Shown here piece by piece: positions 1 through 39,699 of a DNA stretch of 39,699 nt (position 1 is its first letter; each line of letters starts with the position of its first letter). Source of the stretch: a virus; IMG/VR virus record IMGVR_UViG_3300046780_000176, positions 1 through 39,699 of that record, one strand, 5' to 3'. The position numbers and the translations under genes were made by a program. The notes under the pieces are model-generated. The model searched no databases and was not told where the DNA came from. It saw nothing but the letters and a program-made list of their open reading frames with translations.

Positions 1-210
1 TTCCTAGGGTACATCGAAGGCCGCGAAGCAACGTTGGCGGTGAAGCCGCTGCTATTCCTAAGCCGCCTGGAGACGGCGCGCGTGGAGCGGCTGCCGCGTC
101 GGATACGCCGGGCGTGGTTCTCGCTCTACAAGGCCGGGGTCCGGCGGTGGCAGCGGGGCGGGGGGCAGCTGAGCGGGAAGCGGCCGGTGCTTCCGGAGAT
201 TCCAGGATGA
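1..210 (+). CDS. 3' end of an unrecognised gene (partial)
   Basis: The reading frame is open from the first base to a TGA at 208-210, giving 69 residues that are basic and Arg/Leu-rich (for example VERLPRRIRRAWFSLYKAG). The start lies outside the window. The stop overlaps the next gene's start as ATGA at 207-210, the same translational-coupling arrangement used across this genome, which supports this frame. No domain is recognised. The many Arg residues are partly a high-GC effect. Confidence 0.55.
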   Translation, partial: FLGYIEGREATLAVKPLLFLSRLETARVERLPRRIRRAWFSLYKAGVRRWQRGGGQLSGKRPVLPEIPG

Positions 211-521
211 GTACCGACATGCGCCCCGAATTCCGATCGTCCTCCAACGTCTGGCCCGACGGCGACTGGTGCGCCGGTTGTGGCATCCACCGGGCGAGCC
301 ACGACGAGCGTAACTTCTGCCCGCTCGCCAAGCCGCCGTACATCGGGATCGACGCCTGGCGAATGGAGAAGGTCGCCGGCAACCGCGCCGTGCCGCTATT
401 CGGGACCGACCGCACCATCACCGCCGACACCCTGCGCCCGCCCGCGCCCCGCTCCCTGTGGGCCCGCATCGCTGACGCCTGGCACGCTGCCCGATCGGCG
501 TGGAAGTGGGGGCCGGGGTAA
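207..521 (+). CDS. Small cysteine-containing protein, possible zinc finger
   Basis: This is a 104-residue product starting at ATG 207, chosen because it overlaps the upstream stop as ATGA; an earlier in-frame GTG at 114 would overlap the previous gene by about 97 nt. Residues 20-40 carry CAGCGIHR followed by NFCPL, a Cys-x2-Cys-x-His...Cys cluster that could bind one metal. The C-terminal third is rich in Trp, Ala and Arg. The function is unknown. Its position in a run of tightly overlapping small genes before the terminase is typical of accessory genes at the end of a phage early region. Confidence 0.6.
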   Translation: MSTDMRPEFRSSSNVWPDGDWCAGCGIHRASHDERNFCPLAKPPYIGIDAWRMEKVAGNRAVPLFGTDRTITADTLRPPAPRSLWARIADAWHAARSAWKWGPG

Positions 522-844
522 TGCCGCGCCGGTATCGAGACTTCGTTCTGCCGCTGCTGCAGGCCTGGGTTGACGGCAAAGGCTGCTGCCCGCCCCAGGC
601 GCCCGAGGGGTCGGTGACGTCGGTCGCCCGCCGCTGGGCGCGACACACGGGCGTGAAGATGCGCCGGACGACGCCGCACCCGCGCCCGTGGGAGGGGCAG
701 ATCCTAAGCTTCGATGGGCTCTTTCGCGGCGTTGAGCGCGCGCAGCTGACGGGGGCATTCATCGACGCCGGCGGCCCGCTCACGCCCGAGACGTTCCAGC
801 AGGCGATGGACGCAATGCGGCCGTTCGGAGAAATCGACCGATGA
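521..844 (+). CDS. Unrecognised 107-residue protein
   Basis: The start ATG at 521 overlaps the previous TAA (TAATG), and the stop overlaps the next start (ATGA at 841-844). Both junctions support the frame over the competing frames across this stretch. The protein begins MPRRYRDFVLPLLQAW and has a basic middle (HTGVKMRRTTPHPRPWEG) and an acidic-amphipathic end (FQQAMDAMRPFGEIDR). No family is recognised. It is probably cotranscribed with its neighbours. Confidence 0.55.
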   Translation: MPRRYRDFVLPLLQAWVDGKGCCPPQAPEGSVTSVARRWARHTGVKMRRTTPHPRPWEGQILSFDGLFRGVERAQLTGAFIDAGGPLTPETFQQAMDAMRPFGEIDR

Positions 845-1044
845 GCCGCCTCACCGAAACCGTCCTAGGGACGCGCCCCACCCCCGACGCCCCGCCCGCC
901 CCCTGCGGCCATCCCGCCAACCCTCACGTTGTAGACGGCCCCCGGGCCCTGCTCTGTGAGAACTGCGGGGCCCGGCTGGCCCCGGTGCTGCTGGAGCGGC
1001 TTCGCGTGGCGCTGGCAGCGAAAAGGCGGCCCCGTGATACCTGA
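841..1044 (+). CDS. Small zinc-ribbon-like protein
   Basis: A 67-residue product that starts at an ATGA overlap with the previous gene. It contains PCGHPANPHVV followed about 15 residues later by LLCENCGARLAP. This is a Cys-x-x-His plus Cys-x-x-Cys arrangement consistent with a single zinc ribbon. Short zinc-ribbon proteins are common in phage accessory regions, where they may bind nucleic acid or host proteins; the partner is not apparent here. The C-terminus is basic (AAKRRPRDT). Confidence 0.6.
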   Translation: MSRLTETVLGTRPTPDAPPAPCGHPANPHVVDGPRALLCENCGARLAPVLLERLRVALAAKRRPRDT

Positions 1045-1213
1045 CGACGAGCTCGAAGCCCGCCGCCTCGCCAAGGCCATCGCCCGGCTGGTCGCGCAGG
1101 TAAGCCAGTACGGCGGGACGCCGGACATGGTGTTCCTACCCACGGATGCGGCGGACGATCTGGGGGTGAAATGGCTGCCGGCCGAACCGGAAACAGCCGA
1201 AGGAAACGAGTAA
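1034..1213 (+). CDS. Unrecognised 59-residue protein
   Basis: Translation probably starts at GTG 1034, inside the end of the preceding gene (11-nt overlap). The open frame extends further upstream to 956, but that start would overlap the zinc-ribbon gene by about 90 nt. The product begins with an acidic helix-like stretch (IPDDELEARRLAKAIARLV) and ends EPETAEGNE. The name and role are unknown. It lies 10 nt before the small terminase gene and may be cotranscribed with it. Confidence 0.5.
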   Translation: MIPDDELEARRLAKAIARLVAQVSQYGGTPDMVFLPTDAADDLGVKWLPAEPETAEGNE

Positions 1214-1223
1214 GCTTGAACAC

Positions 1224-1811
1224 ATGCTCACGCCGAAGCAACAGCGGTTCGTTGCCGAGCTTCTGGCGGACCCGGCACGCAACGCGACCAAGGCAGCCAT
1301 CTCCGCCGGGTACTCGCGAGGCGCTGCACACGTCACGGGGTCCCGGTTGCTAAGGCAGGATAAGATCTCCGAAGCCGTAGGGCGAACCATCAGGAAACTG
1401 GAGGTGCGGGCCGAAATAACGCAGGCCCGGGTGCTAAGCGAGGTGGCGCTGCTGGCGTTCTCGGACGTCACCCACTACCAGGTGGACGACTTCGGGAACC
1501 TCACCCCGGCCCCCGGCGCCCCGGAAGGCGTGATGCGGGCGGTGTCGTCGATCAAGCGCCGCACGACGACCGACTCGGAGGGGGGCGTCACCCGCGAGGT
1601 CGAGTTTCGGCTGTGGGACAAGCCCGGCATCGTGAAGCTGGCCGGCCGTCACGTCGGCCTGTTCCCGACGAAGGACCACGAGGCGATGAAGGCGGCCGCC
1701 CGGGAGCTGCTCGAAGAGAAGATCGAAGAGGCCCGGCGCCGGCGCTCGGCAACCGACACCACGGCCGAGGTTGCCCCGCGGCCTGCGCTGAAAGGGAACC
1801 GCCATGGCTGA
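1224..1811 (+). CDS. terS: Terminase small subunit
   Basis: A 195-residue protein. Its N-terminus (LTPKQQRFVAELL, then NATKAAISAGYS and GSRLLRQDKI) is the classic helix-turn-helix of the Terminase_2 family small subunit, which recognises the packaging site on concatemeric phage DNA and loads the large subunit. The middle (residues about 60-140) is the conserved helical and beta segment, and the C-terminus is a charged tail (ELLEEKIEEARRRR) likely to contact the motor. Length and position, immediately upstream of the large subunit with two tiny genes between, are normal. The first ATG at 1224 sits directly before the family motif. Confidence 0.93.
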   Translation: MLTPKQQRFVAELLADPARNATKAAISAGYSRGAAHVTGSRLLRQDKISEAVGRTIRKLEVRAEITQARVLSEVALLAFSDVTHYQVDDFGNLTPAPGAPEGVMRAVSSIKRRTTTDSEGGVTREVEFRLWDKPGIVKLAGRHVGLFPTKDHEAMKAAARELLEEKIEEARRRRSATDTTAEVAPRPALKGNRHG

Positions 1812-2067
1812 TCCCTGCAACGACCCGGCGTGCTGGCGGACGCACGACGTGGCCGGCCGTCACGTGTCCGATCTTCCCGCGCTCAGCCCCGAGGACGACG
1901 AGGCGTGCCGCCTGGACGTGGCGCTGTACGGCAGCGCCTTCGTTCACGTGACGCCGACCGGCGCGCGCCGCATCCCAGCTGTCGAATTCAGCCGCGACGC
2001 TGTCGGCTGGCAGCGGCCGGAAGGCGGCGACGTCGTGCCATGGTGGGAGACGAAGCCCCGTGGCTGA
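1804..2067 (+). CDS. Unrecognised 87-residue protein between terminase genes
   Basis: The gene starts at ATG 1804 and overlaps the end of terS by 8 nt (ATGGCTGA). It contains MADPCNDPACWRTHDVAG, with two Cys and a His close together, and ends VPWWETKPRG. No family is recognised. Its own stop falls inside the start of the next gene in the identical GTGGCTGA arrangement, so the two junctions look like copies of one boundary. Position suggests an accessory packaging or morphogenesis protein, but nothing in the sequence shows this directly. Confidence 0.6.
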   Translation: MADPCNDPACWRTHDVAGRHVSDLPALSPEDDEACRLDVALYGSAFVHVTPTGARRIPAVEFSRDAVGWQRPEGGDVVPWWETKPRG

Positions 2068-2341
2068 TCGCCCGCTCCCGCCCGTCGATGAAGTCGATGA
2101 CGAGTTCATCAAGAAGGCGCTCGACTGCGGCCCCGGTGCGCCGGACACGACGTTGGCGGTCAACATTCGGCGGGCACTCTACGAGGCGAAGGCGGCGAAG
2201 TCCTGGCCCGAAGACGAGCTGGCAGCACGGCGAGCGGCGGCGCGGCGGATGGAGCACGACGCTTTCGATCGGAAGCTGTACGACGACTTCGCTCGGTGGC
2301 AGCGCGGGGAGCTTCCGCCGAAGCCGGGCGACCGTGGATGA
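2060..2341 (+). CDS. Unrecognised 93-residue charged protein between terminase genes
   Basis: The start is GTG 2060, overlapping the upstream stop by 8 nt. The protein is highly charged and mostly helical in appearance: an acidic start (VDEVDDEFIKKAL), then Ala/Arg/Glu-rich helices (DELAARRAAARRMEHDAFDR) and a YDDFARWQRGEL segment. The stop at 2339-2341 overlaps the GTG start of terL. It may be a small accessory subunit of the packaging machinery; this rests only on gene order. Confidence 0.6.
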   Translation: MADRPLPPVDEVDDEFIKKALDCGPGAPDTTLAVNIRRALYEAKAAKSWPEDELAARRAAARRMEHDAFDRKLYDDFARWQRGELPPKPGDRG

Positions 2342-3968
2342 CCTTGCCCGCGCCATCGACGAATATCTCGACCTGACGGAGGCCGATCAACCGAAGCTGC
2401 CGCGCTTCACACTGGAGAACTTCTGCCGCGCCGCTGACGGTCGGATGCACGTCGAGCAGCGCGCCTTCACGACGGACCAGTCGCACCGGATCCACTGCAT
2501 GTGCGCCAGGCAGGCGGGTAAGAGCCAGGGCGACGACGCGATCTTGATGGACTCGGGGCTGTTCCGCCCCTACTCGACGAACCTGATCCTAGGCTTCAAC
2601 GGCCCGCATATTCGGACCAACAACTGGGAACCGATCTGGAAGCGGCTGTTCGATCGCTTCTCGGGACTCGACGACCGCTGGCGCAATGAGACGCGCATGC
2701 TCACGACGTTCCCGAACGGCGCGCGTGTGCTCATGGGCGGCACGGACGACGTCCGCCACATCAAGAACATCCTCGGTGGCCGAATCGAGGACGGCGTTGT
2801 CATCATCGATGAGAGCCAGGAACAGGAGACGCTCGACGAGCTGCTCGACTCAACGCTGCCGCCGATGATGGGGATGAAGGCGCGGCTCATTCTGTCAGGC
2901 GTGTTTCCCGACGCGCCGGTCGGGCGCTTCTGGCGGGAGTCGGGCTGGGTGGAACGTGACGGGGAGTGGGTGCAGGAGAGGGGGCGCGGCTGGTCGCGGC
3001 ACAACTGGGGCCGCCTCGCCAACGTGCACACCCCCGACGCGCGCGCTGTGCTCGATCGCTATCTCGAGGACACCGGGCTGACCGAGGACGACCCGCAGAT
3101 CCAGCGTGACTGGTTCGGGCGCCCGGCGTTCGACCCCGCGGCGACAGCCTACCGCTATCTCAAGGGCCGCAACGGCTACGTGGCGCTGTCGCCCGACTGG
3201 ATGGGGCCGGTGTACGCGTCGGGGAAGGACGAGCGTGGCAAAGAGCTGATGTACGCCCACGAGATGCGCCAGGACAAGGACGGCGCCAAGTTCGGGATGA
3301 TGGCGGCGGAGCCGCTCCCCGGCGTTCGCACGTTCTCGCTGGCGCTCGACCCGGGCTCGAACAGCGACCGCGCCAGCGTGCAGGGCTGGGGCTGGGGCGA
3401 GCAGTCGCGCATCGTGCAGCACGTCTTCGACTGGACGTCGCCCCGCGCCGCGCGCCTGTCCACGGGGCAGATGTTCGCGGTTCTTGGGCTTGCCTATCGA
3501 ATGCTGACCCGCGTCGGCGGCCGGCTGGGCGGCGTGGTGAAGTGCCGCTATGACGCGGGAAGCTCGCAGAACACGATAGACAACTTGCAGGGCGATTACG
3601 GGATCCCGCTGGTGCTGGCCGCGAAGAAGACTGACCTTCTCGGCCAGGTCAACCGCAACAACGACATGCTCACCGAATCCCGGGCCCAGATCATGATCGG
3701 GTCGGCGCTGGAGCAGGACTACATGCGCGCGCGCTGGGACAGGGCTGCCCTGGCGCGCACGCAGCGTGTTTGGGCGCGCCTCTGGCACCCGGACGCGTCC
3801 GAAGCGGCCCGGTACGCTCTACAGGACTACTTCGACGCCTATGTCGAACCCGAGAAGCCGCCCGCCGACGACCTGGAACGACACCGCCTCGAAGTCCGCG
3901 CCGCCCTGGCAGAGGCCAGGAAGCTCAACGAGCCCGAAGATGGGGAATCAGGCGAGGGATGGGGGTAG
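2334..3968 (+). CDS. terL: Terminase large subunit (packaging ATPase/nuclease)
   Basis: A 544-residue motor protein that pumps DNA into the prohead and cuts the concatemer. The ATPase domain shows the terminase Walker A variant CARQAGKSQ (about residues 58-65), Walker B with catalytic acid GVVIIDESQ (about 154-162) and a coupling motif LSGVFP (about 188). The C-terminal RNase H-like nuclease shows acidic positions in FSLALDPGSNSD (about 334-344) and KCRYDAGSS (about 403-410). The frame is open from 1830, but the GTG at 2334 overlaps the preceding stop and gives the usual family length, so the upstream extension is rejected. The packaging type cannot be decided here. Confidence 0.95.
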   Translation: MDDLARAIDEYLDLTEADQPKLPRFTLENFCRAADGRMHVEQRAFTTDQSHRIHCMCARQAGKSQGDDAILMDSGLFRPYSTNLILGFNGPHIRTNNWEPIWKRLFDRFSGLDDRWRNETRMLTTFPNGARVLMGGTDDVRHIKNILGGRIEDGVVIIDESQEQETLDELLDSTLPPMMGMKARLILSGVFPDAPVGRFWRESGWVERDGEWVQERGRGWSRHNWGRLANVHTPDARAVLDRYLEDTGLTEDDPQIQRDWFGRPAFDPAATAYRYLKGRNGYVALSPDWMGPVYASGKDERGKELMYAHEMRQDKDGAKFGMMAAEPLPGVRTFSLALDPGSNSDRASVQGWGWGEQSRIVQHVFDWTSPRAARLSTGQMFAVLGLAYRMLTRVGGRLGGVVKCRYDAGSSQNTIDNLQGDYGIPLVLAAKKTDLLGQVNRNNDMLTESRAQIMIGSALEQDYMRARWDRAALARTQRVWARLWHPDASEAARYALQDYFDAYVEPEKPPADDLERHRLEVRAALAEARKLNEPEDGESGEGWG

Positions 3969-3972
3969 CCGG

Positions 3973-4001
3973 GCTCTGAGGGATCCCGGGGCGGGGTTGT
4001 G
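3973..4001 (+). promoter_or_regulatory. Start-associated motif, copy 1
   Basis: The sequence reads CTCTGAGGGATCCCGGGGCG followed by GGGTTGTG, with the GTG start of the next gene at 3999-4001 as its 3' end. It aligns without gaps to copies at 7437, 14663 and 21990 and to a minus-strand copy at 21955-21980. No good Shine-Dalgarno sequence is present, so the element may itself direct initiation or be a promoter. Its function is inferred only from conservation and position. Confidence 0.65.
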
Positions 4002-4310
4002 GACCTCCCCAAGGCCGAAGACCTCGCGGCGATCTTCAAGGCGGCCCGGGATGCCGGCGTAACGCGCCTGCGCATCGGGGCTCTCGAAGCGACCCTGGCG
4101 CCGTACAGCCAGGCCGACATCGTCGCGGCCATCAACCGCGAGAACCCGATTCCCAAGGGCCCGCCCGGCGCGCCGGCACAGGACCCGTTCGCCGCCATCC
4201 GCGGCCGGGTGAACGAGGCCACGGACGAGCGGCCTGACGTGCTCGACGCCCTGGCCAACGGGGCGCGGCTCGTGGCTCCGATCGACGGCGACCCGACCCA
4301 GCCGTCGTGA
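3999..4310 (+). CDS. Unrecognised 103-residue protein before portal
   Basis: It starts at GTG 3999, which is embedded in copy 1 of the start-associated motif. The N-terminal 45 residues (DLPKAEDLAAIFKAARDAGV...RIGALEATLAPYSQADIVAAINREN) resemble a short helix-turn-helix or helical-hairpin protein, followed by a Pro-rich linker (PIPKGPPGAPAQDP) and an acidic tail. It overlaps the next gene by 4 nt (GTGA). Unknown small genes between terminase and portal are common in podoviruses. No function can be assigned. Confidence 0.65.
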   Translation: MDLPKAEDLAAIFKAARDAGVTRLRIGALEATLAPYSQADIVAAINRENPIPKGPPGAPAQDPFAAIRGRVNEATDERPDVLDALANGARLVAPIDGDPTQPS

Positions 4311-4531
4311 TGATGACCCCACTGCTGCAGATGCGCGCTGCGCTCATCGACGAGGCGCGTGATTGCGCCGTCCGGCTGGCCCCCAACCCGCCATCCCGTC
4401 AGTGGACGGTCGACGAGAACGCCGGGACCGTCCGCGACATCATGACGGGCGAGCTGATCGTCTATCTCGACCCGCTGGCAGCGTCGCCCACGTTCAAGGC
4501 GTTCGCCGGACGGGCGTTCGTGGCGACCTGA
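4307..4531 (+). CDS. Unrecognised 74-residue protein before portal
   Basis: Three in-frame starts are adjacent (GTG 4307, ATG 4310, ATG 4313), so the N-terminus is uncertain by two residues. GTG 4307 forms a GTGA overlap with the previous stop. The product has an N-terminal helix (LLQMRAALIDEARDCAV) and a beta-like middle (QWTVDENAGTVRDIMTGELIVYLD). Its stop overlaps the portal start as TGATG at 4529-4533. No family is recognised. Confidence 0.6.
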   Translation: MMMTPLLQMRAALIDEARDCAVRLAPNPPSRQWTVDENAGTVRDIMTGELIVYLDPLAASPTFKAFAGRAFVAT

Positions 4532-6444
4532 TGGCGTTCGAGCTGCAGACCGGCCGCTGGTGGGACTGCGACGAACAATCGCTACCCACGACGCTCGCCG
4601 GCTGGGCCGCGCACCTGGAGTCGTTCGACTTCGAACGCCGCTCCCGCAATCTGCTTTATGCCCGGCTGGCGACGAACCGCGATCTTCCGAACATCTACGG
4701 GCTCGCCCTCACGCGCACGAACATGAGGGCGCTCGACTTCCGCGACTGGAAGGCGCCCGTCTTCAACGTCACCGGCTCGTCGGTCGAGACGCTCGTCAAC
4801 AAGGTGGGCCGCAACAAGCCGTGGATCTTGTTCCTCACCGACGGCGGCGACTTCTCGGCGCGCATGGCTGGCAAGAAGCGGAGCCGGTTCGTGGACGGCG
4901 TCTTTCACGAGACGAAGACCTACACGCTCACGCGCCAGATGTTCCAGGACGCGTTGACGTACGGCGACGGGTTCATCAAGGCGACCAAGAGCCTCGACGG
5001 CAAGACGATCGTCCACGACGTCGTGCTGGCCGACGAGCTGCTGATCGATCCGTGGGACTCGCTCTACTTCGGCAAGTGGCCGCGGTCGTTGATCCACCGC
5101 ACCTTCGTGTCACGCACGGAGCTGCTCTCGATCTTCGGCGACGACGACGAGGTGGCCTTCGCGATCGAGACGGCCCCGGGCTCGTTCCAAGGCCCGATGT
5201 GGGGCGGCATGACCTCGAACAGCCAGACCGCCATGGTCGGCGTGCTGGAGGCGTGGAAGCTGCCCGACGCCGACGGCACGCCAGGGCGTCACGTGCTGTG
5301 CATCTCCGATAGGGTTGCGCTGGTCGACGAGAAGTACGAATCGAAGCGCTACCCGTTCACGAAGATGTCCTGCGTCAGCGCCGGTCGCGGCTTCTGGAAC
5401 ATCGGCATCCCGGAGATCCTCGGGCCGTTTCAAGCGAACATCAACCGGACGCAGCAGGTGATCGACGAGTGCCAGCGGCGCATGTCGACCGGGCGCTGGC
5501 TGGTGCCGAATGGCTCGGGCGTCACCGATGACTCACTCGGGTCGAAGGCTGCCGGCATCATCCGCCACAACCCGAACCTCCCGCCCGCGTTCGTCGTACC
5601 GCAGGCAGTCCCGGGCGATCTGTATGCCCACCTAGACAAGACGATCGAGCGTGCGTACAAGCGCGTCGGCATCTCCGAGCTCGCGGCGCAGGCGATGAAG
5701 CCCGCCGGCCTGAACAGCGGCGAGGCGCTGCGGGCGTTCGAGTCGGCCGAGAGTGAGCGTTACGTGACGCTGGGGATGCAACTCGAGGAAGCCGTGCTCG
5801 ACCTCGCGGAGCTTGATCTCGAGCTGGCCGTCGATATCAAGCCGACGGTGCGGGCGCCGCGCGCGGGCGGCATCGACGTCATCGACTGGAAAGAGCTGGC
5901 GTCGATCAAGGGCAACAAGTCGATCATGAAGGCGTTCCCGATCTCGTCGCTGCCGACGTCGCCGGCGGGTCGGCTCCAGCGCGCGGCCGAGATGTTCCAG
6001 GTCGGGCAGATCTCGAAAGAGGACTACCTGCGCATCATCGACTACCCCGACACGCAGGCCGTGATCGAGTTGGTCACCGCCGGGCGCGACTCGATCGACT
6101 GGATGCTCGACAAGATCGTCGAAGACGGAATCTTCGAGAGCCCCGAGCCCTACCAGAACCTCGACATCAACAAGCCGGGCAACGCGATCGAGGTCGCGCA
6201 GAACCGGTACCTGCGCGAGCGGACGCAGGGCTGCCCCGAAGAGCGGCTGGAACTGCTGCGCCGGTTCATGCAAGTGGCGAAGGACCTCGACCAGAAGAAC
6301 AAGACGCAGCAGACCGCCGCGCCCGCGATGAACGGGCTGCAGGCCGCCGCCGCGGGCCTCCCGCCGCCTACCGCGGCCCCGCCTCCCGTGATTCAACCCG
6401 GCGGCCCGATGGCCGGCAACAGCACGATGCCCATCGCGGCATGA
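4531..6444 (+). CDS. Portal protein
   Basis: A 637-residue protein expected to form the ring at the capsid vertex through which DNA is packaged and released. Its C-terminal half carries a portal-like helical signature (ISELAAQAMKPAGLNSGEAL, then RAFESAESERYVTLGMQLEE at about residues 385-425), after a beta-rich clip/wing region. The size suits a podovirus portal, and it follows terminase and precedes the scaffold and capsid genes. Start ATG 4531 is chosen because it overlaps the previous stop; the frame is open further upstream (to 4363) but without a plausible coupling. The C-terminus is Pro/Ala-rich. The exact portal subfamily is not determined. Confidence 0.88.
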   Translation: MAFELQTGRWWDCDEQSLPTTLAGWAAHLESFDFERRSRNLLYARLATNRDLPNIYGLALTRTNMRALDFRDWKAPVFNVTGSSVETLVNKVGRNKPWILFLTDGGDFSARMAGKKRSRFVDGVFHETKTYTLTRQMFQDALTYGDGFIKATKSLDGKTIVHDVVLADELLIDPWDSLYFGKWPRSLIHRTFVSRTELLSIFGDDDEVAFAIETAPGSFQGPMWGGMTSNSQTAMVGVLEAWKLPDADGTPGRHVLCISDRVALVDEKYESKRYPFTKMSCVSAGRGFWNIGIPEILGPFQANINRTQQVIDECQRRMSTGRWLVPNGSGVTDDSLGSKAAGIIRHNPNLPPAFVVPQAVPGDLYAHLDKTIERAYKRVGISELAAQAMKPAGLNSGEALRAFESAESERYVTLGMQLEEAVLDLAELDLELAVDIKPTVRAPRAGGIDVIDWKELASIKGNKSIMKAFPISSLPTSPAGRLQRAAEMFQVGQISKEDYLRIIDYPDTQAVIELVTAGRDSIDWMLDKIVEDGIFESPEPYQNLDINKPGNAIEVAQNRYLRERTQGCPEERLELLRRFMQVAKDLDQKNKTQQTAAPAMNGLQAAAAGLPPPTAAPPPVIQPGGPMAGNSTMPIAA

Positions 6445-6460
6445 CGAAAGAGGGGACACG

Positions 6461-6793
6461 ATGACACCATCGATCGGAAGAATCGTTCACTACTGCCTGA
6501 CCGAACAGAACGCCGCCGAGATCATGCGGCGCCGCACGACCGGGCCAGACATCGCTGCGCGCATCCCGTCGAAAGAATGGCCCGTCGGCGCGCAAGCGCA
6601 CATCGGCAACGCGGTCGGCCCTGGCGACGTCTTCCCGATGGTGATCGTTCGCGTCTGGCCGAGCGACACGGGATTGGTCAACGGCCGCGTGTTGCTCGAT
6701 GGGACCGATGAATTCTGGGCGACCAGCGTGAGCCAGGTCGTTCCCGAGTCGACGGACAAACTGGGCTGCTGGTTCGAGCCGCCGCGCGTTTGA
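6461..6793 (+). CDS. Conserved small phage protein beginning GRIVHY
   Basis: A 110-residue product starting MTPSIGRIVHYCLTEQNAAE, with a purine-rich Shine-Dalgarno (AAAGAGGGG) upstream. Small phage proteins that open with a GRIVHY-like strand and continue with a compact beta fold (here MVIVRVWPSD, RVLLDGTDEFW) are frequently found among head or unknown genes. The role is not known to me. It lies between portal and scaffold in what appears to be one transcription unit. Confidence 0.75.
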   Translation: MTPSIGRIVHYCLTEQNAAEIMRRRTTGPDIAARIPSKEWPVGAQAHIGNAVGPGDVFPMVIVRVWPSDTGLVNGRVLLDGTDEFWATSVSQVVPESTDKLGCWFEPPRV

Positions 6794-6805
6794 AAGGAGC
6801 ATCCG

Positions 6806-7048
6806 ATGACCGACGAACTGAAGAGCCGAGTGATCAAGGCGCTGCGCATCGGCCAGCGCGAGGCCCGCGCGAACACAGACCGCGAGGAATGCGGCGAGCT
6901 GGTCATGCTGCTGGACGCCTGCCCGGTCGACGCGCCGGCGCCCGCTGTCGAGCCGCCCTCCGCGCTGCGCGAAGCGGTCCAGGAAGAAGCGAAGGTGGCC
7001 GAGGTCGCCGCCTACGACCGGGCGAACGCGACGCCCGTCGAGGAATAA
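6806..7048 (+). CDS. Unrecognised acidic 80-residue protein
   Basis: It starts at ATG 6806 behind a GAAAGGAG Shine-Dalgarno. The first half is a charged helix (ELKSRVIKALRIGQREARAN), with one Cys pair separated by long spacing (ECGELVM...DACPVD). The second half is acidic and Ala/Val/Pro-rich. It ends four bases before the next gene. No domain is recognised. Confidence 0.65.
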   Translation: MTDELKSRVIKALRIGQREARANTDREECGELVMLLDACPVDAPAPAVEPPSALREAVQEEAKVAEVAAYDRANATPVEE

Positions 7049-7052
7049 CGCC

Positions 7053-7253
7053 GTGCCGCTGCTCATCAAGCCGGAAATCTACGCGAAGGCGTACAAGAAC
7101 GGCGTGCGCTTGCGCGGCATCGACGGGCCGCTCGACAAGAACCTCCGGGTCATGGACGAGGCCGATCCGTACTTCCTCGCGCTCGGCAGCGCCGACTACG
7201 TGATCGGGTTCTCGGACGGCTGGCACGGCATCGCGCCATTGGCGGTGGAGTGA
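7053..7253 (+). CDS. Unrecognised 66-residue protein
   Basis: The GTG start at 7053 follows the preceding stop by 4 nt. The sequence (IKPEIYAKAYKNGVRLRGID, then YFLALGSADYVIGFSDGWHG) looks like a compact alpha/beta domain. The stop overlaps the next ATG (GTGATG at 7250-7255). The function is unknown; the position between portal and scaffold suggests a minor head or maturation protein. Confidence 0.6.
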   Translation: MPLLIKPEIYAKAYKNGVRLRGIDGPLDKNLRVMDEADPYFLALGSADYVIGFSDGWHGIAPLAVE

Positions 7254-7414
7254 TGCCGCTGATCCCCGGTTCTGGCCAGGGCACGATCTCGGCGAACATC
7301 GGCACCGAGATCAACGCCGGGCGCAAGCCAGCGCAGGCCGCAGCGATCGCCTACCGGAAGGCCGGCAAGTACCGCGCGAAACGCCCCCGGTTGAAAGAGT
7401 ACGTAGGGACGTAA
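7253..7414 (+). CDS. Very small basic protein with a KP-QA-AIA-KAGK signature
   Basis: This 53-residue frame runs from ATG 7253 to TAA 7412-7414. It reads MPLIPGSGQGTISANIGTEI, then NAGRKPAQAAAIAYRKAGKY and a basic tail. The G-(R/K)-KP-x-QA-x-AIA-x-x-KAGK pattern is one I associate with tiny conserved phage proteins located near portal, scaffold or capsid genes. It may bind DNA or a structural partner because it is strongly basic. The overlap with the previous stop and the family-like motif support it as a real gene despite its size. Confidence 0.7.
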   Translation: MPLIPGSGQGTISANIGTEINAGRKPAQAAAIAYRKAGKYRAKRPRLKEYVGT

Positions 7415-7436
7415 GCCCGGCCACGCCGCCCCGTGG

Positions 7437-7464
7437 TTCTGAGGGGAAACGGGGCGAGGTTGTG
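7437..7464 (+). promoter_or_regulatory. Start-associated motif, copy 2
   Basis: The sequence reads TTCTGAGGGGAAACGGGGCG followed by AGGTTGTG, with the GTG start of the scaffold gene at 7462-7464. It lies in a 47-bp gap after the preceding stop. It matches copy 1 at the same phase relative to the start codon, differing mainly in the three or four central bases. Confidence 0.65.
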
Positions 7465-8547
7465 GGAGACCAAGCAGGCGAGACGGCGACCGACAGCGGC
7501 GCCGGTGGCGATGTAGGCGGAGCGGCAGCCGAACCGGCCGCGCCCGTGACGGACCCGGCGGTCACCGAGGACGGTGGCGCCGCGCCGGCCGTTCCGGCAG
7601 CCGACGACATCCCCGCCGATCCGACCGCGAAGCCGAAGGCCGCCAAGGCCAAGCCCGCCGAGCCGCCGCCCGCCGCCGCCAAGAAAGAGCCTAACCTCAC
7701 GGCCCGTCTGGCGAGCCTGTCCCGCGACAACCGGGAGACCCGCGCCGCCCTGAAGGCGGCCGAGGACAAGGCGACCGCCGCCGCCCAGCGCGTCACCGAC
7801 TTCGAAGCCGTCCTGGCGCTCGGCAAGGACGACGCGACGATCCCGGCCCTGCTCGAACGTCTGGGCATTCCCTTCGAGAAGGTGGTCAACGCCTACGCCG
7901 GGCAACCGGAACAGACCGCCGAGCAATTGCGCGACGCCAAGCTCGCCGCGCTCGAGAAGAAGCTCAACGACGATGCGGCCGCGCGCCAGGCTGAGGCCGA
8001 CAAGGCGAAGGTCGAGGCGGACGCGTCGCGCGAAGCATCCGCGCGCGCCGAGTACGTCGGCATGTGCGGCAAGGCCATCACGGCCAACGCCGGGAAGTAC
8101 GAAATCTGCGCCCGCCTGGGCGACGAGGCCGCGAACGACGTGTTCGGGCTCGTGATCAAGGCGTGGGGCGACGCCGGCAAACCGCAGCTGATGCCGGGCG
8201 AACTCGAAGAGGCGATCGAGAAGGCCGTCGAGGTGCAGGAATTGAAGTACGAGGAACGCGGAAAGCAGCTCGCGAAGCAGGGCGCCAAGCCGAACGGCGC
8301 CGCCGCAGCCACCGCGAAAGATTCTGATCTGCCGCCGCATTTGACGGGCGGAAAACTGAGCGACAAGGACGACGACATCCTGAGCGGGCTCATCGACAAG
8401 ACGGCCCCCGCGACCAGCTCTCAACGAGCGAAGCCGCGGACGATCAACAGCTCGTTGGGAGGCTCGGCACCGCCGCGCCAACCAGCACGGGGATCGATGG
8501 ATCCGCGCGACGCACTGAGGGAAGTGCTCGCGCCTTTCCAGCGCTGA
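7462..8547 (+). CDS. Head scaffolding protein
   Basis: A 361-residue protein located directly before the major capsid gene, with scaffold-type composition. It has a long low-complexity Ala/Pro/Gly/Glu N-terminus (residues 1-75), then coiled-coil-like helices (ARLASLSRDNRETRAALKAA; LAALEKKLNDDAAARQAEAD), and a short conserved-looking C-terminus (PRDALREVLAPFQR) that would be the capsid-binding end. Scaffolds direct prohead assembly and are removed before DNA entry. The GTG start lies at the end of start-associated motif copy 2. The family cannot be named by sequence alone; the call rests on position and composition. Confidence 0.8.
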   Translation: MGDQAGETATDSGAGGDVGGAAAEPAAPVTDPAVTEDGGAAPAVPAADDIPADPTAKPKAAKAKPAEPPPAAAKKEPNLTARLASLSRDNRETRAALKAAEDKATAAAQRVTDFEAVLALGKDDATIPALLERLGIPFEKVVNAYAGQPEQTAEQLRDAKLAALEKKLNDDAAARQAEADKAKVEADASREASARAEYVGMCGKAITANAGKYEICARLGDEAANDVFGLVIKAWGDAGKPQLMPGELEEAIEKAVEVQELKYEERGKQLAKQGAKPNGAAAATAKDSDLPPHLTGGKLSDKDDDILSGLIDKTAPATSSQRAKPRTINSSLGGSAPPRQPARGSMDPRDALREVLAPFQR

Positions 8548-8575
8548 CCGCCCCGCAACCGTCTAGTCGCCCCTC

Positions 8576-8584
8576 AAAGGAGGT
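8576..8584 (+). promoter_or_regulatory. Perfect Shine-Dalgarno of the capsid gene
   Basis: AAAGGAGGT lies 6-7 nt before the capsid ATG at 8591 and is fully complementary to the anti-Shine-Dalgarno end of 16S rRNA. It is the strongest site seen in the structural module, fitting the need for high capsid protein output. Confidence 0.8.
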
Positions 8585-8590
8585 CCGCCA

Positions 8591-9826
8591 ATGATCGCGG
8601 ACATCGTTGCCAACGTCGAACCGATTTACAAGCAGTGGTACGCCAGCTCGTACGAGAACATGTTCTACCGCGACCGCCCCGCGATGGGGATGATCGCCAA
8701 GGAACGTGCCGGCGGCGAGCAGGTCAAGCAGCCGATCAAGATCAGCCAGGGCCCCGGGCAGTCCGCCACCTTCACCAACGCGCTCGGCAACGTCGGACTC
8801 TCCGTCCGTCGCCCGTTCCTCGGTGATTGGGGCCTCGATTACTCGCTGGCCCAGGTCCAGAACACCCTGATCGAGTTGTCGCAGGACAACAAGGGCGCCG
8901 TCGTCAAGGCGCTCGCGGACGAAACCGAAAGCGCCGTCGATGCTCTCGCTCAGCGCTTCGAGCACGACCTATTCCGGTCGGGCTACGGCGATCTAGGCGT
9001 GGTTCTGTCCGGCCAGGCGACCCCGACGATCACGCTGACGCTGCGGTCGGACGCCCAGAACTTCTTCCCGGGTCAGGTCGTGGTTGCGGCACCGGCCGTG
9101 AACACGGGCGTCCTGCTCAACGCGGGAGCGAGCATCGTCGTGTCGTCCGTCGATCGCGACGCCGGCACGGTGACGAGCGCCGGCAACTGGACGGCTTCGA
9201 TCGCGGGTCTGATCGCGACGAGCGTTCTGTTCCAGCAGGGCGATCGCACTTCGGCCGCGACCCCGACGCCCCTCAAGGTGGTCGGGTTCGCGGGCTGGCT
9301 GCCGCTCGTGGCGCCGGTGGGTGGCGATTCCTTCTTCGGAGTCGATCGCTCGTTGGATCCGGTGTCGCTGGCCGGCGTTCGCGTGTCCGGTCTCGGCAAG
9401 CCCATCAGCCAGGCGATCTACGACCTGGCGGTCCGCATCGGCGAGAACGGCGGGGCCCCTGACGCCTGCTTCATCTCGTTCGACGCGTTCGGGAAGCTGG
9501 CGACGGAGCTCGACAACCGCGCCATCTACGACAACATCCAGGGCGCCGGCATCACGATCTCCTACGAGGCGATCACGGTGGCAGGGCCGAAGGGACGCAT
9601 TCGTGTGTTCCCGTCGACCTTCTGCCCAATGGACCGCCTGTTCGTGATCACGAAGCGCGACTGGACGATCTACTGCGGCGGCGGGGCGAACCCGATGTTT
9701 CCGTCGCTCAAGGGCGTTTCGCTGCTCGACGTGAGCAGCGCGGACGCGGTCCAGGTGCGCCACAAGACGCTCGCGCAGCTGATGTGCGCGGCGCCGGGTC
9801 ACTCGGGAGTCTCGCAGCTCAGCTAG
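8591..9826 (+). CDS. Major capsid protein, HK97-like
   Basis: A 411-residue protein following the scaffold. Its N-terminus (MIADIVANVEPIYKQWYASSYENMFY) and body pattern resemble podovirus-type HK97-fold capsid proteins: a long spine-helix region around VVKALADETESAVDALAQRFEHDLF (about residues 96-120), beta-rich insertions (120-240), and an A-domain-like C-terminal part with IRVFPSTFCPMDRLFVITKRDW near residue 345. It ends VRHKTLAQLMCAAPGHSGVSQLS. The capsid assignment follows from size, strong Shine-Dalgarno and order (portal, scaffold, capsid); the fold is inferred. Confidence 0.87.
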   Translation: MIADIVANVEPIYKQWYASSYENMFYRDRPAMGMIAKERAGGEQVKQPIKISQGPGQSATFTNALGNVGLSVRRPFLGDWGLDYSLAQVQNTLIELSQDNKGAVVKALADETESAVDALAQRFEHDLFRSGYGDLGVVLSGQATPTITLTLRSDAQNFFPGQVVVAAPAVNTGVLLNAGASIVVSSVDRDAGTVTSAGNWTASIAGLIATSVLFQQGDRTSAATPTPLKVVGFAGWLPLVAPVGGDSFFGVDRSLDPVSLAGVRVSGLGKPISQAIYDLAVRIGENGGAPDACFISFDAFGKLATELDNRAIYDNIQGAGITISYEAITVAGPKGRIRVFPSTFCPMDRLFVITKRDWTIYCGGGANPMFPSLKGVSLLDVSSADAVQVRHKTLAQLMCAAPGHSGVSQLS

Positions 9827-9835
9827 TCGGACTGT

Positions 9836-9868
9836 CGCCGGGCGCGTAGCGGTAACGCGCGCTCGGCG
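9836..9868 (+). terminator. Stem-loop after the capsid gene
   Basis: CGCCG (9836-9840) pairs with CGGCG (9864-9868), and inside it GCGCGT (9842-9847) pairs with ACGCGC (9855-9860) around a 7-nt loop. No U-run follows, so it is either an attenuating terminator or a structure protecting the 3' end of capsid mRNA. It fills most of the 65-bp gap before the next gene. Confidence 0.5.
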
Positions 9869-9891
9869 GCGTCCAGCAAAGGACACGCACC

Positions 9892-10305
9892 ATGGCAAAT
9901 CCGAAGCTGTTTTACGAGGATGGGATCAACTACACGAAGGGCGCCACCCTCGCGCTCAACGTTCCGATCGGCGCGGCGGGTGCCCCTGGCACGCCCACGC
10001 TGTTCAACAACTTCAAAACCCCCCTCTCGGCGACCATCCCGCTCAACAGGACCGGCGCCGGCCTCTACACGCTCTCCCTCCAGGAGACGTGGGCCAACCT
10101 GATCTGGTACTCGATCTTCACCACGCAGGCGACGGTGGCGGCGGGTGACGGATTGACCGGTCTCGTGACCTCGACGGCGAACCTCGCTGTCAACGGCCAG
10201 CTGACCTTCACCATGCTCAACAACGCCAGCGTCGCGGCCGATCCGCGCAGCGGCGCCATTCTCCAGGTGCTCTTGGGCCTGAAGAACAACAGCAACTTCC
10301 CGTAG
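9892..10305 (+). CDS. Putative minor structural protein (beta-rich)
   Basis: A 137-residue protein starting at ATG 9892, preceded by GCAAAGGAC as a modest ribosome site. It is rich in Thr, Asn, Ala and Leu with alternating hydrophobic patterns (GATLALNVPIGAAGA; LSATIPLNRTGAGLYTLSLQ; GQLTFTMLNNAS), typical of a beta-sandwich virion protein such as a head decoration or head fibre. Position immediately after the capsid protein supports this. No family is identified. Confidence 0.65.
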   Translation: MANPKLFYEDGINYTKGATLALNVPIGAAGAPGTPTLFNNFKTPLSATIPLNRTGAGLYTLSLQETWANLIWYSIFTTQATVAAGDGLTGLVTSTANLAVNGQLTFTMLNNASVAADPRSGAILQVLLGLKNNSNFP

Positions 10306-10309
10306 GCCC

Positions 10310-10564
10310 ATGATGGACCCCAAGCGAAAGCCCCTGTCCGTGATGATCGCCCTGCAGGCGGACAAGCTGCGGGGCAAAGACGGGATGAAGCACGACGAGC
10401 CCGACGACTCCAGCGAGGAAGACGCGCCGGAAGAGTACGGCAAAGAGGAAGGCGTCTCCGCCTGCCAGGACATGATCGACGCGATGAAGAATCGCGACGC
10501 ATCCGCGCTCAACGAGGCGATGGCGCGCTGGTGCGAGATCTACGGGCACGGGGAAAAGGAATAG
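10310..10564 (+). CDS. Unrecognised acidic 84-residue protein
   Basis: It begins MMDPKRKPLSVMIALQADKL, with a second Met available at 10313. Residues 28-50 are very acidic (DEPDDSSEEDAPEEYGKEEG), and the C-terminal half is a short helical segment (ALNEAMARWCEIYGHGEKE). It follows the previous gene by 4 nt. The function is unknown; small acidic proteins next to capsid genes sometimes aid assembly, but nothing here proves it. Confidence 0.65.
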   Translation: MMDPKRKPLSVMIALQADKLRGKDGMKHDEPDDSSEEDAPEEYGKEEGVSACQDMIDAMKNRDASALNEAMARWCEIYGHGEKE

Positions 10565-10572
10565 GAAAGGTT

Positions 10573-10628
10573 CCGGGCCGCGGGGGCAGAGGAATCGGTC
10601 CCCACCAACACCCACTCTCGCGGCCCGG
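10573..10628 (+). promoter_or_regulatory. Long-range inverted repeat before the adaptor gene
   Basis: A perfect 10-bp inverted repeat, CCGGGCCGCG at 10573-10582 and CGCGGCCCGG at 10619-10628, encloses a 36-nt loop that holds a nested GGGG/CCCC pair. It occupies the 74-bp gap between the head genes and the adaptor, ending 10 nt before ATG 10639. It could be a terminator-antiterminator type structure, an RNA-processing site, or a fold that limits access to the adaptor start. No U-tract is present. Confidence 0.6.
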
Positions 10629-10638
10629 TTAGTTCTTC

Positions 10639-11301
10639 ATGGCGCAAACACTCGCCACCCTCCGAACGGAGTCGCAGCAGCGCTGCAATCAGGAGAACAG
10701 GACCCTGGTCGGCACGCCAGAGTGGAACCGCTACATCAACGAGGCGATCGGCGAGCTCTACGACCTCGTCACCAGCTCGTACCCGCACTACTACCTCAGC
10801 TCGTTTCCCTTCACGCTCGCGGGGTCGAACCAGCAGAGCATCTCGGCGCTTACGCCGCTGTTCTACAAGCTGCGCGGCCTCGACTACCTGTTCGCCGGCA
10901 ACGCGAAGCCGATGAGCGTCCACCCGCTCAGCTTCCTCGAGCGGAACAAGTACGGGAACCTCAACTTCGCCGGCAACTACACGCTTTGGTACAATCCACA
11001 GCCGCCGACGCTGGTCGCCGACGGAGACACGCTCGATTTCATCCTCGACGTGTGGTCGGAGTTCATCCCGGTAACGGCCGCGATCGCCGGCGCGATGAAG
11101 GAAGAATCCCCGACGGACGATCTCCTGGCGCGCAAGGCGCAGATCATCGCGCGCATCAACGCCGCGGCGCCGAACCGCGACGGCGAGCCGGGGCAGGCCG
11201 CCGACCTGACGTCGTGGGCGCCGGGCGACAGCGGCCGCAGGTACATGCTCGAAGGCGGGAACCTGATTATCGTCGGCTCTGACGATGGGGACTGGGCGTG
11301 A
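10639..11301 (+). CDS. Head-tail adaptor (connector) protein
   Basis: A 220-residue protein. The N-terminal helices (LATLRTESQQRCNQENRTLV, GTPEWNRYINEAIGELYDLV) resemble the adaptor ring subunits that podoviruses place under the portal (P22 gp4-type or T7 gp11-type role). The second half is a mixed region with VWSEFIPVTAAIAGAMKEES and KAQIIARINAAAPNRD, a helical segment common in such connectors. It sits between the capsid block and the nozzle gene and overlaps the latter by 4 nt (GTGA). The exact family is not assigned. Confidence 0.75.
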   Translation: MAQTLATLRTESQQRCNQENRTLVGTPEWNRYINEAIGELYDLVTSSYPHYYLSSFPFTLAGSNQQSISALTPLFYKLRGLDYLFAGNAKPMSVHPLSFLERNKYGNLNFAGNYTLWYNPQPPTLVADGDTLDFILDVWSEFIPVTAAIAGAMKEESPTDDLLARKAQIIARINAAAPNRDGEPGQAADLTSWAPGDSGRRYMLEGGNLIIVGSDDGDWA

Positions 11302-14222
11302 GCGCCGGCCTGCCGCGCGTCCCGCATCCGCTTCTGATCAGGGGCGTGAACCAGAAGTCACCCCGGCAGATCGGCGTGGAGGGGGAGCTTGACCTCCTCC
11401 AGAACATGCAGATCGTCAAGGCGTCCAGCGGAGACGTCGGTTTCGAGCTGATCCCCCGCAACGGGTCGGCCAACTTGCCCAGAACCGCCGATGTGGGTAG
11501 CATTATCACTGGCATGAGGCTGGGGACCCTCGGTAGCGGGCTGGTGTTGCTGACGGGTCTGTCTTGCTACCGCAAGGCCATCGACCAGTGGCATCGGGTG
11601 TCGGCGACGGCCCCGACAGTCGGCGTCGACACGAAGGCCATCACGGCGGACACGCTGCGGGCCACGGCCTGCGATCAGGTCTACGCCAACGGCTACACCG
11701 TGGCGGCCACGACGTCGCTCGACGCGACAGGCGGGAACTTCTCCGTTCACGCAACGGTGCGCGATTCGAACGGCAACAAGGTCATCGACTCGAACCTCGA
11801 GACGGGCGTCGTCGGCCCGGTAAAGCTCGTCGTCGTCACCGGTAACGTCGTGCTCGCCTTCTGGGTGGCGAGCCCGGGGACGATTCGGGCAGCGAAGTTC
11901 AACACGGGGGCGCCCTCGGCCTTCAGTGCCCCGGTCAATGTCGTGGTTGCATCGACGGCGACGCCGTTCGACGTCCAGGTCGTACCGGCATCGGGGAATA
12001 TAGCGGTCATCTACGTCACCGGCGGCGGTGCGGTCGCGCAACTTCTGTTCACGCCGGGAACGATGACGTCCGGCGCCGCGACGACGTACGGCTTCGCGGT
12101 GCCCGACGTGTTCCTGTACATGACGAACGACTACGCGACGAACACGATCTACTTGGCCCACATCGACAGCGTGAATGGCGTGCGTGAGACGACGTTCGAC
12201 GGGACGACACTGGTGCTTGGCGCGACGACCGTGTTCGATGCCGCCTCGACGCAGGCGACGAACGTGGCGGGCAAGCGTGCTGCGGCGGCGCGGGCCATCT
12301 ACTTCACCGTGGGAACGGGCCCCGTCTACGATCATCAGATCAAGGTGACGACGGGCGCGGCGGCGACGACCGTGATGCGCTCGGTCGAGCTGGCTTCGCG
12401 CGTGCTGGTGGCAAACGGGACCCTGTACGCGCTCGCGAAATACCGCGGCACGAATCAGGGAACCTACTACCTGTTGGATCTGCTGGCGAAGGTATCCATC
12501 GGCGAGGCGCTGCCTGACGTGGCGTTCATCGGCGCCACGTCCCTTCCGAACTTGGCGGTCGCGGCCACCAGCAACACGTGGCTGACGTCCGGTCTCAAGA
12601 ACCTGTCCGTGACGACGCAGAACGGCGCCTTCCTCGCGTACGTGGGCTCGTCGAGCATCTCGTTCACGTTTCAGGACTCGACCGTGGGCAAGCCGGTCGA
12701 GTTGAACAGCGGCCTCCATATCCCTGGCGCGCAGCCCTACTATTACGACGGCTCGACACTGACAGAGCACGGGTTCCCGATCGTCCCCGAGCAGTCGGAT
12801 GCGCCGGTTCCGGCGGCCGGCGGGAGCATGACGCCCGCCTCCGTCTACACCTACCGCTACGTCTACGAGTGGGTGGACGCGGTGGGTAACCTCTGGCGCT
12901 CGGCACCGTCTATCGTGCCGCAGTCGGTGAGCCTGGGGGCGACCGACACCAGGGTGACGTTGTCCCTGCCGACGCTGCGGGTGACCAGGAAGACGAACGT
13001 CTCGATCGCCGTCTACCGCACGCTCGCGAATGGGGACGGGACCGTGTATTTCAAGGTCAGCACCGCCACGGCGCCCGTGATCAACGATCCGACGATCGAC
13101 CGAATGGCCTTCGTCGATACGGTGTCCGACGTGATCGCTGCCAGCGGGGAGCCGATCTACACGACGGGTAGCGTGCTCGAAAACATTGCGATTCCGCCCT
13201 GCCGGACGATGTCCGTTCACCGCGGTCGCCTACTCGTCGCCGCCGTGGCCGGCGATGTCGATGCGGTGTGGTTTTCGAAAGACGTGGTGCCCGGTTTCGC
13301 CGTGGAGTTCTCGGACTTCCTCGTCAGCCGGATCACGAGCGTCGAGCCGATCACGGCGGTGGGCTCGCGCGACAGCTACGCGATCGCCTGCACCGCCACG
13401 CAGTCGTGGTCATCGGCGAATGAGTATCCCGACGACACCGGCGCGGGCGGCGTGCTCATCTTCCAGCAGCAGAGCAATACGACCGGCTGCGCGACGATCG
13501 GCATGATGGCCGGGAACGACCAGGGCGCGATCACCTACGCCGGCACGAAGGGCATCTGGCGGATGTCGCGTGGGCTGTCCTGGGATTACGTGGGCGCGGC
13601 GGTCGACGACGACATCGTGGGATTCAATCCCGTCGCGATCCTGTCGGTGCCTGGACAAAACCAGATGCGCGTCGTGGGCGGCGGTGCGTCGGCGCTGGTC
13701 TATGAAGCGCTGTGGGGGCAGTGGGCGAAGTGGAGCTACACGCAGGCGCCGGCCGCGTTCGTCGATGCCGTGATGTGGAACGGATCGGTAGCCTATCTGT
13801 GCAGCAACGGCACCGTGGTCGTCGAGGATACGACCACGTTCGACGACAATGGCGTCTCAGCTTCGGTCGCGCACGTCGTGACCTTCTCGGACGTGAATCT
13901 GTATGGCGTGGCGGGCTTCGGGCGGCTCTACATCACGCAGCTCACGGGGCGCGTCGTGGGCGACGGGAACGGCTTCACGCTGACGGCCGCGCAGAACTTC
14001 GACGGTACCGCGGGCCCGAGCAAGGCGCTCGCCATGGGCGCCAACGCGGCCCTCAACTTCGAGGTCGACCCGGGGACGTTCGGGAAGTCGTCGAGTTACG
14101 CGCTGACGATCTCGGACAGCGGCAACGGACCGAACAGCGCGTTCACGATCGCCGCGATCACGGCCCTCATCGGGATGAAGAAGGGTCTCAACAAGCTCCC
14201 GCCCGCTCGCCGGGCTACCTGA
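11298..14222 (+). CDS. Tail nozzle / packaged-DNA stabilisation protein (gp10-like)
   Basis: A 974-residue beta-rich protein starting at GTG 11298 in a GTGA overlap. The N-terminus (PHPLLIRGVNQKSPRQIG) names a protein that counts on correct ring docking, as in P22 gp10-like and T7 gp12-like nozzles. Residues about 630-790 carry propeller-like blades: VHRGRLLVAAVAGDVDAVWF, then SKDVVPGFAVEFSDF, ITAVGSRDSYAIACT, TGCATIGMMAGNDQGAITYA and GTKGIWRMSRGLSWDYVG. Such proteins plug the portal channel below the adaptor. No transmembrane or signal segment is seen. The length is greater than P22 gp10, suggesting extra surface domains in the first 600 residues. Confidence 0.78.
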   Translation: MSAGLPRVPHPLLIRGVNQKSPRQIGVEGELDLLQNMQIVKASSGDVGFELIPRNGSANLPRTADVGSIITGMRLGTLGSGLVLLTGLSCYRKAIDQWHRVSATAPTVGVDTKAITADTLRATACDQVYANGYTVAATTSLDATGGNFSVHATVRDSNGNKVIDSNLETGVVGPVKLVVVTGNVVLAFWVASPGTIRAAKFNTGAPSAFSAPVNVVVASTATPFDVQVVPASGNIAVIYVTGGGAVAQLLFTPGTMTSGAATTYGFAVPDVFLYMTNDYATNTIYLAHIDSVNGVRETTFDGTTLVLGATTVFDAASTQATNVAGKRAAAARAIYFTVGTGPVYDHQIKVTTGAAATTVMRSVELASRVLVANGTLYALAKYRGTNQGTYYLLDLLAKVSIGEALPDVAFIGATSLPNLAVAATSNTWLTSGLKNLSVTTQNGAFLAYVGSSSISFTFQDSTVGKPVELNSGLHIPGAQPYYYDGSTLTEHGFPIVPEQSDAPVPAAGGSMTPASVYTYRYVYEWVDAVGNLWRSAPSIVPQSVSLGATDTRVTLSLPTLRVTRKTNVSIAVYRTLANGDGTVYFKVSTATAPVINDPTIDRMAFVDTVSDVIAASGEPIYTTGSVLENIAIPPCRTMSVHRGRLLVAAVAGDVDAVWFSKDVVPGFAVEFSDFLVSRITSVEPITAVGSRDSYAIACTATQSWSSANEYPDDTGAGGVLIFQQQSNTTGCATIGMMAGNDQGAITYAGTKGIWRMSRGLSWDYVGAAVDDDIVGFNPVAILSVPGQNQMRVVGGGASALVYEALWGQWAKWSYTQAPAAFVDAVMWNGSVAYLCSNGTVVVEDTTTFDDNGVSASVAHVVTFSDVNLYGVAGFGRLYITQLTGRVVGDGNGFTLTAAQNFDGTAGPSKALAMGANAALNFEVDPGTFGKSSSYALTISDSGNGPNSAFTIAAITALIGMKKGLNKLPPARRAT

Positions 14223-14271
14223 GCAAACTTTCAGTCTTGCGTCATTTTCGCTCGGGACGCACGCTTGTGGC

Positions 14272-14655
14272 ATGCGACACGTCCTCCTGATCGGGTTGCT
14301 GCTGGGTGGCTGCGCGATGTCGGCGCCGCCGTACACGGGAACGACGATGGCGGAGGCGCGCTGGGCGGGCGTGCTCGAACGCTGCCAGGCCTACGAGGCG
14401 AGCGGAGAGCGCGACGAGGCGACGATCATGCAGTGCCGCGCGAACGCCGAACAGGCCGCGGCGGAGGACGCCTCCGAGCGCGAGGCACTCCAAGGCGCGC
14501 GGCAGTATCAGGAGGACGCCGCCGCGCGCGACCGGCGCCGGAATGCCGCCGCAGCGTTCGCATCCAGCTATCCGCGCCCCGTGGCGCCCGTTCCGACCGC
14601 GACGAGCTGCACCAGCACGGCCATCGGCACGACCGTTTACACGAACTGCCACTGA
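14272..14655 (+). CDS. Small lipoprotein inside the virion gene block
   Basis: A 127-residue protein with a short lipoprotein signal: MRHVLLIGLLLGGC, in which LGGC is a lipobox with Cys14 as the lipidated residue. The middle is a charged Ala/Glu/Arg helix and the C-terminus is TSCTSTAIGTTVYTNC, a two-Cys ending seen in small envelope proteins. A membrane-anchored product does not fit the virion, so superinfection exclusion or receptor masking is a reasonable guess by analogy with phage-encoded lipoproteins. The 49-bp gap before it is AT-richer than its surroundings and may hold a promoter. Confidence 0.7.
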   Translation: MRHVLLIGLLLGGCAMSAPPYTGTTMAEARWAGVLERCQAYEASGERDEATIMQCRANAEQAAAEDASEREALQGARQYQEDAAARDRRRNAAAAFASSYPRPVAPVPTATSCTSTAIGTTVYTNCH

Positions 14656-14662
14656 CGCGCCG

Positions 14663-14691
14663 GTTCTGAGGGATTTCGGGGCGCGGTTGTG
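14663..14691 (+). promoter_or_regulatory. Start-associated motif, copy 3
   Basis: The sequence reads GTTCTGAGGGATTTCGGGGC followed by GCGGTTGTG, with the GTG start of the S74 gene at 14689-14691. Together with copies 1 and 2 it defines the consensus CTGAGGG, four variable bases, CGGGGCG, one variable base, GTTGTG (counting one overlapping variable position), with constant spacing to the start codon. Confidence 0.65.
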
Positions 14692-16353
14692 GCAGCGTCG
14701 GATCAGAGCCTCGACCCGTCGAAATGGGCATCCGATGCCGGCGGTTGGCTGAGCGGAACCGCTGGCCCGGCCCTCGCATCGGCAGCCAAGGACGTCTGGG
14801 GGGCGATCAAGCCGCCGTCGACTGGGAACATCGACCAGGCGGTTGCCGACTCCCGCGCCCTCGAAGGCCAATTCATCTCCCAGATGGGCCAGCAGCAGGC
14901 CACGCCGGGCGTGTCATATGGTGGATCGGCGCCGGTGGTTGCCGCGCCGAGCTCGGCCCCAGGCGCCGCCCCGATCGCCGGGCCGCCGGCAACGCCCGGC
15001 CAGCCCGCGGCGGTGATGCAGCAGCCGGGTATGACGGCGCCGGTCACGATGCAGGCCCAGCCGCAGCAGGGACAGCCGACCGCGACGCAGTTCGCCGCCG
15101 CCCAGCCCGTCCAGGGTCAGCAGCCGGCCGGCATGGCACCGCTGGCCGGCAGGGTCACGGATAAAGGCGGCCCCGGCGGCACCCCGCAGCCGCCGGCTCA
15201 ACTTCCCCCGGGCATTCCCCCGGGCAGTACGCCGAATGCCGATGGCACCTACACGGCGCCGGTTGGCCAGATGGCGCCGGAAGCGCGTTCTGGGATCGGG
15301 CATTTCAATCCCGCTCCCGATCCGAACTACAACGGCGTCGTGTCTGGCGGCACCTATTCCCCCGTTGGCAATTACCCGGCCGCGCCGCCCGACGCCGACC
15401 GCATGCCCACCGGCCCGGCTCCCGCGACCGCCCCCGGCATGATGGCCGCGTCGATGCAGGCCGCCCAACTCAACACGGCGCCGCAAGACCAGTTCCGCCA
15501 GCAGCAGATGGACCTCGCTGGCTCGCTCCAGGATACGATCGCCGGCCGCAACACCTCGGTGGCCCAACTTCAGCAACAGCAGGCCTTCGCGCAGCAACAG
15601 GCGCAGCAGATGGGCCTCGCCGCCGCGATGGGACGGGGCGGGAACGCCGCGCTCGCCATGCGGACCGCCGCCGGCAACATGGGCCAACTCGGGGCGCAGC
15701 AGGCCGCCGCATCGGCCCTCCAGCGCGCGCAGGAGACGGCGATGGCGCAGAACCAGCTTGGCGCCGTGTCCGGGCAGGGCCGCGCCGCCGACATCGGCAT
15801 CGCCGGGCAGAACGCCGCGAACATCCAGCAGGGCAACCAAGTCAACGCGGCGAACCTCCAGGCCGCCAACGCCGCTAACCAGCAGTCCCAGATCGGGACG
15901 CGCGGCCAGAACATCCAGGAGCAGTCGAACCGCGCCAATCAGGTCCTACAGGCCAACCAGAATCAGGGCACCGCGGCGGCGGGGCAGTTCAACGCCAAGA
16001 CGTCGAGCGCCCAGCAGTACGGCGGCCTGCTCAGCGCAGGGGCGGGCGCGGTCTCCTCGCTGCTGTCCGACGAGCGAGCGAAGACCGATATCACGACCGC
16101 GCCGTCGGGCGACTTCCAGGAGTTTTTGCGCAAGCTGCGCCCCAGCGGCTACCGATACATCGGGCTAGAGAGCCCGGAGACCGGCGTCATGGCCCAAGAC
16201 GTCGAGCGCAGCCGCATCGGCCGCACGCTGGTGCGCGAGACGCCATCGGGCGCCAAGGCCATCGACGTCCCGCGCGCGACCGGAACCATCCTGGCAGTGC
16301 TGGCGGACATGCACCGTCGCGTGACCGCGGTGGAAGGCCGCAAGGCGGCGTGA
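14689..16353 (+). CDS. Ala/Gln-rich virion protein ending in an S74 intramolecular chaperone
   Basis: A 554-residue protein. Residues 60-260 are Pro/Gly/Gln low complexity; 270-450 are Ala/Gln/Asn-rich helices (LQQQQAFAQQQAQQMGLA; QNAANIQQGNQVNAANLQAA). Residues about 460-554 match the Peptidase_S74 chaperone: SDERAKTDI at Ser460, LRPSGYRYIG, TGVMAQDVE and the terminal helix ADMHRRVTAVEGRKAA. In endosialidase-type fibres this domain trimerises the protein and cuts itself off at the Ser of the SDxR motif, so removal of about 95 residues is predicted. The domain is usually on fibres, whereas this gene sits with ejection proteins. GTG 14689 lies in motif copy 3. Confidence 0.82.
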   Translation: MAASDQSLDPSKWASDAGGWLSGTAGPALASAAKDVWGAIKPPSTGNIDQAVADSRALEGQFISQMGQQQATPGVSYGGSAPVVAAPSSAPGAAPIAGPPATPGQPAAVMQQPGMTAPVTMQAQPQQGQPTATQFAAAQPVQGQQPAGMAPLAGRVTDKGGPGGTPQPPAQLPPGIPPGSTPNADGTYTAPVGQMAPEARSGIGHFNPAPDPNYNGVVSGGTYSPVGNYPAAPPDADRMPTGPAPATAPGMMAASMQAAQLNTAPQDQFRQQQMDLAGSLQDTIAGRNTSVAQLQQQQAFAQQQAQQMGLAAAMGRGGNAALAMRTAAGNMGQLGAQQAAASALQRAQETAMAQNQLGAVSGQGRAADIGIAGQNAANIQQGNQVNAANLQAANAANQQSQIGTRGQNIQEQSNRANQVLQANQNQGTAAAGQFNAKTSSAQQYGGLLSAGAGAVSSLLSDERAKTDITTAPSGDFQEFLRKLRPSGYRYIGLESPETGVMAQDVERSRIGRTLVRETPSGAKAIDVPRATGTILAVLADMHRRVTAVEGRKAA

Positions 16354-18413
16354 GCGCGGCGGCGTACGATCCGGACGAACTGAAGCGCCCGCAGTTCGAA
16401 AACCCGGCTCTCGCAGCGCCCGCGCTGACGTCGGTCGAGCGGCCGTACAACGAGCCGGCCTTGGCCCTGGCGCCCGAGCAGCGTGGCGGTCCGGCGCCGA
16501 CGGACGCGCTCGCCCTCCAGCAGCCGGACCCGGCCGACGAGCCCACGGGCGTCGATGCCATCTCGGGCGGCAGCCTGACCCCTCCCGACGCCGCGCGCCC
16601 GCCGCCCCCGGGCGGACAACTCGACACGGACCAGCTCATGACGGCCGCGTCCGTCCCGCCGCCCGCTGGAGGCGACGCCGTCGACCAGACGATCGCCGCG
16701 GCCCAAGCCGCCAACGCCCCGCCCGCGCCCCCCGCCAAGCCTCCGACCATCCAGGAGCAGGAGCAGGCCGGGCTCGCCGAGCAGGACAAGCTCGCCAGCG
16801 ATGCCGAGAAGGCCGAGCGGGCAGCCGGCGCCGCGCGCGCGAAGCAGGCCGAGGCCTCCCAGATCGAAGCGCAGCAGAAGGCGCAGATCCAGGCCGAGAA
16901 CGCCAAGCGCGAACAGGCCATCGTCGATCAGGCCAACGCCCGCACTCAACAGTGGATGGACCGCAGCACCGCCGAGAATGACAAGTTTATGCGGATGGGG
17001 CTCCACGACTACTGGGACGACAAGTCCGTCGGGAACAAGATCCTCGCCGGCCTGGCCATGGTCTTCGGGGCGGCAGGGGGGCGGTCGCTCGCCGACAACC
17101 CCGGCTACCAGATGATCAACACGGCGATCGAGCGCGACTTCCGGACGCAGCAGGCGAACATCGCCAAGCAGAAAGAGAACGTCAACCTCGCCAAGCAGGG
17201 CGTTGAAGACGCGTTGAATCAGAAGCAGCAGCAGCTCGCCGACAACAACCTCAAGAAGGCCGCCGCGTACGACGCCGTCGCCGCGCAGGCCGTCGCGCTC
17301 AAGCTGAAACAGGGCGTCCCGCTCGAGCAGGCATCGACCGATGCCGCCGTGGTCGGGCTCCGTCAGAAGGCCAACGCCACCCGAATGGAGACGCTCAAGG
17401 CGGTCCACGGGCAGAACGTCGAGGACGCGCAGCTGGCGGACCAAGACGAGCGGCTCAAGATCGAGCACGAGAGAACCGGGTTCGAAGGACAGCGGGTCGG
17501 GATCGAGCGCGATCGGCTCGCGAACGACAAGCTGCGCGCCGAAGCGGCGATGGTTTCGGCGCAAGCCCATGCGAAAGGGAAGTCCGGCAAGGGTGGCGGC
17601 GGGGGCGGTGGAAGCTCGCTCGACGCGGCGGCTGTGCAGCTGCGGAAAGAGATCCAGGACGCCGCTGACGCCGGCAAGCCGATGACCGGCGATCAGATCC
17701 TCGCGCGCGGCGTGCAACTGAAGATCCCGGCCGAAGCGAAGGCGGGCCACGTATCGATCAAGTCGATCAACACGGCCATCGCGCAAGAGGGCGGCATCAA
17801 GGCGAAGAACGCCAAGCTCGACACGGGCCAGGTCACCGAATGGGCGAGGGAGAACAAGATCCCCGACCTGATCAAGAAGCAGGACGAGCTTTCCGCCGTG
17901 CTCGAAGAGGTCAACAACGCCAAGCACAACCCGCTGCAGCAGGCGCTCGCGATCGAGAAGGCTGTCTCGTCGGCGCGCGGCGGCGCGGCCTCGAGGCAGG
18001 CGCTCGACCTGGCGCTTCACCATCTCGGCGGGCGCTGGGATTCGATCGAGGCGCTGATCCAGGGCGCGAAAGACGGTGAAGTTGGCGAAGCGCAGATGAA
18101 GAACTTCGTCGGCTTCATGCGCAACCAACTCGGCACCGCGCAGGGCGAGGGGAAGAAGAAGTACGACGACTTCAACAAGTTCATCGCATCGCAGCCGGCG
18201 GAGAAGCGCTCGGCGCTCGAAGCCCAGCGCGGGCGCGTGTTCTCGGGCGTGCACGGGTTCGGAGAGTCGGCGCCGTCGAAGGGCGGCGGCGCGCTGCCCG
18301 GCGGCATGAAGATCGTCAAGGTCCGCGACACGCAGACTGGGGCCATCATCGAGGCGATCAAGCGCCCCGATGGGTCGCTCGTGAACAAGCAGACCGGCGC
18401 CGCGCTGCAGTGA
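16350..18413 (+). CDS. Putative DNA-ejection (internal virion) protein
   Basis: A 687-residue protein starting at GTG 16350 in a GTGA overlap. The first 150 residues are Pro/Ala-rich; 150-220 form a coiled coil (EQAGLAEQDKLASDAEKAER). A conserved-looking core follows: HDYWDDKSVGNKILAGLAMV, then FGAAGGRSLADNPGYQMINT and AIERDFRTQQANIAKQKEN at about residues 222-275. The short Gly/Ala-rich hydrophobic stretch could insert in membranes. A Gly-run linker (KGGGGGGGSS) separates the C-terminal helices. Long helical proteins placed after the tail nozzle genes are typically the ejectosome proteins that escape the capsid and bridge the envelope. Family not named; role inferred. Confidence 0.68.
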   Translation: MSAAAYDPDELKRPQFENPALAAPALTSVERPYNEPALALAPEQRGGPAPTDALALQQPDPADEPTGVDAISGGSLTPPDAARPPPPGGQLDTDQLMTAASVPPPAGGDAVDQTIAAAQAANAPPAPPAKPPTIQEQEQAGLAEQDKLASDAEKAERAAGAARAKQAEASQIEAQQKAQIQAENAKREQAIVDQANARTQQWMDRSTAENDKFMRMGLHDYWDDKSVGNKILAGLAMVFGAAGGRSLADNPGYQMINTAIERDFRTQQANIAKQKENVNLAKQGVEDALNQKQQQLADNNLKKAAAYDAVAAQAVALKLKQGVPLEQASTDAAVVGLRQKANATRMETLKAVHGQNVEDAQLADQDERLKIEHERTGFEGQRVGIERDRLANDKLRAEAAMVSAQAHAKGKSGKGGGGGGGSSLDAAAVQLRKEIQDAADAGKPMTGDQILARGVQLKIPAEAKAGHVSIKSINTAIAQEGGIKAKNAKLDTGQVTEWARENKIPDLIKKQDELSAVLEEVNNAKHNPLQQALAIEKAVSSARGGAASRQALDLALHHLGGRWDSIEALIQGAKDGEVGEAQMKNFVGFMRNQLGTAQGEGKKKYDDFNKFIASQPAEKRSALEAQRGRVFSGVHGFGESAPSKGGGALPGGMKIVKVRDTQTGAIIEAIKRPDGSLVNKQTGAALQ

Positions 18414-21106
18414 TGGGCCGCTTCGAGGAAATCCCCGACGAGCCGGCAGCCGCGCCCGTCGCGGCGGCGTCGCGATACGAGGAGATCGACGAGACTGCGC
18501 CGAAGGCGGACGCGCGCGGCCACGAGATCGATCCGCGCTTCGCCGACGAGGCGCCGGTCGAGAAGGCCCTCAAGAACACCGGGTCTTACGACGAGGTCAT
18601 GGCGAACTTCCGCGGCGACAAGGCGGCCGCGCAGGCGGCATCGGACGCCGCGATCACGCCCCAGGAGGGGGAAGGGTTCTTCAAGCGGGCGTTCAAATCG
18701 GCGGCGCACGGTGTCCGCGCCGTCGGAGTGATTGGCGGCGACGTGATCGGCTCGCGCGGGAAGGCCCTGCTCGACCCGCAGAAGCGGCGCCAGCTCGGGC
18801 GCGGCATCGACGACATCGTGACGCTGGGGTATGGGCAGAAGCTCGCCGCGCGCGTCGGGAACGCGGCCGGCGACCAGCCCGACGTGGCGCTCGGCCCCGA
18901 GACGTTCCGTGGCCTGTTCTCGTCTGCTGGCGCGCCGGTCGCGAACACGCAGGCGGCCGACCAGGAAGCGGCGCCCGAGTACCGCACCGGCGGCCAGTTC
19001 GTCGGCGGCTTCGTTCCCGGCGCCGGGCAGCTGCTCGGCAAGGCGGCCGGCAAGCTAGTCGGAAGGGCCGTCCCCGCCGCGGCGGGGCTCATCCCAGAGG
19101 CGGCGGCGGGCGTCGTCAAGGGCGTGGCCGGATACGAGGCGGCGGCTCCGATCGCTGCGGGGCTGTCGGCCAATGCCGAAGGCAACCGACTGGAAGCGGC
19201 GAAGCAGGCGGCGACGGATCCGCTCGGCCTGCTCATGGCCGGCGCGGGCGGCGGGGCGGGCGAGGCGTTTCAGAAGCGCACGCTGGCCTCGAAGGGCGCC
19301 AAGGCGCGCGCGCTGATCGAGGCTGAAGGCCAGGGCGCCACCGTGTCGCCGCTGTCCGCCGGTGAGGGCGGCGTGTTCGACCGCGAGCTCAAGGGCGTCC
19401 CGGCCAACGATCGCGGGATCGGAGCGGCAGCCAAGATCGGCGCCCGCGGCATCGCCGACACGATCGAGCAGCAGTTCAAGGACGAGCACGGCTTCGATTA
19501 CCGCGAGGGACCGGCGGTCCTGAAAGGCGCCGCAGTCACCGCGAAAGAGCAGGCGCAGATCGCCCGCCGCGCCGCCAGGGCGGCCGACATTGCTTACCGC
19601 GACGACATCTCAGCGGCGAAGGACGCGGTAAAGACGGAAACCGCCGCGCGCGCGAAGCAGATCATCGACCAGATCGAAGAAGAACACCGCACGGAGACGT
19701 CGCGTCCCTATCGCAAGCTCAAGGCCGAGATCGACAGCTCACCGGAGGCGTCCGCGCCGCGCGACGTCGCTCCGATCGTGAAGTCGATGCAGGACGCCGT
19801 CAACGATCTGGAGACGGCGCCGCACGTGCGCGGGGCGCTCAACGAGCAGCTCAAGATCCTGGAGAACTATCGGACGAAACAGTTCGACCCCGACGCGCTC
19901 GTGCAGGGCGGCGGGCTCGACGGGATGAAAGCGGGCGAGGCGGTCGCGTTGCTCGAGAAGCAGCGCCACGCCAACCCGGCGATCGGTGAGGAAATCGACC
20001 GGATCAAGTCCGACGCTACATCTCCCGACGGGCCGATCATGGTCCCGGAACGCCAACTCAACGGCCTGCGCCGGACCCTGATGCGGTCGGCGAAGGTGGG
20101 CTCGACCGACGCACCCGGGGAGGCTGAGGCGCCTCTGCGCCGGGCGGCGTTCGTGGCGAAGCAGATGGTCGACGAGGGGCCGTACAAGGCGCTCAACGAC
20201 CTCTATGCCGAAGGGGCGTCGAAGCGCGAGGCCGCGCGCAAGGCGGTCGGGCTCAAGGGCAAGCCGGCGAAGGAAGCCGCGGCCGACGAGCGGCGCCTGA
20301 CGTCGAACCTGCGCAACCTCGTCGCGGATGAAACCGCCATCCCGGGCCCGCTCCCGCCCGAAGCCGACATGGCGCCGGTGCGCGCCGCGCTCAAGGCACC
20401 GCTGGCGCGCCGAGAATCAGCGATGTCGCGAATCCGGGCGGACCTGGCGATCGCCGAGAAGAACCGCGCCGGCACCGTATCGAAGGTGACCGAGGCGACG
20501 AAGGCGGCCGAAGCCGACCGCGCGCTGCTGGGGCTCAACACGAAGATCGGGACGCGGAAGACGGACGTCAACCAGATCCGGTTGGCCCTCCAGCGCCAGG
20601 GCGAGAACAGCGGCACGGCCGGCGGCAGCGCGGGCGCCACGGACGTCCTGTCCGAGTTCGTGGCCAAGCACCCGGAAACGCGGCCGCTCACGATGCTGCC
20701 TGAGTTGCAACGGGCGAAGTCCGATCTCAGCTTCCACGTCACCCCCGGACACGGCGGGGCGATGCACAAGGGCGTCGGCGAGGCGCTCGGCCCGGCGGCG
20801 CTGGCGTACACAGCCTTCATGCATCCTGTCGCAACGCTGGGGGCGTTGGCGGCCGTCAACCGGGCTCCCATCGCCGGCCGCTTCCTGACGCCGCTGGCGC
20901 GCAAGGTGAACGCGCCGGGCATCGGCGGACGTCTCGGGGCGCTCACGGGCGCGGGCCCGTCGCCCGACGACGTCGCCCTGGCCCGGGAGATTCAGAAGCT
21001 CGTGGCGATGGGCATGCCACTCAACGATGCGATCCTGGCGGCGCGCGGCACGGTCAAATCGGCGCGTGGGGACGACGCCGGCGAAGCCGCGCCGTCACTT
21101 CCGTAG
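18413..21106 (+). CDS. Large putative internal virion / ejection protein
   Basis: An 897-residue protein. ATG 18413 (or GTG 18410) overlaps the previous stop. The N-terminus has repeated acidic peptides (GRFEEIPDE, RYEEIDET). Residues 85-300 hold several Gly/Ala hydrophobic helices (VRAVGVIGGDVIGSRGKAL; GQFVGGFVPGAGQLLGKAAG; AAPIAAGLSANAEG), and 380-720 are long charged helices (AKEQAQIARRAARAADIAYR). A second hydrophobic patch lies near 800 (LGPAALAYTAFMHPVATLGA). This architecture suits a large ejection protein that becomes membrane-associated during infection. No lytic transglycosylase motif was recognised. It overlaps the convergent minus-strand gene by 12 nt. Confidence 0.68.
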   Translation: MGRFEEIPDEPAAAPVAAASRYEEIDETAPKADARGHEIDPRFADEAPVEKALKNTGSYDEVMANFRGDKAAAQAASDAAITPQEGEGFFKRAFKSAAHGVRAVGVIGGDVIGSRGKALLDPQKRRQLGRGIDDIVTLGYGQKLAARVGNAAGDQPDVALGPETFRGLFSSAGAPVANTQAADQEAAPEYRTGGQFVGGFVPGAGQLLGKAAGKLVGRAVPAAAGLIPEAAAGVVKGVAGYEAAAPIAAGLSANAEGNRLEAAKQAATDPLGLLMAGAGGGAGEAFQKRTLASKGAKARALIEAEGQGATVSPLSAGEGGVFDRELKGVPANDRGIGAAAKIGARGIADTIEQQFKDEHGFDYREGPAVLKGAAVTAKEQAQIARRAARAADIAYRDDISAAKDAVKTETAARAKQIIDQIEEEHRTETSRPYRKLKAEIDSSPEASAPRDVAPIVKSMQDAVNDLETAPHVRGALNEQLKILENYRTKQFDPDALVQGGGLDGMKAGEAVALLEKQRHANPAIGEEIDRIKSDATSPDGPIMVPERQLNGLRRTLMRSAKVGSTDAPGEAEAPLRRAAFVAKQMVDEGPYKALNDLYAEGASKREAARKAVGLKGKPAKEAAADERRLTSNLRNLVADETAIPGPLPPEADMAPVRAALKAPLARRESAMSRIRADLAIAEKNRAGTVSKVTEATKAAEADRALLGLNTKIGTRKTDVNQIRLALQRQGENSGTAGGSAGATDVLSEFVAKHPETRPLTMLPELQRAKSDLSFHVTPGHGGAMHKGVGEALGPAALAYTAFMHPVATLGALAAVNRAPIAGRFLTPLARKVNAPGIGGRLGALTGAGPSPDDVALAREIQKLVAMGMPLNDAILAARGTVKSARGDDAGEAAPSLP

Positions 21107-21955
21107 GTCGCCGTCCGCGGTCGCGCCGGTCTGCGACTGGAACATCGTCGCCGTCTTCCCAGTCGCGCGCGACGGCGCCGGTCCCTGCTTCGTCTCGTCT
21201 TGCTTCCCGAAGCTGGCCTGGAGATCGGACTGAAGCGCGGGGGACATCGTGTCCGTCCCATACACGAGCTGCACTTCGCGCTCTTTCCTATATGGCAGCT
21301 TCCAGGACTTCTTTTTGGCCAGGGCGTCCGCCATCGCGAGGCCGAGGGCTGCTTTCGTCCCGTCATAGAGCTTGGGGTAGAGGGCCTGGAAGTGCTGGAT
21401 CTGGTCACCGACGAGGATCCCCTGCTCCATGTCCCGCATGACGACCATGGGGTCGTTGGCGACGTCGAAGGCCCGGCGAAAGTTGGCGATCTCGGTGTCG
21501 CTGGGGTCGAAGTTCGTGGTCTGCGCGGTCGTCTCCACGGTGCTGACAGGGAGGATCTTCTGCAGATAGGGGATCGCCACCTGGACGAGCGCCAGGTAGG
21601 AGGCGGCGAGGTCGTGGTCTTCGGGCCGGAAGGCGGCCGAGATGTCCTCGAGCAGCTGCGGCTTGAGGGACGGCGGGGCGGCCGGATCGTCTGACGGGCC
21701 GATCGCCTCGGTGATGTGGTCGAGCGCCCACCCGTAATCGAACTTCGCCATCTTGTCGACCTTGCGGGGGCCGTCGTCCTCGGCAACGAAGCGCGTCAGC
21801 GACCGCCTGATCTCCCGCGGGAGCATTTCGGCGCGGTCCTTGTCCCCCATCGTGATGCGGCCCGGCTTGCCCGCCAGGATCTCGCGGATGCCGGTCACGG
21901 CCAGGAGGGCTTCGGCGGACACCGGCGGGGCTGCCTGGGGCGGTTCGATAGCCAT
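21095..21955 (-). CDS. Inverted virion-type protein of unknown function
   Basis: A 286-residue product reading opposite to every other structural gene. ATG 21955 is preferred; a TTG at 21958 adds one residue. The C-terminal half (DVANDPMVVMRDMEQGILVG, then HFQALYPKLYDGTKAALGLA, SWKLPYRKEREVQLVYGTD, ALQSDLQASF) resembles a helical domain I associate with the ends of large phage internal-virion proteins, which would place it functionally beside the two ejection proteins just upstream. It has its own start-associated motif at 21955-21980. The stop overlaps the convergent gene's 3' end. Frame support is strong because the amino-acid pattern is protein-like and the competing plus-strand frames are not. 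Confidence 0.8.
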   Translation of the reverse strand: MAIEPPQAAPPVSAEALLAVTGIREILAGKPGRITMGDKDRAEMLPREIRRSLTRFVAEDDGPRKVDKMAKFDYGWALDHITEAIGPSDDPAAPPSLKPQLLEDISAAFRPEDHDLAASYLALVQVAIPYLQKILPVSTVETTAQTTNFDPSDTEIANFRRAFDVANDPMVVMRDMEQGILVGDQIQHFQALYPKLYDGTKAALGLAMADALAKKKSWKLPYRKEREVQLVYGTDTMSPALQSDLQASFGKQDETKQGPAPSRATGKTATMFQSQTGATADGDLRK

Positions 21956-21980
21956 CAACCCCGCCCCGCTTCCCCTCTGA
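21955..21980 (-). promoter_or_regulatory. Start-associated motif, minus-strand copy 4
   Basis: Read on the minus strand the sequence is TCAGAGGGGAAGCGGGGCG followed by GGGTTGATG. It aligns to copy 2 (TCTGAGGGGAAACGGGGCG) with only a few changes, in the same orientation relative to its gene. Here the ATG is shifted by one base compared with the GTG of the other copies. Confidence 0.6.
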
Positions 21981-21987
21981 GGGCGCG

Positions 21988-22011
21988 GGTTCTGAGGGAT
22001 TGCCGGGCGTG
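21988..22011 (+). promoter_or_regulatory. Start-associated motif, diverged copy 5
   Basis: The sequence reads GGTTCTGAGGGATTGCCGGG followed by CGTGG. It matches the first 19 bases of copy 3 well but loses the GTTGTG end. The nearest plus-strand gene begins about 55 nt downstream at 22067. It lies back-to-back with the minus-strand copy in a 110-bp divergent gap, which favours a transcriptional role over a purely translational one. Confidence 0.5.
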
Positions 22012-22025
22012 GTCAGAGCCAGTCC

Positions 22026-22041
22026 GGCGGGGGTGCCCGCC
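22026..22041 (+). promoter_or_regulatory. GC hairpin in the leader of gene 22067
   Basis: GGCGGG (22026-22031) and CCCGCC (22036-22041) form a perfect 6-bp stem with a 4-nt loop, between motif copy 5 and the AAAGGGG ribosome site of the next gene. It may stabilise the 5' end of the mRNA or act as an attenuator. No U-run follows. Confidence 0.45.
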
Positions 22042-22066
22042 CTAGCCCGAGCAAAGGGGCGCCACG

Positions 22067-22435
22067 ATGTCCGACAAGGTCCCGCAGAACCCGCAGATCC
22101 TCACGGCCCAGGCCGCCACGTTCCGCACGAACGCCCTGGACGTCTCGGCCATCGACCGGATCGGCTACGCGATCCGCACCGGCGGCGCCGGCACGCTCGT
22201 CGGCACGTGGACCGTCCAGTACTCGAACGACTACGTCCCCAACGTCGACGCCCAGTCTTCGGACGCGAAGTGGGACACGTACACGTTGACGACGTCACCG
22301 CCGGCCGCCTCGGGCGCGCCGCAGACGTTCGGGATCATCCTCGACGACTACGAGTACAAGTACGTCCGGATCAAGTTCACGTACACGAGCGGCACCGGAG
22401 ACGTCTCCGTCTTTACCCAGATGAAGGGGACCTAA
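22067..22435 (+). CDS. Beta-rich putative virion surface protein
   Basis: A 122-residue protein starting at ATG 22067 behind AAAGGGG. The sequence alternates strands (DRIGYAIRTGGAGTLVGTWT, VQYSNDY; TFGIILDDYEYKYVRIKFTY; GDVSVFTQMKGT) and reads like a small beta-sandwich that describes measured deviation proteins often annotated in phage tail loci. It opens the host-recognition block and is one base from the next gene. It may be a baseplate, fibre-base or decoration protein; no family name is given. Confidence 0.7.
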   Translation: MSDKVPQNPQILTAQAATFRTNALDVSAIDRIGYAIRTGGAGTLVGTWTVQYSNDYVPNVDAQSSDAKWDTYTLTTSPPAASGAPQTFGIILDDYEYKYVRIKFTYTSGTGDVSVFTQMKGT

Positions 22436-22436
22436 C

Positions 22437-23081
22437 GTGTCGACCTACGGCAAACGGTCCGGGGGCGGCGGGAGCGGCGGCAACGCGTGGGCATCGGCTC
22501 GTCAGCCGGTTCTCGACGCGCTCGTCTCAGGCCTGACGTACATCCAGGTCAAGCCGTCGAACATCCAACCGGCAACTGTAGCCGGGTTGCCGTCTGTCTC
22601 GACGCTGGACGCGGCGATCGTCGGAGGTGGCTGGACTCCGACGGCTGGCAACTTCATCACGCTGACTGGGGTGATCTACACCGACTTGACCACGCAGCCG
22701 CACGCGTGGGCGGTGCGCGGAAGATTCGCAGCTGTCTCCGCGAACCTGCAACTGATGGGTCCCTGCAGCAACGCGGGCAATGACTACGTGATGCTCGCTG
22801 TGCAGACCGCGTACGATGCGACGCACCTGGTGATGGAACTTTTCAAGGCCGGCGGCGGCTCGACGAAGGTGCTCACCTCACACGTCGTCGACGGGAATTC
22901 GCACAACTACGGTGTGGCGTTCGATGGAACGACATACAAGTGCCTTGTCGACGATCTCGTGGTTGGGAGCACCACCGTGCTCACGAACCTCAACGTCGGG
23001 AATCGCGTGTTCGCTGGCTACAACACCACCGCCGGGGACGTGAAAATCTTCGATCTCCTCTACGGATACCAGCTGCCTTGA
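22437..23081 (+). CDS. LamG/concanavalin-like surface protein
   Basis: A 214-residue protein starting at GTG 22437. After a Gly-rich flexible start (GKRSGGGGSGGN), residues 60-214 have the jelly-roll pattern of LamG/concanavalin-like domains: AWAVRGRFAAVSANLQLMG, NDYVMLAVQTAYDATHLVME and HVVDGNSHNYGVAFDGTTYK, then CLVDDLVVGSTT. Such domains bind glycans. The TGA at 23079-23081 is in frame with the SGNH hydrolase that follows, with no stop in the 45 nt between, so both may descend from or still form one two-domain receptor-processing protein. Confidence 0.68.
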   Translation: MSTYGKRSGGGGSGGNAWASARQPVLDALVSGLTYIQVKPSNIQPATVAGLPSVSTLDAAIVGGGWTPTAGNFITLTGVIYTDLTTQPHAWAVRGRFAAVSANLQLMGPCSNAGNDYVMLAVQTAYDATHLVMELFKAGGGSTKVLTSHVVDGNSHNYGVAFDGTTYKCLVDDLVVGSTTVLTNLNVGNRVFAGYNTTAGDVKIFDLLYGYQLP

Positions 23082-23126
23082 CTGCTCCCGGCCGGGAATT
23101 TCAGCCTAAAGCCCGCCCAGAAGGTA

Positions 23127-23750
23127 GTGCTGGACGGCGACAGCGTCCCGGCCGGTCAGCCGGACCCCTCGTTCGCGTGGCACGTTCCGTACACCGCGAG
23201 CGTCAACGCCAACCTCACGGGCGTTGGATCGGCTCCGATCACGTTCGCGAACGTTGCCGTCGGTGGCAACACGACGGCCGATTGTCTCGCGGGCGTCGCG
23301 AACGTGACCGCGCAGAACCCCGATCACGTCCTGTGCATGGTCGGGATCAACGACCACTTCAACCACGGCGGCACTCCGATTCCGCCCGCGACGTCAGCGG
23401 CCAACGTCGCCGCGTACATCGCAGGCGTAAAAGCTGTCCGGCCGACCTGCAGATTCCATTTTATCTCGGGACTCTGGTACCTGACCGAGAACTGGCCCGA
23501 CGGTGTCGGCTCGGACGACGCGGCCGTCAACGCAACGTTGAATGCGATGAAGGCGACGGTCCAGGCGACGGCCAACTGCGAATGGATGGACATCCGCACG
23601 CCGATCTATACCATCGATGCTCCGCTCTTGAACCCCGGCCACGCCGCCAACGGCATCATGACCCAGGCCGACGGGACGCACCCGAGCAAGCCAGCAGGGC
23701 AGGTTGTGATCAGCCATCGCGTGTGGAATTTGACCACGCTCGGCGTCTGA
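23127..23750 (+). CDS. SGNH/GDSL-type esterase
   Basis: A 207-residue hydrolase with all SGNH blocks: block I LDGDSVPAG (Ser6), block II NVAVGGNTT (Gly46), block III VGIND (Asn75) and block V ADGTHPS (Asp182, His185). Enzymes of this family deacetylate or de-esterify surface polysaccharides, a common activity of podovirus tail proteins. GTG 23127 begins within the first core strand, is only 2 nt from AGAAGG, and gives an unusually short N-terminus. The frame is open upstream to the TGA that ends the LamG-like gene, where only a CTG (23082) could serve as start. Readthrough of that UGA would yield a complete fused protein. Confidence 0.85.
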   Translation: MLDGDSVPAGQPDPSFAWHVPYTASVNANLTGVGSAPITFANVAVGGNTTADCLAGVANVTAQNPDHVLCMVGINDHFNHGGTPIPPATSAANVAAYIAGVKAVRPTCRFHFISGLWYLTENWPDGVGSDDAAVNATLNAMKATVQATANCEWMDIRTPIYTIDAPLLNPGHAANGIMTQADGTHPSKPAGQVVISHRVWNLTTLGV

Positions 23751-23763
23751 GCAACGAGCACTA

Positions 23764-25107
23764 ATGCCCCTACTCGAACGCATCCAACTCGATGGAAAGA
23801 TCGTCGACCGTGAGGACTTCAACCGCCTTCAGACGGCGATCGAGCGCGCGCTTCACAAGATCCAGACAGGCGTGAATTCAAACAGCCTCACGATCGACAA
23901 CTTCATCACCGGCGGGTCGGCGACGCCCGGGCCGGCCGGCGCGCGCGGCGTCGATGGGCGCGATGGTGAGGACGGCGACATGGGCCTGCAGGGCTTCCCC
24001 GGTCTCGCGGGTCTCGCGGGACGCGTGGGTCGCGACGGCATCGACGGCCAGGACGGCGACGACGTCAGCCCGGCGATCCCCGACGGCATCGGGATGTCAC
24101 GGGCGCAGTTTTGGATTTCCACGCCGGACGTGTCGGCACCCAACGGCGTCAATATGGGGGCGCTCGGCACGGGGCCGCTCCAGCAGACCGTGACGGCCGG
24201 CGTCGCCATCCCCAGCGTGTTCGCATGGCCGCTCGCGAATCGCGTGATGACCAGCTCGGGCACGACAACGGCGCCCCTTGGCAACGCCGCCTTTCAGTTC
24301 GACGTGTCCGGGACGCGCGTTCTATTCATGGGAGCTGGATCGTCGCAGTCGTGGGCGAATGTCGGCAACCTCGGTGATGCGAACACGGATCGGATAACGG
24401 CCTCGTGGGCGGCGAATCTATGGACGCTCAAGAGCGAGGCGACCGGCACCGGCACGGTGCGGTCGATGAAGATCGACGCCGGCACGGCGACGCTGACGCT
24501 GAATGCGTCCGCCGGGCTGACGTTCACGTCAACCAGCATCTCGATCACGAGCGAGAGCGGCGGCACCGGCCACAACCTGACGATCAACGGGAACAACAGC
24601 GACAGCCTTCTGTCCAGCTCGCAGTGGGACGCGGTCACGTTCCTCACAACTCACAATTCCAGCATCGTTGCGAACAACACGATGACGGTCACGGGGTCGC
24701 CGACCCTGGCCAGCGCGACGTCGCTCGTCGCGGATGCGGTGAAGCTATCAGCGGGGATCACGCTGACAGGCACGACCGCAGTCACCACCGCGACCGGATT
24801 AAATGCCGTGGTTGTACCGCGTCCAGGCATCGTCCTTGGCAATGCGGGCTCCGTCACGATCAGCTTCGCGGCATCGGTCTACATCGCCAATGCTCCACTG
24901 GCGGGCACGGGGATCATCATCACGAACGGCTATGCCCTTTGGGTCGACGCCGGCAGTGTTCGTATCGACGGCTCTGTCGCGCTCGGCGGCGGGGCGGCGG
25001 CAACGCTGGGCACAATCGGAGGCAGCGGGCCGACGGCCGCGGCGCAGGCGAAGTGGATCCCTCTCAACAGCGACGGAACGCAGTATTTCGTGGCTGCATG
25101 GTCATGA
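23764..25107 (+). CDS. Collagen-like tail fibre
   Basis: A 447-residue protein. An N-terminal helix (ERIQLDGKIVDREDFNRLQT, residues 5-24) probably attaches or trimerises the fibre. Residues 56-100 are 15 uninterrupted Gly-X-Y triplets (GPAGARGVDGRDGEDGDMGL and on), forming a collagen-like triple helix. The rest is a Thr/Ser/Gly-rich beta repeat region typical of fibre shafts (TLTLNASAGLTFTSTSISIT; DSLLSSSQWDAVTF), ending in WIPLNSDGTQYFVAAWS. It would be the extended host-binding fibre acting with the LamG-like and SGNH proteins. No S74 chaperone follows it. Confidence 0.85.
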   Translation: MPLLERIQLDGKIVDREDFNRLQTAIERALHKIQTGVNSNSLTIDNFITGGSATPGPAGARGVDGRDGEDGDMGLQGFPGLAGLAGRVGRDGIDGQDGDDVSPAIPDGIGMSRAQFWISTPDVSAPNGVNMGALGTGPLQQTVTAGVAIPSVFAWPLANRVMTSSGTTTAPLGNAAFQFDVSGTRVLFMGAGSSQSWANVGNLGDANTDRITASWAANLWTLKSEATGTGTVRSMKIDAGTATLTLNASAGLTFTSTSISITSESGGTGHNLTINGNNSDSLLSSSQWDAVTFLTTHNSSIVANNTMTVTGSPTLASATSLVADAVKLSAGITLTGTTAVTTATGLNAVVVPRPGIVLGNAGSVTISFAASVYIANAPLAGTGIIITNGYALWVDAGSVRIDGSVALGGGAAATLGTIGGSGPTAAAQAKWIPLNSDGTQYFVAAWS

Positions 25108-25117
25108 GGTGCCAGCA

Positions 25118-25498
25118 ATGAAATTCGGGATCACGAAGTTCGAGAAGTTCGCGTTGACGTCACACCTCGTCGGCCTGCCATCGCCCAATCCAGAGTACGC
25201 CCGGAAGCGCCTGCGAACCTGGGACGAACTCGGCGTCACCGCCCTGGCCGACGCGCTGGCGACGGGTGCCGCCGGATTCGGGATGCAGATCCAGGCGTCC
25301 GACTGGGCCGACGGAAAAACGCACGTCCTCATCGACATCAACGAAGACGTGATGGTGCACCTGATCGGCGCGCTCGGCGGGCAACTCTCGGGCCTCTGGT
25401 CGGACGTGCTGACGCGGCTCCATGAACGGCTGGAGCGACTACGAGACAAGACGTACGAACTTCCGCGCGAGCTGCGCACCGAAACGGTAACGGAGTAA
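25118..25498 (+). CDS. Unrecognised 126-residue protein
   Basis: ATG 25118 is preferred over starts further up the open frame (to 24803) because those overlap the fibre gene. The N-terminus reads MKFGITKFEKFALTSHLVGL, a central segment HVLIDINEDVMVHLIGALG may be a beta-alpha unit, and the C-terminus is a charged helix (LTRLHERLERLRDKTYELPR). The function is unknown; it sits in the fibre locus and might be a fibre chaperone or accessory protein. Confidence 0.65.
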   Translation: MKFGITKFEKFALTSHLVGLPSPNPEYARKRLRTWDELGVTALADALATGAAGFGMQIQASDWADGKTHVLIDINEDVMVHLIGALGGQLSGLWSDVLTRLHERLERLRDKTYELPRELRTETVTE

Positions 25499-25510
25499 CG
25501 GAGGGCTATC

Positions 25511-25843
25511 ATGGGACTTCCCGCACGAATCTTCGGCCCGGCGCTTGTGGCGACGGGACCGGCCACCGTTTTCACCGCCGCCGCCAACGAGCGCGTGCGG
25601 CAGATCTACATATGGGTCTCGAACCCGACGGCGTCAGCCGTGAACTTCACCGCCTCGATCGGCGCCGACGCCGCGGGCACGCGCATCATCGGCACCAACG
25701 CCACCGTCGGAAACATCCCGGCGAACAGCACGCAGCAATTCGGGCCGTTCGTGATGCATCCGTCGGAGATCCTGACCGTCTCGGCGAGCACCAACAACGT
25801 CCTCAACGCCAGCGGCTATGGAGATCGGAACCTGGTTTCGTAG
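25511..25843 (+). CDS. Small beta-rich protein, possible virion component
   Basis: A 110-residue protein starting at ATG 25511 behind GGAGGG. The sequence has alternating strands (ATVFTAAANERVRQIYIWVS, NPTASAVNFTASIG; HPSEILTVSASTNNVLN) of the type found in small phage beta-sandwich proteins that respond to boundary or interface contacts. It is likely a surface or fibre-associated protein by location. No family is named. Confidence 0.68.
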   Translation: MGLPARIFGPALVATGPATVFTAAANERVRQIYIWVSNPTASAVNFTASIGADAAGTRIIGTNATVGNIPANSTQQFGPFVMHPSEILTVSASTNNVLNASGYGDRNLVS

Positions 25844-25850
25844 TTCACCG

Positions 25851-26126
25851 ATGTCTGATGACCTACGCCCCAAGTCAAACCTGCTCGCGATCATCGGCTG
25901 TCTTGCCGGGGTCGCGGGCATTGCTTGGGGCATCGCGCGATGGGCAGCGACCACGCCGACGCGCGAAGAATTCAACGCCAGCCGTGACGAGATCGTTCGC
26001 GTCCGATTGGAGCTTCCCGTCATGAACGCGAGGATCGAACGCGTGGATCAGTCGCAACAGCGCGTCGAGAAGGCGATCGAGCGCATCGAAAACAAGCAGG
26101 ACGAGGCGTCGAGAAAACGCCGGTGA
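25851..26126 (+). CDS. Membrane-anchored coiled-coil protein, candidate inner spanin
   Basis: ATG 25851 gives 91 residues; an in-frame ATG at 25818 exists inside the previous gene. Residues 11-30 (LLAIIGCLAGVAGIAWGIAR) form one membrane segment, followed by a charged coiled coil (REEFNASRDEIVRVRLEL, then ARIERVDQSQQRVEKAIERI). One N-terminal transmembrane helix plus a periplasmic coil is the plan of Rz-type inner spanins, and a proline-rich lipoprotein (26671) lies three genes on. The alternative is a membrane-bound accessory of the lysis cassette. No catalytic motif is present. Confidence 0.6.
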   Translation: MSDDLRPKSNLLAIIGCLAGVAGIAWGIARWAATTPTREEFNASRDEIVRVRLELPVMNARIERVDQSQQRVEKAIERIENKQDEASRKRR

Positions 26127-26132
26127 AGGATC

Positions 26133-26465
26133 GTGGAAGATGAAACGGATGGCTCTCGCGGTGGGGGCTCTTTCGACCACAACGACCTCAAGGCCGTCGG
26201 AGACGCGCTCAAAGACGCCGGCCGTGGACTTATTGGCTTTGGAGCGGACTATCCGTACCTTGACGCGGCTGAGCGCGAAGTACGCCTCCAGCGGGTCGGG
26301 AGAATCCTCGCGCTAATGAACGCCGTGTGGCCACAGATGGACGCGGCGATCAAGGCGGACGCGCGTGCGCCGATCGCGAACCACGAACGGGACGCGCGGA
26401 ACTATCACATCGACCGGCTGTTCAAGCTGTTCGAGAACGTCACGAAAAAAGGGGACGCAACATGA
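26133..26465 (+). CDS. Unrecognised 110-residue protein of the lysis cassette
   Basis: It starts at GTG 26133 behind GAAGGA. The body is mostly helical and charged (HNDLKAVGDALKDAGRGLIG; DAAEREVRLQRVGRILALM; ARNYHIDRLFKLFENVTKKG). There is no membrane segment or signal. The stop overlaps the holin start as ATGA. It may modulate holin timing or be an unrelated passenger; the sequence does not decide. Confidence 0.6.
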   Translation: MEDETDGSRGGGSFDHNDLKAVGDALKDAGRGLIGFGADYPYLDAAEREVRLQRVGRILALMNAVWPQMDAAIKADARAPIANHERDARNYHIDRLFKLFENVTKKGDAT

Positions 26466-26674
26466 ACCAAACTGTCATCGGCTGGCTGGCTGTTCTGGGC
26501 GCGGGCGCCACCGCTGCGGGTGGGACGCTCGCCGCAGGGCCGCTCAACAAACAGACCGTGATCATCGCGTCGATGGCGTTCCTGGCCGCGTGCGGGTCAG
26601 CGGCGCGAGCGCTCTACAACACGAAGCCTGGGGACGCGATCCCGCCGGCGCAGAAGAAGGACGGCGCCGCGTGA
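26462..26674 (+). CDS. Holin, two transmembrane segments
   Basis: A 70-residue protein starting at ATG 26462 behind AAAAGGGGA. It has two membrane helices, residues 5-26 (VIGWLAVLGAGATAAGGTLA) and 32-52 (VIIASMAFLAACGSAARALY), and a short charged C-terminus (KPGDAIPPAQKKDGAA). Small two-helix proteins directly ahead of spanin and endolysin genes are class II-type holins that permeabilise the inner membrane at the end of infection. It overlaps both neighbours by 4 nt, so translation is probably coupled through the cassette. Confidence 0.75.
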   Translation: MNQTVIGWLAVLGAGATAAGGTLAAGPLNKQTVIIASMAFLAACGSAARALYNTKPGDAIPPAQKKDGAA

Positions 26675-26865
26675 AAGCCGCCGCGATCGCCACCGCCGTG
26701 ACGCTGCTGGGGCTGGCCGCGATCTTCGCGAGTTGCGGCCACGGCACGCCGCCCGATCCGAACGACCCGACGGCGCCGCCGCCGTCCGTGATGCTGCCAC
26801 GGGACCCGCTGGCGCCACCGTTCACACCTTTCTATCAACGCACCGACGGAGGAATGAAATCATGA
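26671..26865 (+). CDS. Proline-rich small lipoprotein, candidate outer spanin (Rz1-like)
   Basis: A 64-residue protein starting at GTG 26671 in a GTGA overlap. It has a signal-type hydrophobic N-terminus (AAIATAVTLLGLAAIFASC) with Cys22 as probable lipidation site, though the lipobox (FASC) is not ideal. It continues with 11 or more prolines in about 40 residues (GTPPDPNDPTAPPPSVMLP). Very short, proline-rich lipoproteins are the hallmark of Rz1-type outer spanins, which join the outer membrane to the inner spanin. The putative partner is at 25851. If right, the host is Gram-negative. Confidence 0.62.
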   Translation: MKAAAIATAVTLLGLAAIFASCGHGTPPDPNDPTAPPPSVMLPRDPLAPPFTPFYQRTDGGMKS

Positions 26866-27167
26866 GAACCATCGCCGCTCTCCTGCTCGCCGCCACGCTG
26901 GCGCTATCCTGCTCCCACGTCGTTCCGATCGTGAAGGACTGCGGCGCGCAGACCGTCGCGGGATTGATCGACGACGTCAACACCGCGCTCTCGACCGGGG
27001 ATTATGTCGCCGAGATGGCGAAGCTCGTCGGCAACTTCGGCGAGTGCGCGATCGTCGCCGCGGTCAAAGAGGTCGCGAACAAGGCCAGCGTCCGCGGCCA
27101 GGTCGATGACCTCGAGGCTCTCAAGGCGCAGCGCGCGCGGGCGTGGCTGGCGGATCACGGCGGATGA
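26862..27167 (+). CDS. Small lipoprotein of the lysis cassette
   Basis: A 101-residue protein starting at ATG 26862 (ATGA overlap) behind GGAGGAATG. Residues 1-17 are a lipoprotein signal (IAALLLAATLALSC, Cys17). The mature part is helical (QTVAGLIDDVNTALSTGDYV; CAIVAAVKEVANKASVRGQV) with two further cysteines (Cys27 and one near residue 63) that could form a disulfide outside the cytoplasm. It might be a second spanin-like or an exclusion lipoprotein. No family is recognised. Confidence 0.68.
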   Translation: MRTIAALLLAATLALSCSHVVPIVKDCGAQTVAGLIDDVNTALSTGDYVAEMAKLVGNFGECAIVAAVKEVANKASVRGQVDDLEALKAQRARAWLADHGG

Positions 27168-27853
27168 CACAGATCGCCGTCGTCAATCGTTCGGGCCTTG
27201 CGGACGCAGACGTCGCGCTGATGTGCGACGCCTGCGATCAGCAAGTCACCGAGGCCGCGCAGGCCTGGGGCGTGACGCCGACGCCGGTCGTCTTCTACGC
27301 CGGCGCGGACGGCCTCCCCGCGGTCGAGTGCCGGATCATGCTGATCGTCGACTCGCTGGACATGCCAGGGGCGCTTGGCGTGCACATGGACGACATCGGC
27401 GCGATCCACGGGTTCGTGCTCAACCAGGGCCCCGTCGACACGTGCGTGACGCTGTCGCACGAGTGCCTGGAGATGCTCGTCGACCCGACGTGTACCGGAT
27501 GGCGGTCGCTGGGCGGCGGGCGAGACATCGCGCTCGAGGCGTGCGACCCCGTGCAGGCGGACAGCTATGCGCAGCGGGCGACCGTGGGCGAGCTCGCGCG
27601 CGACATGTGGCTGTCTAACTACGTCCTACCCCGGTACTTCGACCCGGCCGGCGTGGGTGGGTTCGACCGCATGGGCAAGCTCGACGCGCCGCTGTCGATG
27701 AGCCCCGGCGGCTATCAGATCGTCCGGGAGAAGACAGGCGACGTCGTCAACATCTTCGCCCGCACGCGCATCGGTGACACGGCGGGGCGGCTCAACGTCG
27801 CGGCGAAAGTGTTGCGGCCAGGGTCGCGGACGCTTCGGAGGCTTCGAGGATGA
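27164..27853 (+). CDS. Putative metallopeptidase-like protein (SHExxE motif)
   Basis: A 229-residue protein starting at ATG 27164 in an ATGA overlap. Residues 97-108 read TLSHECLEMLVDP; His99, Glu100, Glu103 and Asp107 lie on one helix and could bind zinc. The pattern recalls small phage or bacterial proteins with a S-H-E-x-x-E-x-x-x-D-P signature of unproven activity. The N-terminal 90 residues look like an alpha/beta fold. It sits just before the endolysin, so it might cleave wall peptides or act on host surface proteins. The canonical HExxH is absent, so activity is uncertain. Confidence 0.6.
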   Translation: MTQIAVVNRSGLADADVALMCDACDQQVTEAAQAWGVTPTPVVFYAGADGLPAVECRIMLIVDSLDMPGALGVHMDDIGAIHGFVLNQGPVDTCVTLSHECLEMLVDPTCTGWRSLGGGRDIALEACDPVQADSYAQRATVGELARDMWLSNYVLPRYFDPAGVGGFDRMGKLDAPLSMSPGGYQIVREKTGDVVNIFARTRIGDTAGRLNVAAKVLRPGSRTLRRLRG

Positions 27854-28299
27854 GCCTCCCCGACGGTCGACATTTCACGCCAGCGGATTTCGCCTGCCGA
27901 GATAAAGATCGGACGCCGTATCCGGAAGAGTGGGCGGACCGCTGGGCGCTGATCGTCGACCTCTGCGACGCGATCCGCGACCTCTGGGGCGGGCCGCTGA
28001 TCGTGCAGAGCGGATACCGGACGCCGGCCCACAACGCAGAGCTGATCATCGCTGACGCGGGGAAGGGCGCGCACGGCGTCGCGTCCTCGAGCCAGCATGT
28101 CGAGGGGAACGCCGCCGACCTCAGGACGAGCCGCGGGGCGTTCGACGTGCCGCACCTCTATCGCGTCGTGATCACGGCGTACGAGGATGGGAAGCTCTCA
28201 GGGCTCGGCGGGCTTGGGCTCTATCCCGTGAGCGGCTGGGTCCACGTGGACGTGTTCAAGGCCCCGGACGGCCATCTTCGGCGCTGGACCGGCCTGTAA
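27850..28299 (+). CDS. Endolysin: M15-type peptidase
   Basis: A 149-residue enzyme of the peptidase M15 type that cuts peptide bonds in peptidoglycan stems. The motif SQHVEGNAADL (Ser81, His83, Asp90) matches SxHxxGxAxD, and the third zinc ligand is His132 in GWVHVDV; IVQSGYRTPAHNAEL is the conserved substrate-side strand. There is no signal peptide, so release through the holin is required. It starts at ATG 27850 (ATGA overlap). The length fits a single-domain endolysin without a wall-binding domain, which is usual for phages of Gram-negative hosts. Confidence 0.9.
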   Translation: MSLPDGRHFTPADFACRDKDRTPYPEEWADRWALIVDLCDAIRDLWGGPLIVQSGYRTPAHNAELIIADAGKGAHGVASSSQHVEGNAADLRTSRGAFDVPHLYRVVITAYEDGKLSGLGGLGLYPVSGWVHVDVFKAPDGHLRRWTGL

Positions 28300-28745
28300 T
28301 GCGAGCGCCCAATAAACATCCAGATCCGCGAAGGTTGGCGCAACCGCCTCTGTGCCCGAAGCACGGCACGCCAAAGAGCTACAGAATAGAAGCGAAGCGC
28401 GGCGCGAACCACAACGCTACTGACGGCGTCAGGATTGGCATGGGGTGGCGATGCAAGAAGTGTCACGCCGACAGGGAGATGTCGCGCAAAATGAAGATCA
28501 AGTTCGGGACGACATGGGAGGACTGGTCCCGAATGGCGTCCTTGCAGAAGGGGGCCTGCGCGATTTGCAAACGTGTTCCAAGCGGCGACGGGCGGGACTT
28601 GCTGCATCTAGATCATGATCACCAGACCGGCCGACCGCGGGCGCTGCTATGTCGCAGCTGCAACTTCGGGATCGGATTTCTGGGTGACAGGATCGAAGAT
28701 CTGCTGTCGGCCATTGAGTACCTGCGGCGCTGGACTGGAACGTGA
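28299..28745 (+). CDS. Endonuclease VII-like HNH nuclease
   Basis: A 148-residue His-Me-finger nuclease resembling recombination endonuclease VII: zinc cysteines ACAICKR (87, 90) and LLCRSCN (118, 121), and the catalytic LHLDHDHQTG (residues 103-111) followed by RALLC. An N-terminal CPKHG and WRCKKCHADRE may form a second zinc site. Members either resolve branched DNA before packaging or move as free-standing homing-type genes. Its placement after the endolysin, outside the recombination genes at 33-35 kb, and an AT-richer 5' part fit an inserted gene. ATG 28299 overlaps the previous TAA (TAATG). Confidence 0.87.
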   Translation: MRAPNKHPDPRRLAQPPLCPKHGTPKSYRIEAKRGANHNATDGVRIGMGWRCKKCHADREMSRKMKIKFGTTWEDWSRMASLQKGACAICKRVPSGDGRDLLHLDHDHQTGRPRALLCRSCNFGIGFLGDRIEDLLSAIEYLRRWTGT

Positions 28746-28746
28746 C

Positions 28747-28947
28747 GTGTCCGGCGACGACACGCCGGACGAAGGTCTCGAACTGCTCGCCGGCTACGAG
28801 CCTGGCTTTCGCATCGGGTATCGCATCGGGATGGCCCGTGCGCTCGAATGCTTCCAACGGGCCCTGATCGAAAGCGGGACTGAGGTTGGGGCGGCATACC
28901 TGCTCGCCGAGAGGTTGCGGCGCTGGATCGCCGCCAACGGGGGCTAG
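28747..28947 (+). CDS. Unrecognised 66-residue protein
   Basis: The start is probably GTG 28747, directly after the endonuclease stop; the open frame continues upstream inside that gene. The product is acidic at first (SGDDTPDEGLELLAGYEPGF), then helical (RIGMARALECFQRALIESGT, YLLAERLRRWIAANGG). It is the last plus-strand gene before convergent transcription. Its TAG shares the palindromic CTAG at 28944-28947 with the stop of the minus-strand operon. Confidence 0.55.
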   Translation: MSGDDTPDEGLELLAGYEPGFRIGYRIGMARALECFQRALIESGTEVGAAYLLAERLRRWIAANGG

Positions 28948-29135
28948 CGCGTCCGATCTAGCAGCTCCCGCGCGCCCGCCAGCGTCTTGAGCACGGACTT
29001 TCGCGTGTCGTCCCACGGCTGATCTTTGACCTGTTCCCAGAGGTCGCGAAGCGTGCCCTCCAGCTCGGCAACCATGGCGAACGCTTCGGCACCGTCTCCG
29101 ATGTATTGGAGCGTCTGGCGGTTCGGGACGCTCAC
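28944..29135 (-). CDS. Unrecognised 63-residue protein, minus-strand operon gene 5
   Basis: It starts at GTG 29135 in a GTGA overlap with the gene upstream. It is mainly one amphipathic helical protein (YIGDGAEAFAMVAELEGTLR, DLWEQVKDQPWDDTRKSVLK). The reading ends in a CTAG shared with the converging gene's stop, so the two transcripts are antisense at their ends. No function is recognised. Confidence 0.6.
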   Translation of the reverse strand: MSVPNRQTLQYIGDGAEAFAMVAELEGTLRDLWEQVKDQPWDDTRKSVLKTLAGARELLDRTR

Positions 29136-29326
29136 GTGAAGTACGACCACCCGTCGGGAACTAGGACCAGCTCGATCGCGTAACAGTCGCGCACGGACTC
29201 GCGGATCAGGCTCGACAGGTCGCAAGCGCGTTCCTTCGCCGCCCGCTCTGTCTCGGCGTCCACGACGACGACGTTCGTGAGCTGCGCCATCCCGCCGCCC
29301 TGACCGACGACAACGAGATACCTCAC
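29132..29326 (-). CDS. Unrecognised 64-residue protein, minus-strand operon gene 4
   Basis: Start GTG 29326 gives a GTGA overlap with the preceding gene's stop; an internal ATG 29290 is an alternative. The protein has a beta start (RYLVVVGQGGGMAQLTNVVV), an acidic helix (DAETERAAKERACDLSSLIR) and a strand (AIELVLVPDGWSYFT), a compact alpha/beta layout. The function is unknown. Confidence 0.58.
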   Translation of the reverse strand: MRYLVVVGQGGGMAQLTNVVVVDAETERAAKERACDLSSLIRESVRDCYAIELVLVPDGWSYFT

Positions 29327-29529
29327 GCTGCCTCGTCCACGTCCGTCGCCAGCAGCCGCCGTGCCTGTTCCACCGTGATGAGCGGCATGTATTCGCCCGC
29401 CAGCCCTGACATCAGGCCCACGCGGCGCCACGGGGAGACGTCGTTGGCGGGCAGCGGCTCCAGGCGAACCACGTCGGCGCCGTTCGGCGCGGCGGCTTCG
29501 TCGATCACGATGTGCAGGTTGCGGTCCAT
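29323..29529 (-). CDS. Unrecognised 68-residue protein, minus-strand operon gene 3
   Basis: ATG 29529 is preferred because GAAAGGGGAAG precedes it at good spacing; a GTG at 29532 is directly before it. The sequence (LHIVIDEAAAPNGADVVRLE, PLPANDVSPWRRVGLMSGLA, YMPLITVEQARRLLATD) suggests a short alpha/beta protein. Coupled to gene 4 by overlap. The function is unknown. Confidence 0.62.
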   Translation of the reverse strand: MDRNLHIVIDEAAAPNGADVVRLEPLPANDVSPWRRVGLMSGLAGEYMPLITVEQARRLLATDVDEAA

Positions 29530-29560
29530 CACTTCCCCTTTCTGGCATCTTTCAAGCGCT

Positions 29561-29662
29561 TCACCTTTTCTTTAGCAGCGGGGCGAGCACCGGGCGCACG
29601 TTCCCGGCCCGGTCTTCTTCGAGGATGACGTGTCCCCGGGCGTTGTCATTGTGGTGGTTCAT
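29561..29662 (-). CDS. 33-residue microprotein, minus-strand operon gene 2
   Basis: Starts at ATG 29662 with AAGGAA seven to eight bases upstream and ends at TGA 29561-29563. It reads MNHHNDNARGHVILEEDRAG, then NVRPVLAPLLKKR: His-rich at the start and basic at the end. A good ribosome site and a fitting position between two same-strand genes support it, but a protein this short could be chance. Confidence 0.45.
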   Translation of the reverse strand: MNHHNDNARGHVILEEDRAGNVRPVLAPLLKKR

Positions 29663-29675
29663 GGCGGATTCCTTC

Positions 29676-29861
29676 CTACGCGTCGGCCTCCTGCGGCTGT
29701 TTTGATCCGCCGGCTGCCGCTCGGCAAACCATGCGCACCCAGGCGCTCAGTGAAAGGCCCTTCGCTTTCGCCGTCGCGGTCCAGCGCGCCAGCTCGGCGG
29801 GGTCTTCGATCAGGTTGAGGCGTCCTGGCGTCTCGCCCTTCTTGCGGCGTGGGTCCGGCAT
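29676..29861 (-). CDS. Ribbon-helix-helix-like regulator, minus-strand operon gene 1
   Basis: The 61-residue form starts at ATG 29861; GTG 29879 is an alternative. A basic strand-like start (PDPRRKKGETPGRLNLIED) is followed by helix-turn-helix residues (LARWTATAKAKGLSLSAWVR, MVCRAAAG). The G-x-S-L-S-x-W-V-R ending is typical of small Arc/CopG or toxin-antitoxin type ribbon-helix-helix proteins that bind DNA as dimers. ATG 29861 lies only 7 nt after a -10-like TACCGT, so the message may be leaderless. It probably represses its own promoter and perhaps the divergent early genes. Confidence 0.62.
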   Translation of the reverse strand: MPDPRRKKGETPGRLNLIEDPAELARWTATAKAKGLSLSAWVRMVCRAAAGGSKQPQEADA

Positions 29862-29868
29862 GACCAAG

Positions 29869-29898
29869 ACGGTAGACACGGAACCGGCGCATGGTCAA
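29869..29898 (-). promoter_or_regulatory. Candidate promoter of the minus-strand operon
   Basis: On the minus strand TTGACC (29898-29893) and TACCGT (29874-29869) are separated by 18 nt, close to the bacterial vegetative consensus TTGACA-N17-TATAAT. The ATG at 29861 follows the -10 element by 7 nt, the spacing expected for a leaderless transcript. It faces away from the early genes starting at 30105. Confidence 0.5.
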
Positions 29899-29978
29899 CG
29901 ACAAACGCACGTAGCGACCATGTAAATCAGACGTATAACAGGCGTGGCGGGTGCGTAACGGATTGCGCGGTGATTACC

Positions 29979-29997
29979 GCGGACTTACGTGTTACGT
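29979..29997 (+). repeat. Direct repeat in the control region, copy A
   Basis: GCGGACTTACGTGTTACGT. It shares 16 of 19 positions with copy B at 30053-30071, 74 bp away, close to seven helical turns. It contains two of the TTACG pentamers and is a probable operator. Confidence 0.6.
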
Positions 29998-30052
29998 GCG
30001 TAAGACACCGCGCAGTCTGACGTAACGCATACATACTCGACCCAATGGTTAC

Positions 30053-30071
30053 GCGGACTTAAATCTTACGT
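30053..30071 (+). repeat. Direct repeat in the control region, copy B
   Basis: GCGGACTTAAATCTTACGT, matching copy A except at three positions. It ends in the palindrome TTACGTAA and lies 34 bp before the first early gene, where a bound protein could block or assist RNA polymerase. Confidence 0.6.
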
Positions 30072-30104
30072 AAGGTTGGCGTAGCGTTTGCTCTATATGG
30101 GGAC

Positions 30105-30347
30105 ATGACCAACACAACGACGGCCCGGCGGTTCTGGTTCTTCAACAAGGCGAACAGGATGATGGTCGGCGGGCTGGACTTCGAGTCTTTCGCCGACGCG
30201 CGCGCCTGCGCGGCTCGGTACAACAAGGACGGCCCGCACGCCACGATGGGCTACGTCGAGTTCATCTCGGACGCCCCGACGATCGCCGGTGGCCGGGTGA
30301 CCACGGTGGCCGCCCCCTCCCAGATGACGCTCTCGGATGCCGCCTAA
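30105..30347 (+). CDS. Unrecognised 80-residue protein, first gene of the early arm
   Basis: It starts at ATG 30105; GGGGA lies too close (1-2 nt) to serve as a normal Shine-Dalgarno, which fits a leaderless start after TATAT. The protein (TARRFWFFNKANRMMVGGLD, FESFADARACAARYNKDGPH, YVEFISDAPTIAG) looks like a small alpha/beta domain with a strand-helix-strand core. The function is unknown; a first-gene position suggests an immediate-early host-takeover factor. Confidence 0.65.
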   Translation: MTNTTTARRFWFFNKANRMMVGGLDFESFADARACAARYNKDGPHATMGYVEFISDAPTIAGGRVTTVAAPSQMTLSDAA

Positions 30348-30569
30348 ATGCGCCGCCCCCCGCTGGCCTCCCGCCGCCCGCCGAGCTACCCGATTCGCGC
30401 CCGCCTCTGGCGCCTCCGCATCGCGGCCCTTGCTGAGACCAACCGTCTCAAGTACGCCTTGACCATGCAGGCGGTCGGAGAGGGCGTCCCCGAGGTAGTC
30501 GAGGGCGACGCGACGGTCAGGCTGCCGCGGGAGACGATGACCGAGGTGGTGTTCGGGAGGGCGGCCTGA
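30348..30569 (+). CDS. Unrecognised 73-residue protein
   Basis: It starts at ATG 30348 immediately after the previous TAA. The N-terminal third is strongly basic and Pro-rich (RRPPLASRRPPSYPIRARLW), followed by a helix (RLRIAALAETNRLKYALTMQ) and an acidic-to-hydrophobic end. It overlaps the next open frame at 30569. The function is unknown; a nucleic-acid-binding role is only suggested by charge. Confidence 0.55.
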   Translation: MRRPPLASRRPPSYPIRARLWRLRIAALAETNRLKYALTMQAVGEGVPEVVEGDATVRLPRETMTEVVFGRAA

Positions 30570-30571
30570 TG

Positions 30572-30604
30572 TTGACCTCCGGTGACAATGAGACGGGGTA
30601 CGAT
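30572..30604 (+). promoter_or_regulatory. Weak candidate promoter
   Basis: TTGACC (30572-30577) and TACGAT (30599-30604) are promoter-like hexamers but are 21 nt apart, longer than the usual 16-18. They precede a gene with an unusually strong ribosome site (AAGGAG at 30623-30628). Listed as possible only. Confidence 0.25.
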
Positions 30605-30634
30605 TCTGGGTTCGACACGGACAAGGAGACGACG

Positions 30635-31015
30635 ATGACGACGCAGACGACGCAGACGTTTACGCACAAGGGCAGCGAGGTTGCGGTGCTGGTTCGCGGA
30701 TCGCTGGAACACGTGTCGCAGTTCGACGCGCTGACACCTAGCGGCGCCGGTCTGGCTTCTGGCAGCGCTGCCTACGCGAAGACCGACAAACGCCACCAGA
30801 CGGCCCGGTGGCGTGATCTGTACGCTGCGCTGGCGTCCCGGAACGTCGCGGCGCTCCTGCTGGCGTCTCGGCGCCTGCCTTCCGTTCGCGTGACCCTGGA
30901 CGCTTCGGAGCGCCTGAACCCCAACTACGGCCTTACGGTGTCGCTGGGCAATTGGCGGTTGTTTTGCGCGCCCGTGGTCGAATCTGAGGTGACCGGCTCG
31001 CACAGAATCAGCTAA
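30635..31015 (+). CDS. Unrecognised 126-residue protein
   Basis: ATG 30635 is chosen because CAAGGAG lies 6 nt upstream; the frame is open back to an ATG at 30569, which has no ribosome site. The protein starts Thr/Gln-rich (TTQTTQTFTHKGSEVAVLVR), then has a helical middle (TARWRDLYAALASRNVAALL, LASRRLPSVRV) and a beta-like end (NYGLTVSLGNWRLFCAPVVE). The function is unknown. Confidence 0.6.
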   Translation: MTTQTTQTFTHKGSEVAVLVRGSLEHVSQFDALTPSGAGLASGSAAYAKTDKRHQTARWRDLYAALASRNVAALLLASRRLPSVRVTLDASERLNPNYGLTVSLGNWRLFCAPVVESEVTGSHRIS

Positions 31016-31147
31016 GGAGACGAGTAAATAACGCCGCCGCCGAGCGCTGAGAACGCCCGACGACGGCTGACCCGAGCCGACCAAACCGGCTCCGAGCTGG
31101 GCGCGAGTGTCGCCGAGTCGGGGCCTTCCAATCAAGGAGCCCGACCG
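31016..31147 (+). other. 132-bp gap with a short hairpin, no gene seen
   Basis: The gap starts with a Shine-Dalgarno-like AAGGAG followed by no start codon, contains a 6-bp hairpin GAGCCG/CGGCTC (31074-31092, 7-nt loop), and ends with the AAGGAG ribosome site of the next gene. It may be a leader, a small RNA locus or the remains of a deleted gene. Confidence 0.4.
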
Positions 31148-31468
31148 ATGCAGACCGTCGTTTACCTGAGCCGCTTCCGCGACAGCCTCACCCCCGGCGC
31201 GATTCCGCTGGTCGAGGAGTTCGACCACCAGTTCCGCGCCGAGTCGGCCCCGCTGATCGAAGTCATCTCGATCCACCGCCACGGCCGCGAGGACGGCCGC
31301 TACCTCGTCTTCGAGTGGTCCTGGGACTCGCAGATCCAGGAGTGGCGGCAGACCTCGGTGACGAACGTCGCGTCGCTGGCGAACGCGCGCGAGTACGTCC
31401 CGGGAGGGTTCGAGCGGCTGCTGGTCCCGCCGACCTTCGGGATCGAAGCCTGGAAGGTGGTGCGCTGA
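31148..31468 (+). CDS. Unrecognised 106-residue protein
   Basis: It starts at ATG 31148 behind AAGGAGCCC. The sequence (QTVVYLSRFRDSLTPGAIPL, LIEVISIHRHGREDGRYLVF, EWSWDSQIQEWRQTS) suggests a beta-rich fold with aromatic residues. The stop overlaps the next ATG (TGATG at 31466-31470). The function is unknown. Confidence 0.68.
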   Translation: MQTVVYLSRFRDSLTPGAIPLVEEFDHQFRAESAPLIEVISIHRHGREDGRYLVFEWSWDSQIQEWRQTSVTNVASLANAREYVPGGFERLLVPPTFGIEAWKVVR

Positions 31469-31959
31469 TGCCCGCCCTCGCGAGAGACCCGATGAAGCGA
31501 CGCCCGCTGCTTCTCCAGATCCACGACGCGATCCTCTGGTGCGCCAAGCAGGGCATCCCGGTCGCCCCCGACGTCATCGGCGTCACCTGCGTCTCCCAGC
31601 AGCACAAGCGCTGGGCGCGGGACGAGCGCTCGCCGGCGGTGTCGCCGCTCGGAGCCGTCATCCTCCACCGCCAGCCGCCGAGCGCCGACCCCTACAAGGC
31701 CGCCGCGATCGCGCTGGACGACTGCGGGCTGGCCTTCATCGGTGGGGTCGAGGACGGGCTGACCCGGACCACGCCGAGCGCCGAGATGCTGTCATCGGCC
31801 CGCCGCGCCCTCTACATCCAGGGAACGCAGCTCGGGGCCTGGCTGCGCTCCGAGCTGGTCGACAAGCGGTGCCCGGTGCACGGGCGGTTCATGCCCGCCG
31901 CGATCGTCTGCGCGATCTGCTCGGAAACTGCGGACGGCGACGAGAAGGGGGAAGGGTAG
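31468..31959 (+). CDS. Unrecognised 163-residue protein with C-terminal zinc cluster
   Basis: ATG 31468 overlaps the previous stop. The N-terminal region (LLLQIHDAILWCAKQGIPVA, then DVIGVTCVSQQHKRWAR) resembles a small winged-helix arrangement, which would suggest nucleic-acid binding. Near the end CPVHGRFMPAAIVCAIC supplies Cys-x-x-His and Cys-x-x-Cys, a likely zinc knuckle. It may regulate early transcription; the family is not recognised. Confidence 0.62.
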   Translation: MPALARDPMKRRPLLLQIHDAILWCAKQGIPVAPDVIGVTCVSQQHKRWARDERSPAVSPLGAVILHRQPPSADPYKAAAIALDDCGLAFIGGVEDGLTRTTPSAEMLSSARRALYIQGTQLGAWLRSELVDKRCPVHGRFMPAAIVCAICSETADGDEKGEG

Positions 31960-31962
31960 GTC

Positions 31963-32220
31963 ATGCACCAAGGATTCACGGACAACGATCTCCGACTGCT
32001 CGAATCGGAACCCGGCTACCGCAGCTCCGACCCCACCGACGAGCCCGAGCCCATCGCCCTCGGCGCGGCAACGCTGGAGACGATTCGGGGCCACCTGACC
32101 CGCACCACCGACGGCCGCTGCAAGGACTGCCGCTCCACGATCGCCCGGGGTGACGTGATGTTCATCGAGGGTGACCGCCTGTGCCGCCCGTGCGCGTCCG
32201 ACCGGAAGGTGACGCCGTGA
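31963..32220 (+). CDS. Small zinc-finger protein
   Basis: An 85-residue protein. Residues 52-78 contain CKDCRSTIARGDVMFIEGDR and then LCRPCA, a Cys4 zinc finger with a central beta hairpin, similar in layout to treble-clef or DksA-like fingers. The N-terminal half is acidic (LRLLESEPGYRSSDPTDEPE). It may bind RNA polymerase or nucleic acid; this is inferred. It overlaps the next gene's start by 4 nt (GTGA). Confidence 0.62.
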   Translation: MHQGFTDNDLRLLESEPGYRSSDPTDEPEPIALGAATLETIRGHLTRTTDGRCKDCRSTIARGDVMFIEGDRLCRPCASDRKVTP

Positions 32221-32609
32221 GCGGGCGGGCGAGCGGCATCCGCCACGCCATCGACTACGCCCGCCGCGCGCGGGCGGCGCTGGCGGTCGGGAATATCGGG
32301 GCCGCGCTCATCCACTGGGGCCACGCGCGGTGTCACGCCGGGTTCACGGCGGGGCTTACCGAGGGCTCGCGGACGTCCGCCGCATCCGCCCTCCTACGCC
32401 GGTCCCTCCTGGCCCTCGGAGAGCGCCTGGAACGGGCCGTGGCGCCCCGGGCGAAGGTGCCAGGCTGGGAAGTTGCCGGGGCCGTGATGGATGCCCTGTT
32501 GCCGCTGTGGGACGCGTTCCCTGAGATCGGCGCGGCAGCACTGGCGGACGTTGCGGCGAACGCGGCCGCGACAATCTCGCGCCGGTATGTCGTCACGGAG
32601 CGGGCGTGA
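32217..32609 (+). CDS. Unrecognised 130-residue helical protein
   Basis: It starts at GTG 32217 (GTGA overlap). The composition is Ala/Arg/Leu-rich, with predicted helices throughout (AIDYARRARAALAVGNIGAA, SAASALLRRSLLALGERLER, AALADVAANAAATISRRY). No membrane segment is long enough to be convincing. The function is unknown. It is the last gene before a 70-bp gap that likely holds the promoter of the regulator at 32680. Confidence 0.6.
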   Translation: MSGRASGIRHAIDYARRARAALAVGNIGAALIHWGHARCHAGFTAGLTEGSRTSAASALLRRSLLALGERLERAVAPRAKVPGWEVAGAVMDALLPLWDAFPEIGAAALADVAANAAATISRRYVVTERA

Positions 32610-32679
32610 CGCCGTGCGGAGTTTTCCACGCGTTATCAGCCTCGATGTTTCGCGTGCAACTGAACAAAGTAATTTCAAC

Positions 32680-32886
32680 ATGAGGCCACAAACGAAGCGA
32701 GGGACCGAGCCGCCCGATCGGCTGCGGCAGGCGGCGCAGGATCTCGTTGACGAGCTTGGCGACCGCGCGGCGGCGCTCGAACTGCGGATGGCGCGGGGAA
32801 CGCTCTCCCGGGTGCTCGCCGGCCAGCCGCTCAACGAAGGGACGCTGGCGCTGCTCGAACTGCGCTTCGGGAGGGCCGCGTCGTGA
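32680..32886 (+). CDS. Cro-like helix-turn-helix regulator
   Basis: A 68-residue protein starting at ATG 32680. Residues 27-62 (GDRAAALELRMARGTLSRVL, AGQPLNEGTLALLELRF) fit a helix-turn-helix of the small Cro/XRE-like kind, in which T-L-S-R-V-L-A-G is the recognition helix and turn. The gap before it is AT-rich, with TAATTT four bases before the ATG. It probably controls transcription of the recombination block that follows. No dimerisation domain is present beyond the core. Confidence 0.62.
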   Translation: MRPQTKRGTEPPDRLRQAAQDLVDELGDRAAALELRMARGTLSRVLAGQPLNEGTLALLELRFGRAAS

Positions 32887-33125
32887 CCTGGGTCATTCTC
32901 TCCGCTCTCGTGGTCGGCCTTGGGCTGGGCTTCGCCTACGGCAGCAGCGTCGCCACCCGTCGGGAGCGTGCCGGCCGGGTCGACGATATCGAAGCGGCGT
33001 GGGATCGGGGCCTGCAGGCCGGGGCCGACGACCTGGCGAACGCGTACCTCGCCGCGGCGGCGCGCGCGCCTGATCCGTTCGAAGCCTGGCCGGCCCTGGC
33101 CCCGCGTGAACGGTGGCCATCATGA
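32883..33125 (+). CDS. Small membrane-anchored protein
   Basis: An 80-residue protein starting at GTG 32883 (GTGA overlap). Residues 2-21 (TWVILSALVVGLGLGFAYGS) form one membrane segment, followed by a charged helical domain (RRERAGRVDDIEAAWDRGLQ). It may be a membrane-associated early protein or an exclusion factor. No lipobox is present. The function is unknown. Confidence 0.6.
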   Translation: MTWVILSALVVGLGLGFAYGSSVATRRERAGRVDDIEAAWDRGLQAGADDLANAYLAAAARAPDPFEAWPALAPRERWPS

Positions 33126-33361
33126 AACGCGAAGTGAAGCTGGACACCGGGGTGCGCCTCGTGATCGAGACGATCTTCGCGACGTCCGCCCGGGGGACGC
33201 TGACCGACGACACGAGCGGCCACGTGCTCGGATTCTCACTGGAGAAGACGCCCGACGACGTTGTCGAGAGCGCTTGTACCCGGCTCGTGGGACTGAACCG
33301 GGGAGACGAAGCAGCGGCCCTGCTGAGGCATTGGAACGCGACGAAATCCGCAGTGACGTAA
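33122..33361 (+). CDS. Unrecognised 79-residue protein
   Basis: ATG 33122 is chosen because it overlaps the previous stop (ATGA); an in-frame GTG lies at 33113. The product (KREVKLDTGVRLVIETIFAT, HVLGFSLEKTPDDVVESACT, EAAALLRHWNATKSAVT) appears alpha/beta. It is 23 nt upstream of the recombination operon. The function is unknown. Confidence 0.62.
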   Translation: MKREVKLDTGVRLVIETIFATSARGTLTDDTSGHVLGFSLEKTPDDVVESACTRLVGLNRGDEAAALLRHWNATKSAVT

Positions 33362-33384
33362 CGACAGAAAAGGGGACCACGGCC

Positions 33385-34287
33385 ATGCTGAAAATCACGA
33401 AGGCATCAGAGGCAATCGAGGTGAAGACGATCACGGCGGCGCTCTACGCCGTGCCGGGCGTCGGAAAAACGTCGATGGGATTCACGGCGGAGGCGCCGCT
33501 GCTGCTGGACTTCGACCGCGGGAGCTACCGCGCGGCGAACCGCGGCGACGTCGTCCAGATCGAACGATGGGCGGACGTCATGGGCATCACGGCCGACGAT
33601 CTGAAGGCCTACAAGACGCTCGTAGTCGACACGGCCGGGCGGGCGCTCGACTGCCTGACCGCGCACATCATCGCGGGCAACCCGAAGCTGGGGCGCGGCG
33701 GATCGCTCACGTTGCCGGGCTACGGCGAGCTCAAGTCGACGTTCGTCGCGTGGACGAAATACGTTCGGTCGTTCGGCCTCGACGTCGTGCTGCTGTCGCA
33801 CTCGGACGAGCAGCGGAACGGCGACGAGCTGATCGAGCGGCTCGACATGCAAGGCGGCTCGAAGAACGAGATCTATAAGGCCGCCGACCTGATGGGGCGG
33901 ATCTACCTGAGCGGCCAGAAGCGCATGCTCAATTTCTCCCCGACGGACACATCGTTCGGGAAGAACCCGGCGCAGTTCTCTCCGTTCGAGGTCCCGGACT
34001 TCGCCGCCACGCCCGACTTCCTGGCCGGCGTGATCGCGCAGACGAAAGCCGCGCTCAACAAGATGTCGGTCAACCAAGGCGCGCTGGCCGCGAAGCTGAC
34101 GGATTGGCAGACGGCGATCGCGGACGTCGAAGGCGTCGAGGCATTCAACGAGATCCTCCCCGGTGTGAAGAAGGCCGAGGCGTCGATCAAGGACAGCGTT
34201 TGGCGCCTGCTCGTGAAGGCAGCGAAGACGCAGGGGTTCACCTTCAACCGCGGCGCGGGCGCGTTCGAGGCGAAGGCGGCAGCGTGA
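33385..34287 (+). CDS. RecA-like ATPase of the phage Sak4 / AAA_24 type
   Basis: A 300-residue ATPase starting at ATG 33385 behind AAAAGGGGA. Walker A is AVPGVGKTS (about residues 22-30) and Walker B is KTLVVDTAG (about 77-85). Further parts fit the phage Sak4-like core: LLDFDRGSYRA after the first strand, DVVLLSHSDEQ as the fourth strand with a sensor His, and GRIYLSGQKRMLNF. These proteins act as single-strand annealing or recombination ATPases with a partner nuclease, here the next gene. The C-terminal 90 residues are a helical extension. Confidence 0.82.
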   Translation: MLKITKASEAIEVKTITAALYAVPGVGKTSMGFTAEAPLLLDFDRGSYRAANRGDVVQIERWADVMGITADDLKAYKTLVVDTAGRALDCLTAHIIAGNPKLGRGGSLTLPGYGELKSTFVAWTKYVRSFGLDVVLLSHSDEQRNGDELIERLDMQGGSKNEIYKAADLMGRIYLSGQKRMLNFSPTDTSFGKNPAQFSPFEVPDFAATPDFLAGVIAQTKAALNKMSVNQGALAAKLTDWQTAIADVEGVEAFNEILPGVKKAEASIKDSVWRLLVKAAKTQGFTFNRGAGAFEAKAAA

Positions 34288-34880
34288 TCCGGCTGTCGGT
34301 GACCGACTTGGAGTCGTACCGCTGGTGGAAAGACCGGGAGGACTCCGATCTGTCGACGCTACTGGCTCAACTCGCGCACACCGACACGCCCACGCCCGCG
34401 ATGGAGGCGGGCCGGGCGTTCGCGAAACTGTTCGAGACGGCGCAGCACGGTGAAATCTTCTCGTGCTCCGTCGACGGGTGGGGCTTCACGTTCGACCTCG
34501 ACGAAGAGATCGCGATCCCCGACGTGCGCGAGCTGAAAGCGGAGCAGATTTTCAACACGCCACATGGGCCGGTCACGCTCGTGGGCAAGGTCGACGGCTT
34601 CGACGGGACCGTCTACGACCAGAAGCTCACGGAGCGCTTCGACATCGAGGGCAAGTACACGGACAGCCTCCAGTGGCGGGCCTACCTGGTGATGTTCGAC
34701 GCGCAGCGGTTTCTCTACGACGTGTTCGTCGGGCGCAGGGATGACGCCCGGAAGGACGTCACGATCTACGAGTACCACCGGGTTCCGTTCTACGCGTATC
34801 CGAGCATGCGAGCGGACGTCGAGCGGGCGGTGTGCGAGCTGGCCGCGATCGTCGCGACCTATGGAGTCAAGGCCGCGTGA
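34284..34880 (+). CDS. PD-(D/E)XK (RecB-like) nuclease
   Basis: A 198-residue protein starting at GTG 34284 (GTGA overlap with the ATPase). Catalytic-type residues are visible: EAGRAFAKLFE (Gly43), GKVDGFDGTVYDQKLT (Asp104, then Asp112-x-Lys114), and QWRAYL (Gln130, Tyr134), the Q-x-x-x-Y signature of RecB/Cas4-like exonucleases. It has no Cys cluster, so it is not an iron-sulfur Cas4. It likely resects DNA to supply single strands to the Sak4-like ATPase. Length fits a stand-alone phage exonuclease. Confidence 0.75.
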   Translation: MIRLSVTDLESYRWWKDREDSDLSTLLAQLAHTDTPTPAMEAGRAFAKLFETAQHGEIFSCSVDGWGFTFDLDEEIAIPDVRELKAEQIFNTPHGPVTLVGKVDGFDGTVYDQKLTERFDIEGKYTDSLQWRAYLVMFDAQRFLYDVFVGRRDDARKDVTIYEYHRVPFYAYPSMRADVERAVCELAAIVATYGVKAA

Positions 34881-35338
34881 CGTTCGTGATCAAAGGCGCC
34901 CCGCGGACGAAGAAAAATAGTCTCCGCCGTATCAAGCGCGGCCGTCGCGTGTTCACCGTGCCGAGCCTGGCTCATGAGGCATGGGCCGTCGTCGCGATCG
35001 CGCAACTGCGGCGCCAATACCGGCCGGACGTCGTGCGCTGGATCGGAGTCGACAACGCGGCCGGCGCGGTCACGAGCGGCAAGGGTCCGATCGTCACGGA
35101 CGTGAACATGCGCGCGATCGTGTACCGCGAGCGTGCGGGGCGGGCCGATCTCTTAAATTTTCTCGCGGCCGTCTCGGATGCGCTCGAGGCGGCAGGCGTG
35201 CTGAAAGACGACAAGCAAGTGGCGTCGGTGGACGGCTCGCGCCTGCGCATCGACCGGCAACGCCCGCGGGTAGAAATCGAGCTCACCCCGGCTGCCACGC
35301 CCTCCCCCAGTAGGAATCAGGAAGGGGCTGGGACGTGA
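34877..35338 (+). CDS. rusA: RusA-like Holliday junction resolvase
   Basis: A 153-residue protein starting at GTG 34877 (GTGA overlap). The RusA signature is clear: FVIKGAPRTKKNSLRRIKRG at the N-terminus, then RADLLNFLAAVSDALEAAGV and LKDDKQVAS, with acidic residues Asp91, Asp101, Asp111 and Asp112, and a final PRVEIEL strand. RusA-type enzymes cut Holliday junctions as dimers. A 15-20 residue insert (VDNAAGAVTSGKGPIV) lies between core strands. The TTA AAT TTT stretch at 35154-35162 is unusually AT-rich for this genome. Completes the recombination trio. Confidence 0.85.
   Translation: MTFVIKGAPRTKKNSLRRIKRGRRVFTVPSLAHEAWAVVAIAQLRRQYRPDVVRWIGVDNAAGAVTSGKGPIVTDVNMRAIVYRERAGRADLLNFLAAVSDALEAAGVLKDDKQVASVDGSRLRIDRQRPRVEIELTPAATPSPSRNQEGAGT
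35313..35327 (+). repeat. Boundary repeat GGAATCAGGAAGGGG, copy 1
   Basis: A 15-nt direct repeat ending 8 nt before GTGAGC, where rusA stops and the next gene starts. An identical copy lies at 35579-35593 in the same position at the next gene junction. It holds an AGGAAGGGG ribosome site and codes the shared C-terminal peptide RNQEG. Confidence 0.75.
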
Positions 35339-35604
35339 GCCTGGTGAACGGCAAATACGTCTATCCCGGCCGCAATTGCAAGGCTGGCAACGACTGCCGT
35401 TCGTGCCCGACGTTCCGTTGCCGGGCCTGCGGCAAACAGCGCCCCTGGTGCGTCGGCGCCAGCGACCCGCACCCGGACTGGTGCTCAACATGCTACGTCA
35501 GTCGGCACCGCCGGTTGCGCGGGAGGTTTTGCGGCGCACGCGGCTGCGACGAGCACGGAATGTTCGAGCCCCGCGCGCGGAATCAGGAAGGGGTAGGAGG
35601 GTGA
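35335..35604 (+). CDS. Cysteine-rich zinc-binding protein
   Basis: An 89-residue protein with eleven cysteines: NCKAGNDCRSC, FRCRACGKQRPWC, WCSTCYVS and FCGARGCDEHG. Several Cys-x-x-Cys pairs and a terminal Cys/His pair suggest two or three zinc sites. It starts at GTG 35335 behind the boundary repeat. It probably binds nucleic acid or a host factor, as such finger-only phage proteins do; no family is named. Its last residues (RNQEGVGG) repeat those of rusA. Confidence 0.65.
   Translation: MSLVNGKYVYPGRNCKAGNDCRSCPTFRCRACGKQRPWCVGASDPHPDWCSTCYVSRHRRLRGRFCGARGCDEHGMFEPRARNQEGVGG
35579..35593 (+). repeat. Boundary repeat GGAATCAGGAAGGGG, copy 2
   Basis: Identical to the copy at 35313-35327 and followed, after TAGGAGG, by GTGAGC, the start of the next gene. 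The pair is a candidate seed for homologous exchange of the 266-bp unit between them. Confidence 0.75.
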
Positions 35605-35846
35605 GCGCGAACCTGTCCCTTTTCGACGAGCCCGCATCAACGTGGGAGCGCGTGGCCAAGTTCTGGGCGCCCGCCGCCGCGCTGGCCGACCGGCACTACT
35701 CCCGCCGCACACCTTGCAGGTGTAAGTTCGAAAACGAACGCGACGAGGCCCGCGCCGCAGTCGCCACCCTCCAGGCTGATAACGACCGCTTCCGGAAGGC
35801 ACTGGAGGCGACGCCCGGCACCCGTCCTCCCCAGGAGACGCGATGA
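35601..35846 (+). CDS. Probable chimeric or truncated protein (HYSR head, coiled tail)
   Basis: An 81-residue protein starting at GTG 35601. Its first 40 residues (RVAKFWAPAAALADRHYSRR, then TP) resemble the beginning of a longer phage family with an ADRHYSR motif that usually continues well past 150 residues. After TP the sequence changes to a charged coil (ENERDEARAAVATLQADNDR, FRKALEATPG). Parts of this coil recur in the genes at 36546 (VATLQAERD) and 39540 (LRFRKALDATP). The protein therefore looks like a truncated head joined to a shared cassette. Function unknown. Confidence 0.55.
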   Translation: MSANLSLFDEPASTWERVAKFWAPAAALADRHYSRRTPCRCKFENERDEARAAVATLQADNDRFRKALEATPGTRPPQETR

Positions 35847-36283
35847 GCGAGACGTTTGATAACGACGCGATGAACAAGGTGATCGGGCTGCTGGCGATGA
35901 GCGCATATCAGCTTTGGATCGCGATGTTGCACGGTGGCGATGTCCCGTCGCACGACGTGATGCGGGCGCGGATGAAGGCGCCTGAAGTCGGCGACATCGT
36001 CATGGAGACAAGTACCATTGGCCATCGCATCCGCGACCACGTGCGGATCGGGCGTCTGCTGCGTGTCACCCGCGAGCCGGTGTTCACGCCGGAAAAGTGG
36101 GCCGAAGGCGGAGGAACGCCGGACGAGCCTATCCCCGACGAACGCGTGGTCTACATCAAGCCACTTGTCGCCGATGTTCCCGGCGGGGAATACCGATGGA
36201 CGAATGCCGACTTCATCGTCGTAGCCGAAGACCCGTGGAAATTCCCGCGCGACCCCGGGCAGACGAAAGGAGAGCCACGATGA
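35843..36283 (+). CDS. Unrecognised 146-residue protein
   Basis: It starts at ATG 35843 in an ATGA overlap. The N-terminal half is helical (NKVIGLLAMSAYQLWIAMLH), followed by a beta-type segment (KAPEVGDIVMETSTIGHRIR, GRLLRVTREPVF; VVYIKPLVADVPGGEYRWTN, DFIVVAEDPW) that resembles the small SH3-like barrels common in phage proteins. The function is unknown. The next gene overlaps its stop by 4 nt. Confidence 0.68.
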   Translation: MSETFDNDAMNKVIGLLAMSAYQLWIAMLHGGDVPSHDVMRARMKAPEVGDIVMETSTIGHRIRDHVRIGRLLRVTREPVFTPEKWAEGGGTPDEPIPDERVVYIKPLVADVPGGEYRWTNADFIVVAEDPWKFPRDPGQTKGEPR

Positions 36284-36549
36284 CGACGAGGGAACGCCTC
36301 CGCGTGATTGCCGACCGCCTGGATGCGCTAGCGAAGTGCGAAGTGTTTGACGGTGGCTGTATGCCCGAGGACGCCGCCGCCCTCCGAGCGCTGGCTGACA
36401 AGCTGGATGCTGAGACGGTTGCGGCCTCACGCATGATGGAGAGCGGCGACGCTACACGGCAGCGGCGATACCAGGCCGCCACGGACCTTGACTTGCTCAC
36501 CCGCCTTGACGCCCCCGCCGACCCAGCCCTACAGAAGGAGCCGCGATGA
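36280..36549 (+). CDS. Unrecognised 89-residue helical protein
   Basis: ATG 36280 is taken because of the ATGA overlap and AAAGGAGAG upstream. It is made of helices (TTRERLRVIADRLDALAKCE, EDAAALRALADKLDAETVAA) in a repeated L-R-x-x-A-D-x-L-D pattern, which may be two similar hairpins. It overlaps the following gene by 4 nt. The function is unknown. Confidence 0.65.
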   Translation: MTTRERLRVIADRLDALAKCEVFDGGCMPEDAAALRALADKLDAETVAASRMMESGDATRQRRYQAATDLDLLTRLDAPADPALQKEPR

Positions 36550-36836
36550 GCGACGAGGCACGCATTCGAGAGGATGCCGAGCGAGCTTGGTTACTGGAGC
36601 GGGCGGCTCGCGATGAAATCAACGGGCTCCGCTCCCAGGTCGCCACCCTCCAGGCTGAGAGGGACGCGCTCAAACGAGGGGATTCGCCCTGCGTTGACGA
36701 CGACGGGACACCGTTCGCTTCCGCACGCACGTGGTGCAGTGGTGTCGCGTTCCCTTCGGTCGTCTCCGCGGCAACGTTCGCCCGAAATATTGCTCGCCCA
36801 AGTGCTTCAACCGGGCCCGCTACCGGAAGCGACTGA
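36546..36836 (+). CDS. Coiled-coil protein, likely frameshifted in its second half
   Basis: A 96-residue reading starting at ATG 36546 behind GAAGGAG. The first half is a convincing coiled coil (RIREDAERAWLLERAARDEI, NGLRSQVATLQAERDALKRG). From about residue 55 (nt 36710) it becomes Ser/Ala-rich low-quality sequence, while another frame of the same DNA encodes a zinc-ribbon-like peptide running to 36898. A single shift near 36700 would join coil and ribbon. Whether the break is real or a sequencing error cannot be told here. Confidence 0.5.
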   Translation: MSDEARIREDAERAWLLERAARDEINGLRSQVATLQAERDALKRGDSPCVDDDGTPFASARTWCSGVAFPSVVSAATFARNIARPSASTGPATGSD

Positions 36837-36898
36837 CGCCCCGCACACCCCCTATACCGACACCTAACGCAGCGACAACCGACAGGAGCGACCGATGA
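36731..36898 (+). pseudogene. Zinc-ribbon-like remnant or small gene in an alternate frame
   Basis: A 55-residue frame from GTG 36731 reading VQWCRVPFGRLRGNVRPKY, then CSPKCFNRARYRKR. The YCSPKC-x-NRARYRKR part is a typical C-terminal zinc-ribbon ending of bacterial and phage proteins, and the stop forms an ATGA overlap at 36895-36898 with the next gene, which coincidence does not explain well. The first Cys pair is incomplete (one Cys only) and the frame is closed upstream by TGA near 36695. It is either a short gene overlapping 36546 or the displaced end of that gene. Confidence 0.45.
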
Positions 36899-37191
36899 AG
36901 AAAGCAACGAACGGCAAAAGCGAGCAGGCGGTCATCGTGACCACGGAGCACCGGGGCGTGTTCTTCGGTTACGCGACGGACATCGCGGGCGAGACAATCG
37001 AATTGAAACGGGCGCGGCTCTGCGTCTACTGGAGCGCCGACATCAAGGGCTTCATGGGGCTTGCGGCGGGCGGCCCATCGGCATCGTGCAAGGTCGGCCC
37101 GGCCGCTGACATCGTGCTCAGGAAAATCACGGCGGTCCTGTCGGTCACGCCGGAGGCGGTGGCCAAGTGGGAGTCGGCGCCGTGGAGGTAG
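36895..37191 (+). CDS. DUF6948-like protein
   Basis: A 98-residue protein starting at ATG 36895 behind CAGGAGCGA. The pattern TEHRGVFFGYATDIAG, then LKRARLCVYWSADIKGFMGL and AAGGPSASCKVG, with a final VTPEAVAKWESAPW, fits a small conserved phage/bacterial family I recognise as DUF6948, whose function is unknown. It is followed by, and slightly overlaps, the Gly-repeat gene. Confidence 0.72.
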   Translation: MKKATNGKSEQAVIVTTEHRGVFFGYATDIAGETIELKRARLCVYWSADIKGFMGLAAGGPSASCKVGPAADIVLRKITAVLSVTPEAVAKWESAPWR

Positions 37192-37715
37192 AAGTTCTGC
37201 GCGGCGAAGCGCCCAAGAACGGGGACGGGGACGGGGACGGGTACGGGTACGGGTCCGGGGACGGGTACGGGGACGGGTCCGGGTCCGGGTACGGGTCCGG
37301 GTACGGGGACGGGTCCGGGTCCGGGTACGGGTCCGGGTACGGGTACGGGGACGGGTACGGGTCCGGGTCCGGGTACGGGGACGGGTACGGGTACGGGGAC
37401 GGGTACGGGTATGGGTACGGGTACGGGTACGGGGACGGGTACGGGGACGGGTACGGGTACGGGTACGGGGACGGGTCCGGGTCCGGGGACGGGTACGGGG
37501 ACGGGTCCGGGTACGATCTCGTCGCCTGCAAGCCTGGCCAGACGCCCGTGACCGCCGCTGACCTGAAACGTGCGGATGCCTGCGCCGAAGCCGTGCGAGC
37601 ATTTTCGAAAGCCTTCCCCGATGGCGGAATCTGGCCCGACGACATCGCCAAGGCCGAGGCCGCTGGACTGGACGTCAACTGGTGCCGGCGACTCGGGCTA
37701 CTGAGGCCACTGTGA
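37182..37715 (+). CDS. Gly-(Asp/Tyr/Ser) repeat protein
   Basis: A 177-residue protein starting at GTG 37182, with GGGAG 8 nt upstream; GTG 37167 is an alternative. After VEVEVLRGEAPKN, residues 14-111 are 49 consecutive Gly-X dipeptides with X only Asp, Tyr or Ser (for example GDGYGYGSGDGYGDGSGSG). A globular C-terminus follows (LVACKPGQTPVTAADLKRAD, FPDGGIWPDDIAKAEAAGLD, VNWCRRLGLL). The repeat should be disordered, flexible and possibly prone to phase separation or metal binding through Asp/Tyr. The C-terminal helices may be the functional unit. Hexamer indels keep the frame, so length is expected to vary. Confidence 0.72.
   Translation: MEVEVLRGEAPKNGDGDGDGYGYGSGDGYGDGSGSGYGSGYGDGSGSGYGSGYGYGDGYGSGSGYGDGYGYGDGYGYGYGYGYGDGYGDGYGYGYGDGSGSGDGYGDGSGYDLVACKPGQTPVTAADLKRADACAEAVRAFSKAFPDGGIWPDDIAKAEAAGLDVNWCRRLGLLRPL
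37221..37514 (+). repeat. 294-bp hexanucleotide array GGG(GA/TA/TC)C
   Basis: Forty-nine contiguous 6-bp units of three types only: GGGGAC, GGGTAC and GGGTCC, with a single GGGTAT variant near 37409. Each unit starts with GGG, so the plus strand has a G-tract every 6 nt with 3-nt spacers, ideal for stacked G-quadruplexes. It lies wholly inside the Gly-repeat gene. The near-purity implies recent expansion or selection on both DNA and protein. Confidence 0.95.
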
Positions 37716-37749
37716 CCGCGAGCCACAACGAGAGAGAGGGAGGGAGCGA

Positions 37750-38058
37750 ATGAGCGCGGCATCAGGTGAGAGCGGCTGCGACTACACCGCGGTTTGTACG
37801 CCAGGCCCCGGCGAGCAATGTGGACGGGTTGCGGGGCGGCCATCCCACGGCTGCCTGTGCCCCTGTCATCCAGACGGGCTGGGAGCCGAGAAACCTGAGG
37901 ACTGGAAGCCGGGCCCGATTCACGTCGAGGCGTTGAAGGCACTGGAGGACATCGCCGAACGCCACGGGCTGGAGGCGTGCGACCCCGGCGGCGAGTGCTA
38001 CTTCCCGCGCTGTCTTGCTGACGGCTGCGAAGCTGAACCGAAAGGAGGCGACGAATGA
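37750..38058 (+). CDS. Cysteine-rich 102-residue protein
   Basis: It starts at ATG 37750 behind GGGAGGGAG. Cysteines occur in GCDYTAVCTPGPGEQC, GCLCPCHPDG and ACDPGGECYFPRCLADGC, ten or so in total, possibly forming metal sites. The first nine codons (MSAASGES) are nearly identical in DNA and protein to the next gene (MSAAAGES). The function is unknown; it belongs to the shuffled right arm. Confidence 0.6.
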   Translation: MSAASGESGCDYTAVCTPGPGEQCGRVAGRPSHGCLCPCHPDGLGAEKPEDWKPGPIHVEALKALEDIAERHGLEACDPGGECYFPRCLADGCEAEPKGGDE

Positions 38059-38498
38059 GCGCGGCAGCAGGTGAGAGCGAGAGACCGGCACGGCCGACGG
38101 AGTACGCGAAGGGCCAGCGCTGGAACTGGCGAGACGTGCCACGCTGGACGCACATCACGCTGACCCGGCCATCTCCCAATGGCTGGTACGCGCTAAATGA
38201 CCGTGGCAATGAAGACGGCCACTTCGGCTGGTCGATGCTGGAGGAGTGCACCTACCTCGGCGGTCCCTCACCGGCTGTACCCCAGGAGGGGCCCGCGAGG
38301 CCGAAGGCTGGGGAGCGCTGGATTCTCGGCCACTGCGGCTGCGTCGGAGTCACGACCGGCATTGAGGACCGGGGATTCGGCGGCTACGGCCCCGGCTACC
38401 GCTTGCAGGAGGAATTCGCCTGCACGACGCGGCCGAACACGAATCATGTCCTGCTGGCGATGGGATCGAGCGGCGCGTTCGCCCGGCTCCGAGCGTGA
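38055..38498 (+). CDS. Unrecognised 147-residue protein with two similar halves
   Basis: It starts at ATG 38055 (ATGA overlap) behind AAAGGAGGCG. Two beta-type modules are suggested: YAKGQRWNWRDVPRWTHITL through HFGWSMLEECTYLGG, and PKAGERWILGHCGCVGVTTG through RLQEEFACTTRPN. Both follow a G-(Q/E)-R-W opening, so an internal duplication is possible. The N-terminus repeats that of the preceding gene. The function is unknown. Confidence 0.6.
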   Translation: MSAAAGESERPARPTEYAKGQRWNWRDVPRWTHITLTRPSPNGWYALNDRGNEDGHFGWSMLEECTYLGGPSPAVPQEGPARPKAGERWILGHCGCVGVTTGIEDRGFGGYGPGYRLQEEFACTTRPNTNHVLLAMGSSGAFARLRA

Positions 38499-38552
38499 CG
38501 CCCGCGACGCCGACGCCGACGAAGCCGCGAGCATGTACCGTCAGTCCGACCA

Positions 38553-38738
38553 GTGCGACCCCCCGAGGCGCTGTCAGGACCGGGCTTGCCCGATGCTTAC
38601 GGTTACGTCGGGAACACGACGGCCCTCCGGGCCATCCCAGGGATGCGAACAGAGCCAGAACCGGCGCAAGAGCCGTGGCGTTGCAGCGTGGATGAGGACC
38701 ACTGGATTCCAGGGGTCGGGGAGAGAGGCTGGCGATGA
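38553..38738 (+). CDS. Doubtful small gene (three competing frames)
   Basis: The 61-residue frame from GTG 38553 ends at 38738 in an ATGA overlap with the next gene and reads plausibly (DAYGYVGNTTALRAIPGMRT, EEDHW-like end), but has no ribosome site. A second frame from GTG 38495 (66 residues, GTGA overlap with the previous stop) has the expected start but a low-quality protein. A third frame (ATG 38533 to 38775) also spans it. A frameshift joining the 38495 start to the 38738 stop would reconcile both coupled junctions. Confidence 0.35.
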   Translation: MRPPEALSGPGLPDAYGYVGNTTALRAIPGMRTEPEPAQEPWRCSVDEDHWIPGVGERGWR

Positions 38739-39235
38739 TGGCGGTTCGTCCATTGCCGATCAAGACAGCGCTTAAGTTCTGCCGTGCCGTGCATCGGCGG
38801 CTGCCCATCGTCGTCGGCGGAATGTGGTCGCTTGGCCTGGAAGACGGCGAGGCGCTGCGAGGGGTGGCGATTGTCGGCCGCCCGTCTGCGCGGCTGATGG
38901 ACAACGGGAAGCGCCTGGAGGTCACTCGCGTGGCCGTGGAGCCCGGCGCGAAGAACGGATGCTCAATGCTCTACGGAGCTGCGTCGAGGGCCGGGAAGGC
39001 GATGGGAGCGCGCGACATGTTCACATACATCCACGGCGACGAGTTAGGCATTAGCCTCAAAGCCTCTGGTTGGGTTGAGGACAAAGCGCCGACCGACGGC
39101 GGGCAATGGTCGCGCAGCGGTCGCCAGCGCGAACTCGCCATCGACCCGAACCCGAAGCGACGTTGGTGGACACCCTGGTCGGAATACCTACGCGCAGCCA
39201 CCCCAGGGACAGCGGGTACACGGGGGACGCGATGA
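38735..39235 (+). CDS. XF1762-like (GNAT-type) protein
   Basis: A 166-residue protein starting at ATG 38735 (or 38738). The conserved run is visible: KFCRAVHRRLPIVVGGMWSL, GVAIVGRPSARLMD, LEVTRVAVEPGAKNGCSMLY, GAASRAGKAMGARDMFTY, and ELGISLKASGWVED. This fits the XF1762 family found in phages and plasmids, which has a GNAT-acyltransferase-like core. The substrate is unknown; acetylation of a host component is a common guess. ATGA overlaps on both sides place it in the operon. Confidence 0.72.
   Translation: MMAVRPLPIKTALKFCRAVHRRLPIVVGGMWSLGLEDGEALRGVAIVGRPSARLMDNGKRLEVTRVAVEPGAKNGCSMLYGAASRAGKAMGARDMFTYIHGDELGISLKASGWVEDKAPTDGGQWSRSGRQRELAIDPNPKRRWWTPWSEYLRAATPGTAGTRGTR
39206..39222 (+). 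repeat. Boundary repeat GGGACAGCGGGTACACG, copy 1
   Basis: A 17-nt direct repeat just before the ATGAAC start of gene 39232. The identical sequence recurs at 39520-39536 before the ATGAAC of gene 39540. It codes the shared C-terminal peptide GTAGTR in both upstream genes. Confidence 0.75.
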
Positions 39236-39543
39236 ACGAACAATTTTACGGCGCTGAATTGTCGCCCGAAGTCGAAGCCGCACTGGCGGCGTGCGGGCGC
39301 GACCGCGTGTTCCACTCCACCGCTGGGTGGATAGCAATCCGCTGGGAGGAGCCAACGAGGCCGGCCAAGGCCGAATGGCTGACCGTAAAGCCGGAGACGC
39401 CAGGGGAAGGCCACGATTCTTGCGGCAGGAGGGCGGCGCTCGAAGTCGCCAAACGCCTACGCGAAGTGGCAGCCGCCCTCGTTGCTCAGGCTGAATCAAT
39501 CGAACGACCACTTCTCGGCGGGACAGCGGGTACACGACGATGA
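39232..39543 (+). CDS. Unrecognised 103-residue protein
   Basis: It starts at ATG 39232 (ATGA overlap). The sequence (NEQFYGAELSPEVEAALAAC, GWIAIRWEEPTRPAKAEWLT) looks alpha/beta for the first 60 residues, then a helix (ALEVAKRLREVAAALVAQAE). It ends with GTAGTRR, encoded by the second boundary repeat. The function is unknown. Confidence 0.6.
   Translation: MNEQFYGAELSPEVEAALAACGRDRVFHSTAGWIAIRWEEPTRPAKAEWLTVKPETPGEGHDSCGRRAALEVAKRLREVAAALVAQAESIERPLLGGTAGTRR
39520..39536 (+). repeat. Boundary repeat GGGACAGCGGGTACACG, copy 2
   Basis: Identical to 39206-39222, 314 bp away, and again followed within a few bases by ATGAAC. The interval between the copies is exactly one gene. Confidence 0.75.
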
Positions 39544-39699
39544 ACTACGGACCGGTTTCTCCGGAGCGATTGATCCAGGGCTATCTTTCCACCATTGAGC
39601 GGCTGGAGCGGACCCTAAAGCGCTCGCGCGAGGACTTGCGCTTCCGGAAGGCGCTGGATGCGACACCGGACCAGTCGCCGATACGGACCGCCGCTCCAC
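39540..39699 (+). CDS. Coiled-coil gene running off the window (partial)
   Basis: It starts at ATG 39540 (ATGA overlap) and is open to the end of the window, 53 codons. It reads NYGPVSPERLIQGYLSTIER, LERTLKRSREDLRFRKALDA, TPDQSP: a helical coil ending in the RFRKAL(D/E)ATP module also present in the gene at 35601. Its true length is unknown. Confidence 0.55.
   Translation, partial: MNYGPVSPERLIQGYLSTIERLERTLKRSREDLRFRKALDATPDQSPIRTAAP

Follow-up and report, generated by a model that had tools for sequence, protein, structure and literature searches.

How are the virion genes of a soil phage switched on and translated when most of the genes that open its late blocks have no recognisable Shine-Dalgarno (SD) sequence and start at the end of a repeated element? 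The question is raised by a 39,699-nucleotide stretch of viral DNA (IMG/VR record IMGVR_UViG_3300046780_000176; the window), in which a sequence-only reading had noticed three copies of such an element and had proposed either a promoter giving leaderless mRNAs or a translation-control site. A longer record (G001; IMGVR_UViG_3300049448_000145, 53,681 bp) includes the window, at 99.9–100% identity over the shared part tested. A 94-bp overlap between the ends of G001 indicates that the genome is circular and 53,587 bp long, and an encoded tyrosine integrase (PF00589) indicates that the phage is probably temperate. The genome also encodes a P-loop (AAA_24) protein and has a cluster of DNA-binding proteins upstream of terminase. 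Searches with the MCP, portal, 974-aa and TerL proteins identified no named phage relatives, no near DNA match to a named phage was found, and a search of genome contigs returned no prophage or host. The early region contains a hexanucleotide repeat array of GGTACG, GGGACG and GGTCCG units (window ~37234–37507; G001 14017–14290).

The pattern TCTGAGGG-N4-CGGGGCG-N-GGTTG has three exact matches in the window, at 3975–3999, 7438–7462 and 14665–14689 (1–2 nt from the coordinates first given), where shuffled sequences are expected to yield 0. The phase relative to the start codon is constant, as originally claimed, with the final G of the pattern being the G of the GTG in all three. Allowing up to 3 mismatches reveals two further copies, at 21956–21980 (−) and 21991–22015 (+), which are arranged divergently, back to back with 10 bp between them, and serve opposite strands (Table 1). 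Copy 4 ends in GGTTG-ATG, and this ATG (21955) is the start of an inverted 286-aa gene (21955–21095, −). Copy 5 lies 51 nt upstream of the ATG at 22067, giving a predicted leader of ~50 nt and a start-codon offset of 71, a value that recurs in one of the relatives described below (G007). The five copies score 33–40 bits against at most ~10 bits in shuffles, and the complete 53,587-bp circular genome has no sixth copy above the shuffled background. A 14/14 match to the two central heptamers occurs at ~21663 (+), antisense within the 286-aa gene, without the flanks. All five copies are in the virion module, are intergenic or at gene starts, and are directed into a gene. The probability that a random site falls within 100 nt upstream of a same-strand gene is 8%, so that five out of five corresponds to p ~3e-6.

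Table 1 Features of the late region and of its relatives. Positions in the window unless another record is named.
Feature	Record	Position	Strand	Sequence or content
Motif copy 1	window	3975..4002	+	TCTGAGGGATCCCGGGGCGGGGTTGTGG; exact match; GTG at 3999, 103-aa gene, portal block
Motif copy 2	window	7438..7465	+	TCTGAGGGGAAACGGGGCGAGGTTGTGG; exact match; GTG at 7462, scaffold-like gene
Motif copy 3	window	14665..14692	+	TCTGAGGGATTTCGGGGCGCGGTTGTGG; exact match; GTG at 14689, 554-aa ejection/S74-type gene
Motif copy 4	window	21953..21980	-	TCAGAGGGGAAGCGGGGCGGGGTTGATG; 1 mismatch in the 25-nt pattern
Motif copy 5	window	21991..22018	+	TCTGAGGGATTGCCGGGCGTGGTCAGAG; 3 mismatches
Shine-Dalgarno-like AAAGGGG	window	22053..22059	+	read from the sequence
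Transcription block 1 (predicted)	window	3999..7414	+	103-aa gene, portal, small genes (ORF calling)
Transcription block 2 (predicted)	window	7462..14655	+	scaffold-like protein, major head protein (8591-9826), adaptor, tail proteins
Transcription block 3 (predicted)	window	14689..21106	+	three large ejection-type proteins (554, 687, 897 aa)
Transcription block 4 (predicted)	window	21095..21955	-	inverted 286-aa gene; converges with block 3
First gene of block 5	window	22067..22435	+	122 aa; rightward from the divergent pair
Lineage motif	G002			GTGCAGGGTA-N-CCACCYTGGC then GTG
Lineage motif	G005/G006			GTGCAGGGTA-N-CGCATTGGC then GTG
Lineage motif	G004			GGGTAC-N-CGCTTTRGYGA
Lineage motif	G003			GGTACG-N-CGCC
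Lineage motif	G007			CCGGGCACAAATCCCGG
Nested tRNA-Met(CAU)-like	G002 (IMGVR_UViG_3300048872_000029)	18364-18434		
Nested tRNA-Met(CAU)-like	G003 (3300049926_000051)	24150-24221		
Nested tRNA-Met(CAU)-like	G006 (3300012971_000007)	6451-6521		also in G005

The copies divide the module into predicted transcription blocks, so that each late block is preceded by a repeated directional site whose orientation follows transcription, as would be expected of a phage-specific late promoter. The earlier assignment of the block openings holds for the scaffold gene and for the S74/ejection genes, the 554-aa product matching PHROG ejection and tail-fibre families. It does not hold for portal (4531; phrog_332), which is the third gene of its block; copy 1 is directly followed by the 103-aa gene (3999–4310). 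The reported lack of SD sites is borne out: none of at least 4 nt is found ahead of the four G001 genes that start at the motif (SD length 0), and 49 of the 82 other called G001 genes have one. The gene at 22067 is the only motif-driven gene of the window with an SD sequence and also the only one with a leader. Leader and SD thus appear together, suggesting that the motif without a leader replaces both.

Six further IMG/VR records (G002–G007) encode major head proteins that are 85–88% identical; G005 and G006 represent one lineage, giving five related lineages. The sequence-only reading had named absence of the motif upstream of orthologous genes in relatives as an outcome that would count against it. 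Taken literally, this outcome is observed, because the window's motif sequence is absent from all six records, but in its place each of the five lineages has a different repeated motif of its own at orthologous gene starts (Table 1), including those of the 103-aa, scaffold and ejection genes and the surroundings of the 286-aa gene. A lineage-specific motif is present in all relatives at the places of copies 1 and 2, and two short fragments also bear the G007 motif. This suggests that the function has been conserved while the recognition sequence has diverged. All lineages have in common a core, GGG or similar to GGT(A/G)C, that lies ~20 nt ahead of the start codon, together with a second block adjoining the start. 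Motif seeds were picked by inspection and the related genomes are not fully independent; two-site matrices found further, previously unused sites in G004, G006 and G007 that score 17–36 bits versus 9–15 in shuffles. The G003 motif is weaker and looser, with one site scoring under the shuffled maximum and one, adjoining its divergent partner, recognised by eye. The distant viral matches L045, L059 and L060 (~30% identity, AT-rich) contain no comparable motif.

Three sets of observations separate a promoter from a translation signal. In G001, G003 and G004 the 286-aa gene lies in inverted orientation, and its start there bears a motif of its own that points with the gene and is one half of a divergent pair; in G006 and G007, where the gene is co-oriented with its neighbours, it has no motif. 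A site that accompanies a gene through inversion behaves like a promoter. The second set concerns spacing. The GGG-to-start-codon offset is 19–24 nt in 22 of the 27 sites, and 27 or 29 in two. The three sites left have offsets of 32, 71 and 71, and it is these that have an SD sequence outside the motif (4, 7 and 7 matching bases). At the remaining sites an SD match is seen only at two G004 sites, through a GAGG within the motif.

The strongest competing explanation is a translation-control site, in which a phage protein or the ribosome binds an mRNA element ahead of the start codon and so replaces the SD sequence in a polycistronic late mRNA. The fixed start-codon phase, the missing SD at four of the five copies and the tight 19–24-nt offset at most sites would all be accounted for. 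However, genes that start 32–71 nt from the motif have an SD of their own, meaning that at those genes the motif does not work at the start codon, and inverted genes gain not just a motif but also a divergent partner. SD-like pairing of GAGGG is not conserved in relatives, leaving no anti-SD pairing common to the lineages, and RNA structure is likewise not supported: no stable or shared fold was detected (fold z −1.1 to +0.7), and the dyads that might form a hairpin in G002 (CAGGGT/ACCCTG) and G007 (CCGGG/CCCGG) are not common to the other lineages and fold at shuffle level. The third set of observations comprises this lack of supported structure together with a slight variation in start-codon position and a purine common at the putative transcription start, both of which are more readily explained by a fixed point of transcription initiation than by a fixed ribosome site. 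We therefore consider translation control unlikely and, of the two alternatives originally left open, the promoter clearly better supported by the divergent pair, the inversion-following motifs and the SD sequences that accompany displaced motifs.

A translation-control role has reportedly been proposed for the start-associated sequences (SAS) of cluster K mycobacteriophages, to which the motif had been compared. The likeness is that of short asymmetric repeats locked to the start codons of a subset of genes. SAS are 13-bp repeats of unknown role (PMC3203893), and the extended ESAS consensus varies by subcluster and is now read as containing SigA-like promoters (PMC11373665). SAS have an SD core (AGGAG), lie at the ribosome-binding position and occur in 11–19 copies, whereas the element described here measures ~28 bp, lacks an SD, runs right up to the start codon and is present in 5 copies in the virion module only. 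The sequences differ, as had been stated: SAS (GGGATAGGAGCCC), which lies upstream of starts in cluster K, has two matches with 2 mismatches here, neither at a motif, which is at chance level.

A second alternative is that the copies are stoperator-like repressor sites silencing the late genes in the lysogen, with the differences between lineages reflecting immunity groups. Cluster A stoperators are directional and diverge with their repressor. They are short sites involved in transcription regulation (PMC3203893), and the integrase of this probably temperate phage is compatible with such a role. Yet stoperators are distributed genome-wide including early regions, whereas the motif is confined to the virion module, and the complete genome has no copy close to its early or regulatory genes, at which a repressor would have to act; nor would fixed spacing to the start codon be expected. 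The stoperator consensus (GGTGGMTGTCAAG) gives two window matches with 2 mismatches, a number equalled or exceeded in 39 of 100 shuffles, and we judge this explanation very improbable. Least likely of all is an RNA-processing site at which a nuclease would cut a long late transcript to give near-leaderless ends, which would suit the sense orientation at block boundaries and 5′ ends matching start codons, but minus-strand copy 4 has no known leftward gene or transcript upstream to be cut, no structure is present and the sequence differs between lineages.

The most probable reading, which we favour with reasonable confidence from the arrangement of the sites, is that the motif is a compact phage-specific late promoter yielding leaderless or near-leaderless virion mRNAs. 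Each copy would be a promoter of ~28 bp spanning about −24 to +4, and transcription would begin at the first base of the start codon or 0–3 nt away from it. Virion mRNAs would then have little or no leader, and an SD site would not be needed. We infer that a phage factor reads the motif: host RNA polymerase would be redirected by a phage-encoded specificity factor, the divergence of which between lineages would have given each phage its own version of the motif. A GC-rich promoter without an AT-rich −10 element is unusual, which counts against the promoter reading.

The known promoter consensus sequences that were searched for do not account for the sites. No sigma-70 promoter (TTGACA, 16–18 nt, TATAAT) occurs in window positions 1–20000, and the window contains neither a sigma-54 promoter (TGGCAC-N5-TTGCW, −24/−12; up to 1 mismatch) nor the T7 promoter consensus TAATACGACTCACTATAG (up to 3 mismatches). 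The single-subunit RNA polymerase family PF00940 has no match in six records, although it matched no control genome either, and there is no unassigned ORF of T7 RNA polymerase size outside the virion module.

One candidate for the specificity factor is a small helix-turn-helix (HTH) protein encoded upstream of terminase (G001 27322–28128). It is conserved in each of the four relatives whose records include this region (27–41% identity). Its family matches are weak (HTH_23, E=0.0056; Sigma70_ECF, E=0.031), its AlphaFold model is poor (pLDDT 62), and Foldseek found no significant match to the model. G002 and G006 have in common both a helix of this protein (VGQGRVYRLLAKI) and the GTGCAGGGTA half-site, and G001 differs in both; such co-variation of helix and half-site is suggestive, in a comparison of five sequences that is confounded by kinship. 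The product of the adjoining gene (G001 26678–27322, outside the window) combines an XRE-type HTH at its N terminus with a sigma-70 region 4 at its C terminus (PF04545, E=9e-13), with no match to region 2. We rejected this protein as the factor: among the six records searched it is at the locus only in G001, with a sub-threshold match elsewhere in G003, and so it cannot account for the motifs of the other lineages.

The predicted promoters resemble the late promoters of phages with single-subunit (T7, N4) or giant-phage (phiKZ, AR9) RNA polymerases in being compact, nearly contiguous, just upstream of the start point, lineage-specific and present at each late block. They differ in being GC-rich and in that no RNA polymerase gene was found as far as searched. 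In AR9 the late promoter is AACA-6N-TA/G, the last base being the transcription start (PMC5312081), and leaders are 26–491 nt, compared with the 0–3 nt predicted here. The place of the candidate HTH protein upstream of terminase is similar to that of the staphylococcal Ltr/RinA proteins, small phage proteins encoded there that switch on the late module (PMC13123087). Ltr acts through repeats (−107 to −42) upstream of a TATA-containing promoter to give one long transcript (PMC13123087), whereas in the present phage it is the repeated site that directly adjoins the start codon, and each block has one.

Several tRNA-like sequences were noted in these genomes. In G002, G003 and G005/G006 the first ~200 nt of the scaffold ORF contain, just past the motif start, a tRNA-Met(CAU)-like sequence in the sense direction (Table 1). 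Across its 19 pairs 98% of cells pair, and 5 of the 19 change on both sides (slid controls, none); it has a 1:72 mismatch, as in initiator tRNAs, and scores below the Rfam tRNA gathering score. It is possibly a phage initiator-like tRNA or a tRNA-like mRNA element. G007 (IMGVR_UViG_3300025898_000036) has an intergenic tRNA-Met(CAU) at 4905–4978, just upstream of its first late motif (5123), that folds far better than shuffles (z −3.5). G004 (IMGVR_UViG_3300047409_000754) contains an array of 28 predicted tRNA genes (27201–31129), a further tRNA-Met-like anticodon arm at 28978 (−), and a tRNA-like gene (42393–42514, +) that ends in CCA, has a 32-nt insertion in the anticodon arm, is antisense to late genes and adjoins a motif. 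In the window, ARAGORN predicts a 93-nt tRNA-Ala(TGC) at 7268–7360 (−), mostly antisense to a short ORF (7253–7414), which has imperfect stems and is probably spurious. The occurrence of tRNA-Met, partly initiator-like, in the same module of several relatives may support the predicted leaderless translation.

Taken over six phage lineages, 27 late control sites can be described, many of them at orthologous genes. Because the sites differ between phages with capsid proteins that are 85–88% identical, co-variation offers a way to look for the protein that recognises them. We suggest, tentatively, that these phages could represent an undescribed temperate soil group with a new kind of specificity factor that redirects host RNA polymerase to short GC-rich promoters without −35 and −10 elements, a start point on the initiation codon and an entire virion programme that is leaderless. 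If the start points are confirmed, this would be a late switch that operates without classical promoter boxes or SD sites, and the motif would predict the operon structure of otherwise unannotated soil phages.
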